Origin: Ceratodon purpureus
Taxonomy: Eukaryota; Streptophyta; Bryopsida; Pseudoditrichales; Ditrichaceae
DNA length: 64,000 bases
Direction of reading: 5' to 3'
Assembly: GCA_014871385.1 (NCBI GenBank)
Contig: CM026428.1
Location: forward strand, 10,694,583 to 10,758,582
The notes under the pieces are model-generated. The model was not told the DNA's origin and made no database searches. It saw only the letters and a list, made by a program, of their open reading frames with translations. Position numbers and translations under genes: made by a program. Positions 1 to 64,000 of the stretch are shown here, piece by piece; the first letter of the stretch is position 1, and each line of letters begins with the position of its first letter.

Positions 1-3000
1 TCTCTACATTTGAACTTAAGGATTGTACTCGTTGATAATGTGAAGCCTAATCAGAATCAGACTTTAATTTCTCTCTGGCAATTCTCGTGACAAATAAGTG
101 TACGATACCGGTTTTCAGCAAGATGTCTACGCACAAAATGGGATCAGGTTGGCTCACGTGCTTCATATTATCGTGGCAAGTAGTATGAGTCAACCTCATT
201 CCATATTCAGTGGAAGTTTACGACCCATAATATTGTAAATGCTGTAGGTGGCATTTACAATGGAGTCATTAGAACGCTTGTGTGATCAGCACATAAATTT
301 TCTTCTCATGTACCAACCTACGAGTATGTATCCCATGCATGCTTTATTCTCAATCATCCTGAAATTGTCCTCAATGTCTTGTGTCTTTTTGGAAGCTTTC
401 TGTAATCAGCGTTGGAGAGTGATGATTACATAATCACAGAATTGGAAATAAGAAATGCTAAGAGGAGGAAGTTCTTTCTTGGATATGCGAAGTCCTTGTA
501 TTTTCATGAATGGAAGGCGACAAATAAGAAGTTACAGAAACTGGTATAGCCATGTGTGAAATGTAATTATGTGGTTTAGTATGGAACTCTGACGAACCAT
601 GTGTCAAAAGGAATTACTTAGCTAATCACGTCCAGTGTTCCCTTCACTAAGGTAGTAACACCTAAAACCGCCACTTTAACTATGCCCATTTGCTATTGTT
701 AGATTTTTCATATTTCTGAATTTTATTGTGAGTAAGTTCAAGAGGATTCCAATGCAACAAAGAATGCATGATTTGAATATAGTATGCAAAAGTTAGAAAA
801 GGTCAAAGTTCCATTGGTAGGTGATCTAAAATCGCCATCTAATCCATCAATAAATGATCAAAAAGTATGATCTAGCTACAGGTAGGAAACGATTTTGGAT
901 TTGACTCGAAATTGGATGTCACTACCTTACTACCTTCATGTTTTTTATAAGAAGGGTAATATATGTACTATCATGAAGTTATGGCTCCTTTCAGAAGTCA
1001 AATATTCTTTTTGATAAACATTACAAAAAACTGGCAATCCTCGTTTGCACTTTTGTAGAAGGTGATGACTATATTACAATAAAAAAATTCTCAAAAATCT
1101 TCAACATTGAAAGTTTTCTAGATCCCTCAATTTAATGAAAAAATTCCAAAAAATTATAAATTCATCAAAGAAGTCATACAAATAGGTTGAATTTAATTTT
1201 AACTACTTCATCTAACCTACTCAATATTGTTTGAAGGAAATAGGGATTAAAATAGCACTAACCTCTCAAAGCTTGAGGGATATTGGACAAACATAGATGT
1301 GTTATAATATGTGCCTATATGTTTAATGAAGTTTGGTTCAATAGAAAAAATGTAGGACATCATCTCTTCAAATTATCCGTACAGTTAAAATTCCAAAAAA
1401 CACTTTGGTTCTTTTTTTAATAAGGTGGTAGGCATGGTGTTTGTGGATTTTGGAATGGGGAATAAGGATCTAGGTAGTTGAGAGTGATAGTTTGAATATA
1501 GATAGATAGAAACTTGAATCCTTAAAAAGGTGGGTGTGAATAAAGTGACTGTTCTTATATTTTGAGGACATTGTGTGATTGATTGAAGTGCTTCTGAAGT
1601 ATTTCAATATACGTTTGTTGAAGTTTAAATTGATGATAGAATTATTTCGTAGAGGTATTTGGTATTTGATTTTAATACTATGAGTTTTTTTAATTAGATA
1701 TGATCTTATTTGCTTATTTTTATTAGTAAATAGATATGGAAGAATTTGGTGGTCACTTTCATATTGGGCTTGTAAAAGCTTGGTGGTTTTTCAATTCTAA
1801 GAGAACTAGTTTTTGATTAGGAATGGAGTTGAAACTAATTTTTGTTCAGTTTAGACACCACCAAGCTCTTATATATATTATATATTGTGAGACTACCAAG
1901 ATCTTCCATGTCTTCCAATTATCTGGAATTAAAAATAATAATACAATGATGCAAAATTCACAGGGTTTTTTATCATAATAATTTCTTGAAAGAAGTATTT
2001 TAAAATCTCTTGATTTATATTATCTCACTTATTTGTACAATTCTCAACATATTTTGTAGAATATTGCATAACAAGTCATATATATAAATTGTTGGTTGAT
2101 GAATTCAATTCGGGGAATTTTGGAAAAATAAATATATTTCACAACAAATTTGGAGATTATCTTAATACGTATTGCTTTGAATTTTGAGTATTCACACAGT
2201 CCATAATTATGCAATATGTTTTATTTTTTTCATTCTTTCATACCTCAAGATTTGAAAATTTGTAAAGAATTTTACTTTTTAGAGTTTTAAATTTTGAATG
2301 ATTGATTAAATTTGGTTTATCTACTGTAAAGTTCAGAAACAAAAAAGAAATGATGGAGGGAACATCATTACTTTCTTCAAATAACAAATTTTATAGTAGT
2401 AAGACAATGTTGAGGTGATTCATTTTGAAAAATTCTTCCAGATAGAGTATAACTCAATTTAACATAATTCAAATTATGTTGAAGAGTAGACTTGATTTAA
2501 TCTCTAATGGTTCTTGATGTTTTTGGAGCCAAAAGTACAAAAATAATATTCTATTAATAGCAACATATTTTTTTCTACATTTAAACATACAATTGAATAT
2601 GTAACCGAAGGATCTTGTTCCTACCTTATTCGAAAAGGTGTATATCAAATTTTACCCTAAAACCACACAAATTGCATGATTACAAGGTTTGAATTCACTT
2701 CAAAGGCTTCTTTTGACATTGCCCTGAAAGTATATCAAATGATTTGATGCCCAAAAAGTATACATTGTAAACACATTTGAACTATCGGCGGTCACAAATT
2801 CCTATAGGTGTGGAAGTTAGGTATAAGCTTAGAAAGTTTGAGCCTCATATAGACCTAGGAAGGGGGAAAAATCCTTGATTTTGTGAAAGGATGTGTGATG
2901 AAATTGCCTTACATTCTCCAAAATTAAAACTACCAAAAAAGTAATCTAAACATCTTCAATTAGAAATCCGAACGATAGATATGCTCATATCAATGAAAGA

Positions 3001-5005
3001 AATAACCAAAAAACTTTACAATGCAATCGAAGTAATACTCAAAGTTTTGGAATTTTTTGAAGTATAAATTGTATATTTCCCTCTAATTTTGAACGACAGT
3101 TTTTGTAAGGGGTCTTGACGATGGACCCCTACCACGTTATAGATATTGGATGAAATTTGTTAAGTTTGGATGAGAAATAAAGATTGAATGTAAATTTTGT
3201 ATGGATGAAAAAATATGTTGGATGCAAAATAAGTTATAGATGAGAACTTTCATTTAGATGAAATAATTTCAAGATTGTAGACAATCCCTTTAGATGGAAA
3301 CAATTAATTAGATGAAGAATGTCTTTCCAACGAAAACTGTTGTCAATGTGCATGGATGAAAAAATATTGCCATTATTTTGCAAGTGTGTACTTTTTGAAA
3401 TATACTGTTGCAACTTTCTGCCCTTGTAAATGATGGGCAACTTTAGGAGAGAATGGAAGATTTTGATTGGTTATTGGTTGTATAGATTTAGAGAAGATTC
3501 TTCTAAAATTCACTACTTTTGCATTATAACTCAAAATGCTTTGAAACTTGTGCCATTGACAAGCTACTTATGAAAGCTATTTGTAGTATAAAAATTCAAA
3601 ACTAGTTAAATTTTGGTACCTTAGAATACTGTGCCCAAATGTACCGCGACCATGATGTGGTCTTAAAGGCTGTTAGAGGTTAATTTTTAAAGTTTTTTAA
3701 AATTTTTTTAAGTTTTTTAATTTTTTTTTAGCTACAATGATGACATTGTAATTTACAAGTACTATATCAATGGAAGTTCTTATTGTGTTTATTTTCCACT
3801 GATGCCTCTGAAATTGATGGTACACTTATTTCACTTGCTCCATACTATGCTCTACATTTTAAACTACCTCTTGCTCCATCCTTTATTCTACCTCTAGCTT
3901 TACATCTTATCATTTTATTTCTGCGTATTGCACTAGCACCCACTCTTTATTTTTGCTTGTATTTGAAACTCCATGGGGTTTCACTTTGTAATACTTCAAG
4001 TGGCCACTGAAAAGAAATGAAGTATCATCTTTTGTCCCTACACTTTTGAAATCTTCTTTCATTACTTCGTACTTTTAAGAGTAATCATGAAATAAGCAAG
4101 GAATACTCATGTGAACACAATAAACATTTACAACCTGATTACAATCTTGAAGAGAAACCATCAAAATATGTCACCATGTATAGTACTATGTAGGCAAATG
4201 AATAAGTTAAACAGTATGAACTTAGACTTCAAAAGTGAATGAAAGAGAATGCCAATATTTATCAATCATACTTTTTTGTTTCCCACACTCTACCAAGTCC
4301 ATTTCTTCTCCTTGATAGATAAAATTACTCCCATATGTTAACATTTGTACAAAGGGATTGAGCACTATGAAATGGCCTATCATACCAAAGGTTTAAAACC
4401 TTTGATTTAGTTTTATACATTCACTACTACAATACTGTTTCGTCTAGATTTGTACTGTGTGTTTGTTAAGTTAGCATTGGCTCTGAAATTTCATGCTGCT
4501 TTCACACAGAGACACTTGTTAGACGTACACGGTGCCCATTGTTTAAGCAGGTTGGTTGAACTTTGGATCTCATGTTTCGTACACTGGACAGCTACGAGCC
4601 CTTTTTGTCATTGAACTGTGGTCCCAATTTTCAACTGATGGGACTCTATGATAGCAGTGCAAGCTGCACAAAGAAGTTGAATCTTCCATGGGGCCCTGGA
4701 TATGAATCTCGATGTGGATCTTTGTTGAAGGGGTAAACGGATTTGTGGGATCAGCCACCCTTTACGCATTTGACTGTGGACTAAACATCAAATGAAACTG
4801 CTACAAATTAACTACATTTTATCACACGCGTCTATTGTTCACAGTTCAATATGTTGACCCTTCTTACACAATACTCCTTGATTTATGATGTTGGATTTCT
4901 AAGAGACAGATTCCAGATTGACTTGACTCCATCCCCACACACAGGGACCCAGGTTCTCCTTGATTCTCCTTTTCTCCCTCGAAATAAACCCATGGGCCAC
5001 GGCAG
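1..5005. other. AT-rich spacer, no supported gene
   Basis: I see no gene here. ORFs are short, with no recognisable motifs and plant-intergenic composition. Around 3140-3360 there are loose reiterations of a TTGGATGAAA/TAGATGAA-type word. A small inverted repeat, AGCTTGGTGGT with ACCACCAAGCT, lies near 1775-1870. Confidence 0.6.
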
Positions 5006-5135
5006 TACTCTAACCTTGATAATATCACACCATGCATTTCACCATAAAGTGTGATATAAACAAGGTGTGACATATTTGATGATGTCACATTTTGAAGATT
5101 TGTGCATAATATGATATTATCAAGGTTAGAGTGTA
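5006..5135. mobile_element. Small inverted-repeat element (MITE-like), about 130 bp
   Basis: A perfect 20-bp inverted repeat bounds the segment: CTCTAACCTTGATAATATCA at 5008-5027 and its reverse complement at 5112-5131. A further copy of the right end (TGACAATATCAAGGTTAGAG followed by TGTA) lies at 5331-5354. Related words (GATATTATCAC, TGACATTATCAAGG) lie between them, so the locus may hold nested or overlapping copies out to 5354. It has no coding capacity. The superfamily is not clear; TA is adjacent to the ends, which would allow a Tc1/mariner-type origin. Confidence 0.6.
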
Positions 5136-7908
5136 GTCAGATACATACAATCCATCCAACCATCACATACAATCCATCCATACTTGATATTATCACATTT
5201 AGACTACAGATTTTGGAAAAAAATAGTGACATTATCAAGGGTGATAAGGATAATAACGAGGGAGTTTTACACTAAGAAAATAAGTTTTTAACTTTTAGGT
5301 GACAATATCAAGGTGTTCTATTCACAAGGGTGACAATATCAAGGTTAGAGTGTACCCCTAAATTGTTAATGAGCCTCCCTAGAAATTCACTCCTTGAAAA
5401 TGACTTGCCCCTTGATTCCAGGCGGGGAGAAAAAAGTCCGCTGTTGGGTTCTCTCTTCCTCACAAGTCACAAGTCATGGCGCACAGACACAAAAGAGGTA
5501 CACAAACAAGCCAAACTCATCACTAAAGCGTCTTTGTGTATCTGTTAGGTAGATTACAGAGAAGAAATATACAAGAAACATAGATGCTGTCAATTTTGGG
5601 AACGTTTACGACTTTGGGGCTTTGGGGTATGTATACCTTCCTGTTTCGATTAGAGAAATCACTGGTGTTGCTTATAACTTACAAGTGTATAGAGAACTGC
5701 GCTGGCCCAGTGTGGCCCCAGTAAGAATGCCAATGCTATGGTTTTCACACCAAGTTGGCAACCTCACCAATTCAAGGCCTTCTAGGAGCCTTCCGATGCC
5801 AGCTCAGCCTACTCAAACCACCCCATTTTCCGGCCAAATCGATGGCCCTCCTACGTTACCAGTTCAGTTTCTCTCTCTTCTGTGGACAAAAACAACGGTT
5901 CTCCTTCGCAGGGCAAACTTATCTCCAGTGTGATTAGGACTTTGGTGGAGGTACAGGTGGGGGCCGGAGAGTTTGGTGGCAGCCCAAGCCAATGATAGGA
6001 TTCATGAATATTCAGTCTCACTGCCACGTCACTCTGACCAATGACCAGAGCCCTCCAGTGGGTCATGTCCGCGTGGATTATCTATGGATTGGTTCAGATC
6101 TAGGGGCAGACTCACAATCTAAGGGTAGGTTGGAACTTGGAACTTGGAACTTGGGGGTTCACCCAGGTTGGAGAATTGAGGTACAGTACATCAAGCTAGA
6201 TTCATGTAAATGGTTGTGAAGGCTCAACCCCCACGGATGGGTGTAGAAGAACAACGCATGAAGATATCATTTATCCCCCATCATCTTTGGACTACCCAAA
6301 GGCCAACTGAAAATTTGTACTTACAGACTCGAAGATCAGGGGACATTGCTTCCTGTACATGCTACGAGAGAAATTATTGAATCAAAAACCATAAAAACAA
6401 AAATACACAAATGGAAGTGATTGAATAATTTGCATAAGAAGAAGAAAAACTCTCGTCTCAAGAGGAGAGCAATGTGGACAAAGTGTCTATTTGTTGAACA
6501 AATTACAAACCAGTATTCATGAACATCGGTTCCAAAAAGAGTTACCTTTGAAAAGTCACACTTTTGCAATTGAAGATTATAATTAACCAATTTGGTGATC
6601 TTGTTTCTTAGCTTTGTTCAATGCTTCTACACTAAATTGCACCTTCAAAGAAAAGTCATCGTTTGTGGATCTAAAATTTTGACACCATGATATTGTTTCG
6701 GAATTCGATTTTAATTTCTTATGTGTGGAGAAAACTGTGCTAAATTATTGTAACCTATCATTGTAAGGAGGTTCAGTACACATGTAGAAAATAAAAAGGG
6801 AGAAAAAAAAAAACAACCAACTACACGACACCCACATCGCCCATGAAATTCGGTATGAATCATACCAGATTGAACACTCAAAGCAGAAAATCATCCTCCT
6901 CCTGTACACACTGCACAGAAAAGCAAAAAGAGGACAATAAAACGAAATCGAGGAACATCTCATTGTGTCCAGCTCCTGAGGAGGGTTCAAAACACATGGG
7001 GTGCGGAAAAGGGCAGGATGCAGATCCTTAACTTAGAGAGTGGGGGACAAGAGATGAGAGAATCAAATTAGGGCAAGATTCCAGGCGTGAGCCTGGGCAG
7101 TGCCGTGTTGTTGCGGTGTCGCCACTCATCCGGGGATCCCCCTTTCCCAGGCTCTACAAAGCTCCCCTCTTTGCTCGACATCTCCGCCATTACCACACTC
7201 TCTCGTTTCACATCACCAACACATACACACACACACACAGACACACGCTCATACTTCCACTCATTGCATCTCATCTCAGAGCTTTGGTTGCTGTTCTCGT
7301 CTCTGGGGCTAACTGACTTTGTCTGGTTCTCCCATCCATCAGGTCAGTCGTGCGTTTCTTCCTTGGTGCCATTTGTTGTGTCCGGGGATCGAGAGGAGGC
7401 ATGTAGTTTTCCAAAACCGGGTTTTTGTCCTGTGGTTGTAAGCTATGGGGTGTAGAATCGGTAGGTGGAGTTTTAGACGTGTATGACAGTCTTGTGTGCG
7501 ACTGGTGTTTTCTTCTTCTTTCGTTGTTTGGGGATCTTCGTTGCCATCCAATCCAATTCACTTTTGTGGAGGTCATTTTTTTTCCTACACACACTGAGGG
7601 TGGGAGGGTCGGTGTTTGGCGTGGTCGGCGGAGATTTTAAGATCTATGGCGAGCGTTGTTAGTTTGTTCCTTTGTGGATTTTTTAATTTTTTTTTGTAGA
7701 TTGTTTACGTTTTGGCTTTTTTTGTAGATCGAAGGGAAGACGGAATTTTTTGGTTTGAAAAATGATGATGATTTGGGTTGGAATTTGGGGTTGAATTGAG
7801 CGAACTTGGGTGGTTTGTTTGGTTTTTTTGGTGTTGCAGGTGGTTGAGTTCGGGTGAAGGAGGTTGGAAGGGTAGTGTGTTTTTTGGGAAGTGAAAGGGA
7901 AACTCAGG
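5136..7908. other. Spacer and presumed promoter/5' UTR of the choline kinase gene
   Basis: No convincing coding region. The ORF at 5622-5933 has no recognisable domain. From about 7050 the sequence becomes richer in C and T, fitting a promoter and leader for the kinase gene starting at 7909. A 5' UTR intron is possible because a pyrimidine tract and GTTGCAG lie near 7840, but I cannot prove it. Confidence 0.4.
7221..7247. repeat. (AC)n microsatellite
   Basis: An imperfect AC dinucleotide run in the presumed promoter/leader region upstream of the choline kinase gene. Confidence 0.85.
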
Positions 7909-10728
7909 ATGGTTGTGGAAGTCGAGACGATTCTGCCGCAGAAGAGTAGTGCGCAGAAACCTCCGAGCTCGTGTAGTTTGGAGGCTTTGCAGGCGGCAAG
8001 GAAGGAGGAGGAGGGGAGAGAAAATGGGATCTTCTCGCAAGGGTCAATTGAGTTGCCCATCGAGGCGTACAAGCAGCTGCACAAACTGGCGGGGAAGTGG
8101 ACAGATATCGTGGATCCTGTTGATCTCAAGCTGACTCGGCTCAAAGGTGCTATGACGAACAACGTCTACGAGTGTCACTGGAAGAGAAACAACGGTAACC
8201 GTGATAAGAAAGTTCTAGTGCGCGTGTATGGAGAGGGTTCAGGCATGTTCTTTGACAGAAATGACGAAGTGCTTACTTTTGAGCGGATGTCCCAGAAGGG
8301 TCAGGGTCCACGCCTGCTGGGCAGGTTTCCGAATGGCAGAGTGGAAGAGTTTTTGCGAGCTCGGGTTTGTTCCTATCCCTGCTCGTTGCTGTTGTGTTTA
8401 GTCGTCGGACATTAAAACAGAAAATCATAAATTAGTCAAAGGATACGAATGGTTTAATCGAACGGAACTACTTAGATTGCGATTCTGAAAAAGATACCAT
8501 CGCTAGCCCTGTCTAAATACCTTTGTTACCTTCTCTCAGGACTCTTGGCACAGCCTTTTATCCCCGTGATTGCGTGTTTGCTGATTTTCCTCTGTCGTAC
8601 CCATCGAGGTAATGATTTTACAGTCTGGGGTTGTTAGCGGTCAAAGTCGTGCGACTTAAGATGGTGCTGGTGTCATTTAATTTTGTGGAACACTGGAATT
8701 ATGCTGGTCTATTTCATTACGTTTTAGTTGACTGTTTTTCAATGGGTCTTGACAATGCAGACACTCGAGAAGCACGACATACGTGATCCAGAAATTTCCA
8801 AGAATATCGCCGTGAAGCTCCAGGAGTTTCATAGCCTTGACATGCCAGTTGCAGTTGGCGAACGGAAAGCCAAGATTTGGGAGCGCCTCAGGTTAGCTTT
8901 CTATGCAGGAGTTCTGGCTTTAAACATAGGTTTATTCTTTTTCATAATCGTCTTTATTATTGGTTAATTTTACCTTTGGTTTTATATGTTTTTACTCACA
9001 ATTGCCAAGACTTCTCTTGGTTCTGCAAAACTGGCATGTTGGGCTAGAGAAGAGTACATGTTTGGTTCTGAAGAATAGTACATTCGTGAAACTTTGCTCC
9101 AAGGTTGCGAGCTTGGTCATATTTTTGCCCAAGTGATGTAGAGACTTCTTTTCTCCCTCTGTTTTTTTCCTTGTTTGTAAGTTTGCATTGCTGAGACCAC
9201 ATACTACTTGAAGTAGTTCCGTTGCTACACAAGTGTCTGAAAAGTGCGGTGCTTGCCAGGGATTGGTTGGTGAAGATTCTGGAGCATTCTGATTCGAATC
9301 AAGCGAGTGATTTTGGGCTGAATAAATTGGACAATGAAATCATAGATCTGAACAAGTTGGACGATGAAATCAATTATCTCCAACGGCGGCTGGACAAGCG
9401 CGATATAAAGATTGGTTTTTGCCACAATGACTTGCAATACGGCAACATCATGCTTTCAGAGAAAGACGACGCCGTCACACTCATAGTATGTACATCTTCC
9501 CAAACCACTTGTGAAATTGGTCGAATCTAATACATTGTTTTGCTTCGCCGTCCCGACACATGAAATCCGATTGTACTGTGTGAGATGAGTAATCCTCAAT
9601 TGTTTAGGTGCTTCTTTGAATACCTTTTAGTGAGTGGTGGCTGGAATTGATTTTCCTGGGTAGTTGGTTTCGTCGATCAACAACTTATTATTCTCATGAC
9701 TGAATTATTATCTAACTTGTGCTTCTTTTCTGGTTTGGAGCAGGATTATGAGTACGCCAGTTACAATCCTGTGGCATTTGACATTGCCAACCATTTTTGC
9801 GAGATGACGGCTGATTATCATTGTGACGAGCCTCATGTGCTACACCCAGAAACTTTCCCAAGTGAGTTAGACGATGCTTTCCTTCTCAAGTCTTACATTT
9901 GGTAAAGGAACGTACTGTAGTTTAGATGAAGTGGTATTGAAGAGGTCGAAGAGTAACTCTGGCTGAAAAGTCCAGCGAGACTTTATAGTCAATTCGGAGA
10001 ATGCTCTTATAGCGGTACAGGACCGTTTGTTCTTTCATGATCCATGGCTATGTAATTAACCCAATTTTTTATTTTATTTTCAGGTGATGAAGAACAGAAC
10101 CGATTTTTACGTGCGTATTTGGAAGCTTCAGGTATTTGAGCTGGAGCATATTATGTATCCTCTTCCTCTTCAATAGGTTATGATATGTGCCACTTGTGTA
10201 TTGCTTTGCATATGTCTTTACCTGGTCTCATCCTGGATTCCTTTGTTGTGAATTTCAGGTCTAACGGGCTTGTATCTATTGGCTGGTTGTTTTAACAGGG
10301 GACGCTGTATCTCAAGCAGATGTGGACAAACTTCGTGAAGAGGTGAAGGAGTTTGTACTTGCAAGCCATCTACACTGGGTTCTTTGGGGCTTGTTGTCGG
10401 TAAGTTTCCATTATATTTGTTGCAACCAGTTCTGTACGTTGATAGTGTACAGTTCTTTGCTTCGTTTCTGCCTCATGTATTTCACAAGGAATTTCTGGCG
10501 ATCTGTTGCTACACATCTCTCAACAATTATTATTAAATATTTGCTTAGTTCAAAGTTAATTGTTTCATTCGGGAGCATTTTATTATAACTGAAGTCATCA
10601 TTTCAGACTTATGATTTATGTATAATTTGTCGCAGGCATTACATCAGGATGTGGAGTTCGACTTCGTGGGGTACTCAAAGCAGCGGTTCTCTATATATAA
10701 AGAATTGAAAGCCCAATGCAAAAGTTAA
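7909..10728 (+). CDS. Choline/ethanolamine kinase
   Basis: ATP-dependent phosphorylation of choline or ethanolamine, the first step of the Kennedy pathway to phosphatidylcholine/ethanolamine; expected to be cytosolic. Seven exons join in frame: 7909-8364, 8761-8891, 9260-9485, 9744-9861, 10084-10131, 10299-10399 and 10636-10728. All have GT-AG borders and the total is 1173 nt (390 aa), usual for plant family members. Exon 1 carries the N-lobe (LTRLKGAMTNNVYEC, then VLVRVYGEG). Exon 2 continues TLEKHDIRDPEISKNIAVKL. Exon 3 carries the Brenner/catalytic motif FCHNDLQYGNIML, with catalytic Asp. Exon 4 carries the choline-kinase motif DYEYASYNPVAFDIANHFCEM, with the Mg-binding Asp. The C-terminus has HLHWVLWGLLS and FDFVGYSKQRF. 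The ATG at 7909 is the first in-frame ATG of exon 1. An acidic/Asn-rich insertion (residues about 210-240) follows the exon 3 start. Choline versus ethanolamine preference cannot be read from sequence. Confidence 0.93.
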
Positions 10729-12417
10729 AGATAGTAACCACAAAGGAATTGAAACGTCAGTTGTCTGGGAGTAGGTAATTTATATTTGTTGGAATCTGTT
10801 AACTTGCAGGATTTAGTTTCAAGAGGACCATAGACAACTGCATTTGTATCGTATTAGAACGCTTACTGTAGGCCAGAAGCGTGAAGCTTCTGTAGGTCAG
10901 TAGTTTGAAGCAATTCTGTACTTAGATTCTTTTCAGTGTACATACTTATAGTCATTACGTTCCCGAGTCGCTGTAGCAATACAAATATGTCCATATTATA
11001 TGGGTAATACAAATCTCTGCTCTTTGCCGAAAATTGGATAGAATCAAGAAATCTGACTAGAAGAGTAACAATCAAAGCAACTTGATTAGATGCAGTCGCT
11101 ATTGGACCTCATCATGATTGAATGGGATGTGAATTGAAGAGCAAAATTGAATGAATGCTTACTTCATTTTTCATTTGAAGAACTTAAGCATGTGTATCCA
11201 AAGCTAATCCCCAGAATCTCAATAATGAATAACTCCCGGAAAAATTAATCCCACTCCCTCCAGCACGGGAAAAAGTCATCTCCATAGCACTGGAAAACCA
11301 GCATAGAACGAAGAGAACTACAGGCATTGAACATCAAACATCAAAAAAAACTTCAAATGGGTTATCGTTTCAGCAACCTTTCCGAAGTTTTATTCAATGC
11401 AGCAGCCTATTGTCCAGCTGAGTTTGTAGCTCCTTCAGTGCCGACCCCTTCGTAACGACAACCTCCAACCAGCCTCCTAAATCCCTAAAAACACTCTCTT
11501 CTTTGTAAATCACTACAATGGACCTCTCACAGTAACTTCCATCCAGGATGAGCTCTCGCACTTGAAGCCATGCAACTTGAAAGGAAGGACATGTAACTTT
11601 CGACGACAACTCAAAGCAACCATGACCTCCAGCTGGACGACTCAAAGAAACCATGACAGAATCAGAATAAATTTGTGAGCTTCCACCCAGAACTAGTTCC
11701 CTTCATGACGACACTATTGTGTAGGAGAGTGATGTGTGGAGTCTGGAGCTGCAAATGTCAAAGTGTCTGAGGAGAAAAAATTGTCTCAGAATCCTAACCA
11801 ACGGATATGCAAATTAGCACCATGTGATTCGATCGAGACATCACTTCGACCACTGTTTACCATGCAGTATTCCGCCCCCGCAAATGTTGCCTACTCTCGG
11901 AGCAGGAGCACCGGAACATCCCAAACGACCCTTCATCTGGTAAAAGCTACGGGACATAGCAGCATGAAATTGCACTGCAAGATACCCGACTAACCCACGT
12001 TGCTCCAGGCTCCTTGTGTTCCTCTTATGATGTTTTAAGTCCACGATACTGTGTTCACTTCAAGATAATGTGTAAACACAATTGGCACAGATTGTTATCT
12101 CCTAAAATTAAAAACAAATAAATTTGATGACACACAATCATCCACAGGTCCTTTTCGGGTCAAAGTGGAAAGGAGACAAATGGCAATTTATTCCAATATT
12201 ACTCAAGAACATTTGCCAGTTTCAACACCAAATGATGACTGGGCTAACGCTCCTGCTTACACCAAAAGCTATCCATCTACTCGATCTAGACTAGTCCATA
12301 GCTAGACCAGACGATTGCCATGTTATATGCAAAAAAGAGACAAGACTGAGAAACACACTTGAGGCAAAGGCAATTATACTAGATATTTGCCATGCCTTAC
12401 CACAAAACCGGCTAGAA
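10729..12417. other. Gene-free spacer
   Basis: This holds the presumed 3' UTR of the choline kinase gene just after 10728, then non-coding DNA. ORFs on either strand between 11394 and 12044 have no recognisable motif or splice context, and I do not call them. Confidence 0.5.
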
Positions 12418-12888
12418 CTATGGGGAGCCGGGTGGGGTGCAACTGCTGCCAACCGAGCTGCACGGACTAGGTGGAGGGGGAAAGACAATGCCTGTGCACT
12501 GTGCAAGGATGCGTAATTGTAAGCTGCATTCCGTTGTCCACACGAAATTACCCTTCCCAGCTTGTAGCGACAAATCGGTCAGGTAGGAGTAGTCCGGGAG
12601 CCGAAGGCGTGTTCTTCCGATGAAGGCACGGATCTCGATCATGTAATCCTGCAACTCCTCAAAAGTTGCAGGATGCTGGGCTCCTTGTTGGGGGTAGTAC
12701 CGCCTTGCTTGTGCATCGATCTTCCACACCGGAAGCTCAGGGGAAAACCATTCATTCCCCAAGCGATCCAGGGCTGCAGTTCCCAAACTATCCAGAGGTA
12801 CATTCTCCAGGGTCGGCCTAATTTTAGACCTTGGCCCCTCCGGGTTTGCTTTGATAGTTCGTTTGATCCATTGTTTTGGACGAGCCAT
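12418..12888 (-). CDS. Hypothetical protein sharing a domain with the 47.4-kb ORF
   Basis: Function unknown. On the minus strand the ORF runs from the ATG at 12888 to a TAG at 12420-12418 and encodes about 156 aa. The start is directly preceded by TTTGCAG, so it may begin an exon after a 5' UTR intron. The N-terminus is basic (MARPKQWIKRTIK). Residues about 74-137 (from PATFEEL through YSYLTDLSL to TGIVFP) resemble residues 18-78 of the protein encoded at 47392-47913. The shared pattern is EEL, then RA and R-x-R, P-x-Y/F-x-Y-x-T-x-L, a Trp, and A-x(3)-G-I-x-F-P. The C-terminus is proline/serine-rich. It may be a relic or solo gene of the same element family as the 46-62 kb block. No palindromes of that block occur here. 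Confidence 0.5.
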   Translation of the reverse strand: MARPKQWIKRTIKANPEGPRSKIRPTLENVPLDSLGTAALDRLGNEWFSPELPVWKIDAQARRYYPQQGAQHPATFEELQDYMIEIRAFIGRTRLRLPDYSYLTDLSLQAGKGNFVWTTECSLQLRILAQCTGIVFPPPPSPCSSVGSSCTPPGSP

Positions 12889-13010
12889 CTGCAAATTTAA
12901 AGAACATGTTAGTTTGCCAGATAACAAAGGAAATGAAAGATCAATCTTCTATAGTAATAATGAGATTAAAAAATACATGCTTGATAAGTAACAGAGTGTA
13001 ATGATCATAA

Positions 13011-13111
13011 AATGTGAAGAGGATAACTTAAACAATCCAATAATGTGAGCAATCTAACAAAAATATGAAGAGGATAATTTAAACAATTCAATAATATGAG
13101 CAATTTAACAA
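13011..13111. repeat. 51-bp tandem duplication
   Basis: Two diverged copies of a 51-bp unit begin AATGTGAAGAGGATAACTTA and AATATGAAGAGGATAATTTA. Nothing coding is visible. Confidence 0.75.
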
Positions 13112-13300
13112 TCTGAGCCGTCTAGCAGTCTTTAACATGAAAAATGTACAAATTTGTTCTTTGTCACCAAAGCAGAATAAACAACCTCCTTCTAGCCTCT
13201 CTAATTTTTAACAATTCACCTAATCAGTTAACCTTCTTCTACTATAGAGGTAGACAATGTGAGTGAATCCTTGATTTCAAGGCTAAATGACTTGCTCGAC

Positions 13301-13536
13301 ACTAAATCATCAGTACCTGACACAATGGAAGAACCCTCTTGCCAGCAATCACCTACGACATTAAATCATCAGTACCTGACACAATGGAAGAATCCTCTTG
13401 CCAGCAATCACCTACGACACTAAATCATCAGTACCTGACACAATGGAAGAACCCTCTTGCTAGCAATCATCTACGACACTAAATCATCAGTACCTGACAC
13501 AATGGAAGAACCCTCTTGCTTGCGATCACCTATTCA
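13301..13536. repeat. 59-bp tandem repeat, 4 copies
   Basis: Units start at 13301, 13360, 13419 and 13478 with exact 59-bp spacing. Each begins ACTAAATCATCAGTACCTGA (second copy ATTAAATC...) and ends near CACCTACGAC. Copies differ at only a few positions, so the expansion is recent. No open frame is conserved as a protein repeat that I recognise. Confidence 0.9.
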
Positions 13537-13904
13537 ATGAAATTTCTTCTTCTAGTTCAGAGCTCGGTGGTCGAGCAATGAATCCTTTATATGGAGGCGA
13601 CCCACCCTTCATGCATGCTATCTGTACTGCAAAATGATACTATAGAGTCTCTTTTCAAGGTGGATCACTGGTTTCATTGGTGGAAACTTGCCCAGCCATC
13701 ATTTCAAGTCAAGATGCGATGCCTTGCTTCTTAAGACGTCACAATCATCTCTACCACACCCTCTTATCCAACTTTTTTTTTTAAATATCCAATTTTCATC
13801 CAAGTCATAAAAGAACTAGAGCTGTAAGAAAAAGACAGAAAATACTAGTCAGAGTTAGTTGGACCAACTAGCGGGACGAGATTCTACTTTGCATTGACAT
13901 CTCT

Positions 13905-15480
13905 TCTGTGACCTATAACAAGAAGCTCTTTAATGTTTAACTCACATAAGTTTCAGACTGTCATTTGTTATGTTTTTTAGCTATTACAAATAAGAAGCTA
14001 TTTAATGTCTTACTCACATGAGTTTTAAACTGACAAACGGTTTTGTTTTGTGTCCATTATGAAGATCAAGTTGTCTAGTGACTAATTCATATGTGTTTCA
14101 AATTGACAACTGCCTTGTTTCATAGCACCAAGTTATCTAACCTCTAACTCACATTAATTTCAAATTGTATGATTTTATAGCCACTATGAATACCAAGATG
14201 TCTGAATCCAATATACAACCCACTATCATAATGATTTTCAACTATCTAGTATGCAACTCACATGAATTTCAAATTGTGTAAATTCATGGCCACTATGAAT
14301 GCCAAATTGTTTAGTGTCTAACTCAAAATTATTTCAAGCTCACACTTGTTTGGTTTCATGGCTACTATGAATACCAAGTTGTCTAGTGTCTATGTCATAT
14401 GAGCTTCAAGCTATCGACTCTCTAGTTTCATGGCCACTGAGTCTCAAAATGAGAAGTATCTACATGGTTTCATGGCACGTCTATGAATACCAAGCTGTCT
14501 AGTGCTTAATTCACCTAAGTTTCAAACTACCAAAAACTTTCTTGTTTCATGTCCAATATGAATACCTTGTATTTAATTTACACAACTTTAAAACTAACAA
14601 GTGCTTGGTTTCATAGTCACTATGAATACCAAGCTTTTTAATTCTACTCTACAATACACTATTATGATGAAATTTGAAATGTTTAGTGTCTAGTTTACAT
14701 GAAATTCAAAAAGTGTGTTTTTAAGGCCGTTATGAATACAAAGGAGTTTGATTTCTATACAACTCACTACTGTGATGATTTTTAAATTGTTTAGTACTTG
14801 ATTCACATGCTCGGGGATGTCACTCTTTGTATCTTTTGAGTATCAGGTGTGAACAAAGAGTAATTAAAAGTACCATAAAAGTTAAAATTGATTATTACCA
14901 TAATTAGAAATATTTCAAGAATATTTTCATATTTATTCTTGTAATGAAACGTGAGCATTCTATAATATTGTAAATTGTTTATAAAATTTAACTTCAAAGA
15001 ATTTTTTGGACTCTATCTTTGTTTGCACGTTGTTGTGTAATATTTGGAAGTGACCTCCCCGAGTTCACATGGATTTCAAATTATTTGGTTTCATGGTGAC
15101 TTTAAATACCAAGCAGTCTAACTCCAATATATAACTTGCTATTATTATGAATTTTAAGACTTGGAGCGCCTTACTTAGATGAATTTTAACTCTGTGGTTT
15201 CATGGCCACTATGAATACCAAGCTGTCTAACTTCAATGTACAACTCACCATCATGATGATTTTAAAGTGGCTAGTGCCTAAGTGACATGAATTTCAAAAC
15301 TGCGAGAATTCATAGCTATCATGAACCTTAAGCTGTCTAACTTATGCAGATATCAAACTATTTGATTTCACGGCTATTGTAAATTTCAAGCTACTTATTT
15401 CATTTGAATCTCAAACTATCTAATATTGTGGCGATTCTGAATATCAAGGTGTTCCTTCAATCTAACCTTCATAGTACATT
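13905..15480. repeat. Degenerate minisatellite-like array
   Basis: About 1.5 kb of strongly diverged head-to-tail repeats, each built from the words TTTCATGGCCACTATGAA, TACCAAGCTGTCTAGTGTCT and AACTCACATGAATTTCAAACT. The period varies, roughly 80-110 bp. It contains no gene and is split by an inserted element at 14810-15063. Confidence 0.8.
14810..15063. mobile_element. hAT-like MITE, 254 bp, with 8-bp target duplication
   Basis: Terminal inverted repeats CTCGGGGATGTCAC (14810-14823) and GTGACCTCCCCGAG (15050-15063) differ at one of 14 positions. The flanks are an exact 8-bp direct duplication, TTCACATG, at 14802-14809 and 15064-15071. That word belongs to the surrounding degenerate array, so the insertion target is clear. 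The interior is AT-rich and non-coding. An 8-bp duplication is characteristic of hAT elements, although the ends do not match the commonest hAT terminus. Confidence 0.85.
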
Positions 15481-16109
15481 ATAAGCTCTTAAAAACATCT
15501 TGCAAAACAAAAATTAATACCTCATTCATGAAACAACTAAAGAATGATCTTCTTTTATATTATACTTAAACTATAACTTTTATGCCATATTGAGATTTTG
15601 ATATTCTTTTTGAAAAAAGGTACATTGGAGTGTTTTAGGACCCTCTTTATTTCAATCATTCATTGAGAATGAGGTTTCTAGTTGAACCCTTTAAAAAAGG
15701 GTTACATTTTGGAAGTTATAACCGTCGCAAATTGTTGTCATTTTAACAGTTTTTTTAACATTCACAAAAATTTGGCAATTTAACATTTAAGGATTATGAT
15801 AATGTGGACTTGGTAGTAAAAATAAAAAATAAAAAATAAAAAGACTCTAAATGCACATGGTTTGTTTGTGTTACAAACAACCCCTAAAAAAAACATATGA
15901 AAAATGTTTTGGGAACCCTGAGAAAATGAATATGTAAAGTGAAGGTTTCCTTTTTACACAATTATAATGGCAATTTTGGAAGGCAAATGTAAAATCCATA
16001 ACACAAGATATGCTAAAAATAAATGGTCACCTTCTTATCCATTTTGAGTAAAATTTATTTTCTTACTTGTAGTTAGTTAATACTTCACCAAACACACCTA
16101 AAGCTTTAA

Positions 16110-16645
16110 CCCTTAAAGGCCAAATCGGCCCGTTTTGGGTCAATGACGTTTTTCAGAGAGCAATTACTCCCTTATACAAGATTTTTTTAGTTTGGATTTT
16201 TTTTATAAGGTAGCTTGACAAGTTTATTTCACTAATCAACAGTTGGATTTGATATTTCTCTATTGCATAATTCAATAAAATTTGAGAATAGATGTAAGTT
16301 AAGGGTTGGGTTTGTTGATTCCTAGTTCAAAACGGCCATCAAAATAAAGAGATTTTAGTTTGAGTTAATGAAAAAATTCTCCAAAAATGTAGGTGTGAGA
16401 TCCACACATTCCAAATCATAAATATTCTCTTCATAACCTAATTTAGAAGAAATTTTGAATTTTTTGTTTCAAAATTTATGGAAAAAATCAGTGACAATAA
16501 TAGTAAATCCAATCGTACGGATTTGGCCTAAAAATATGAAGCTCTAACTTTTATTTGATCATAAGACCTAAATACGTCTTTGTCATCGATTTTATAATAA
16601 ATCTTTGAAATGGTTCAAATCCAACAAACCTGGCGCCTTTAAGGG
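16110..16645. mobile_element. piggyBac-like MITE, 536 bp, flanked by TTAA
   Basis: The ends are CCCTTAAAGGC at 16110-16120 and GCCTTTAAGGG at 16635-16645, each flanked by TTAA (16106-16109 and 16646-16649). The inverted match is 16 bp including the TTAA. Subterminal GGCCAAATC (16118 onward) and GATTTGGCC (near 16507-16515) are also inverted. TTAA target duplication with CCC-starting termini is the signature of piggyBac-type elements. There is no coding capacity. Confidence 0.7.
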
Positions 16646-16649
16646 TTAA

Positions 16650-19555
16650 ACATTAACAAACCTATGTGTGCTTGGATTCCATTGAATGTATTGGATACCG
16701 ATTTTCCACAAAGTCTGCAACTTTTCAAGCTACAGAATACAACCACAATCTACGTCAATAATGTCCTTATCTTTACAATAAACATCATCTTGTTATTGGA
16801 CAGATTTTTTTAATGAATTAACCCCTAAAACATCAACTCAACAGTTTTGGTATAATTTAAGGTCCGGTCAGGCTCCCTATAAGTCAAATTTTACCGGATG
16901 TGGCTCTAACTTTGGCACAACATGGAAATTTTCATATGTTTCTAATAAGACCATTCATGCTTCAATATTCCTCATTCTTTAGGAGATATCTGCAGTCAAA
17001 ATTTGAAAACACTATTAGGGCATGCTAAAATCTCCCCAAAACTACAGTATATGCTCAAAATCTGCCCTAAATTAATTAGATCACAAAAACTTCAAAAATT
17101 CACCAAAAATTGAGATTTTACTTTTTTTCAAGTTTTGTTTTCTCTACATGTAAATACAATTCGAAGGCATGATCTCACTGCTCGGATTTTCAATCCAATA
17201 TTTCTCTGTATGCATTTTTTACTATCATAGACCGGCCTTTGCATTTGAATTTCTGCATACCTCCATGTGAAAAGTCAAGCATTTCTTTAGGTTTTGAAGG
17301 TCGTATGAGGGAAAAATTCCATGGACATAGTCCTAACTCATCTAGGAACAAGAATTTTGAAGAGCCTCAAATCTAGTTTGCTTTTGAAATTGGTTTTTTT
17401 GGCTCACAAAACACTCTAAACCCATTTTGCAACAAGGGGAAAAAAATTTCTTTCAAAGTTAGAACATTATGATCTTACATATGGTAAGGAGTTTGAATCT
17501 AATATTAGGGGTACATATACATGCACAAGTAAGATAATAGATCCTACGGTTTTTCCTCCAAAATACATCAAAAATTAAAAACTTACACCTTGTATTGAAA
17601 GAGTCTAATTTTGAGGGTTTTTGGCAGTTTTGAGACCTTTCAATTTTAGAGGTTAAACAAGTTTTTAAATTGGTTGGACAAGTTTTTTCATAGACTAGAG
17701 TATGTGAAATATCAAACGGTGGATGTAAGTCAAGAGCATGACAGTTAGGCAGAATAGCAAGAGCAGCAACTTATCACAAAATTAGAGCCCACACTAGAGT
17801 CTCAGGGCCAGGGTGGCCTGATTGATGAATTGTTAAGGTACAAGTACCTATAACGGATAACTTAAGCATTTCAGCATGGTGTGGTTGTGGTTATGAAGAA
17901 GGAGGTATTTTTCCTTCGATGAGAAATAAGGTTTGGCCTGAAGAATGAGATTTTTTTTAAAAAAAATTAAGCAAAATTGAAATCACTACAGATTTTTAAG
18001 TGCAAAAGTGGGTGAGACACACAAGCAACATATAGCTTCACCCATGACGGACAACAACAAGAGTAGTGAACAAACATAAGACTATCTAATTTCATAACAT
18101 TCACAGACGCATTCTATTGGAGGATGCATCATGAATCTACTGTTCATCAACTGTTCATCAATTATTCGCTAAGTATGGTTTTCCATTGTTCTGTATCCGA
18201 GAAGCCTACTTATCTGTGATGGGGCCATTATCTGTTATGGGTATCTCTACCTTATTATCCCTTAGTTTTAACAGACAACCTGCAACATTATCACACATAA
18301 TCCGTAAGGTCCATGGTGCAATATCCACCCTCTTTTTTTAACATCCTGAGTCTGCAATTTCATATCCAAGGTTCAACTTTCTTTCAATATTTGCTACATC
18401 CGTTCCCTGGCCAACAATGACGGTGCATCGTAAGATCACTTCCTAACTTGCCGCCCATTTCCATCATCTTCTCTTTGTAATCTGTCCATTCTGCAATGAA
18501 CAAGGCTGTTGAAGTGCTGAGGTGAACTAAACGTACGCTTCATATCCACGAGTGCAACAACCATTTTCTTCGCCTCCGCTCTGAACTCAGCCATTGCAGA
18601 GCTGGCACATGCAAAAATCAGGAAACAGGAAGGGTTGAAACAGAAGAGCTATCTGTATTGAGTTGCAGTGTGCCAATCCTTACGTCCCTGCAAACCAACT
18701 AGTTTTCAGGTCAAATGATCAAATGCTGAAGTTTCGTGGTAGCAATTCCCTCCACTTCACTTCAAATTTAAGAGGTCCAAAACGCTGAAGTTAGGGGTTT
18801 GCAGGCAGGAAGAATTACTAATCATTAATGCCATTCAAGTATTGAGAACTTCCGAGAGGATATTAGTGATTTGTTTGTACGGTCTGATTGTCATACGTGA
18901 AAATTATCATCACATATATCTAGAGATGAGGAAGTCCACCAATTAAGATGGTTCCGAAATACTTTCACTCTCACAAATTATACAAATTTCAACGTCTGAA
19001 AATAAATTCTTGCAAAAATTTGCATCCTCCATGAAAACCAACTTCCAATGTGGGTAAATTACCACCCTAGGAATGGCTGGAAAATAGTGCTGACAGCTGA
19101 AGTTATTGGATTAAGGTATCTTCAAAACTCTAAACCCGGACCCTGTGAAGTTGTGAAGTTTGAACATTAGCTCCTGCTGACCAGTTACACCAACGTCTGT
19201 CTACGCTGCTGCAATATAGCACAGTACTCCTTTCACTGCACAAGCTGCTGCACAAGCTGCTGCACAAGTACTGCTCCTGAATTCTCCATGCTCAACGTCT
19301 AATCAATGCTCTCCAACTTCCATGAAGCATCGACACCACCGGCTCAAGCCCTCCCACAACTAGAAAACCAATGTGACAATACGTTAAAATTTACCTCTGG
19401 TGAAGACACTTCCGGCAAATTAAAATAAGTAGAAGTCGATCCACACAAGACCAGCTACAGCCAACATCACATTAACTCTGCATCAAACTTCGCTCATTTC
19501 GTAGCTCATATGCTAACCGCTTGAAGTGTACCGATCGTGGTTGCTAGTCCCGGTA
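16650..19555. other. Gene-free spacer
   Basis: AT-rich DNA without recognisable coding potential. The last few hundred bases are the presumed promoter of the hydrolase gene. A short reiteration of GCTGCTGCACAA lies near 19240-19270. Confidence 0.5.
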
Positions 19556-20263
19556 ATGGCGACGGATTTGTCATCGGCGTGCTGCACTCCGGCGCCTGCC
19601 GCAACAGCTGAACAGATCGGCAAGGAGGAGACGATAGCCGGCGTGCCAGTGTACATCACGGGGCCACGATCAGCCTCCGCGGCCGTGATCCTCATCTCGG
19701 ACGTCTTCGGGTACCAGACGCCTCTGCTGCTCAAGCTCGCGGACAAGGTCGCGGCCGCGGGCTACCTCACGCTGGTGCCGGATCTCTTCCACGGGGACCC
19801 GTTTGCTGGGAACCGAGCAGGCCTCGTGGAGTGGAAAGCCAAGCATCCGCCTACTGGAGAGCCCGTCACAGTGACGAAGAATCTAGTCGAGGTCGTGAAG
19901 AAGACGAAGGGGATCGACTCCGTTGGACTGGCGGGGTTCTGCTGGGGGGCGAAGGTGGCGGTGTGCGTGGGGAAGGAGAGGGCTCATGTGAAGGCAGTGG
20001 TGCAGCTGCACCCGTCGATGGTGGAGGCGTCCGACTACGAGCAGGTGGCGGTGCCGATCGCGGTCCTGGCCGCGCCGACTGACGGCGTTGAGCCGCACGA
20101 GGCGCTTTTGGCGTCGCGCGTGGAGGTGGCGAGTTTTGTGAAGGTGTTTCCCGGTGTCAGCCATGGCTGGGCGGTGCGGTACCAGGAGACGGATGAGAGC
20201 GCCGTGAAGAAGGCGAGTGAGGCGCATGTGCTCATGCTCGACTGGTTTGCGAAGTATCTGTAG
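19556..20263 (+). CDS. Dienelactone hydrolase family protein
   Basis: Alpha/beta-hydrolase of the dienelactone hydrolase (carboxymethylenebutenolidase-like) family. The natural substrate in plants is not established, and members are often mislabelled as endoglucanases. The ATG at 19556 gives 235 aa in one exon. A GTG at 19526 is in frame, but the ATG is the plausible start. Motifs in order are the N-terminal VPVYITGPRSASAAVILISD and VFGYQTPLLLKLADKVAAAG; the nucleophile motif GFCWGAK with Cys129; VLAAPTDGVEP with Asp176; and GVSHGWAVRY with His203. The Cys-Asp-His triad is therefore complete, and length matches the family. No signal peptide is evident, so it is probably cytosolic. The exon is strongly GC-rich against AT-rich flanks. 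Confidence 0.93.
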   Translation: MATDLSSACCTPAPAATAEQIGKEETIAGVPVYITGPRSASAAVILISDVFGYQTPLLLKLADKVAAAGYLTLVPDLFHGDPFAGNRAGLVEWKAKHPPTGEPVTVTKNLVEVVKKTKGIDSVGLAGFCWGAKVAVCVGKERAHVKAVVQLHPSMVEASDYEQVAVPIAVLAAPTDGVEPHEALLASRVEVASFVKVFPGVSHGWAVRYQETDESAVKKASEAHVLMLDWFAKYL

Positions 20264-23060
20264 ATTGCTTGTATCGCTCATGGAGTGTGGATTGCTTGGA
20301 GAAAATTTAGTGCATTCTGAGCAATCCTGTCTAGTCTAGATTGGGCTCAATGATAAGGTAACCCTAATCAGGCGCTGAGATGATGATTCACAAACTATGA
20401 GAGTATTATTTGTAGTATATATATTTTGAAACTCTGATTCTTTAATTATGCATCCTGTGCGCTTTTTTTGTACTCTTGAAGCCGGCTCATTTGGATCATC
20501 AGTTCTGGCTCGGTTGGGCTTTTCTTGTGATTGAACTGGAGCAGCATTTGCATTTCTTTGTTGTTGGGCTAGCTCGGCTATGGTTATGGGGTTTTGTTAA
20601 TATCCTTTGTTACCAGCTGAGAGTCAGGAGAATGTATATGGAATTGATCTGTTGAGAAAATCATGGTTACTGTACATTCCTGGAACTGGTACTGTCACAG
20701 ATTGCAAGTGGAAGGGACCAAACACTTTGTAACAACCACTCCTACCTTGCATTCCCCATTGACTCTGAGCACTGATTTTGGAAAAAGGATCTTGAAAACT
20801 TAGTGCTGTGGAACTCAATATTACATAACATCTTTAGCAACTGGTGTTGCATATAAATGTTCAGAAATTGACACAATATTGCAAGAATGTTTAATTAACC
20901 TGATTCTGCACTAGATATTAGCTGATACTGATTGAGAGTATTGCAAATTAGAACTAATCTCCACGAGCAATCAAAAGCTACAAGCTACAACTTGTGAACA
21001 ACACCCATTTATTGAATCTTCCAATGGACTACAGATTGAACTCAGCTTCAACAGCCTTTTCACAGGTTTGATGAACTTGGAATCCAATACTTGGATGGAG
21101 GCCCAGGAAGGGACCAAGATGCTCAACTCTCCTTTACAATGATCTGATCTTCTTCAGCTTCTTGGAGAGCCTCTTTCGAAGTGTATGGAGATCCAGCTTC
21201 TTACATTCCTGCTGCTTGGCTGGCACACTACTCACAAAATCAGGTTCTCGTAATCTCCTGCTCAGCCTCTTCCGGATGATATCAATCTCCGCTTCCTCGA
21301 TCGGAGAAGCAGCTGGGACATCCTTTCCTCCACTAGCCATCATAATTGGCTTCAAATTATACATGACTGTCACACTCAGAAGAAACTTCAATACAAACTT
21401 TCCACTTAGAAATTATTTCAGATCAAAGCTTGACTCAAAATGTTCACTAACAGCAGCCAGATTTGTTGGAGTACAACTTCTGGCCACAGAGTGATTGAAA
21501 ACAACTACATCCAGAAACTTCTCTAAATACTCTCAAATGGCATCTCTATCCAGGACTCAAAAATGAATACGAGCTCACAGAAGTGCACAAGGCGGCAAGC
21601 TCGAAGCAAATATGCAGGTTCAGCATCTCTGGCCACTAGACTTGTGAATCGGAATCAACTCCAACGTTCCAACTACACCAATTCTGAACTACTTAAGACA
21701 GAACCAACAACCAGAAATTCCAGATATGCACTCATAAACTCAGTGAGAATCTGAGAGACATAATAGCCAAGGAGCTCGTGAGCTTGATTTGTCTACTTGC
21801 ACATTTGTCTAGTAGTTATAAAACTCAGAGTACGCCAACAGGTGTTGTAATTGGAGCAGACTACTAGGTGCAGAGCCACATGGACTTATCGTCACGGGAC
21901 TGGTTGCTGGAAACCTGTCAACTTACCTGCAAAGTTGTTTTCAGGAAGGAAAAAAAAAAAAAGCCAAGATGTAAAATTCAGAATTCTGGATTAACTTATA
22001 GATTCTTCGTTTCATTCAATTAGCATCATCACCGCACTGTAGGGTGGGTTCCCGTGTCGTAGAGTTGTTAAGAGGCCTTGATTTCTACTTCAAGTTAATC
22101 TCCCTCTCTACGAACAAAAGAGGGCCCATGTCGACCTACTCTGCTTTTCTCTGATAGATTTTGAGGCCTAACCTGAATGAGATTATATGAAAATTTGCTC
22201 TTAGGAGCCGCACGAGAGGAATTGGTTTTGCTGCTAGCTGCAATCTGCAAGAGATGAAGTGGTGATGTGATCTACCGCTGTAGGCCCTTGAAAATCTGTG
22301 GCCACTCAGTGTAATGTGGACACAATTGGAGCGGTGCAGTTACGTAGTGTAAAGAACTTGGCAGAAGTGTTGAGTTGTGTGGGTGACAGCATGAGATTCT
22401 TTCGGTGGTACTGCTCCTCCGGACAAAGGAAAGTTGGTTGTGTAAAGTACTCGAACCTTTCAGTACGTACCAAACAATGGCAACAAGAATCATGTTTGTA
22501 CCAAAGTGGAAATATATGCACCCACATGCAAGCCTAGGAAATTATAATATTGTCATCATGTGCAACTCCACGCTGCAACAGACAGTGGTTTCTGGTTGTG
22601 AGTCTGAACCTTGGTCCTTGATGGCGATTTCATTAAGTAAGCACTTTGCAAGGGAGCTAAATTGAATGAGGTGCATTCAATTAGGCATTGACTTGCTGGT
22701 TTGTAAATTGGATAGAACATGATTAGAGGGAAGAAGGTTCTGTGTAGAGATTCTAACAAATACAATCTTGAAGGTATCTGTGCATGAATATATCATCTTG
22801 ACATCTAGATTGTGGAATCATCTAGATTGCCTATTTTTTTTTGCTCAACTATTTTTTCTGTTGCAGGGTGGCTAGCCGTCTTTCGAAGATGAAAAGAAAC
22901 TGTTAAGTCTTTAAGATCCCAAATATTATTAACTTTTAAATCCTTACCCAATAAATATCTCTCTATCTTCTCCAATTCTCTCATGTGTCCTATTTTAACT
23001 ACATCCATGATATTTCTTTCTTGCATTGTTTGTGTGTGTTTGTAGTGCAATTTGTTCGCA
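20264..23060. other. Spacer with one weak small-ORF candidate
   Basis: Mostly non-coding. The first few hundred bases are the presumed 3' UTR of the hydrolase gene. Apart from the candidate at 21134-21343, ORFs here look random. Confidence 0.5.
21134..21343 (-). CDS. Candidate small basic protein, 69 aa
   Basis: I do not recognise it. It starts at adjacent ATGs (MMASGGKDVPAA). It contains two related basic amphipathic segments, IDIIRKRLSRRLRE and DLHTLRKRLSKKLKK, the second at the C-terminus. The internal repeat is the only sign of real coding sequence. There is no known domain and no splice evidence, so it could be a chance ORF or the last exon of a larger gene. Confidence 0.25.
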   Translation of the reverse strand: MMASGGKDVPAASPIEEAEIDIIRKRLSRRLREPDFVSSVPAKQQECKKLDLHTLRKRLSKKLKKIRSL

Positions 23061-24706
23061 ATGGAGGGATATGGTCCGGAAAATGAGTATTCTCAATCTC
23101 AAGTAGGACAGGAATGGTCTCAAAATTGAGAGTGGATGACTAGATTCTTTGTGCCAAATTTATCAGAAAATCCGCAGCTACAGTTTGCACATGGACCAAA
23201 TATGTTTACTTCACGTGAAAGAGTGTTTCAAGGGTATCCTACACCTTTATATAGGAGACTTCCATATAGTGAGGATAGAGAGATAGAAAACATAGGACAA
23301 GAAACCGTAATTTTACAGGGGACCCAGATTTTAGAAGTGAAAAGGGAAGAAGCTCCAGCAAAGGGCCCTAAAGTCGTAGCAAAGAAGAGGGCGAGAACAA
23401 CTCCAGCAAAAGAGAAAGCTAAGAAGAAGGGAAAGAAGACAATAATCTAAGCTAAGATCAGATGAAGAGGACGAAGCTGTAGTTGTGAAGTAGAAAGATG
23501 TTGAAGTAAAGACTCTCATAGCCATACGAGGTGAAATGGAAGAGGAATTTGCTAAGACAGCAAACAAGCAAGGTATAAATGTCTATGAATCTTAAATATT
23601 TTGAAGCTCCGGTACAAAATTTTGAATAAAAAAAATTCGCCATGTCAACGTTTTGCTTGTTGCGGCCGTGTTGTGGCCATGTTGTGGCCAATGGTGGCCT
23701 TTTAAAAAGCCTTAGCCGCAAGCCCCATGCCTCCTTACCCCCCAAAATGCATGAGCGGCCGCTGCCCCGGGGGTTATGATCCTTCTCTTTTTTCTCCATT
23801 GGAGGTCTCATGCGCGTGGGGTTTAAACCACGTTCTTCTCCGTGGAGAGAGTTTCAGCATCCTTCACCACCATCTTCAAAACCGCACCGTCGTTAAAACA
23901 GGAAAAGGAAGAACAAACCAAGGCCACAAGCCCAAAGACTCGAGGCCAAGGTGCCATACTCGAAGCCTAGATCCAAAAGCAGGCAAAGCTGCTATAGCCC
24001 AACTACTACAATACTTTATCCACTGCAACAAGTGACAGCAAGACACCAAAGTCCCAACCCTCCACCACCATCTCCTCCTACTTTCTTGGTGTCCACAATC
24101 TCCTCCTACTTCTTTTTATTCTAAATATAGCCACCACATGTGCTTTCCTAGTTTTTTAGGAGCTAATTTGATGGCCTTGGAACATTTTTTTGACATTTTC
24201 TTGGTAGTTTCCCTCTCCTACCATAGCGATGAACACATGGATCAAGTTACAAGCTCGTATGGTTGCTGGAATTAGAGGATTTAACCGCACATGGCTTTCT
24301 TGTAAGAAGAAGTACAAGGCCATTTTGAAGGATTAGAGAAATGGCAAGAGGGCCAATAAGATTTCTGGCACGGATAGGAAACAAGACTGTACTAGGCGGT
24401 TTGATGAGATGGACATATAGAACAACACTTGTGCTAGTGTAAAAAATGCGATCCCAGCAAGTGCAACAGAAAGAAATGAGGACATCGACAATCCATCTAC
24501 ACCAAATACATCACCTTCTTCACTGCTATCATCATAAATTACTTCTTCAACACCAAAATCATAAGAAGACTAACCAAGAAAAAATGCATGCATTTCTGGA
24601 AAAGGTAATTAGCAATTCCAGTACTCTCATCTCCTCATTTCAGCAATCAACGGATTTGTTGAAGAACATGGATAAATTTTTTGCAAATTTGCTAGACAAA
24701 TTCTAA
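23061..24706 (+). pseudogene. Broken Myb/SANT-like ORF of a PIF/Harbinger element
   Basis: PIF/Harbinger transposons carry a Myb/SANT-like DNA-binding ORF beside the transposase, and this looks like a decayed copy. It starts at the ATG at 23061 (MEGYGPENEYSQSQ), with an in-frame TGA at 23128. It continues through a Lys-rich low-complexity stretch to VKTLIAIRGEMEEEFAKTAN near 23555. A possible intron (GTATAAA near 23571 to CATAG near 24226) leads to the Myb helix region WLSCKKKYKAILKD, then RRFDEMD. The tail, VISNSSTLISSFQQSTDLLK, ends at 24706 in another frame. Several stops and at least one frameshift disable it. It converges on the transposase fragment at 24764-25255, the usual two-gene arrangement. 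Confidence 0.65.
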
Positions 24707-24763
24707 CTACTCTATTAGTTAGAACTTAGAATCTGAATCAGTATTAGAGTAGCCACTAGGATT

Positions 24764-25255
24764 TTATTCACGAAGTTTGGCTTTCCACAGACTTGTAGCC
24801 AAAACTTCATGCATGTTTGTTGCTTCCTGAAGCAAATCTGTGTCCTTCTCATTTTCTGCAATAAAAAAAGCTTCAGTTTCTTCATCAACTACATCTTCAA
24901 CTATTGAATTCTCTCTATATTGAACTTTGCTCCTCACTTCCTCAATTGCAGCTCGTGCACCACGCACTTCTGATCCTTCCCTCACTTTGCGATTTGCAAA
25001 TTCTTGGGCCAATTCACTTTCTGCTTCATCAATCTTGGTTTTGTCAAAAGCATCCTTCATAGTTATACACAAATTGTGCAATACTATACAAGTACAAACT
25101 ACATTAGGAATCATACGTAATAGAATATCATATTCTTTCATTATGATTATCCACATCCCTTTCAATATGCCAAATGCTTGTTCAACACATATTTGTGTTG
25201 AAGACTGGATAAAATTCCAGTTTGTACAACATCAAGATAGTCCATCTTTTTGCCC
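24764..25255 (-). pseudogene. PIF/Harbinger transposase, C-terminal fragment
   Basis: DDE transposase of the HARBI1/DDE_Tnp_4 type, truncated. On the minus strand the readable part begins near 25230 with NFIQSSTQICVEQAFGILKG, which carries the third catalytic residue (Glu) in VEQAFG. It continues through MIPNVVCTCIVLHNLCITMK and an acidic C-terminal tail to a stop at 24764. The first two catalytic Asp residues are missing because the sequence upstream of about 25250 no longer matches. The recognisable block is about 150 aa, against roughly 350-450 aa for an intact protein. Confidence 0.8.
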
Positions 25256-25481
25256 TTCGAATGGGCAGTACATCCAATAATGGTGAGAAGATGAGTAAAA
25301 ACAAGAGAAGAGAGGAAAGGGAGAAGAAGAGAGAGAAGAAGACCTAAACGAGGAGTGCAAAATAAATGTAAGTTATCAAATCTACTCTTTTCAAAAATAC
25401 ATTAAAAAATTCAGCCTACCTAGCTGTCCGGTCCAAGTTCACTTTACACTATTGTTGGTGACCAATGGATGGGAAAGTTGG

Positions 25482-25521
25482 CTCTTGGTCATGACTCTTG
25501 ACTAAGGGCCATGACCAAGAG
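25482..25521. repeat. Short inverted repeat within a possible foldback element
   Basis: CTCTTGGTCATG (25482-25493) and CATGACCAAGAG (25510-25521) are perfect 12-bp arms around a 16-nt loop. Looser inverted similarity continues outward (GGTGACCAATGGAT versus ATCCATTCCGGCTGTTGGTCAC), so this may be the centre of a foldback MITE of about 150 bp. Confidence 0.5.
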
Positions 25522-27177
25522 AATTATCCATTCCGGCTGTTGGTCACTGCTGTAAAGACCCCCTTACGTACAATATTTTGGTTTCTTAACTATTGTAACA
25601 TCATAGCAGGTCTGTTTGTAAATAATTCCCCCAAAAAATGAAAAAATTAGAAAATTATGAAGATAAAAAAACAAAAATGGAATAAATTTTTTTTGTGATA
25701 TTTTGTTACATCTATGCCATTTGAGGTTATTTTTAGTGATTTCTTGGTAAAAAAAAATCAAAAAAATCAAATTTTGAGGGATAAACCTTAATAATTTTCC
25801 AAAATAAATAAATATTTGTTTGACATAGAACGAACCTGCTATGGTGTTATGGTACTCAATGTAATTTTTGGTAACAAGATTTTGAAGAGAATGATACTAG
25901 CTTTATAAGTAGTTGTTTGTTTGTTTTTATTTTTTTGATATTTTTTAGTATTCTATATTTTATTTTTTAATATTTACAAAATAAAGATCTTCATTTATAG
26001 AGAGATTCTAGATTTTATATCCAATCGGAATCCCAAGTAGTGGTTATTAAATTTCAAAAATATCTTTATTACAAAATATCATAGAGTATAAAAGAAAATA
26101 CAAAAAAATTTAAAAGATTTACAATAAAATTGCACCTTCTATTGTATGTATTCCTTAATTATAGATCTAGGTATCTATACATGAATATATCAAGAAATAT
26201 GTTTATATATTTCTTTATTTGTGAGTTACAATTGCATGACCAAACTATAAAGATTTCAAACATATATCCTTGGTATAGTTGCATACACTACTACAAACTG
26301 TGGCTCTTCGAAGCAGGGGGTGGTGGACAAGGGGGGTGCCACCCCCCTGGGTCAGAGACTCCGAGAAATGTTCCTTCTCTTGACCAATGAGAGTCATGGA
26401 GCTGGGTAACAAGTAAACTTTGGGATCCTGGGAGCCGTAATGCATAGATGGTAGTAAAAAACCAAATTTAACTCAGCGCGCTGTAATCACACAATTCACC
26501 TTAACAACCATATTCGTGAAATTGAGACTTTTTATAGTCTCAATTTAATGCTTGACTATAGATTCTTCATTGATTTCCTTATTGATTCTATATTTATGAA
26601 AAACTTTTTTACTATATATATGGGAAGATTATGCTCAAGTCGAGGATAATCTATGATTAGAAAGTCAAAAAAAAGTTCAAATTGTCTCAAAACAATTGCT
26701 GAAATTGTAGGCAAAAGGTCTCAAAGTACTGAAATTGTCTCAAAATAACGAATATGGTCATTTTAGTAGATTTACCACCGTTATTTACTTGGACTCCTCC
26801 ATGAATGCAAGTAATTGGGGTAGTAATTCATTCCCAAACATCATATAATGCTTACACCGTTACACGTGTTTTGTGACATAGACGTGTTTCATCACTTGGA
26901 GGTCATACAATGGTAATCATAGTAGCGTCCGCTTTAAGAGGAAGCTGAATCGGGCTTAAGTCTTAGGACTTACGGCTTTTGTTTCTAGTAGGTTTTTCAA
27001 ATTCATGAAAAATGCAAGAACTATCTCATGGGCACACAAGTGTTTTCTCCTGGAACTATAAATGCTAACATCCTTGTTAGCTCATGCTCCGTTTCCATGA
27101 ACCTAGATGGTTTCAAGTTTCTCCGGCCAAACACTTTGAGGTTTCGATGGATATTCCCAGGTTCATAGGCTTGGACG
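25522..27177. other. AT-rich spacer, nothing recognised
   Basis: Non-coding, with A/T homopolymer runs. No gene, RNA or clear repeat is seen. Confidence 0.5.
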
Positions 27178-27414
27178 ATGTTTGCTGTAGGTCGTTCATG
27201 TAGTACGCGTCCCGAAGTTGCTGACAACTTCGGGGCCAAGCGCGTCTCGTACATAATGGTTCTGGACGACTGGAAGCAGGCAAGTCCTAGGGTGATAGTG
27301 GCGATTGACTTCAGCACAACATTTTGTGGGTTTGCGTTTGCGCATGTGACCAATCTCGCAAGGATCCACGTCTTCTATAAGTTTCCGGTTCCGAAAGAGA
27401 GAAGCCATGAGTGA
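27178..27414 (+). pseudogene. Hsp70/HSPA12-like ATPase, N-terminal fragment
   Basis: The 78-aa ORF contains VIVAIDFSTTFCGFAFAHV followed by IHVFYKFP. This matches the phosphate-1 loop of Hsp70/actin-like ATPases, normally DFGTTxSGFA, and in particular the start of HSPA12-like proteins. The usual first Gly of the motif is Ser here and the Ser is Cys. The ORF stops after about 30 residues beyond the motif, and no downstream ATPase exons are recognisable. I call it a gene fragment; a first exon of a spliced gene is less likely. Confidence 0.55.
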
Positions 27415-27579
27415 AGGCTCTGATGACCAGCTACTACAAGCATCAACTCAGCACTGAGCTAGAGTAGGAGCTCAAGTCGCGGGGTTGCTCGGCTCGTACA
27501 AGTTTTGACGCTGGCTAATCATGTCACATAGGATGACTTCAATGTTCAATTTTGGTCTGCTTTCAAGTTTTGCAATGCT

Positions 27580-28333
27580 GGGTGTAAGCACAATAAAGTG
27601 GACCACAAAGTGCAACATGTGACCACTAACAAGTGAATATGAAGTGTGCTGTTTTTTAGAGCTCAAAGCTGATTTTGAGCATTTTGGTGTAGTTTTTGAG
27701 CATTTTAGTCACTTTCTAGGGTCTCGCAAGGTATCTTACAGACATCTTCATTAAAAAAACATCCTGAATTGAAACTAAATTTGACCACTAGTTGTAAATC
27801 ATGAAAATGAACTTTTCCAAAGTCTTGATTTCTTCATCCGGTGCCCTCTGTTGTCTTTAGAGGATGTTTTTTTTCAATTTAAAAAACAATGTTTGGTGAA
27901 AAAAAAGTGACAAAAAGTACCGCGGAAGTGACCCTCTTAAATAACATCCTTGCGGTACTTTTGGAACGCTAAACCAATTAATGAGTATATGAATTGACTA
28001 TTTTAGAATACCTCTTAAATATACAGAGGGCACTGCAAAATTAAAAGTGATTTCAGACAAAAGTTAAAACCCTAAACCGTTATGTTCACTTTTCCAAATG
28101 ACTGCATTCACTTTGCTTGGATTTAAAACCTTCATACAATAAATTATAACTTTAAAGTGTCTACTTTGCACGAAACTTTTCCAAGTTGTAGAAAAACAAG
28201 TTGAGAATCCATATTAGCAAAAAAAATTGACTTCAATTACATCTTTCCGTCACTTTTGTGCAATTTTTGCAAAAGGGCTGAAACTGACAAATAGTTAAGC
28301 ACTTTTTTGGTCCACTTTACCATGCTTACACCC
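27580..28333. mobile_element. Non-autonomous DNA element, 754 bp, 26-bp TIRs
   Basis: The left end (27580-27605) begins GGGTGTAAGCACAATAAAGT; the right end (28308-28333) is its reverse complement except for a 3-bp block (CAA versus TGG). Both ends are flanked by TGCT (27576-27579 and 28334-28337), a possible 3-4 bp target duplication. Inside, an 11-bp inverted pair, AAAAGTACCGC/GCGGTACTTTT, lies near 27914-27962. No transposase is encoded. Confidence 0.7.
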
Positions 28334-28337
28334 TGCT

Positions 28338-31300
28338 GTCTGGCTCTGTTGAGTTTTGAGATCAGTAGTGTGATGTGATGGTGCAGAGAGCGCTCTTTAT
28401 GTTCCCGCGCTTTATGATTTTGCATGATTCTTTTTAATTGATAAGCATGTCTGCTCCATTTCAACAAGCTTGTTTATTTGAGCCTGATATGTGTTCCAAA
28501 TTAGTGATGATTACATTGATAGAAGGATATCGAACATGTTTTGTAGTTTGTGAGTAACAGAGGAGGATCAGGAGCGGTGCCGTCAAAAAGGAGCACCGAT
28601 ACATGAACATCGACAAATGGCCACCTCACATGCACCTTAGAAATGTGCACATCATAACAAGTGTACGACAACAAGACGACTCCTATAATCCATCTCGGGG
28701 CTCCTAGGAGCAAAGACAGAGAAGCAACATGTGTCAATGAAGAACGAACACCCCCTTCCCTTTAGCCTAGAAAAAATAGATATCTAGACACCACTTGTCA
28801 CACCGAGAGCTTGAACAACAGATTGTTGTAACACTGTAATTACTTACAAGGTAAATCAAAAACCCCGCTTACCGCTGACAAAAGGGGGTGACTCCAGGGG
28901 TGGTTCACAAGAGCCAGAGGCTCTTCTCTCCCGACCAACCCTCGGGTGCTGGGGTTTGTACTAGTGATAGGATCATAGGACTTAGAGCATAGAATGCAAA
29001 GAGTAATTTTCATAAGCCTTTGCTCCCATTTTTAGCAAAAAGACTCTATTTTACGCTACATCAAGCCTTTCTTTCCAAAACATCCAGCTTTTTAATTTGC
29101 TCAAATATTTTAGTCTTATAATTGGATACTTCAATGATGAAACATGTTACATGTGTGACCTTTAAAAAGTAGTGATAAAACATTCCATCTAAAATTGATA
29201 AACCAAATTTATAAAAACATTGAAAAAATCCATCCCAATCTATGGATTTTTAGATTTGTGCAATTCAAAGTTAGAGACTTTACAACTTTCCATTTAATGT
29301 ATGTGTTAGTACATGGACATTAAATTTGGTTGCAAATGTGGCTGAGAAATACAAAGTTCAAACTACATCCATCACTTTACTTTGTTTGTGATTTAGATTG
29401 GCTATCAAGTGCTTGGAAGTATTGCACTATGTTTTACGTGTCGCTATTCTTTCAACTTCAACAACTCTATGTGCATTGTATAGTTTGTAGTCTTGTACCG
29501 GTACCTTCGTTGTTTCAAGAACAAATGCACCAAGCTTTGATGCAATGTAGAAGCAATGTTTCTACTTGCAAAGTTGTTGTTTTAGTGGACATGAACTTGT
29601 CTTCTATAGCACATATAAGGGAGGATGTAGAGGGCAAGATTGAGAGACAAAGCGGATAGCGTCCAAAGCTTTTTAGAATAAAAAAAAGGCATTGTGGCCC
29701 TTTCATTAGTAAAGGTGGACTCAGAACTACACGTGCAACAGTAAAACAACTTCAATTTGAAATAAGCTAATTATTCTTTGACATCATTGTTAGGCGTGGC
29801 TTGAGAAAGGTTTGATAGATGTGTGTGAGTCTAAAACTCCCACTTGTTGATCCTTACTAAGAAAAAATAGTTAAATAAACACCATATTCATTGTATCGAG
29901 AGATTATGAACCTCTTGATTTAATATGTGTATTTACCTCAAGCTATAAATTGTACCTACAATGAAGATTTAGGCTACATTGAGCTAAATGTGTAGTAGAT
30001 CAAACTCATAGAATTTTCCAATTTAACGGACATGGTGTTATTAGGTATAATTAGCTTTACTTAACTAGTAAAGGAATTGGTATTCTATAGAATTAGGTTA
30101 TAGAATAAATAAAAAAATAAAAAAAAGTGATTAAATAGTTAATTAGGAGGCAAAGGCTACCCCTTGATACCTTCTTTTTTTGGAGGAAAGCTTAATTTTC
30201 CTCTTGAGCATAAAAGGGGGAAATTAAGGTTTTTATTTATTTTTTATTTTTTATTGTTTGTCTTCTTGAGATCATGTGTTTAGAGGTGCTTTGTAGAGGT
30301 TCTAAGAGCGTTTATTTTTAGAAAAAGGTGAGGAAAGGAAAGCCATATACATAAGAGGTTTGGGATTAATAATATAAAGATTTGTGAAGCTTTTAGGGAG
30401 GAAATAATGAGTTTTCAAGAAGAAAAGAGAGTTGAGAGGGAAAAAAAAAAAAAAAAACTATGGTGGAGGGAGCAAGAGGAGTTCTTGAAGCAAGGAGAAG
30501 TTGGAGCAAAGAAACAACATGGAGAAATAAGTTTGGAGCAATTGGTAGCATTTTTGAAGAAGAAAGGCCCGTTGCAACTAAAGGTTACAACTTGAGGTTG
30601 AAGATAAGTGAAGTTATAAAAGGAGGTTGAGAAGGTACTTCCTAACATCACTCTTGTTTTTATCTTCCTTTGTCTGCAAAATTCCTTGTTCTTATTTTTT
30701 TGGATTCAAGGAATTTTAATGTCCTTCTTCTCAATCTAAAAATCTTTGGTTGCATACTTGATCTTGTGGTCTCTTATATTGTACTTATTGGGTTGTTATC
30801 TCCTCCTCAATTTTGGTCCTGATCCTCTATACTTGGGGCTCGCGGGAGGTAATAACCCCAAGTTAGCATTCAAGGGGTGGAAGTGGAGAATTAGGAAGCA
30901 AGGACTCTCTACAAGGCTTTTCGGAAGGTGTTAGGATTGGAGACAAATGAAGACATATTCTTCATTGTCCGAAAAACCCGGAGACAAGTAATGAAGATGA
31001 AGAAGGAGCTCCATGCATATCAAAAGGAGCACCGCGAAGCTAAGGAGACTCTAAAAAGTATATTAAAGAAGCAGACCTCGTTTGTTTCTTTGGATAATGA
31101 CCATCCCGGAGGAAAAGAAGGTATGTTTTCCTTAGCTTTCCTTCTTCAAATGAAGAGTCTTTATCATTTGGTACTTGAGATAAAGACAACTCTCCATCAA
31201 ATCAGGATGAAAGAATCAGAAGGTTCATAAGAGGAAGAAGGATCTTTCGGTAAATCCCCTTGTGATGAATGAGTTAACCCGTCTTCTTCTTCTCAATTAG

Positions 31301-32219
31301 GGTCCCGCATGATTAGGGCTATAGATCTAGTGGATATCTCCACCACTTGGGGCTACACTCAATACTCCTTAGAGGATGTCTATGATTTACTAGACAAATC
31401 TTGCGGCTCATCGGAGGATGTTTAAGTTTTATCTACAGACATTCCCCTTCCACTGGTGAATATATCCACCACCCCAAGAAGCACTTCTTACTTTCCTAGA
31501 GATACTCTCATTGAGGTCTCTCATTTATCCTCTTGGAGAAGGTCCCAGGAGGAGGCTCTAGCTTCTGTATTCTTGAGGGCTTTTGACCTTCTAGTTCACC
31601 ATACCATGGATTTGCCAAGAGAGGATCTCCTTCCTCTAGAGTAGTCCTACAGGTGAACTTCTTTTTAACTATATGTTTATTGTGAAGTTTTCTTGTTGTT
31701 AATAGGATGGTAGGACTTACTTCAAATCCCTACGCATGTTGGACTAAAGAGATCACGTTACCTACCAAATGAGATCTAGGAAGCTCAGGGCTATTTATAA
31801 TAGCATCTAGTAAATGGGAAGTGTTTGGAGTGGTGGAGAAGAGGGATATTATACCCCTTCTACGTATTCCGAGAGAGATCATGACTAAACTGGACTCTGA
31901 AGTATTTTGGAGTTTCCACCCTTCCTTTTGATGAGGTCCCTTGACATATCTAATATGCAGTTGCCTTGCTTGTATGAGAACATTTAACTTTATCTTGTGG
32001 TGATTTTTGTTCTTCCTTGTTTGATTCCTTAAGTATAGTTATAATTGGAGAAACAAGCTTTGTATGATCACTTCGCCACGTCTATTTCTGAGATTGCTCC
32101 CGGATAGAGCAGTAGACTATAAAGGCCGATGGAACTAACTACTACCTTCTTATCTTCTCTGGATTAAGAGTAGGTTGTGGAAGATTTTAGCCTCTAGACT
32201 GCAAGAATAGAGGGCATTG
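28338..32219. other. Spacer with uncharacterised ORF fragments
   Basis: Mostly AT-rich non-coding DNA. Between 30407 and 31644 several ORF pieces follow one another on the + strand: a Lys/Glu-rich coiled-coil-like stretch near 30930-31230, then a segment ending MDLPREDLLPLE. They read as a decayed transposon-type protein gene, but I recognise no domain. The ORF at 29330-29659 is also unassigned. Confidence 0.35.
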
Positions 32220-32678
32220 ATTTCATTAGGGGAAAAATCAGGTCTCCTATGGGCCTTGTAAGACAGCCCGGATTAGGTGAGCTTCCTGCCCGCTGACACT
32301 TCTCTCCGAAATCTCATTGGTCGATATCCTGCCCGCTGACAACAAAATTCGCCCCGCTGACAACAGGATTCGCTGACAATAGGATCCGCTGACAACAGGA
32401 TCCGGTACTGTCAATTGGGGTGACATCAGTGGGCACACGGTCGGTGACAGTGTCATTACTGCCTGTATTGTCCAATGGGGGGGTGGGGTGGGGTGGAGTG
32501 GGGAAAGGAAGCGATTGGCTGGACCCCCCAAATGCCAGCTGCTGGCACTGCTGGCAGCATTTGGCGACCTGCTGGCACCATTGGTGCCAGCAGGTAAAGT
32601 GCACGGGCATGGCAAAAATTTGGGCACAAAAAACATGGAAAAGGCCCATAGGAGACCTCAAACTTCTCCTAATGTCTA
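32220..32678. mobile_element. Non-autonomous DNA element, about 459 bp
   Basis: A perfect 18-bp inverted repeat, AGGTCTCCTATGGGCCTT at 32240-32257 and its complement at 32641-32658, is extended outward by imperfect inverted sequence starting CATTAGG (32224) and ending CCTAATG (32674). The flanks share GGCATTG (32213-32219 and 32679-32685) as a 7-bp direct repeat. The interior has short reiterations of CGCTGACAACAGGATC near 32340-32403. It also has a G-rich tract (GGGGGGGTGGGGTGGGG and following, about 32478-32505) that could form a G-quadruplex. There is no coding capacity. Confidence 0.7.
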
Positions 32679-32839
32679 GGCATTGTAAAAACTCACCGGA
32701 AATCTACTCTTATGTTCAACAGAGTCTATGTACACAAATGTGGTTACCGACCAATACCTGGAAAGCTGCCCTACCGGGTGTGGAATGAGGTATTGAGTGT
32801 TTATTTTCTTCATAGATGTAGGAAGTTTGATACTCGATG

Positions 32840-33580
32840 GAGATCCGTAAAGACGATCTTGTTAGTAGAGGTTGCTTAAAGTTAATTCTAATTAACTTTG
32901 GGAAATGTTTGCAATTAGACTACGACAGGTTGCACAAGTGTAACAAAGGAAGTCATTTTCTAAGTTGTAAACAAGCTTTCACAAGCATGAAGTTTGTTCA
33001 AAGGTATGACAGTTGGATCATTGATGATTTAAAATGTCCGATTTTCAATGGCGAGATAAAAATAATTGGGTTCTAACTAAAATGGTAAGTCATGGTATTG
33101 GATTAGAGATAGTGGACATGTAAATTTCAACATGTACTTCAGTCTTCAAACTATGAAGCATGGTGACGGATCACTTATGATATGGAGATGTATGTCTAAT
33201 TTTGGATAAGGTTAATGGTACAAAATTGAAGGTAGGATGTATAGGCAATTTTACAAATTTATTTTAGAAAATGCTTTGAGGTCCACTATTTAGAGAAGTA
33301 CAATTTGGATCCAAGTAGGTTAGTCAAGTTCAACAAGATAATGATTTGAAGTTCAAATTTGAATTCCATTGAATACTTCATAGGCACTTCTCAAACAACA
33401 CTCAATGAAGAAATTTACTACACTTTAAAGAGGTGTCCAAGAATTGTAGGAGCATGTATGTTCAATGAATCTCAATTTAATTAAGAGGATTGCATAGAGC
33501 TTGATGAAAGAATGGCACAAAAAATCAATGTTATGTTGAAGAGTAGGGAATATTGGACCAAGTACTATAAAATATTATAA
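32840..33580 (+). pseudogene. Tc1-like (DD34E-type) transposase relic
   Basis: Decayed cut-and-paste transposase readable in pieces across shifting frames. In order these are FVQRYDSWIIDDLKCPIF then GEIKI (catalytic block 1, the family's SDE degraded to NGE), WYWIRDSGHV, LQTMKHGDGSLMIWRCMSNF, YNLDPSRLV (before the second Asp, which is lost), SNLNSIEYFIGTSQTTLNEE (the SPDLNPIE...W block with its Glu), and INVMLKSREYWTKY at the C-terminus. This order and wording match Tc1-like transposases, especially forms known from fungi. Multiple stops and lost catalytic residues make it inactive. It lies 160 bp right of the element at 32220-32678. Confidence 0.75.
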
Positions 33581-34257
33581 AAAACATTAATAGTCACTGC
33601 AAGTATGGCTTTCAAAAGTAATTTACTCTACATCTAAGACTTTTCTCATAAAGAACTTAAAACATGGATGAAAAAATGACATCAATGTCTGTATATGAAC
33701 ACATTTTGTAAAGAAAGTTCATCGAAGGTCAAGTTTCTTATACAACCTCATAGCCTTAACAAGAAACTTGGCCTTCTAATAACTCCAACTGCATTGAATG
33801 TTACCATTAATATTCATTTTTTTAGCTCCTCTCTAGTGTTGTCTTTTTTTCTTCAATGACATTTTCAAGACCTTTGAAGCACTTTTTGAGTTTTCTAACT
33901 CCCATTGCTATATTAGCTAATACAGTGCCTTCCCATATGCTTGTCTTTTTTTAAATGCAATTTTCAAAGTTTTTAAAGCATTTTTGGAGTTACTAAATCC
34001 ACCTTTAGACAAGCCTTTGAATTGGATTGTCGTGTAGACTTCTTCTCTTGGTCATTGTGACGTTTGAAATGCTCTTGAGATACTTTTAATATTTTGTATC
34101 TTGTTTGGCATTCGATCGTTTCCTTTAAATAACCATGCATTGAATGAAATTTCTTCACCGACTAGTGCACTTCTTCACCAAATTGCAAAACAACCCTCAT
34201 TTTAGAAGAAAGAATTGAGAATCAACTCACCTTCATTTGTAGACAAGACCTTTTTAA

Positions 34258-34482
34258 CCCCTAAACGTCCCATGGGAGTAGTAGATACGTGACTGTAGAA
34301 TTGACATTTGCTACCAACAAGAAGCTGTAAATTGGGATCTCAATAGCTCACTAGAACCACATTGATGTAAATTTCAGTTTCTGTGATGAACTTGAACCTA
34401 TAAAAAGTCTAAATCCATTCCAAATACTAGAAAAATACACCATATTCTATTGGCCGCAAAGGCACTTTCAGACGTTTAGGGA
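34258..34482. mobile_element. piggyBac-like MITE, 225 bp, flanked by TTAA
   Basis: The ends CCCCTAAACGTC (34258-34269) and GACGTTTAGGGA (34471-34482) form 12-bp inverted repeats with one mismatch at the outermost base. TTAA flanks both sides (34254-34257 and 34483-34486). The right subterminal sequence reads GGCACTTTCA before the repeat. Same class signature as the element at 16110-16645 but a different family. Non-coding. Confidence 0.65.
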
Positions 34483-36778
34483 TTAAGGTTGGCAAGAAAC
34501 TTATGTTCAAGTATATGTGTGGACATATTGCAGCAAGAGAGCAGCTAGCTAAAACTTGATAGGTTGTAATTGTTAAAGTGAAATTACTACATACTTTGGA
34601 CTGCGAGCTTACAACATTTATACCAAATCTTAGAAATTCTTATTTTTCAAAAATATAGTGGCCAAATAATCTTTTAAGCAAATGATTATCCAAAAGTTCA
34701 AAAATACTATGACCAAGAATATAATGGGACATGCGTATCATTGATGTGAGAGAACTTTTCAATCACCAAAATGAGCTCAACAAGAAGTCTTCCAATTTTA
34801 AATTTGAAGTATGGTCCAAGAATATCCTTATCTTATTTGATAAAGCATAGTGAGCGTGAATATTCAATTATACACTATGTTCGTTATATTGGTAGAATTC
34901 CATGATTTTGATCCAAAATGTATCAATAATAACATATATTTGAGAATCCCAATATAACAAATATGTGTTTAGTCGATGGGATAGTCACAGCTGATGTGAA
35001 GACGTACTGTAAATTTTGGAATTGAAGTATAGAATCTATCTGACTTAAAATAACCGATCAATTTCGAGTACGCTGAGGAGCTTGCAACAGCATAATATTA
35101 CCATAACAATCCACTCAGATGTGCCGCTGAGTCTGCCATGCACAGACTGCAAAGCTGAGAAAACAAGTTTTGTCTGCTTGAGTTACGGTTCCACAGGCTC
35201 ATCACCGCTTCAATGTGCACATGTTTGAAGTTGATAGGTCAAGGAAATTATCCTGCATAAATGACAGATGTCCAAGGTGCTGTAAATGTTACAGATGTGA
35301 TGCATTTAATCATATGAAGATATTCAGGTGAAAAGCAAAGGCTGATCCAATGTAAAATTTGGGCAAAACCTGAAAAGAACACCTGACCATGTCTTTTAAT
35401 ACTGATTGAGCTGTGCACCAGAATATGCGTTGCAACTTGCAGGCCTGGGAGCAACAGGGGAGCTGCAAGAGGACGAGAATAATTGATAATGGAATTCATG
35501 AGGGCCGATCGAGTGATCAGCTCTGAGTGCAGTACTACTCTGTCAGCGAATTCACTTCATGATCAATCGAATGCAAATTCACCGCACTGCCGATCTATCA
35601 ATGACCACATAGTAGCGAAAGCCCAAGCGTCGGGAGCAGGTGCAGAAATTTGCTGAATCATAGTTCGACGTCGTCATAATCGTTTCCAATTGAGCATGAA
35701 AAATCGATTGCATGGTAAACTATATTGTTGGAAAGATCGAATGCACACGAAGACCTTCATGGATGTTGGCCAGGAGTTGCATTCTTGAATCATTAATCTG
35801 GTCAGGGATGATTAGTTCGGCAGCCAGCTGTGAACGGTATGGCCTCGGGTGGGAGCACCCACAAGTGCCACTTCAAGTATTTTCACACATATGGATGTGC
35901 ACAATGAATTTGACATGTCTCATTTCCCATCCGAAAAGGACTCTAAACTGTGGAGTTGATAGCTTTTTTTTTGATGTTACACGAAATGTTTTACAAATTT
36001 TTGAAGTTCATCTTCTAAGGGGAGAAAAACCAATGTTCCGAAATACAGGTATGTGATTTGGGGTGGAATGATTGGTTCGCAGAACAACTCTTCATGTTCG
36101 TTTGAGGCGGAATAACAATCATTTATGGTAAAATAAAGACCATCACTGTATAAAGGAATAAGGACCAATAACGGGGAGTAAGGTGCATCCGTCTTGAATA
36201 TTTTGAAATGCAGCCCCTAATTATGAGACTAAACGTTGTCAAGCGACGAGAGTGGGAACCAAGGGCTGCTTTCATGTTTCCAAATATAAGGTCAATGGCA
36301 AAATCTTGTTGAATGCATTGTAATTTTAAACCAAGTTACCCTTGGTTATGTGAAATGGCTGGCTACCATCTCTGTAAAAGTTATTGGCTGCATTGACATT
36401 ATGACCATAATCAACATCATGATAAACTGCGTGCATTGACTAGTGGTCAGACGCAGGAACATGAAAATGGACTGGAGGAGTACTCAACAACATCCCAAAA
36501 GTGTTACGCTCTGCACCGCTTGATCTCAGACACAATATAATATATTATCTTATCCTAAGGTCACAAAGCCACGTTCCTGCAATTAGTTTGACAGATCGGT
36601 GGAAGAGGATTAATCAGTTGCAGCTCAAACTCCGCTTATCTTTCTTACAATCGGGCCGCTCATCCACAGCTCAGGAAAGTCCACCCAAATCAAACTTATC
36701 TACCTCTAATCAACTGAGTCGGAGATGTTGTGTAATTTTGACGACGAGTACTACTCTGTTACTCTGATAGATGATGAT

Positions 36779-36853
36779 CAATGCATTGCTCTGTAACTGT
36801 TAAATCTCAATGTCAACGTTGTTGAGATTTAACAGTTACAGGGCAATGCATTG
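36779..36853. repeat. Near-perfect 32-bp hairpin
   Basis: Arms at 36779-36810 and 36822-36853 are reverse complements with a single mismatch in 32 bp. The 11-nt loop contains CAACGTTG. The left arm begins CAATGCATTGCTCTGTAACT. Non-coding; it could be a foldback element or a precursor of a small RNA. I see no expression evidence in the sequence. Confidence 0.8.
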
Positions 36854-37582
36854 GTCTTAATTCTGCACAACGCTTGAGCCGATTGAAGAGCTCTGAAAAG
36901 GATTTGGATGTATCGAGTTGAGCAGGTCATAAACCGCACCGTATGAATTCCCACGGCACCAGCTCTAACTTCCAATCATGCAGTTGTATGTTCACATCAC
37001 ATGACCTAAGAACATGTTTATTAGTGAGAGGCGGTGGGCAAACTGCACGTATCATCGGAATGTCAAGGCAATAATTTGGTCGTGGTGGCATAATTAGGTC
37101 TCATTACGACCCAACAACTGCAAGGCCAGCTTGAAATTCCAGTGGGCCAGGCATGCCCCACGCTCCTTCACCAGATTCAAGCGGCAAATAATGGTCACCT
37201 GGCACCATGATATAACGATTCAAAATGGCATTGGTACTTCAAACAGAAGCGGGATCAGACCAACGTCTGGTAAGTCCCGTCCTACCTCCCACACTGCAGG
37301 CTTCATTGCATCCCTGACGTGCATCTCTGCAGGTGGTCTGGGACCCTGGGTGCATGCCCAGGAAGCTTGAGTGTCGTCCAGCTTGACGTACTTGAAATTC
37401 CTGCAGAAAAAATTAAAGCTCTAGGATTTGGCTCATGAACTCGCACCTCGTCCTCTGAGCAGGCGCCGCCGCGTCGCTCGAAGCGATATTGCCATTGTTC
37501 TCAGGAAGTGCCGGGACCGGTGTCGTGATCAACCTGCAGTTGAAGCCGGGAGCTGAGTGTTGGTGGCATTCACATCGCCGCC

Positions 37583-39607
37583 ATGGGTGTGAAGAGCTGC
37601 TGCCTCCCGGGTGCCGGTGAGTTGGGCATTGGTAAAGGAGCTGCTGCTTGTCATGCTGCCGGTTGCAGCGTGAAGCTGCAAGCAGACGTGAACTTCGACT
37701 CGCTGAGTATGGTCAGGCAGACCATGAATGGCGCGCTAGGTCCACGCCTGGTGAGCTTCAAGGGGTTTATCTCGCCTGCCCGGGAACTCAACCCAAAGGC
37801 GTTCCTGCCGCTTCTGCTCATGGCGGCACTGGGACAAGCTGCCAGCTTCGTCGTTCAATATGGCCCAGCTCTAGTTGCCTTTCTAACCACTCATGTGAAC
37901 CTCATGTATTTCTATTCGTCTGCAGCGATGGTGATGGTGTTTCTCGCCCTTTTGAAGCTATGGTATAGCTTCGGAAATCCAACCATCTACCTCGTCGACT
38001 ACGCTTGCTTCAAACCTAGCGATGAGTGCAAGATGACGAGCGAGACGTTCCTTGACTTGGCAGCGAAGTCCAAGTTCTTCTCCGAGAAGAGCCTCGACTT
38101 TCAGAGAAAAATCCTGACCAACTCGGGGTTGGGCCCCGAGACGTACGTTCCCTTGTCCATGCACTCAGAGCCGACGGACCTCACCCACGCGACGTGCATG
38201 AAAGAGATCCAGGAGTCGCTCTTCAGCGCTGTGGGGCAGTTGATGGTGAAGACTGGCGTGAAGGCGCATGACATTGGCGTGCTCGTCGTGAACTGCTCCA
38301 CATTCTGCCCCATTCCGTCCATGTCAGCCATGGTGGTGAACCATTTCGGGTTGCGGGAGGATATTGAGACGTTTCACCTTGGCGGGATGGGGTGCAGCGC
38401 GGGGGTGCTTGGGATCAGCTTGGCGAAGGATATGTTGAAGGTGCACAAGGAGACATATGCCATTGTGGTGAGCACGGAAGCCATTAGTGGCCTTCAAGGG
38501 TACACTGGTAGTGACCGGTCCATGATGGTGGGAAATTGCATCTTCCGGTGGGGCGCCTCTGCGGTTCTTCTCTCCAATAAAAGCAGTAAGCTTCCATTCC
38601 ATTAAATATTTCTTCGCAATGCACAAATGCATATCAGCTGAATGCTGCCTGTGCAAACTTTTGAGTTTTCAAATGTTTCAGACTTGAATCTCTACCAAGT
38701 CCACGTACATGTGGATGTGATAGATTAGGAATCATGTGGGATCCTTCATTTCTTCACATAGCAGAGGACTCCTCAGTACATCAAACGAATATCAATCTGA
38801 ATAGTCTCTATGCTATCGTATTCTAAATCAGAAGTTTCCTTCAGCTTAGGATTAAGTTTTGATAATGAAGGATTCAGAGTTGAATGCTTTGCCTCTTGAA
38901 AGTTGGAAAACCGGTTGAAGGGTCTAAGTGATGTGAAATTGAATACGAATGCAGGTGAGAAGAAGAGAGCAAAGTACAGCTTGCTACACTTAGTACGGAC
39001 TCACAAAGGAGCGAGTGACAAGAGTTTCCAGTGCGTGAAGAGCTTCCAGGATGCCGAAGGTATCATCGGAGTGTCTCTTTCACGGGAGCTTATGGAAATG
39101 GCAGGGGATGCTCTAAAGAGCAACATCACCACCCTTGCACCGAAAATCCTACCCATTACTGAGAAGCTGAAATTCGCCACGAATTTCATCGCGAGGAAGT
39201 TCTTGCACATGAAATACAAACCGTACACCCCAGACTTCCAGACGGCGATCGACCACTTCTGCATCCACCCGGGCGGCAAGGCAGTCCTCGACGGGATCGA
39301 GAAGAATCTGCAGCTGTCGTCGTACCACATGGAGCCCGCTCGGATGTCATTATACCGATTCGGCAACACATCCTCCAGCGCCATCTGGTACGAGCTCGCG
39401 TACATGGAGGCCAAGAACCGAGTGCGCAAGGGTGACATCGTCTGGCAAATCGCCCTCGGCTCCGGCATCAAGTGCAACAGCGCCATTTGGAAGTCTCTCC
39501 GCGATGATCAAGTCGGCCATTCCGCTAATCCTTGGCTCGACTGCGTTCACAGGTATCCTGTCTCGTTGCTCCCAACACCACAATCCGCTCGTCCCTCCGC
39601 TAATTGA
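37583..39607 (+). CDS. 3-ketoacyl-CoA synthase (FAE1/KCS family)
   Basis: Condensing enzyme of very-long-chain fatty acid elongation in the ER membrane; joins malonyl-CoA to acyl-CoA for waxes, sphingolipids and suberin-type lipids. Two exons, 37583-38585 and 38955-39607, join in phase 1 with GT-AG borders to give 551 aa. The ATG at 37583 sits in a good context (gccgccATGG). Two N-terminal hydrophobic segments (about residues 74-105 and 110-132) precede IYLVDYACFKP. Catalytic residues are Cys271 in GGMGCSAGV, His439 in FCIHPGGKAV and Asn472 in RFGNTSSSAIWYEL. The Cys-His and His-Asn spacings (168 and 33) equal those of Arabidopsis FAE1 (C223, H391, N424). The C-terminus has NPWLDCVHRYPV as in the family, then a short unconserved tail. 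Chain-length specificity cannot be read. Confidence 0.95.
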
Positions 39608-41031
39608 ATCGATCACCCTCTTTTCTAGCTAGCAGTCATCTTGCCAATGAACCTTGCAATTGAGTCCAATCAAGCCTACCCGGCAACTACAGCATCGATC
39701 GATAATGACTTCAGTTCATATTTCCGAATCGGAATTTTAAGGATATTTTGGTACTCTAAATTAAAATGCCTTGAAGTGGCCTATTGTCAATCTTCACAGT
39801 ACACACGAAAAGAGAAGTAATATATCTACAGATTCTATATCATTTCTAAACGGTGGATAGATATATATAAGGTGTTACTGCCAATTGCGGTTACGACCGA
39901 CACTTCTGTTGTAGGCTTCAGATTGCGCTCATATACATAGCATTCATTCAATATTTATGTGTGGGATCCCAAATGGTGGTCTCCGCTCATGCAGACTCTA
40001 GTCTACAATTTGGAGAAGTGTTGCAGTCTACTAATTATAAGCGATATTCCTATAATTTAAGTATCGACCTTGACTAGAAAGACTCTCGTAGCGGCATAGC
40101 CAGCTCATATCGTGTAACTTAAACATTTAATCTAGAGAGACTAGTCTTGGCGGAATAATCTTAGAGTTGCTCACAGATTATTGGATACTCATGTATCAAT
40201 CAATGCAGGTTTCTTCTCTACCTGCAAGATAATATATGGATCTTATGCACTTTGCTGTTCATTGCAATTTATTTGCAGTAATAGACTGGTTTGTTTTGGT
40301 GAACAACTGTTTTTCGAAACCTGCACTCAGTTTATAGAGCCTCAACAGTATGCGGCATAACTCAATAATTGTGTGTGTATTGGCTACACTCCAAAGAGTA
40401 AGTACAATATTCACAGGGGTCCTTTTCTATTTAATAAGGAAGTTTCACCAATTCATTGTAAATTTTAAACTGTGTCAAATCTAGTGGCGTCCCATACAAC
40501 TTATGACATGGTGTCTTGCACATTGATTTTTAAAATAGAAATGTTTTTGGGCAAAGACCTTATTTTTGTTTTATTTTCTATGGATAAGGTCAACGATTGA
40601 AGTGCAGAAAATTAAGCTCTGCTGTATGCTAACTTTTGTCAACTTATCTATGTGCCATGCGTCATAGGTCTTGCTGTTTGAAATGATGGAGGGAGAAAAA
40701 ATGTTACATCTGCAGGCGTACGAGTCTGACAGCTTAATATTGCAAATTAATCCAGATTCACACAAGTTCCAAGCATGAGAGTTATCGACAAAGAGGGTAG
40801 CCTACTAGCCATGTGTGGCATGTACAATACTCAGAATGCAGATGTGGACGTCAGGCTCTCATAAATGTTAACCTACCCCCGGCCCGCCGCCTCACTTCAA
40901 TATCGGAGCTCCATTGCTCAAAGTTGCTGCTGCTTCAAGTTGGTTTTTGCATCTGATTCACACAGTAAATTTGCTGTCTCATCAGTCCGATCTCGTGCGA
41001 AATTGTGTTACAATCTTTGCAACTGAAGACG
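39608..41031. other. Gene-free spacer
   Basis: Presumed 3' UTR of the synthase gene, then AT-rich non-coding DNA and the promoter of the glycine-rich protein gene. Nothing else is recognised. Confidence 0.5.
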
Positions 41032-42053
41032 ATGACAATGAGGTCGTCTGGAATGCCCCCTCTCTTCCTACAGCTTGTGGTGGTGGCTCTCGTTGTCCTG
41101 CTGCCAGTGGCCACTGCTGCACGTCGTCATGAGAAGAAAGTCTCAGCTGATGAGGTAAGATCGGTTCACTCCCTGTTGAAGTACCCAATGATGAATGTAG
41201 AAGCAAGGGTTGGTTTTTCACATCATTGATAAGACTAGGGTATTTCGATCATGCGGGACTCTGTCTTGGCCTGTATGAAGGTGTTGCTTGTGCTTGTTGA
41301 TTCACATAATTTGGCAGCGCTAGCTGTAGGAGATACTTCAAACTGATCTAGAGCTTGCCGATGCAATGTTTAAGCCGTGGTTTCAAATGTGAGTCCTACG
41401 TTGCATATGCACGTCGCACATGTTTCACCTACTTCGATGCAATGATCGTCTTGTAGAATTCCGTGCTGCAGCCCTAGGTAGTTCACCAATAACCACTTCC
41501 AAGATGTCTCCTTGTGATTCGGACCGTTGTATGAAGTTGAATATATGTGGATATGGATGCTCCATGAAGAACCCGGAGTAGAGTTTTTGATGATGAAGCT
41601 GGCTAACATGGAGGTTAACATGACTTGGTGCAGGAGCACCTAGTTGCAAAAACCATACACACAGGTCTCCCACCAGGCACGGGGGGTGCGGGCGGTGGCC
41701 CAGGCAGAGATGGCCAAGACGGCGCCCCTGGCGCAGGCGCTAGTCCCAAAGGCAAAGGATCATCATGCTCCTGCCATAGCCCGCCAGGGAAAGGAGGGAG
41801 TGGTGGTGGTGGTGGGGGCGGAGGTGGGGGCTCAAGTGGTGGTACTTCTGAGTGTCATTGTGGATCTCATGGCGGAGGAGGGGGTGGTCGAGGAGGAAGG
41901 GGTGGCGGTGGGGGTTCGGGTGGCGGTGGAGGAGGCGGCGGTGGTGGAGGTGGTGGAGGTGGTGGCGGTGGAGGCGGTGGAGATGGCGATTACGATTACT
42001 ATGGCTGGGCAGGCGGATGGAATGCTGAGGAAGACATCGGAGGAGAAAACTAA
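41032..42053 (+). CDS. Secreted glycine-rich protein
   Basis: Probable cell-wall or apoplastic structural protein. Two exons, 41032-41154 and 41634-42053, join in phase 0 (GAG|GTAAGA ... GTGCAG|GAG) to give about 180 aa. The first exon encodes a signal peptide: after MTMRSSGMPPLF comes a hydrophobic core ending VLLPVATA, with cleavage expected near AA-RR. Exon 2 starts EHLVAKTIHTGLPPGTGG, then a Gly/Ser/Pro segment with cysteines (SSCSCHSPPGKGG; SECHCGSHGG), a long poly-Gly tract, and an acidic aromatic tail (GDGDYDYYGWAGGWNAEEDI). Overlapping reading frames of the GGN-rich exon are by-products. A start at the second ATG (41038) is possible. The function is inferred from composition only. Confidence 0.75.
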
Positions 42054-45000
42054 AACCGTCACCAATTTTTAGCCTAGCTGGTAAGCATCATGCGCACTAT
42101 TTTCTCTAAGTTATTCCACTGCAAAATTTATGGACATCATGTTCTAACATCCAGCCTGATCCCTGTTCAACTGATCATGTAAGATTTCTGTGGGATGTCT
42201 CAGTTCCATGGACTCAACAAGGGTGTTTTACAAACCTCCATTGATCCAAGAACGACGACATAACTCCCTTGAATCTCCATCACTGCAAGCATGCAATGCA
42301 CCTTGAAACTCTTTTGTGATGGGAGAGCCTCGAGATTATGGCCTGGCTTTCAAAGGTTGGTGATCGATGTTGATACAAGTAGTGGAATTGTTGGAAGCAG
42401 TTCGTAGGAATACATATGATCGGTTGTGTAAACTTGTATGCGAGTAATTGTAGAAGAATCATACACCAGGCAAGTTTTTGTAGTTTTGTTTTCTTGGTTA
42501 TGTTTATGCTTTCCTGGACCTTTTTTTTTCAATGGAATACATGGTACGCAAAAGGACTGTCCTGTTGGTCACAACCTGAGGATGACAAAAGGGTATGTTT
42601 CTGGGTGGCCGGTGCAACCGTGCAAACGTTTGGGTTGGTGAGCACAAGAGTACTGGACTAATGCAGGACTAATAAGTTGGTGGATGTGACTGAGGATAGA
42701 TCGGTGGAGTGTTCAAGTTTGATTTTATTCTTATTTTTATCTTTGGCACAAATTCAGCAATGGAGTGTTCAATTGGGTGCCGTCCATCAGTGATGTCCTC
42801 AACAAGTGTCTTCTAATTTTACGCTTCTGAAATGTTGTCACAATCCGTGCTCCGAGTTCATGTTGGTTGCTTTTGGAGAACTCTTTAATTGGTGTTAGGC
42901 TGGCCTCATCCATTAATATGCGGAGGACTGCAGATCACTAGTTCAGATGCGGAAGGTATGGCAGTGTGCTACAATTGTGGTGATAAATATTTTGATGCAG
43001 ACCGGAGTCATTTCTGTTGAATGTGGTCCTACAGTACTTGGGATCAATCTGTAGACTAAGGGCCGGTTGAGACTATGCCCAGACCATGCCCAAACTATTG
43101 CCCAAACTATGCCCAAATTATTGCAGTTCAGACTATGAAAGTGTTGCCACTTAGAAATTGTCCATGTGTTTCAACCAAATAAATAAATAAAAAATGTTGC
43201 CACGTAGGCTCTTGATCAACCATGATGCCATAGACAGCCTCTCAAGCAATAGTTTGGGTCAAGCAAAATGCTCAACCCAAATTTCCGTAAAGGGGCCGAA
43301 CTTTGTTTTCATTGGTCTCGGCCTCTCGATATAGGTCGGTCCAGAAAAGTGACGGTCGTCCTCTCAACTTGGTCATAGTTTGAACCAGACCCTAGTACAT
43401 TCCTAGTGGTATACTGAAACCACTATATATTGTGGGCTACGATGTTTCTGATAGGCCTTCGCAATTCATATTTTTATATGGCGAGATATTATGGTATAAT
43501 AATCTAAAGAAAGAGAAACTTCAGTCTTCGAAAATGACCAATGTGAATTAAGGGTTTCTTTGTTCTTATTAGTAAACTATAAGCTAATAAAGTTCTCAAA
43601 TATTGCTACTTTAAGTCTTTGCAATTTTAAAAAAATATGTGAAGAAGGCGACGACAAAAAGTATGTATGTTCAAGATAAATTATAAATCTAACTTTTATT
43701 TGTGAACTTCACGACTGCAAGTTGTAGACTTCAAAGCCGCACTATTCATAGCCACAAAAACAATTCCAATTGTCTTGAATCCACGTCATTCATCCATCTA
43801 CATTGTATCTTAATTGTATTGTATTTTTCAAATTGGTATTTAAATCTAATTGAATACCAATTTATCAAGTTTGATGTTTTGTGTTTAAATTGAACATGTC
43901 AAAACTTCATTATTATTTGTCTTATTATATCAAATTAATATTAAAATCATATTGGGTAAAATGCACATAACCTAGAAAATACAAACTTTGGTTCTTTTTT
44001 CAAAAATATTGAAAAAACGCTCATTAAAGGTTTAGACAATATGTGATTTCTTTCCAATGCATTTTTCTATATAAATTCAAACAAAAATTTCATCACTTTT
44101 GTTCTAATGAGCACATTTGAAAGCTATTATTTAAATATAATACATTAATATCAAATAAATCAACACATTGAAAGTAAATAAATGTATAATAGGGTTTTGT
44201 TATACCTAGTACTCCTACTATGTTTGTAAGAATGATCTACATTAGATTAGGTAGATATCCAAATTACTTTATGAAAAATCCATATCAAGCATTAGTAGAA
44301 ATTCATGCTTCAAAAACACGTTAAATAAATTGCACTAGAGTCACTTTAGACAAGGTTGGAAAAAAATGACATTGACTTTTCATGTCAAAACGGACGCGTC
44401 ATTCTTGCGTCCGTATCATTCTGGACAACTTTTGCTTCAAGGGTAAATTGACTCTTTCGGATGCACTACCAGTTCGAGAGGGTACTCACTGTAAACACAA
44501 CACATTCTTCGACTCCAAAATGGTATACTCTATTGCGCACACATTTCTCAAAACTCCCGTAATGTTTACATACATAACATTTATAGAAAGATGGTTTTGA
44601 GTAGTTCTTTGTGTTCATTTCACTCCCTGTTTCCAATTTAACTATTGCCCAGTCTTCGTATGACACTTGTTGAAATCATAACGTTTCTCTCCCTCTTTCT
44701 CCACTGAGGACTATCATACGCAACTTCGAATGCTTTTCATCTTTGTGAACCATTCAAATTCATGAAGTTCAAGAAATACAATAACGTGTACAGTTATCAA
44801 ACTTGTTGTACACTTTGAAAGTCTTGACTCCAACAACTAGGAATGACAAAATCATACTTATCGAATACTAACAAATGAGGTTTATTAAATATCTTACTTG
44901 TGATTGTTTTGAGCTTTGCTTTACTTTGACTAATGGTCTTTCTCTACCTATGGAGATCTTCTACCATCATATGCTGAGAACATTTCCATCAAGAAATTAA

Positions 45001-46454
45001 GAGTCATATATCTCACGTCAAGGGCAGTGACACTTTTTTCATTTGTACTGCAAAAGTCGAAAATCTACATCTACATATTCCACCAGATAGGCTCTCTATT
45101 GTCCATATCTATAAAGCATCTCACTTCACATGGACAACTTCTGAAATGCTTTACTCGTCACTTACAACGTTTAAAAAATATTAGAGAGCTGCGATTATAT
45201 GAATCCAAACTATGCCGTAAGTTACTTAAGTACATAACACTATGTATGAAAGTTGGACGACAATATTTGATAGCATAGATAAATAGATCTGCGCAATGCA
45301 CTCTTAACACATGCAAGGAACAAGAACACGCAAACAACTCAATATATTTTATAGTCACTCTTTACGACGTACCTTCTGATGCATGTCCGGTTTGGTGACC
45401 ACGCTCTTGACGTTGTTGTCATCTCTATAGGCTTCATCAGCCGATATCCTGCAGAGAACGTTCTACCACTTCTCGTTGCTTTCTACACTATAGTGGTCGC
45501 CGTATTTGTTGTTGTCACAATAAGCGTTTTTTTTTTTTGGCGATAGACACTGTGGAAAAGCTAACAAAGTGTGTTCCCTCCAAAAATGGACCAATCCATG
45601 CAATCCCTTCCAACTTCTATTGCCAAAAGAAAAAAAACGTTGGTCACCTTGCGTGAAATCGAGCCCAGGATAGGTGTCATAATGCGTATTAAACTTTTCT
45701 CTTTGACACCATCAGTACTGGACAAGTTACTGAGCACTGTCTGCAGCATACTCTACAAGTTATATTTGTAGATTTCAGCTTATATTATGTTCACGGGGCA
45801 AAAGAGAATGTGATGACACAAAGCTTAGAAGACTTGGAAAGGGCTTTCCAAAATGTCCATATTTGAAATGACACTCACTCCTGAGGTCGTAGATTTCAAG
45901 CGTTCACTGCTCATTGTTGAAAGTGTTCTCAAATAGTACAACACTTGTAGATAAATGTGGAAATCAACAAAATTAAAATGTTATAAAATTCCTCCGTACT
46001 CAAAGATTTACATGCAATTGTGTCACTGCGAGGATTCAGAAATGCACACAATCTCAGAGAAGTAATTCATTACAGAATTTTTCCACTCACGGGACCACCG
46101 GATTGACATGACTTTGACACGTCACTATAGTCCGCTCCGAAATGTGCTGAAAATAATTCCCATCATTCTCTAAGTGGCAAAGGACTTAACGTGGATATCC
46201 TGTCATTTTCCTGGGACAACATTTCTACTAGTGAAAAGGGGTATTTAAGTAATTATGGACAAAACGCTCAATTATGGACTACTTTGCATCATCAGTAGAC
46301 GTCCAATTCATGTGTTATCCCTCAAATTTAAAGACAAAGATGTCAAATATTTATGAAAAAATGCATTCCGTTTACAAGGGATAAAATCATTTGAGTGAAT
46401 TTATTATCATACTGAATAGAGGACATCCCAGTCCCACTGTCATGGCCGAATCTC
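42054..46454. other. Gene-free spacer left of the palindrome-rich block
   Basis: AT-rich DNA. It contains one degenerate TIR element at 43059-43393 (listed separately) and homopolymer T near 45531. ORFs between 43702 and 45771 are short and without motifs. Confidence 0.5.
43059..43393. mobile_element. Degenerate TIR element, about 335 bp
   Basis: The left end AGGGCCGGTTGAGACTATGC and the reverse complement of the right end, AGGGTCTGGTTCAAACTATG, align with a few differences and one indel. An internal reiteration of CAAACTATGCCC follows the left end. No clear target duplication is seen. It is probably an old non-autonomous DNA transposon. Confidence 0.5.
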
Positions 46455-46474
46455 TCGGCGAGTGGCTGACTGAG

Positions 46475-46530
46475 AACCCTAAACCCTAGAAACCCTAAAC
46501 CCTAGAAACCCTAAACCCTAGAAACCCTAT
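46475..46530. repeat. Telomere-like interstitial repeats
   Basis: Three reiterations of a 16-bp unit, ACCCTAAACCCTAGAA, combine the plant telomere word CCCTAAA with CCCTAGAAA. This could be an interstitial telomeric remnant at the left edge of the block. It also matches the plant telo-box promoter motif (AAACCCTAA). Confidence 0.8.
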
Positions 46531-46742
46531 CCTTAGAAATCTATCTGTTCTAATAAAAGGAAATACTTGCTCTGCAAAATGTGGATCTGTGAAGTGAAGC
46601 GGGTGAAGGGAAGATCGTCGGCGACCCGCTGAGTGGACACGACTGCCAGGCATCTCACATTGGGGTGTCCGTCTGTGAGGACTCCGGAGTCGTCGTTTAG
46701 AATGAACAGTATTCACGGTCACAACAAATGGAAGTCCTTTGT

Positions 46743-46761
46743 AGTCGGCTGGCCGCCGACT
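46743..46761. repeat. Palindrome copy (loop TGGCC)
   Basis: AGTCGGCTGGCCGCCGACT: 7-bp arms around a 5-nt centre. First perfect-arm copy at the left side of the block. Degenerate copies precede it at 46455-46469 and 46618-46632. Confidence 0.85.
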
Positions 46762-46831
46762 AGGAGAGCCAACCTCTTCGTCACTGAACCGACCTCTGGA
46801 ATCTGAAATACATATAAAGATGATGTGGAAA

Positions 46832-47218
46832 TAAGTCCTAGTCCTCGTGATAAAAATGATGAGTAAGCTAGTCCTAGTCGGCTATCAGCCGAGTAGGAGA
46901 GTAGGGGCTACTAGTCCTAATGATGAGTAAATAAGTCCTAGTCCTAATGATGCAAATGATGAGTAAGCTAGTCCTAGTCGGCTACCAGCCGAGTAGGAGA
47001 GTAGGGGCTACTAGTCCTAATGATGAGTAAATAAGTCCTAGTCCTAATAATGCAAATGATGAGTAGGCTAGTCCTAGTCGGCTATCAGCCGAGTAGGAGA
47101 GTAGGGGCTACTAGTCCTAATGATGAGTAAATAAGTCCTAGTCCTAATAATGCAAATGATGAGTAGGCTAGTCCTAGTCGGCTACCAGCCGAGTAGGGGA
47201 GTAGGGGCTACTAGACTA
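46832..47218. repeat. 100-bp tandem repeat, about 4 copies, each with one palindrome
   Basis: Successive units are spaced by exactly 100 bp. The word AGTCGGCTATCAGCCGAGT (or TACCA in the centre) occurs at 46876, 46976, 47076 and 47176. Each is followed by AGGAGAGTAGGGGCTACTAG and preceded by AGTCCTAGTCCTAATGATGC-like sequence rich in the words AGTCCTA and GATGAGTAA. High identity indicates recent expansion. It lies 5' of the small ORF at 47392. Confidence 0.92.
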
Positions 47219-47310
47219 GGTCGACGTTGGCAATTAGTCGTCCAGAAAACCCTAGAGAAGTGGATTACTAGAACGTTTACCAGTTTACTAGACGAACTCG
47301 TCGGCTGTCC

Positions 47311-47370
47311 ACTGTAGAAGAAGGTCGCATACTGTAGAAGCAGGACGCATACTGTAGAAGTTAGTCGCAT
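47311..47370. repeat. 20-bp direct repeat, 3 copies
   Basis: Three 20-bp units, ACTGTAGAAG plus AAGGTCGCAT, CAGGACGCAT and TTAGTCGCAT, run directly before the small ORF and end 21 bp from its ATG. They follow a half-palindrome, CGTCGGCTGTCC, near 47289. Their position suggests a 5' UTR or regulatory tandem site. Confidence 0.8.
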
Positions 47371-47391
47371 ATTGTCCAATATTTTGTCGTT

Positions 47392-47913
47392 ATGGTGAGG
47401 CGTGGTAGCAATGTGAGACCACTGGGTTATCAGGAGTCACCGGCTGACCTCGAGGAGCTCCGGCCATGGTATAGGGCGGTGGTCGCCCGTTCTCGCAACA
47501 CCGCCATTCCACGTTTCAAGTACATCACACGCCTTCTGCAGCCAGGTGCGGTGTGGTTTTGGAGTATTGCTCACACCATAGAGTTGTTGGAGATCGCTGA
47601 CGCTTCCGGCATCGCCTTCCCACTGACATTCGAGGAGTCCGAGGAGTCTGAGGAGTCCGAGAGTGTTGGCAGCATTCACTTCAGCCACACAGGGGAGGTG
47701 TCAACGCAGACCATGTCAACGGCAGGGTGGCTCCGCATTGTTGGCGAAGCATACGACAACTTGGAGGGTGCTGGAAGTCGGTGCTCTGGCCAAGATCAGT
47801 GGTGCGGAGGGAACGCAAGCCCGCAGTCCACGTATTCGTCGTTTGGATCCGTGCATCCATCCGTCGATACTGGGTGTAGTGCTGTCCGAGCCAAGTCTAC
47901 TGCGAAGGACTGA
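47392..47913 (+). CDS. Small hypothetical protein of the palindrome-rich block
   Basis: Function unknown; 173 aa from the ATG at 47392. Residues 18-78 (from PADLEELRPW to ASGIAFP) resemble the minus-strand protein encoded at 12418-12888. This is followed by a short acidic repeat (EESEESEESES). The C-terminal third is low-complexity and could be read-through past an unrecognised splice donor. The upstream region carries the 100-bp palindrome array and three 20-bp repeats. It is the leftmost gene of the block and is transcribed toward the end of the minus-strand transposase-like gene. Confidence 0.55.
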   Translation: MVRRGSNVRPLGYQESPADLEELRPWYRAVVARSRNTAIPRFKYITRLLQPGAVWFWSIAHTIELLEIADASGIAFPLTFEESEESEESESVGSIHFSHTGEVSTQTMSTAGWLRIVGEAYDNLEGAGSRCSGQDQWCGGNASPQSTYSSFGSVHPSVDTGCSAVRAKSTAKD

Positions 47914-48225
47914 TCGCTTCATGGCGTTGGCGACCATCTGCAGCTTTTTGGTTTTTTGGCTTTAGGGTGAATTACTGTGTGTTAGAACTGTCCAGCTCGT
48001 TTTCAATAGAGCTGCTTCACACACTCGGATAGTTGTAGAATTCATGGTTAGTATTTGTTACTGAGGCTTTAGGAGTAGTGGCATCTCTGATGTATACACA
48101 ATACAAAGTAACATGTAAAGGGCGGAACACTACCGTTGTACTCCGATAAGAATATAATGAAATGGATAAATATTTTTTCCCAGTTTCTCAAAGCGCATAG
48201 TGGTTCTACCAATGTTGTGGAAAGC

Positions 48226-48356
48226 GTCGGCGGGCAGCCGACTAGAGTAACAGTGTCCACCGTAAAAATCACAGGCCATACAATATAGACCTGCCTCACA
48301 AAGTCACCGTTCATGATGCTTATCTAACATGGTTAGAGGCATCGGCGGACAGCCGA
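48226..48356. repeat. Two palindromes between convergent genes
   Basis: GTCGGCGGGCAGCCGAC at 48226-48242 and TCGGCGGACAGCCGA at 48342-48356, in the spacer between the small ORF and the end of the minus-strand gene. Confidence 0.88.
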
Positions 48357-48547
48357 CGACCACCGAAGAAGGAAAAGTAAGGTATCAGAACAACAAATAG
48401 AAGACAAAGCGTAATACATGACTAGTATTGGGTCAATGGTAGAATACAATTCTTATTCGAGGGAATCACAGTGTTTACAATATTCAACTATAACGTTTAC
48501 AGAGGAAACCATCACTAGCTACATCTTCTAGAGCTAAGATCACAATC

Positions 48548-48564
48548 GTCGGCGGGCAGCCGAC
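48548..48564. repeat. Palindrome touching the stop codon of the transposase-like gene
   Basis: GTCGGCGGGCAGCCGAC. Its last base is the final base of the TAG stop codon (48566-48564) of the minus-strand gene, so it forms the start of the 3' UTR. Confidence 0.9.
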
Positions 48565-51500
48565 TAGTCTTCCTCCTCGTCATTCCAGTTCATCGAGATT
48601 CCATGCGATTCGAAGTTTGCCATGGCAGCAATCACAACATCTTCGGGTATTAGATGGGACTTTGGGGGCCCCTCATGCGTAGTTTTCTTGGTCCTATGAG
48701 TGTATACAACGGATTTACACTCCACCCACTCCGCAAGAGTCAACTCCCTTTCCCACCGTCTTGTCCAGCACTCTCTCGCAACCTTCTTCTTACCTTCCTT
48801 CTTGCCCTTCATCGGAGTCCACCATTCAACCTTGAACTTACCGTAATTAGGACCAGGCTCTGTTATAACAGGCTCTATCGCCCTACCCATCCAAATGGGT
48901 AGGTGGTCTTCCTTACACGGACGACAGAAAACCCAATCGCCACGTAAAACGTCACGATATGGGTTAAACACAGACTTCGGCCTAGAGTTTTTCGGACCAC
49001 AGAAAGGATAGGGCTCCACTTCATCCTCGTCACCGGGACGAATATCCGGATCCGGTATATATTCGTCCTGTGCATCGAATGTGGTGACGTGGTCCCGCTT
49101 CCAGTCTGAGATAGGCCAGAATCCTTCCTGTAAGGTGGCGGAATTGGGGGGCAGTGGCTCGTTGACCTCCTTTAAAATTCGTTCCCAATACAGTACATAT
49201 GGTAACATGTCTTGTGCGTATTTCTTATCCCGAGCCATGCCAGTTCTCCAGTACTCAATGTACTTAGATAATCCACTTTTAATGAAATTTCTCTTCTCTG
49301 AACACTCCGCTGCCCTTGCCACCTCTTTATCCGCGTTCTTCTTGCCCTCATCGACTTCAACACTACCCCATAAGTGCTTATGAGGAACCGGTTTGGGATC
49401 ACCGACGGGCAAACGTGGTTTACCCTCTTTGTCTGCCCTCCACATTTTCACGGGTTTGCCAGGTGGAAGCCATGACGGATCAGTTGCACGCTTCTTGTAC
49501 CTCATTACGGGCCACCCCGCATCCTCCCCATCCTCCACCACATAGAACTTAAAAAGATGCATTTCACTGTGACCTTCTATCGCATTACCTCCGTCGTGAT
49601 GAAAATCAGCAACATAACTTTTGAAGTCTGCCACTTCCTGAACAACCTCTGGAATAAAGGCAACTGTCTTCTGAGAATCCATGAATGCCTTCATAAGGTC
49701 TGCAAGGCAGTATGTGTTCTTTCGCTTAATGAGTTTCGATAGGTGACTGAAGTGGGCGTCGATGTCCTCATGTGTGTGTCCCACAATCAGGAAACCAACT
49801 GTAACTTCCTTGAATATTCGCCTCGCCGTCAGCAACGAGCAGAATGCTAGGAGAAACCGGTTCTTGTTGTCCTTCGCAGAATTGTCAAGCTGGAGATACA
49901 ACTTCTTCGGCAAAGGAACAGCAGGCCTACCAGGCAGAGGTGGAGTGAGTGGCTCATCTCTAGAAGGTGGAATTGAGGGGATGCAACGTGACGATCCATG
50001 CATTAGCGCTGCAAAGAATTCATTCTGTGGCGGTGCCTCGAAGAGTGCTTTTGACTCCCGGACAGGTAGTCTCTCCAAGGCACGGAATACCCTGCACAAC
50101 GAGGAGATTGTGAAATTTGGGTCTCCTGGCCACAGGGCAGTTGCATAGTGTGCGTAGGCGCCATCTCCGTGACCGTGAGTCAGCATTCCAGTACAGGAAA
50201 TCGGAATTTGACCAAGCCCTGCCGTAGCCTTCGTGATACGTTGCATGCGGGGGATCGCTGTTTTCGATGTGTCCATCTTATCATGTATGATGCATAGGAA
50301 CTCAGTAGGACTCTGTATAGATTGGGTTGTCCATCCGTAATAAATGTTGCGACAAGCTCGCTGATAGTTCAAATGCCTGGTCCTATCCTCTGTCAAGCTC
50401 TGCCACTCGTCCGACCCTCTAGGATACTTGGCAATGAGTTCAACGAGGAAGTCACACTCAGTGCACTTGGAGAAATTACTTCCTACGGCCTTGACCTCAA
50501 CGTTGCGGAAGTACTCCTTCCTCATGCGACTAACGGAGGACTGCGAAATCAGCTTCGCGTTGCACTGCTCATTGACCTGAATAGCACAGAGTGAGGTCGA
50601 TCAGTTGGGAAGTTCGTCATCCAGTCGGCGGGCAGCCGACGATAGTAATCACTACAATTCAGTAAACTATCCAAAGTGAAAGAAGATGAGGAGGAACTTA
50701 CGGCGTTGGCCATTTCGCGCATGTGATTCCAGTTCATCGCAGACGGGAGTACTTTGAGCGCGGCCACTCTCTTCTTGCCAATCATCCGAAACTCATTGGG
50801 CATTTGGTCGGCATTCTCATTAACGATAGTGGTCAACGTCGCGCGGGCCTGGATTGTGTGAATCTGGGGACGATGTACACCGGAATTTCCGTGACTCCCA
50901 CTGACACGACCACTTCGGGCCGCAGCCTTGTAGCTGTAGTACGCGGATTTCGATACTCCGTGAATGATATACCACGCCACTTCACATACGTCAACGTTCG
51001 CAAGAGTAACATAGAGCTTCCGCTTGCCGGGTACAGTATGTAAGTGCCCTTGCACAGCGAAGGACATCTCTCGCCTCGCCTGGAATGTTGTTGCGTAAAA
51101 TTTACGCCGAATACTCACAGTATCTTCCCATCTAAAAGTCTGGCAACATCGGTCCTTGCAACAGCGCTTTGAGCTCTCTAAGCGGCATTCAGCAGGGACA
51201 ACCATTCGACGAAGCTTAGTGGAAGAGACGTCATCTTTTTCGCGGACTTTCCTCCGCACCGATCGATAGGCATTCTTCGGGACACCATCCAGACCATCGT
51301 CCGCGTCGGCGTCTGCTAAATTCTCGGAGCAGTAAGTAATTATATCAGAGAGGAGGTGACCCCCTTCTAACCGAGCGTGAGTCAGACGCCATCTGAGAGT
51401 TGTCATCTGCAGATGATCGTCTTCAGAGACGAAGAGAACCCCAACCTCTGTATCCCCTAGGACTTCATCATCACATGCCTCGTCCGGTAAACATACTTGA

Positions 51501-52474
51501 ATCATTGCTCTACCACGGACTGATAGATCATCATTAAGAAGTTCGACATACCGATTTCTCCAGAGGTGGCGGTCAGGATAAGAAGCATCTGGAGTGGAAG
51601 GAATACCCGAGGTCCCGGAATCCGGACCCCAACAATGATCATCTGTTTCTACGTCGGATTCCCCTTGATTAGACACATCGTCGTCACTGCTGATATTCAT
51701 TGGAGACCTAGTCCCCAGATCCTGCTCAGACGGAGCGGAGTTGCTTTCATCAATTTCTTCATCTTCGTTCCCCAAGTGAGGCTCCGTCGGCGGGCAGCCG
51801 ACGGGACATGTGCCAGCCAACGCGCCGTTCACAAGTGGACAGACCTTGTATCCACTCCAAAGTACCAATCGCCCCACAGCACACCCGATCGTTAACACAT
51901 CCGGTAACTCGCAGAAAGCAGGTGTTTCAGAGAATTCTGGATTGACGGACGACACTCTCACTATTAGAAAGAAGTTGTGAGGAATCAAGAACCCCTCCCA
52001 CGTTCCTTTAGGAGAGCACTCCATAATGACTCCAGCGGCAACACAACGCTTTGAGCCTCCGGATTCCTCGAGGAGCGCAACTTCCATCTGCTCTGCGAGG
52101 TCCAGGAATTCTTGAACGGGCTTGACATCGTCTTCAACATCCGTCGGCGGGCAGCCGACGGCCTTGATGTCATCGTCTTCCACCTCTCCGAAAGGCCTGA
52201 GGTCGGCCGCCTCCCACAATATCATTTGTCCTAAGCAGTTGCTCAAGGACTTCGCACCCTCATCCGGAAATGGTATATTCATTTCCATGCTGTCTGAAAC
52301 CTCAATCACTTTTACCACCACCACTATAGGATCAAATTCTACAACACGTTGGATCACTGCCCTGCCTGCATAATAGAGCCCAGAATGAGTAAGGGCCACG
52401 ACAACGCCCTTTTTAACCTTCCACCGCCCTGATCGGCCATTCCTTAGAAACGTCTGGATCGGCTCTACTTCCAT
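48564..52474 (-). CDS. DUF7869-type RNase-H-fold transposase-like protein
   Basis: Likely the mobility protein of the block. Two exons, 52474-50702 and 50576-48564, flank a 125-bp GT-AG intron and join in phase 0 to give about 1261 aa. The ATG at 52474 (MEVEPIQTF) is the first in-frame ATG; upstream sequence is open to 52564 without an ATG. The N-terminal half has two related beta-rich modules (about residues 18-96 and 145-220, each ending LW...P) vaguely like plant DUF8039, and an acidic linker. Next are a Cys cluster (KRCCKDRCC) and an HTH-like segment (VCEVAWYIIHGVSKSAYYSY). The catalytic-type part has KCTEC (Cys629, Cys632), IIHDKMD (Asp690), LYLQLDNSAKDNKNR (Asp822) and VGHTHEDIDAHFS (His858, Asp862, Asp864), the hallmark of DUF7869 proteins. 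Two palindromes lie in exon 1, coding VGCPPT. Catalysis is inferred from motif layout. Confidence 0.8.
50624..50640. repeat. Palindrome in the intron of the transposase-like gene
   Basis: GTCGGCGGGCAGCCGAC within the 125-bp intron (50577-50701). Confidence 0.9.
51784..51804. repeat. Palindrome inside coding exon (VGCPPT)
   Basis: A 21-bp copy: 8-bp arms CCGTCGGC/GCCGACGG around GGGCA. On the minus strand it encodes P-V-G-C-P-P-T-E in frame. Confidence 0.92.
52141..52161. repeat. Palindrome inside coding exon (VGCPPT)
   Basis: A second 21-bp copy identical to that at 51784, encoding A-V-G-C-P-P-T-D in the same frame of the minus-strand gene. It lies in the acidic linker after the first N-terminal module. 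Confidence 0.92.
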
Positions 52475-53483
52475 TGGATAAGAGATGAAGACCTCGTCGG
52501 CGGACAGCCGACAGGGTCGACAGGAAGTGTCCCCGCCGACGGAGTAAAATGTATCCGCCGACAACGAAGACGACTCGGCGGGCAGCCGACGCGGATCCTA
52601 CGACTCGGAGTGTGCACAGAAATAGCATCCGCCGACGATGACGGACACGTCCGCCGACAGAAATTGCAGGGGACCTGAGTCGAGAAGCAGTATGATGTCC
52701 CTAACCTGTCCAATCAGAGACTCCTCTCAACCGTCCAATTAGAAACGATAGACGAAGAGAACAGAAACGGCAACAGAAGGTGCGGGACAGTTAAGCACAT
52801 GCGGGAATAATAACGGTCCTCTCAGGAAACGTGTGCGTCAGGAGCACTCTCAGAGGGAATCGAAAGTGCAATGACAGAAATAGAATGAAGTATGCGCATC
52901 TGACGGGGGGTTAGTTATGAATTCCCAGGAGTACAAATTGGCGCCAAAATCGAATTCAATTTTGCGCGCCTTGGACAGATCAAGATCCCATCATGGCGGC
53001 GAGATGCCCCCGCCGTCACAGAACAATGTTGGTTCATTATTACGAATTTGAACGTGGCGATTGGAGCAGCTGTCATATCACATGCGCAGGCCATCATGAC
53101 TGGGTGACGGATTGAAAAAAAGTCAAAAGACGTCCCATCATCATCCTACGTGGCGTGATGGGACGGATGTTAGGGATGACCATCCATGCATGGATGGTAT
53201 GTACATAGCCATACGTCATGACCCATCGGGCGTGACGATTCAGTCTCGGGAGGTGGGGGTCTGCAGGGTATACACCCGCCACTCCCGACATTTCCTCCTC
53301 ATTTCCAGCCTTCTCTTTCTCAGCTCTCTTTTGTCCTCTTCTCAGCGCTCCGCAGAGGTCGCGTCGGCTGCTAGGTTTTTCTGCGTCGGCTGCTAGGGTT
53401 GAGGGCGTCGGCTCCTTCACCTGCGCGCGTCGGCTGCTGTTCGTGGATCATCCGCCGACGGTGAAAGGCCATCCGCCGACGAC
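52475..53483. promoter_or_regulatory. Divergent intergenic region of the element
   Basis: About 1 kb between the divergent transposase-like and ParB/methylase-like genes, so presumably both promoters. Near the minus gene are palindromes at 52496-52512 and 52575-52589 and several half-sites (CCGCCGAC). Near the plus gene there are reiterated GCGTCGGCTGCTAGG words at about 53358-53400. An 18-bp perfect palindrome, CCATCCATGCATGGATGG (53180-53197), contains the RY-type word CATGCATG. A CTACGTGGCG word lies near 53148. No TATA box can be assigned confidently. Confidence 0.5.
52496..52589. repeat. Two palindromes in the 5' leader of the transposase-like gene
   Basis: GTCGGCGGACAGCCGAC at 52496-52512 and TCGGCGGGCAGCCGA at 52575-52589. 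If the ORF were extended upstream through the first copy it would be read as CRLSAD, not V-G-x-x-P-T, which supports a start at 52474. Confidence 0.88.
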
Positions 53484-56400
53484 ATGGCAGCCTCCGAGAG
53501 TGGGTAAGTTGTCCAGTCGGCAGTCCGCCGACGCTCCCCTTCTTGAGTCCTTCAAGTTTTCAATTTCTCGCCTGGGTTTGTCCCTCCCGTCGGCTGTCCG
53601 CCGACGCCACCCCTTCTTTTGTCCTTCATGTTTCTGCTTTCTCGCATGAGTTTGTTCCTCCCGTCGGCTGTCCGCCGACGCCACCCCTGCTTTTGTCCTT
53701 CGTGTTTCTGTTTTCTCGCATGAGTTTGTCCCTCCCGTCGGCTGTCCGCCGACGCCGTGACCCCTTCTTTTGCCCTTCATGTTTTGTGTTCTGGCGCATG
53801 GGGTTGTTCCTCCGTCGGCTGACCGCCGACGCCACCCCTTTCTGAGTCCTTCATTTTTCTATTTTCTCACATGGGTTATTCCCCCCGTCGGCTGTCCGCC
53901 GATGGGGAGGGCGTGTCCATCCGCCCCGTCGGCTGTCCGCCGATGGAGTGAAAATCTGATGGTCTAATCTTGTGATTCTAAATTTGCAGGGCGAAGGTCG
54001 ACTCCACCGCAAAACCGAATGGGTTACGGTGGCTATGTGACAAGGTTGTTGATCCTAAAGTAGAAATACTCGCACGGGGCTTGAAACCGAGGGTGACATT
54101 CCTCGCTAATTCGAAGATAACGGAGTGGGGCATCACCTGGCGTGACACTCCCATGTCGCTGGGCTTCGTGACCAAAATAGGTCAGAAGCAAATGGCAGGT
54201 GGACCAAGATTTGAGATTATTGGTTCCAGGGAATGCGACGATGACGACAACGTGTTCTTGGTGTTTGCATCGGTTCCTGTCGCGGAGGGCACACCAGTGG
54301 ACTGCTTCGCGGTTGTAATTCCGGTTGAGAAGTGTATGGACGACTTGTGCTCTAAAGAAGTACAGGATGCGGCTACTTGGGGCAGGGGTGAGAACATAGC
54401 TGTTGAACAGATACTGGACGTGATTGATACGCTCGGGGACAAAGTGATGGTAGAGAGGACGAAGAACTTGGTTAAGCCTGCAGCAAAGAAAAGAGGCGGC
54501 CGCAAGTCTGCTGTAGAAGCGGGCACTGGTACAGTCACCCCCGAGACCGGAGAGACACAGACGACAGGGGAGTCATCGAGAAGGAAGAAGGGAAAGGCAG
54601 CGGCTGCTGAGGGCGAGGGTGGGAAGAAGAAAGGTGGGAAGAAGGAAGAGAAGAAGCAGACCGTGGCGGAAGCTCTCATGCTCGCAAACAATCTCACTTC
54701 CAAAACAAAGGACACCGACGTCCTTGCCATGTACCAGACGTTGGAGGAGGGACTTGGGCACTGCTTCCCCAACGGGCAACGTGCCCTTCCTTGTCAGATT
54801 CCATATAACAGAATACACATAGCTCCCGACGAATTCAAGTACAGAGCGATATTCAGGAAGAGGCAGGATCAGATAAGTCTTTTCTACAAAGGACTTGGAG
54901 CAATCCGGAAGAAGCCCGAGCTGTACTGCCTTCCTATGAGTGGTGACCCCAAAGTAAAGGATCCAGTGACGGGCGAGATTATTAAGCTTAAAGGCTTGGA
55001 AGGACTTCTTCGACCTTGGATGGCCCTAAATATCAAGTATTCACTTAGACAGGATGACGGCAAAGATAAGCTGGTACCTTGGTATGAAGATGAGGGCATC
55101 CACTGGTACATAATTGGGGGCCAGCACACGTTTGAGGCTTGTCGAGAACTGGGAGAGAAGGAACCACTGGACTCGCCTATGCGGCAGTATTACCTTAACC
55201 ACGATATCATTCCTGTATATTCTGATGACAAGGATACCCTCATAAAGGTCTCTAACGCATTAAACATCGAGGTGAAGGATAAAGTCGCCGAAGTAAGTTT
55301 CAGGTCCCAGCTGGCGAAGATGCGTGCTAAATGGATCGAGCGGGGGAGGATCGACAAGAAAGATGACTACAGCGCATGGAAGGTAATTCACATCTTCCTC
55401 TTTTCCTGTTGTTTCCAAGTAGTTGAAAGTCGTCGGCGGACAGCCGACGCTCAAGTGGTTCTCCGTATTGCCGAAGTGGGATTTATTTATCAATGTCATT
55501 TTTTTCTTCCTTGCAGGAGTTCTGCAAGGAGTACCTCAGTCCGATTCTCGGAAAGTCCCCTACATCCCAAACCTTCAAGTTGCCCTTAGTCTTCGTGTCT
55601 GACGAAACATACAACGAGTGGCAACTGGTGTTCGACGCCTGGGAGGAGGGGAGGATCATCGGGGAGGACGGACTGAAACCAGGATTTCCCCCAAAGCCAG
55701 CCCGCCGGGACATAACATTCAACGACATGCAGTACGTGATCGGTCTTCGGGACCACGAATGCAAGAGGCTGGCCAAGGAAATTCTGGACCTTAAAATGTA
55801 CGTCAAGGTCACTGGGAAAGAGGTGGTTCAACGGGATGGAACATCAGTGGAGAATTGGTGTAAGCGTGTGAAATTCGAGTATATTGTCCGGAACGAGCTC
55901 ATGTGTATTTACAGGGGCTTTGCACTGAGGAAACCAGGGACTGGGAAGCAGATTGAGTGGACCATGGATGACTGGAATTCCCTTGAAGTCGAGAAGGGGT
56001 TCAATGATACAATGGTTAGTAATATTCGGGCTGACTTGGAAGATAGTCCTGAGGGGAAGGAGTGGCTTAAGGGACGGAATCATCCGCTCACGCCGTTGCA
56101 AGTGCCAACTCCAGAATTCTTCAAAGACATTGTGCAAAAATACTGGAAGTCGGATGTGGACCAGTCTTCGCAGTCGTCTGTACAGTTCGATGTTCGGATT
56201 GCACAGGACCTGGGTGAAGTGTGCACAGCTCTTGACGTTCGCGGAGCATTCTCCTTCAACAAGGCGCAGTATGAGATGTTCGTGGTCTTTGGCTACGATC
56301 CAGCGGGAAAGGAGATGCCTAACATGCGACAACAACACGTTATAACTGTCGCTGAGAGGATTCACCGTGAGGTGGAGGAGGAGGTCATTCTGGATGGGGA

Positions 56401-58167
56401 GGTAGATACAATTAAGGTGAATAAGCTTGTCACCCCATCCTTGTGGCTACTCGATGCTGAGTGTAATCACACTCTTCAAGGCGTGTCAAGGCTGACGAGT
56501 AATTCGTGGACGGTTCATACTATGCACTACTTCCCTGATAGTTCCGCCGGGTTTCAAAGGAGTTCTCTCATTGACTCTAGACCCAAGGTTCATGTGTCCG
56601 TTATGTATCCAAGAACAACGCCCGGGGATGCATGGAATACCTTCTCGGACTTCACTGGTTTGAAACGTCCGCTTCCTCCCTATGTGGACGAAGGAGAAGA
56701 TCATCTTGGGGAGGATTGGTCAAATGGTCACTGCCACGCTAGTTTCTCTTTCCTCCAATCTCTTCTGGAGAAAGCGATGCAGATTGAGGACGTTCGGGTG
56801 ATCAATTGCTGGGGAGGGGGGAACGTCACGGCCCTCGCTCTGGTAAGTTAGTGCAGTCTCTTCTGGTGCCTTCGCTGTTTGCTCACCGATCGTCGGCTGG
56901 CAGCCGACGCTCATTGAATCCTTCGTGTTTCTTGGGCAGAAGATGTCCTTAACCGTTTCGTCTTGTTCTGCTGCAGAAAAACCATTTGACTGTAATTGAG
57001 ATCGTGCGTACCGAGGAAGAGAGATACGAAGCGCACTGTCCGGTTCGGAATATGACGTTCATTCCTGGCGTTTATAACGTGCCCGTCCAAGCTCCAGTTC
57101 AGACCACGCAGTCTGGGGCCGGGCCGTCTGTCCCCGCCTCTGCTAGAGGCAGGACTGGCTCTCTCACGGCTGCCGACTTGGGTGTGAATGCGGAGGAGGC
57201 CCATTTGGTCGGGAAGGGTGGATGTATGGGTTTGGGGAAGACTGCGGGGGTTCGCTCACAGATTTTTCAGGACTCCGACGACGATGTCGACGAGGAGCCA
57301 CCAGATGTACCCGACCCAGACGTTGAAGATGAAGCTGGAGATGGTGAGGAACAGCCAAGAAACGAGGACGACCAAGCTGAGGCTTTCATTGCAACTGGAG
57401 ATGCAGAGGTAGAGGAGCGAGACACGCAGGAATTAGACTATGAACCAGAACCCGACGAATTACCACTGGAAGAATCGAATCCTCGTTACGTGAACCCACC
57501 GCTGTCGCAAGTTCTACGGGAGACCGGAACTGACTCTCTCAGCTTCGGTATTATTTCTCCTACATTTCAAGAGCAGGGGACTCCTCCCGCCGAGCCAGAA
57601 CGTGATTTAGACCAGGCGGGGCGTCCAAAGAAGATGCAGGTTCCTCTAGCATCGAGGCCTGACGATGAAGTGGTTCGCCGTGTCCAGAAGCCAACCCAGG
57701 AGCCTGCAGTGAGCATTGAAGGGCATGTTCCTCCTGCTGCCGTCGGCGGGCAGCCGACGGCAGACGAGCAAACCTCATCTAACCCCTCTGCCAAGACCAA
57801 GTTGACAGGGAAGTCAATCGCATTCGTCACTCAAGGTGTGAAGGGCGCAACTCGGATGATTGGCCCGGATGAGAACCCTCTGGTGTATACACGATCAATG
57901 AAGAGAAGTAAGACCGATGGTACTGCGCAGGATTCCTCTCTTGTGGGTAACTTATCCCGTGATTCCTCAGGGGTTCAGGAAGGGGAGGAGTCCTCTGGGA
58001 AGGGCAAACGGAAGGCTGCTTCGAAGAAGACTTCCTCCAAGAAGGGCACATCTGGGGAAGAGCACATGAGTCCCAAAAATGTGGACGCTCCACAGGACGT
58101 TCTGTCACCTGTGCGGGCATCCAAACGGGAGCCTAGGCCGAAGAAGCACAAAGGTGGAGGTCAGTGA
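53484..58167 (+). CDS. ParB-like / DNA-methylase-like fusion protein
   Basis: Probable DNA-binding protein of the element; activity unproven. Exons 53484-53503, 53990-55382, 55517-56842 and 56977 onward have GT-AG borders and join in phases 2, 0 and 0. Reading on to the TGA at 58165-58167 gives about 1309 aa; an AATAAA follows at 58269. The start is ATGGCAGCC, then MAASESGAKVDSTAKPNGL across the first junction. Lys-rich stretch at about residues 207-229. A ParB/sulfiredoxin-like region at about 275-430 contains WYIIGGQHTFEACREL (GGQH 383-386) and DIIPVYSDDKDTLIKVSNAL. Residues about 885-930 (SLLEKAM, VRVINCWGGGNVTALAL, then NHLTVIEI across the third intron, then EERYEA) resemble motif I and its acidic partner in N6/N4 methylases of permuted order. 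No DPPY-type motif is visible upstream, so it may be catalytically dead. The acidic C-terminal part contains palindrome-encoded VGGQPT (1169-1174). A phase-1 donor at 58160 can instead join the HAD module at 58400. Confidence 0.7.
53516..53943. repeat. About 74-bp tandem repeat filling intron 1, 7 palindromes
   Basis: Palindromes at 53516, 53589, 53663, 53737, 53814, 53888 and 53929, mostly GTCGGCTGTCCGCCGAC, with centres AGTCC and TGACC in two copies. Spacing is 73-77 bp for the first six. Between them the unit reads CCCTTCTTTTGTCCTTCATG then TTTCT and CTCGCATGAGTTTGT. The array makes up almost all of the first intron (53504-53989) of the ParB/methylase-like gene. Confidence 0.92.
55431..55449. 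repeat. Palindrome in intron 2 (loop GGACA)
   Basis: CGTCGGCGGACAGCCGACG, beginning 48 nt into the 134-bp intron 55383-55516. Confidence 0.93.
56891..56909. repeat. Palindrome in intron 3 (loop TGGCA)
   Basis: CGTCGGCTGGCAGCCGACG, a perfect dyad around one central base. It begins 48 nt into the 134-bp intron 56843-56976, the same length and offset as in intron 2. Confidence 0.93.
57740..57760. repeat. Palindrome inside coding exon 4 (VGGQPT)
   Basis: A 21-bp copy with 8-bp arms, encoding A-V-G-G-Q-P-T-A in frame in the disordered C-terminal part of the ParB/methylase-like protein. Confidence 0.93.
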
Positions 58168-58331
58168 ATCAGGCGGTGGCCCAGTCCATCTTTTAAATGC
58201 CTGCATTGATAATTTAGTGTAGTGATCGGGCTCTAGGATTGTGTTAGATGTTTGTACTGCCAAATATGAATAAATTTTCGGTAAATGCCAAGTTGTACGC
58301 TTTCCCTTTTTTCAAATAATGTTGCTTGCAA

Positions 58332-58348
58332 GTCGGCTGTCCGCCGAC
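58332..58348. repeat. Palindrome in intron 4 / 3' UTR
   Basis: GTCGGCTGTCCGCCGAC between the TGA at 58167 and the acceptor at 58399, so intronic or downstream depending on splicing. Confidence 0.9.
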
Positions 58349-58399
58349 CGTCATCCTAACCGTCACGTTTGTCCTCTGCTTCGTTTTCTGTCACTCCAG

Positions 58400-59169
58400 A
58401 GTCCGCGGACAAGGAAGTCCATGGAAAACTTCACGAAGATAGACCCAGTGCAGTTCTGGAGCAGGGACCTCCACCTCTGAATCCACTTCACATAGCCCCG
58501 GAACAGGCTGGTACTCAGGTACACGATCCAGTGCTGAAGTACTTTCTTGTTCTGGATATTAACGGCCTGCTATTAGTCCAGACGAAGCAGGGTACTAGGT
58601 GGAATACTAAACTTAGACCGGGTTTAGAGAGGTTCCTAGAGTTCTGCCTGGACAATTTCGAGGTGGTCTTCTGGAGCTGCGTTCAGGAAAAGAGGTTTCA
58701 GATTCTGTGGAAAGCGTTGCAGCAGCGCTGTCCTCGTCTAGATGCCGAAGTGCGCTACAAGTTCGACCAGAGTTTCTGCGAGACTTGCGTACATAAGGCT
58801 AGTAGGGAGTTTTATTTGAAGAGACTCCAGACCCTCTTTGACCTCGATGACGGGCTGAAGGGGACGGGGGCGTCTTCAATTAACACTCTCTTGGTTGATG
58901 ATTCCCCTTATAAGAATGTGGCAAACACTCCTTGGAACGCTGTGCACCCTACACCATATACCTTCGAGTCGAAGGAGTCGGAAAGTAAGAGGAATTATCT
59001 GCTTGGAGAATTGATTCCTTGGCTTACCAGTTTGAAAGAATCCAAACTCCCCGTGCCCGAGTACTGCCAGAAACATTCCGAATTCGGTCAGCGTCGTCTG
59101 TTTCCGGGGGATGAAGCTTATAGTCTCTTCTCTCCACACATTGATTGCCCTAAACGAAAGAGAACATAG
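58400..59169 (+). CDS. HAD/NIF (FCP1-like) module 1, probable alternative terminal exon
   Basis: Similar to NLI-interacting-factor/CTD-phosphatase-like HAD proteins. The exon starts after CTCCAG at 58399 and has no in-frame ATG before the domain, so it is probably spliced from upstream. Donor 58160 (GAG|GTCAGT, phase 1) joins it exactly in frame, giving a 1563-aa ParB/methylase/HAD protein. The module has KYFLVLDINGLLLV, in which the HAD motif DxD is D-I-N, then LRPGLERFLEFCLDNFEVVFW and LLVDDSPYKN, ending in a basic tail CPKRKRT. Loss of the second motif-1 Asp suggests no or altered phosphatase activity; a D-x-N-G form is, as I recall, also seen in some plant proteins of this family. AATAAA follows at 59258, and a palindrome (TCGGCTGACAGCCGA) lies at 59211-59225. 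Confidence 0.7.
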
Positions 59170-59210
59170 TAGATGTAGAAACTGTTTTAGAGAGCATGCA
59201 CATGATTCAG

Positions 59211-59225
59211 TCGGCTGACAGCCGA
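59211..59225. repeat. Palindrome in 3' UTR of HAD module 1
   Basis: TCGGCTGACAGCCGA, a perfect dyad around the central base, 42 bp after the stop and shortly before AATAAA. Confidence 0.9.
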
Positions 59226-59426
59226 TGGGATCTTCATGTATTTAGACTTTTACAGTAAATAAAGTTTTCCTCCTTTTAAATATATGAGAACGGAACTCAG
59301 TGTCGAGACTGTGTATTCTGTCGTGGGTGTCTTATTGTGTCTCCATTTGTACACTAGAGCAAGTATGAATTGTGAGCATGCGATTGATCACCGGAATTTT
59401 CTTGGAATTTGTCCTTCATTTTTCAG

Positions 59427-60524
59427 GAGTCACTGGAGGATGACGCTGAAATTAAAGTGCACCAGGGACCTTCCCTTCTTAGTATGCTCTTGGAGGAGTA
59501 CCCAACATCTCCTGATGGTGATGCTCTCAGAGAAGAGTCTCCGGGAGCGGAAGCCGAGAATGAAAGTGATGGGGAGGACGAGTACGACTATCCAGTCGGC
59601 GGGCCGCCGACGCTGTCTGCTGCACATAGCTCTGGCCGGTGTGCGATGGCTTCCACCTCGTTCGTCGAGACCAACGTCGCGATCCCGCGCACCGGTTCCC
59701 CGCGCGATGATTCCGTCAGTGTCAGCACTGATATTATTGCGCGTAATATTGAGGTACCTCTCCAACGATACTACCTTGTCCTTGACATTAAGGGATTGCT
59801 CATCGCGGAGCACCACGGGTATATCGGTGATGACCAGAAGACAAAAATTCATATCCGGGCTAGACCAGGACTTCTTTCATTTCTAGAGTTCTGCACGGCA
59901 AATTTCGAGGTAGTCTTTTGGTCCACGGTTTCTGAAAAGAATCTCGATCGTCACTTCCAGAAGCTGTTAGCCATTCATCCTTTGCTCAGGAGCAATTACA
60001 GACGCCTTCCAGGATTCTGGTGTGATATCTCAACAAGGACTAATCCGCATGGGAAACGGGAGTACTTGTTGAAGCGTCTGGATAGACTTTTCTGCGACAC
60101 TAGGCTACTGGCTCGATCAGGTGCCACTGTCCAGAATACCCTACTGGTAGACGACCGCCCTTATAGGAATGTACTTAATCATCCATTTAGCGCTGTCCAT
60201 CCTAATTCTTTTTTCTGGGACTCTGCAGAGTGCAAAGAACCTCAACCCACCCCCAATCCCTATTTAACTAGGGTAGTTACACCATTCCTTGCAGGACTTA
60301 AGCAGTCTGGATTGGATGTCCAGGAGTATTGTAGGAGGAATTCTAGCGTGGGGAAGCCACGTCTTTTTCTAGAATCTCGCGAATACCAGAAGTATAGGGA
60401 GGTTATTCCTTCTCATGCATGCGGGTTTGACGTCCCGGGTGATCCTGGATCTTGGTTTGTGAATTTACCTTGTCCTCCGGAGGCCCCTGGTAGTTCCATC
60501 GTCGGCGGGCAGCCGACTGATTAG
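59427..60524 (+). CDS. HAD/NIF (FCP1-like) module 2
   Basis: Second copy of the module, 366 codons from an acceptor (TTTTTCAG at 59426) to TAG at 60524. An in-frame ATG at 59484 could be an independent start. It contains an acidic lead, then RYYLVLDIKGLLIAE (the second motif-1 Asp is Lys), IRARPGLLSFLEFCTANFEV, VFWSTVSEKN and LLVDDRPYRNVLNHPF. Two palindromes are coding: 59595-59611 (VGGPPT) and 60501-60517 (VGGQPT), the latter forming the C-terminus just before the stop. A phase-0 donor word, GAG|GTACCT, at 59754 lies just before the HAD core and could join module 3. The true 5' exon is unresolved. Confidence 0.65.
   Translation, partial: ESLEDDAEIKVHQGPSLLSMLLEEYPTSPDGDALREESPGAEAENESDGEDEYDYPVGGPPTLSAAHSSGRCAMASTSFVETNVAIPRTGSPRDDSVSVSTDIIARNIEVPLQRYYLVLDIKGLLIAEHHGYIGDDQKTKIHIRARPGLLSFLEFCTANFEVVFWSTVSEKNLDRHFQKLLAIHPLLRSNYRRLPGFWCDISTRTNPHGKREYLLKRLDRLFCDTRLLARSGATVQNTLLVDDRPYRNVLNHPFSAVHPNSFFWDSAECKEPQPTPNPYLTRVVTPFLAGLKQSGLDVQEYCRRNSSVGKPRLFLESREYQKYREVIPSHACGFDVPGDPGSWFVNLPCPPEAPGSSIVGGQPTD
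59595..59611. repeat. Palindrome inside coding exon (VGGPPT)
   Basis: GTCGGCGGGCCGCCGAC in HAD module 2, same frame as the other coding copies. Confidence 0.9.
60501..60517. repeat. Palindrome forming the C-terminus of HAD module 2
   Basis: GTCGGCGGGCAGCCGAC encodes V-G-G-Q-P-T, followed by Asp and the TAG stop. Confidence 0.92.
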
Positions 60525-60814
60525 AGCCTACATCATCGGCGCCACTAGTTTTAAAAATCACATATGATACTCTGCACTCTTTAGTTTAATACGCTAAGAC
60601 TGTTCCCTTTCTGAACTTCCCTGCACCACACAATTGTTTCCAGTGCTGCAATTCGGTACTTCTTTTTGTAGATGCATGCATGACATTTCACTTGCTGCAC
60701 ATTTACCTTTGAGGTTTCTTCAATGCATCGACGACTTTGAATGTAGTCCATTTCTTTCATATACTTCGTCCTGTTCCTTGATTTCCTTCACTGATTGCAT
60801 TTCATATTCTTCAG

Positions 60815-61492
60815 GGTTCCTCGTTTTATTTCAAATGCCTTCACGGTCCACCTCATCATGTCAAGAAATGTATTGTCCTATGCGTCAATGGCCTTCTCTG
60901 CTATGTGGATCCCAGGATAGAGGCTTTGCCATGGGATACGCATCGGAATGTAGTGAAGCGCCCAGGTTTGAAGAAGCTTTTCGACATGCTTTTCTTGCAT
61001 TTCCATGTTGGTCTGTGGTCGAAGATGCCCTTGGGAGAACTGAAGCCTTTACTCACACATATTCTGCCGGCCGGTGTAATGGAGAGGTTGTCCTTCGTGT
61101 ATAGCAGAAGTGACCTTATCGACCGGGAGAATTTCCCCTGGAGTTATAAGACGTTAGGTCAAGTTTGCTCCAAGGTACAGTCTAGAAACGTCTGCAAACT
61201 AGATCAGGTGCTATTTGTGGATGTTGACCCGAGGTCATTGAGGAGGACACCAAACTGTATGTGCTACATTCCTTGGCCTTTTCAGGGTCATCTAAACTTT
61301 CCGAACGATGACGGCGTTATACCTAACATTGCTACAGATATCCTTCCTCTGGTTTATCCCTTGCACAAGTTCGGATCTGTACCGGAGTATATGGCGCAGG
61401 CGTGTAGGCCGGGGCAAGTGCACTGGGCAATTGAAGCTGCGAGAAAGTTTGGACGTGCACGAGTGGACTGGACTGAAGTTTGCTGGGACTGA
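60815..61492 (+). CDS. HAD/NIF-like module 3, strongly degenerate
   Basis: Third, most diverged copy. An acceptor (ATTCTTCAG) at 60814 opens a phase-0 exon of 226 codons to a TGA at 61492. The alignment to modules 1 and 2 is VKKCIVLCVNGLLCYV (motif 1, the nucleophile Asp is Cys), VVKRPGLKKLFDMLFLHFHV, GLWSKMP and QVLFVDVDPRSL. The end resembles module 1 in position (VPEYMAQACRPG versus VPEYCQKHSEFG). It lacks a plausible own ATG before the domain, so it needs an upstream exon. It cannot be an active HAD phosphatase by the usual mechanism. Palindromes follow at 61560 and 61781. Confidence 0.6.
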   Translation, partial: GSSFYFKCLHGPPHHVKKCIVLCVNGLLCYVDPRIEALPWDTHRNVVKRPGLKKLFDMLFLHFHVGLWSKMPLGELKPLLTHILPAGVMERLSFVYSRSDLIDRENFPWSYKTLGQVCSKVQSRNVCKLDQVLFVDVDPRSLRRTPNCMCYIPWPFQGHLNFPNDDGVIPNIATDILPLVYPLHKFGSVPEYMAQACRPGQVHWAIEAARKFGRARVDWTEVCWD

Positions 61493-61559
61493 GTTAGGCG
61501 GACTTTTTCGCCTCCAATTTGCACTTCTTCCCTCCTCCTGACCAACAGAACACCTTCCA

Positions 61560-61795
61560 TCGGCTGCCCGCCGACTTGGTCGACCCGTTTGTGCGGCCTT
61601 CAAATATATGATTTACTCATTGACCTTACGGCTATGCTTTCAGGGAAATAGTTTTCAGAGTAGGTTATAATGTGATAGGATTTACGTGAACTTGGTACAT
61701 AGTGCTGGGTGTAGACTTAATGTTGTAGGACTTCAGGACTCAAAGTGCTACGGGACTAGTTAGTTTAGCGTGTTCTATTATCGGCGGGTCGCCGA
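61560..61795. repeat. Two right-hand palindromes
   Basis: TCGGCTGCCCGCCGA at 61560-61574 and TCGGCGGGTCGCCGA at 61781-61795 lie downstream of the last HAD module. A degenerate copy, TCGGCGGTCCGCTGA, follows at 62006-62020; beyond it I see none. Confidence 0.85.
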
Positions 61796-62020
61796 CTCTG
61801 TATTGTACATTTCATTACTTGAATCAACATGATATTCTTTAAAGTATTCATTGTAACTCTTATTCTGCATTATATGTCGCAATCTTCGGGTTCATATATC
61901 CATCACTGGCAAATTCCGCCCATGCACATCTCGATGTCTAGTTTTGCATTTCATATTCTGTGGTATTCATGTACAATGACACTGTTCATCTGTGGTCTCC
62001 ATCCATCGGCGGTCCGCTGA

Positions 62021-64000
62021 GTTCGCATTGGTCATTTTTGAATTCTGGACTTTTTTTTGTCCAGAATTACCTAAATATCCCTTTGAAGTATTGAAACCAA
62101 AAAAACACATTCAGTTTTTTTTAAACATTTAAATAAATATATATATATATGGGTTTAATTTTTCAAATCAATGAAATTAATTCAATATTAACAAAGAATT
62201 AATTTAAATCACTCTAGAGCAACTTGAAGTGCAATTTTCACATCTCAAAAAATTTAATCTAAGTTAAGTGGCAATGCAAACCATTTATTTTTAGAACAAA
62301 TTTGAGCTTAATGATTTGATTTTAAAAATCATCAGATTCCATCCATGATATTTGACCCAATCATGTAAGATATTTATTTTCATGAGATTATTATTCCAAT
62401 TCATCAATCTATACGATACTGGAATGAAATTTGTATATACATGATGAAATTTGTATTTACATCGCATATATACAGATGATACTTAATGAATTTTGAAATG
62501 GTACCTGATGAATAAAGAGTTTCATCAATTTTGAAATGTACCTCATTGAATGAAGATATTCATTTACATATACATGATGTAAATACAAATTTTATTGATT
62601 TTGAAATGGTATTTGATAAATTTTAAAAAATCATGTGAAAATCTTTTATTCAAGTTGTAAAATGAAGAACCAAATTAAAACTATGTTAGATTTTCAATAT
62701 GCACAATTCTACAATAAATCTTTCTCATTCAAAGGTGTTTTTTGATTAAGACTCTTTAAAATTCTTACAATATTTCTAAATATTTACAATTGAAGTTCAT
62801 TAGAGCAAATCAAATCAAATAAAATGTGGCTACTCTTTGCATCTTAATGTTGTAAACTTTAATAATGCCCTTCTCATGTCTAAAGAAATTAATTAAAAAT
62901 AAAACACTTGTATAAAAATAAAATGACAAAATTAATAAACTTATATTATGAAGGAAGATAAGAAAACATTTCTCTGATGACATTTATATGAGTAATTATT
63001 TAAAGATGGCATGATTAATTTTAAACTAAGATTTTGTTCAATAAACTATAGAAGGAAGTTGGCTTTTAAACAAATTGGAATGATTTTTTTTTAATTATAC
63101 ATATTTATAGTCCTTAAAGATTTCATGTTTTATATATTATATAACATAAAAAGACACAAGTATGATTGAAAATTCTTGACAACTTCAATAGTTAATTATT
63201 TGATGATTATTATTATTTTTAAATTGGTCAAAGAACTTAAAAAACAATTCATAATAATATATAAAATTGGGCTTAAAATTAATTCAATAAAAAAAAGTTA
63301 TGCAACCATCCAAATAATTATTTAGACTTTAAAATGTTTGTTGCTTGTTTTATCTAAAATTCATGATTATATTCTATGCATTGACTTTTCTTTTTACTTT
63401 CTTCATCTTCCAATACTTATTTCCAACATTGTTTGTTGTTGTGTATTAAATTCATCTTTTTTGTAAGATATTGTAGTGGAGTATAACATAATGGCAAGGC
63501 ATGTATTAAATAAAAGATCATAATTAACATATTACAAAGTACTAAAACATGTATTAAATAAAAGATCATAATCAATATATTACAAAGTACTAAAATATTT
63601 TAGCATAGTTTAAATATGCAAAGAATTCAAACTATGATAACATTCAAAAATATTTCTTGAATTTTTTTCTTATAATTTTGCATCTTTCCAATCAAGTAGG
63701 AAGCTACAATATATAGTTTAAAAACTTTGATTTGTATAAGATGTTTTAGAAATCTTATTTGTTAAGGACTTGCATAAACTATACATCTTTTAGTATATTT
63801 TCATACCAAACATGGTCAATATTTTAGACAAGTTACATATAAAAGAACTATTAGATTCCCTAAATTTCAAAGTTTTCACTTTAAATTTAAAAATAAAAAA
63901 AATTAATTTAATAAGTTAAAAAAATATGCCATTTTATTTTTGTGCATACTTATGTAATTATATTGGTTTTTTCTATTGTGAAGCTTGGAAAAATCAAAAT
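62021..64000. other. AT-rich spacer right of the block
   Basis: Very AT-rich, no genes and no palindromes of the block, so composition changes sharply at about 62.03 kb. Loose reiterations of TGATGAAATTTGTATTTACA occur near 62430-62620. Confidence 0.6.
63500..63595. repeat. 48-bp tandem duplication
   Basis: Two nearly identical 48-bp units start at 63500 and 63548 (CATGTATTAAATAAAAGATC...). Confidence 0.85.

Follow-up and report, generated by a model that had tools for sequence, protein, structure and literature searches.

A moss cut-and-paste transposon with a DUF7869 gene and dispersed palindromes, putative sites of an element-encoded protein

The 64,000-nucleotide stretch of Ceratodon purpureus DNA analyzed here (henceforth termed the window) contains a 15,848-bp transposon at positions 46236–62083, its ends set from aligned copies. 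It is bordered by imperfect terminal inverted repeats of about 25–29 bp (AAGGG...CCCTT), the left one (AAGGGGTATTTAAGTAATTATGGACAAAA) at 46236–46264 on the plus strand and the right one (AAGGGATATTTAGGTAATTCTGGACAAAA, given for the minus strand) at 62055–62083, and is flanked by the target-site duplication TGAA at 46232–46235 and 62084–62087 (both plus strand). The G+C content is 0.498 within the element versus 0.386 in the remainder of the window. An earlier, sequence-only reading had described an abrupt change at about 46.4 and 62.0 kb; this compositional block is real, but the borders drawn for it, 46455–62020, fall inside the true ends at 46236 and 62083. Because inverted repeats and a TGAA duplication are present there, the accompanying statement that ends and target duplication were not visible was mistaken.

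At least 40 left and at least 40 right ends matching at 99–100% occur in the genome, and the end pattern returned 359 genome-wide matches, miniature elements among them, with 0 for the backward control. A 4-bp target duplication was found in all 12 end pairs examined versus 4 of 132 mismatched pairings; the pair L007/L055, whose left flank reads N, was left out of this count. The copy termed C5 differs from the window copy by 82 substitutions and 3 indels across 15,748 aligned bases and carries two 7-bp insertions of the form 4-bp repeat–3 bp–4-bp repeat, as excision footprints would be expected to look. The block is not single-copy, then: many near-identical copies lie in the genome, and the proposal of a mobile element that carries genes and is tagged with a palindrome of its own was right. 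The mobility of the 15.8-kb element is well supported, and it is best read as a recently active, probably autonomous DNA transposon of the cut-and-paste kind.

The DUF7869 gene (48564–52474, minus strand) was modeled with two exons, 52474–50702 and 50576–48564, that encode 1,261 aa. Its previous assignment held up in a profile search (PF25273, Pfam E = 5e-44, 150.6 bits against a cut-off of 26). Sola transposases are of the DDD type; in the DUF7869 proteins, acidic residues in the segments IHDKMD, QLDN and GHTHxDID are invariant among five aligned sequences, a comparison of sequence only. The N-terminal part of the window protein shows CC-x3-C and helix-turn-helix-like segments. The term DUF7869 was not found in the literature searched; the element ends and target duplications argue that the protein is likely the transposase.

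On the plus strand, a gene modeled at 53484–58167 (exons 53484–53503, 53990–55382, 55517–56842 and 56977–58167, with GT/AG introns) encodes a 1,309-aa protein without known family. A 243-aa part of it recurs genome-wide at 81–100% amino acid identity (150 of 552 candidates scored), and 123 of the 150 scored rows, counted by eye, are free of stops. This gene had been read as a ParB/methylase fusion, a likeness that we take to be a loose motif only (WYIIGGQHTFEA). Single exons gave a best E of 0.16 in Pfam and PHROGs, no match in NCBIfam and a best E of 0.89 against PDB sequences. On the spliced pieces, the ParBc and N6_N4_Mtase profiles had no match at E ≤ 10; a 937-aa piece had no Pfam match at this threshold, and a 229-aa piece matched only FlbD, at E 0.058 and under its cut-off. 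In tblastn searches, the 243-aa "ParB" part had no phage match and plasmid matches only at E 0.1 or worse. None of these searches supports the ParB/methylase identity.

Three HAD/NIF modules lie on the plus strand at 58400–59169 (first motif D-I-N), 59424–60524 (D-I-K, degenerate) and 60816–61492 (C-V-N, degenerate). The ORF of the first lacks a methionine and may continue the reading frame of the gene upstream of it through a possible splice at 58159–58400. Pfam matches at E = 3e-13, 1e-9 and 2e-5 agree with the three HAD modules recognized before and are of the NIF/CTD-phosphatase kind; with this affiliation, and with no relative of the 243-aa part among the phages and plasmids searched, the notion of prokaryotic mobile-element cargo is unsupported. 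The small ORF of 173 aa reported previously is present at 47392–47913 (plus strand) and has no family match. Three viral-contig scans, two with single proteins and one with an alignment, gave no viral relatives, and neither RNA families nor tRNAs were found in the window.

The element is marked throughout by the word GTCGGC-N5-GCCGAC, which occurs in 18 exact copies and in 31 copies with up to two mismatches, all between 46454 and 61796, and 0 times in the other ~48 kb of the window. The original count of about 29, which takes in inexact copies, and the absence outside the element are thereby confirmed. No exact copy arose in 100 shuffles, and no exact form exists with any other spacer from 0 to 11. 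The consensus GTCGGCKG-N-CMGCCGAC spans 17 bp, with 8-bp arms around one central base. Genome-wide there are 2,858 exact palindromes; rather than being evenly scattered, the matches listed fall into blocks with the spacing of this element, with one solitary exception at C1:2805555 that sits within a miniature element.

Coding sequence makes up 68% of the element, yet 26 of the 31 palindromes are noncoding (P 4e-9), and with arrays collapsed this holds for 17 of 22 places (P 2e-5). Every intron of both gene models contains a palindrome, including that of the DUF7869 gene (at 50624), and some lie within coding linkers; sites are spread over the entire element. Part of them multiplied by tandem duplication: a left cluster (46454–47193) includes a tandem run of four 100-bp units, every one of which contains GTCGGCTAYCAGCCGAG, and an array of seven sites in intron 1 of the 1,309-aa gene (53516–53944) proceeds in 73–77-bp steps, the last being 41. 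Single half-sites flank the divergent promoter, with two 22-bp pairs of CCGCCGAC on the transposase side (52533–52658) and, on the opposite side (53363–53480), four GTCGGC that follow one another every 22 bp, along with two CCGCCGAC at a distance of 21 bp. The fixed spacer, symmetric consensus, noncoding bias and presence in introns point to a selected DNA site.

A miniature element of about 390 bp has its ends and palindrome in common with the large transposon. Of two copies read, L067 has a 4-bp duplication, and for L072 a duplication of 5 bp is the better fit. Among miniature copies, 51 of 78 have kept the palindrome intact, versus 36 of 73 for an adjoining control stretch (Fisher P 0.050); in the identical set of 51 copies the figures are 35 and 29 (P 0.29), so conservation of the palindrome beyond neutral is not shown in the miniature elements, and selection there is borderline only.

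Other DUF7869 lineages carry other words. A second lineage in the same genome has the palindrome TTAGCTCAC-N-GTGAGCTAA; its loci L075, L076 and L077 share TTAGCT-N7-AGCTAA with 21, 5 and 16 perfect sites, respectively, partly in 26-bp and 54-bp arrays, and 631 exact sites were counted genome-wide (control 0). The window DUF7869 protein is about 27% identical to the L075–L077 ORFs in the N-terminal part and about 33% in the C-terminal part. A third lineage, L081, comes from another assembly; its protein is 48% identical to that of L075, and it carries a variant of the second-lineage word, with six sites within two mismatches of TTAGCT-N7-AGCTAA, all noncoding (200 shuffles: mean 0.125, largest 2). 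The words of both lineages are symmetric about one central base, as is that of the window. No repeated palindrome was found at two of the eight DUF7869 loci read, namely L078, covered over 7.8 kb, and L079, of which the 2.8 kb covered are all upstream sequence. It is as if each lineage had a private recognition code.

Regarding superfamily, the element departs from several known systems. Ginger elements have 5'-TG...CA-3' ends and inverted repeats of 40–270 bp, neither of which is seen here. CACTA (En/Spm) elements, with CACTA...TAGTG ends and short duplications, carry at their ends many subterminal sites for TNPA, an element-specific protein-binding repeat that miniature derivatives retain in part. 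The many copies of an element-specific, putatively bound repeat are a likeness to CACTA, but the ends here are AAGGG...CCCTT and the sites run along the whole element. VANDALs are Mutator-like, and the Mutator/VANDAL target duplication of 7–12 bp differs from the 4 bp found here. The best reading is a Sola-like cut-and-paste transposon, placed beside Sola by published descriptions: the 4-bp duplications, the short imperfect inverted repeats (about 25–29 bp here; a variable 11–1124 bp reported for Sola) and the size all fit, contrary to the initial view that no described plant transposon has this set. Sola is reported from the moss Physcomitrella (PMC10741241, PMC9033089). According to the sections describing it, Sola1 (Physcomitrella) and Sola2 (social amoebae) have 4-bp duplications, AT-rich in Sola2, and short imperfect inverted ends, and some members exceed 15 kb or have captured genes; these sections make no mention of dispersed lineage-specific palindromes (PMC10741241, PMC3627910, PMC9033089). 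An unnamed superfamily is the less likely placement: the likeness to Sola is one of description and DUF7869 is not mentioned in the literature searched, but AT-rich 4-bp duplications, short imperfect ends, a length above 15 kb and the moss host agree with the same Sola descriptions.

We consider it likely that this cut-and-paste moss transposon, with its DUF7869 transposase, carries dispersed palindromes as sites for an element-encoded dimeric protein, probably the N-terminal part of the transposase. The transposase would recognize the ~25-bp inverted ends and insert at AT-rich targets through a 4-bp staggered cut, a presumed chemistry behind the observed spread and duplications. The 17-bp palindromes are putative binding sites of a dimeric DNA-binding protein encoded by the element, for which the transposase N-terminus, with its CC-x3-C and helix-turn-helix-like segments, is the best candidate, because the transposase is the only gene seen in all three palindrome-carrying lineages. 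Since coverage extended to just 6.8–8.0 kb at each second-lineage locus and to 4.3 kb at L081, a second reader protein common to the lineages may also exist; the reader named here is deduced from sequence. Once bound, it may mark the element lengthwise, join its ends or sustain expression, and could regulate the divergent promoter by way of the half-sites phased at 22 bp. The HAD modules, like the gene for the 1,309-aa protein, would be accessory.

That the reader of the palindromes is instead the 1,309-aa accessory protein, and that it would clear its own element of silencing marks in the manner of VANC in VANDAL transposons, is rather unlikely. The palindrome array in the first intron of this gene favors it, as does the layout: the sections on Arabidopsis VANDAL/VANC describe a short lineage-specific word that recurs in noncoding sequence, within introns and in upstream regions, grows by tandem duplication and differs between related families, although the VANC21 word YAGTATTAY is, unlike ours, not palindromic (PMC5735166). 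However, the VANC domains DUF1985 and DUF287 were not matched in the parts scanned (Pfam E ≤ 1 for ORFs, E ≤ 10 for spliced pieces), and in L081 and the parts of L075–L077 the palindromes adjoin a DUF7869 ORF without such a gene, these fragments being incomplete. A functionless origin, with the palindromes left behind by tandem duplication or forming a satellite of palindromic units, is improbable: the 100-bp and ~74-bp arrays are plain tandem repeats and the second-lineage sites are likewise arrayed, but most places left after array collapse are noncoding, and sister lineages have other words with the same one-base-centered symmetry. Binding by host AP2/ERF (DREB) factors, through which the element would borrow stress-induced host expression, is very improbable. 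Every half-site contains GCCGAC, the DRE core, and half-sites are dense around the divergent promoter, but the spacing is fixed and symmetric, sites occur all along the element and also in coding linkers, and the sister lineage has an unrelated word (TTAGCTCAC).

Returning to the transposase as reader, since each lineage has its own word, each protein would act on its own copies and their miniature derivatives. More tentatively, moss DUF7869 transposons may possess a self-recognition code, in which a protein reads the one-base-centered palindrome of its own element, scattered over introns and promoters, the ends of genes and even coding linkers, marks that whole element against silencing and mobilizes it together with its miniature derivatives. 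If so, a superfamily unrelated to that of VANDALs would have arrived independently at the VANC principle, its sites and readers diverging together. Few plant systems exist for studying a general question, namely how a transposon's own proteins, as opposed to those of related elements, recognize it. Here, site–reader coevolution becomes directly testable in moss: a multi-copy family with a very clear site can be set beside its miniature derivatives and beside sister lineages whose sites have changed.

Two further observations concern the other lineages. At the second-lineage locus L080, a 1.4-kb cargo sample consists of AT-rich simple repeat. L081 sits in an assembly labeled uncultured cyanobacterium; because its transposon is of plant type, this suggests contaminating moss DNA.

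The element is repeated across the genome, and its copies spread with 4-bp target duplications. Border queries against the 362.5-Mb genome (151 contigs, with the window on contig C8) gave 267 and 234 first-look candidates for the two borders and returned at least 40 left and at least 40 right matches at 99-100% identity. All 80 border matches listed covered the full query. The queries extended beyond the borders of 46455..62020 assigned in the sequence-only reading, and alignment of the copies' flanks places the element's termini at 46236 and 62083 instead. The left end is AAGGGGTATTTAAGTAATTATGGACAAAA and the right end, reverse complemented, AAGGGATATTTAGGTAATTCTGGACAAAA. A 4-bp target duplication was present in all 12 copies with both ends fetched and readable, being TGAA in the window copy, compared with 4 of 132 wrongly paired ends that have 4 bp in common; one pair of end loci (L007/L055) was excluded because its left flank reads N. 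Mobile-element status, at first proposed with ends and duplication regarded as not visible, is well supported now that both are located. The end pattern matched 186 and 173 times genome-wide, and its backward control not once. Two of the 12 copies deviate in length by coordinates (the query matches stand ca. 11.3 kb apart on C11 and 21.9 kb apart on C13), so not every copy is intact and full-length.

Alignment of the window copy with the one on contig C5 (15,748 bases) shows 82 substitutions and 3 indels. Two of the latter are insertions of 7 bp in the transposase exons of C5, each with a 4-bp repeat on either side of 3 bp; this form, expected for excision scars of a 4-bp-duplicating element, is suggestive only. 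The substitutions are unevenly placed, seven of them falling within the 27 bp of 55048-55074, against a single one (at 47979) across 47281-49929, where C5 also carries one 7-bp insertion. These clustered differences look as if segments had been exchanged between copies by conversion or recombination. Telomere-like repeats (AACCCTAAACCCTAG) lie at 46475-46529, directly inside the left end.

The transposase gene (48564..52474, minus strand) is modelled with two exons and 1,261 codons, the Pfam domain DUF7869 (PF25273) lying in exon 2. Upstream of this domain are a CC-x3-C segment and a segment, VDVCEVAWYIIHGVSKSAYYSYK, that we read as helix-turn-helix-like; alignment makes both recognisable also in L075, L077, and L081, DUF7869 loci of two other lineages. 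For the second gene (53484..58167, plus strand; four exons, 1,309 codons), searches of its exons and spliced pieces yielded no recognisable family, and the ParB/methylase-like fusion initially suggested is not borne out. For a 243-amino acid part of it, the genome yields 552 candidates; the 150 scored are 81-100% identical, and 123 of these 150 are stop-free by a count made by eye. The first catalytic motif of active HAD domains is D-x-D. In the three HAD/NIF modules it reads D-I-N, D-I-K, and C-V-N, and the modules, rightly described as degenerate, are therefore probably inactive. Module 1 lacks a methionine, and an in-frame join to the second gene is possible for it, so the three modules may serve that gene as alternative terminal exons.

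The palindromes constitute a non-random, mostly noncoding, and lineage-specific feature. The form GTCGGC-N5-GCCGAC, recognized previously, has the correct spacer (all 18 exact sites have 5 bases between the hexamers, and no exact hexamer pair occurs at any other spacing from 0 to 11), but its six-base arms are too short: most sites in the window fit GTCGGCKG-N-CMGCCGAC, with 8-bp arms around one central base. Exact palindromes number 2,858 genome-wide, and the backward control gave 3 matches. The sites listed, all on contig C1, are grouped in blocks spaced as in this element, in place of the even genome-wide scatter raised earlier as the contrary case; the one solitary site among them sits in a miniature element. 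Although 68% of the element is coding according to the gene models, 26 of the 31 window sites are noncoding (P 4e-9), as are 17 of 22 places once tandem arrays are collapsed (P 2e-5), and palindromes are present in every one of the 4 introns of the two models. The five coding sites encode short peptides of the type VG-x-P/Q-P-T or VG-G-Q-P-T. Single half-sites at 21-22-bp steps flank the divergent promoter on both sides, a period of about two helix turns that would suit cooperative binding.

A third end type belongs to miniature elements of ca. 390 bp (L067, L072), which have their ends in common with the large element and carry two palindromes, a perfect one lying 57 bp from the left end and a degenerate one ca. 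47 bp from the right. GTAT stands on either side of L067; at L072, a 5-bp TAAAT fits better than 4 bp. Anchors around the miniature palindrome were found at 78 places, 51 of them with a perfect palindrome, and a neighboring control stretch was intact in 36 of 73. In the 51 copies with both, 35 palindromes versus 29 control stretches were intact (P 0.29). On these counts, conservation of the palindrome is no poorer than that of its neighborhood.

Scanning with PF25273 gave 1,397 genomic candidates, with all 150 scored above the cut-off, and no match in any of 14 control genomes. Of eight DUF7869 loci read (the window copy, C5, L075-L079, and L081), six carry a repeated palindrome. The second lineage, L075-L077, whose proteins are 33% identical to the window transposase in the C-terminal part and about 27% in the N-terminal part, has the common word TTAGCTCAC-N-GTGAGCTAA or close forms. 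Perfect TTAGCT-N7-AGCTAA sites number 21, 5, and 16 in L075, L076, and L077, all outside the DUF7869 ORF; in 20 shuffles run for L075 and L076, the most frequent palindrome reached at most 2 and 1, respectively. This word occurs at 631 sites genome-wide (backward control 0), and among the matches listed four of five clusters have a scored DUF7869 match at a distance of 2 to 10 kb, the exception being C3:20697253. A search of genome contigs confirmed one further relative among the matches listed, L081, whose protein is 48% identical to L075 and 31% to the window protein. The L081 locus contains six sites, each of them noncoding, that match TTAGCT-N7-AGCTAA with at most 2 mismatches (mean 0.125, maximum 2 in 200 shuffles); its best two, TTTAGCTCGA-C-TCGAGCTAAA and TTTAGGTCGA-G-TCGAGCTAAA, have the outer bases in common with the L075 word and differ in the inner ones. 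This plant-type DUF7869 transposon lies on a contig labelled uncultured Synechococcales cyanobacterium (CADCWO010000071.1) and is probably moss DNA inside a metagenome-assembled genome. No repeated palindrome was seen in L078 (C12:9848600-9856400), whose protein is 47-48% identical to L075-L077 and whose DUF7869 gene is adjoined by N-terminal ORFs; it is possibly an old, decayed, or host-recruited copy. Nor was one seen in L079 in the 2.8 kb read upstream. A tandem-repeat-like stretch of CATATGTC-type words (L079:1285-1650) precedes its typical 879-amino acid DUF7869 ORF. Palindromes are thus a feature of some DUF7869 lineages, their one-base-centre symmetry kept while the sequence changed along with the protein, a comparison of three words in three lineages that is too small for a formal co-divergence test.

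The element is best filed as Sola-like. Judged by published descriptions, it "works like" Sola, short of proven membership. A review characterises Sola elements as transposons of the DDD type that duplicate 4 bp of target, measure 2-9 kb and in some cases >15 kb, and are known from Physcomitrella (PMC10741241; likewise a table in PMC9033089), and Sola2 as having 12-21-bp ends, AT-rich 4-bp duplications, and in some cases captured genes (PMC3627910). The literature searched, its scope excluding most subscription journals, gave no mention of the term DUF7869. Among the matches listed, no title on moss ParB/methylase transposons of this kind was found, and none on Ceratodon transposons, large cargo transposons with palindromes, or Sola with palindromes or subterminal sites described this element; it may well have been described before, as a repeat without a name or in Repbase.

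In the mechanism we propose, DUF7869 would be the catalyst and the palindromes the sites of a dimer, read by the transposase and serving for marking or anti-silencing. The nearest working model is VANC of VANDAL transposons. The short word recognized by VANC proteins lies in introns and in intergenic and terminal noncoding regions, and their target arrays enlarge by tandem duplication and vary among related families (PMC5735166, PMC10398659). The site layout is the same, whereas the superfamily is another, a palindrome replaces the direct word, and no VANC domain was found in the parts scanned.

Elsewhere, the window contains a host FAE1/type III polyketide synthase-like gene with two exon-sized ORFs (37544-39607; Pfam E 9e-82 and 3e-29), a dienelactone hydrolase-family ORF (19517-20263; Pfam E 7e-26), and a short ORF matching DDE_Tnp_4 (24764-25231; PF13359, E 1e-5), a trace of another transposon.
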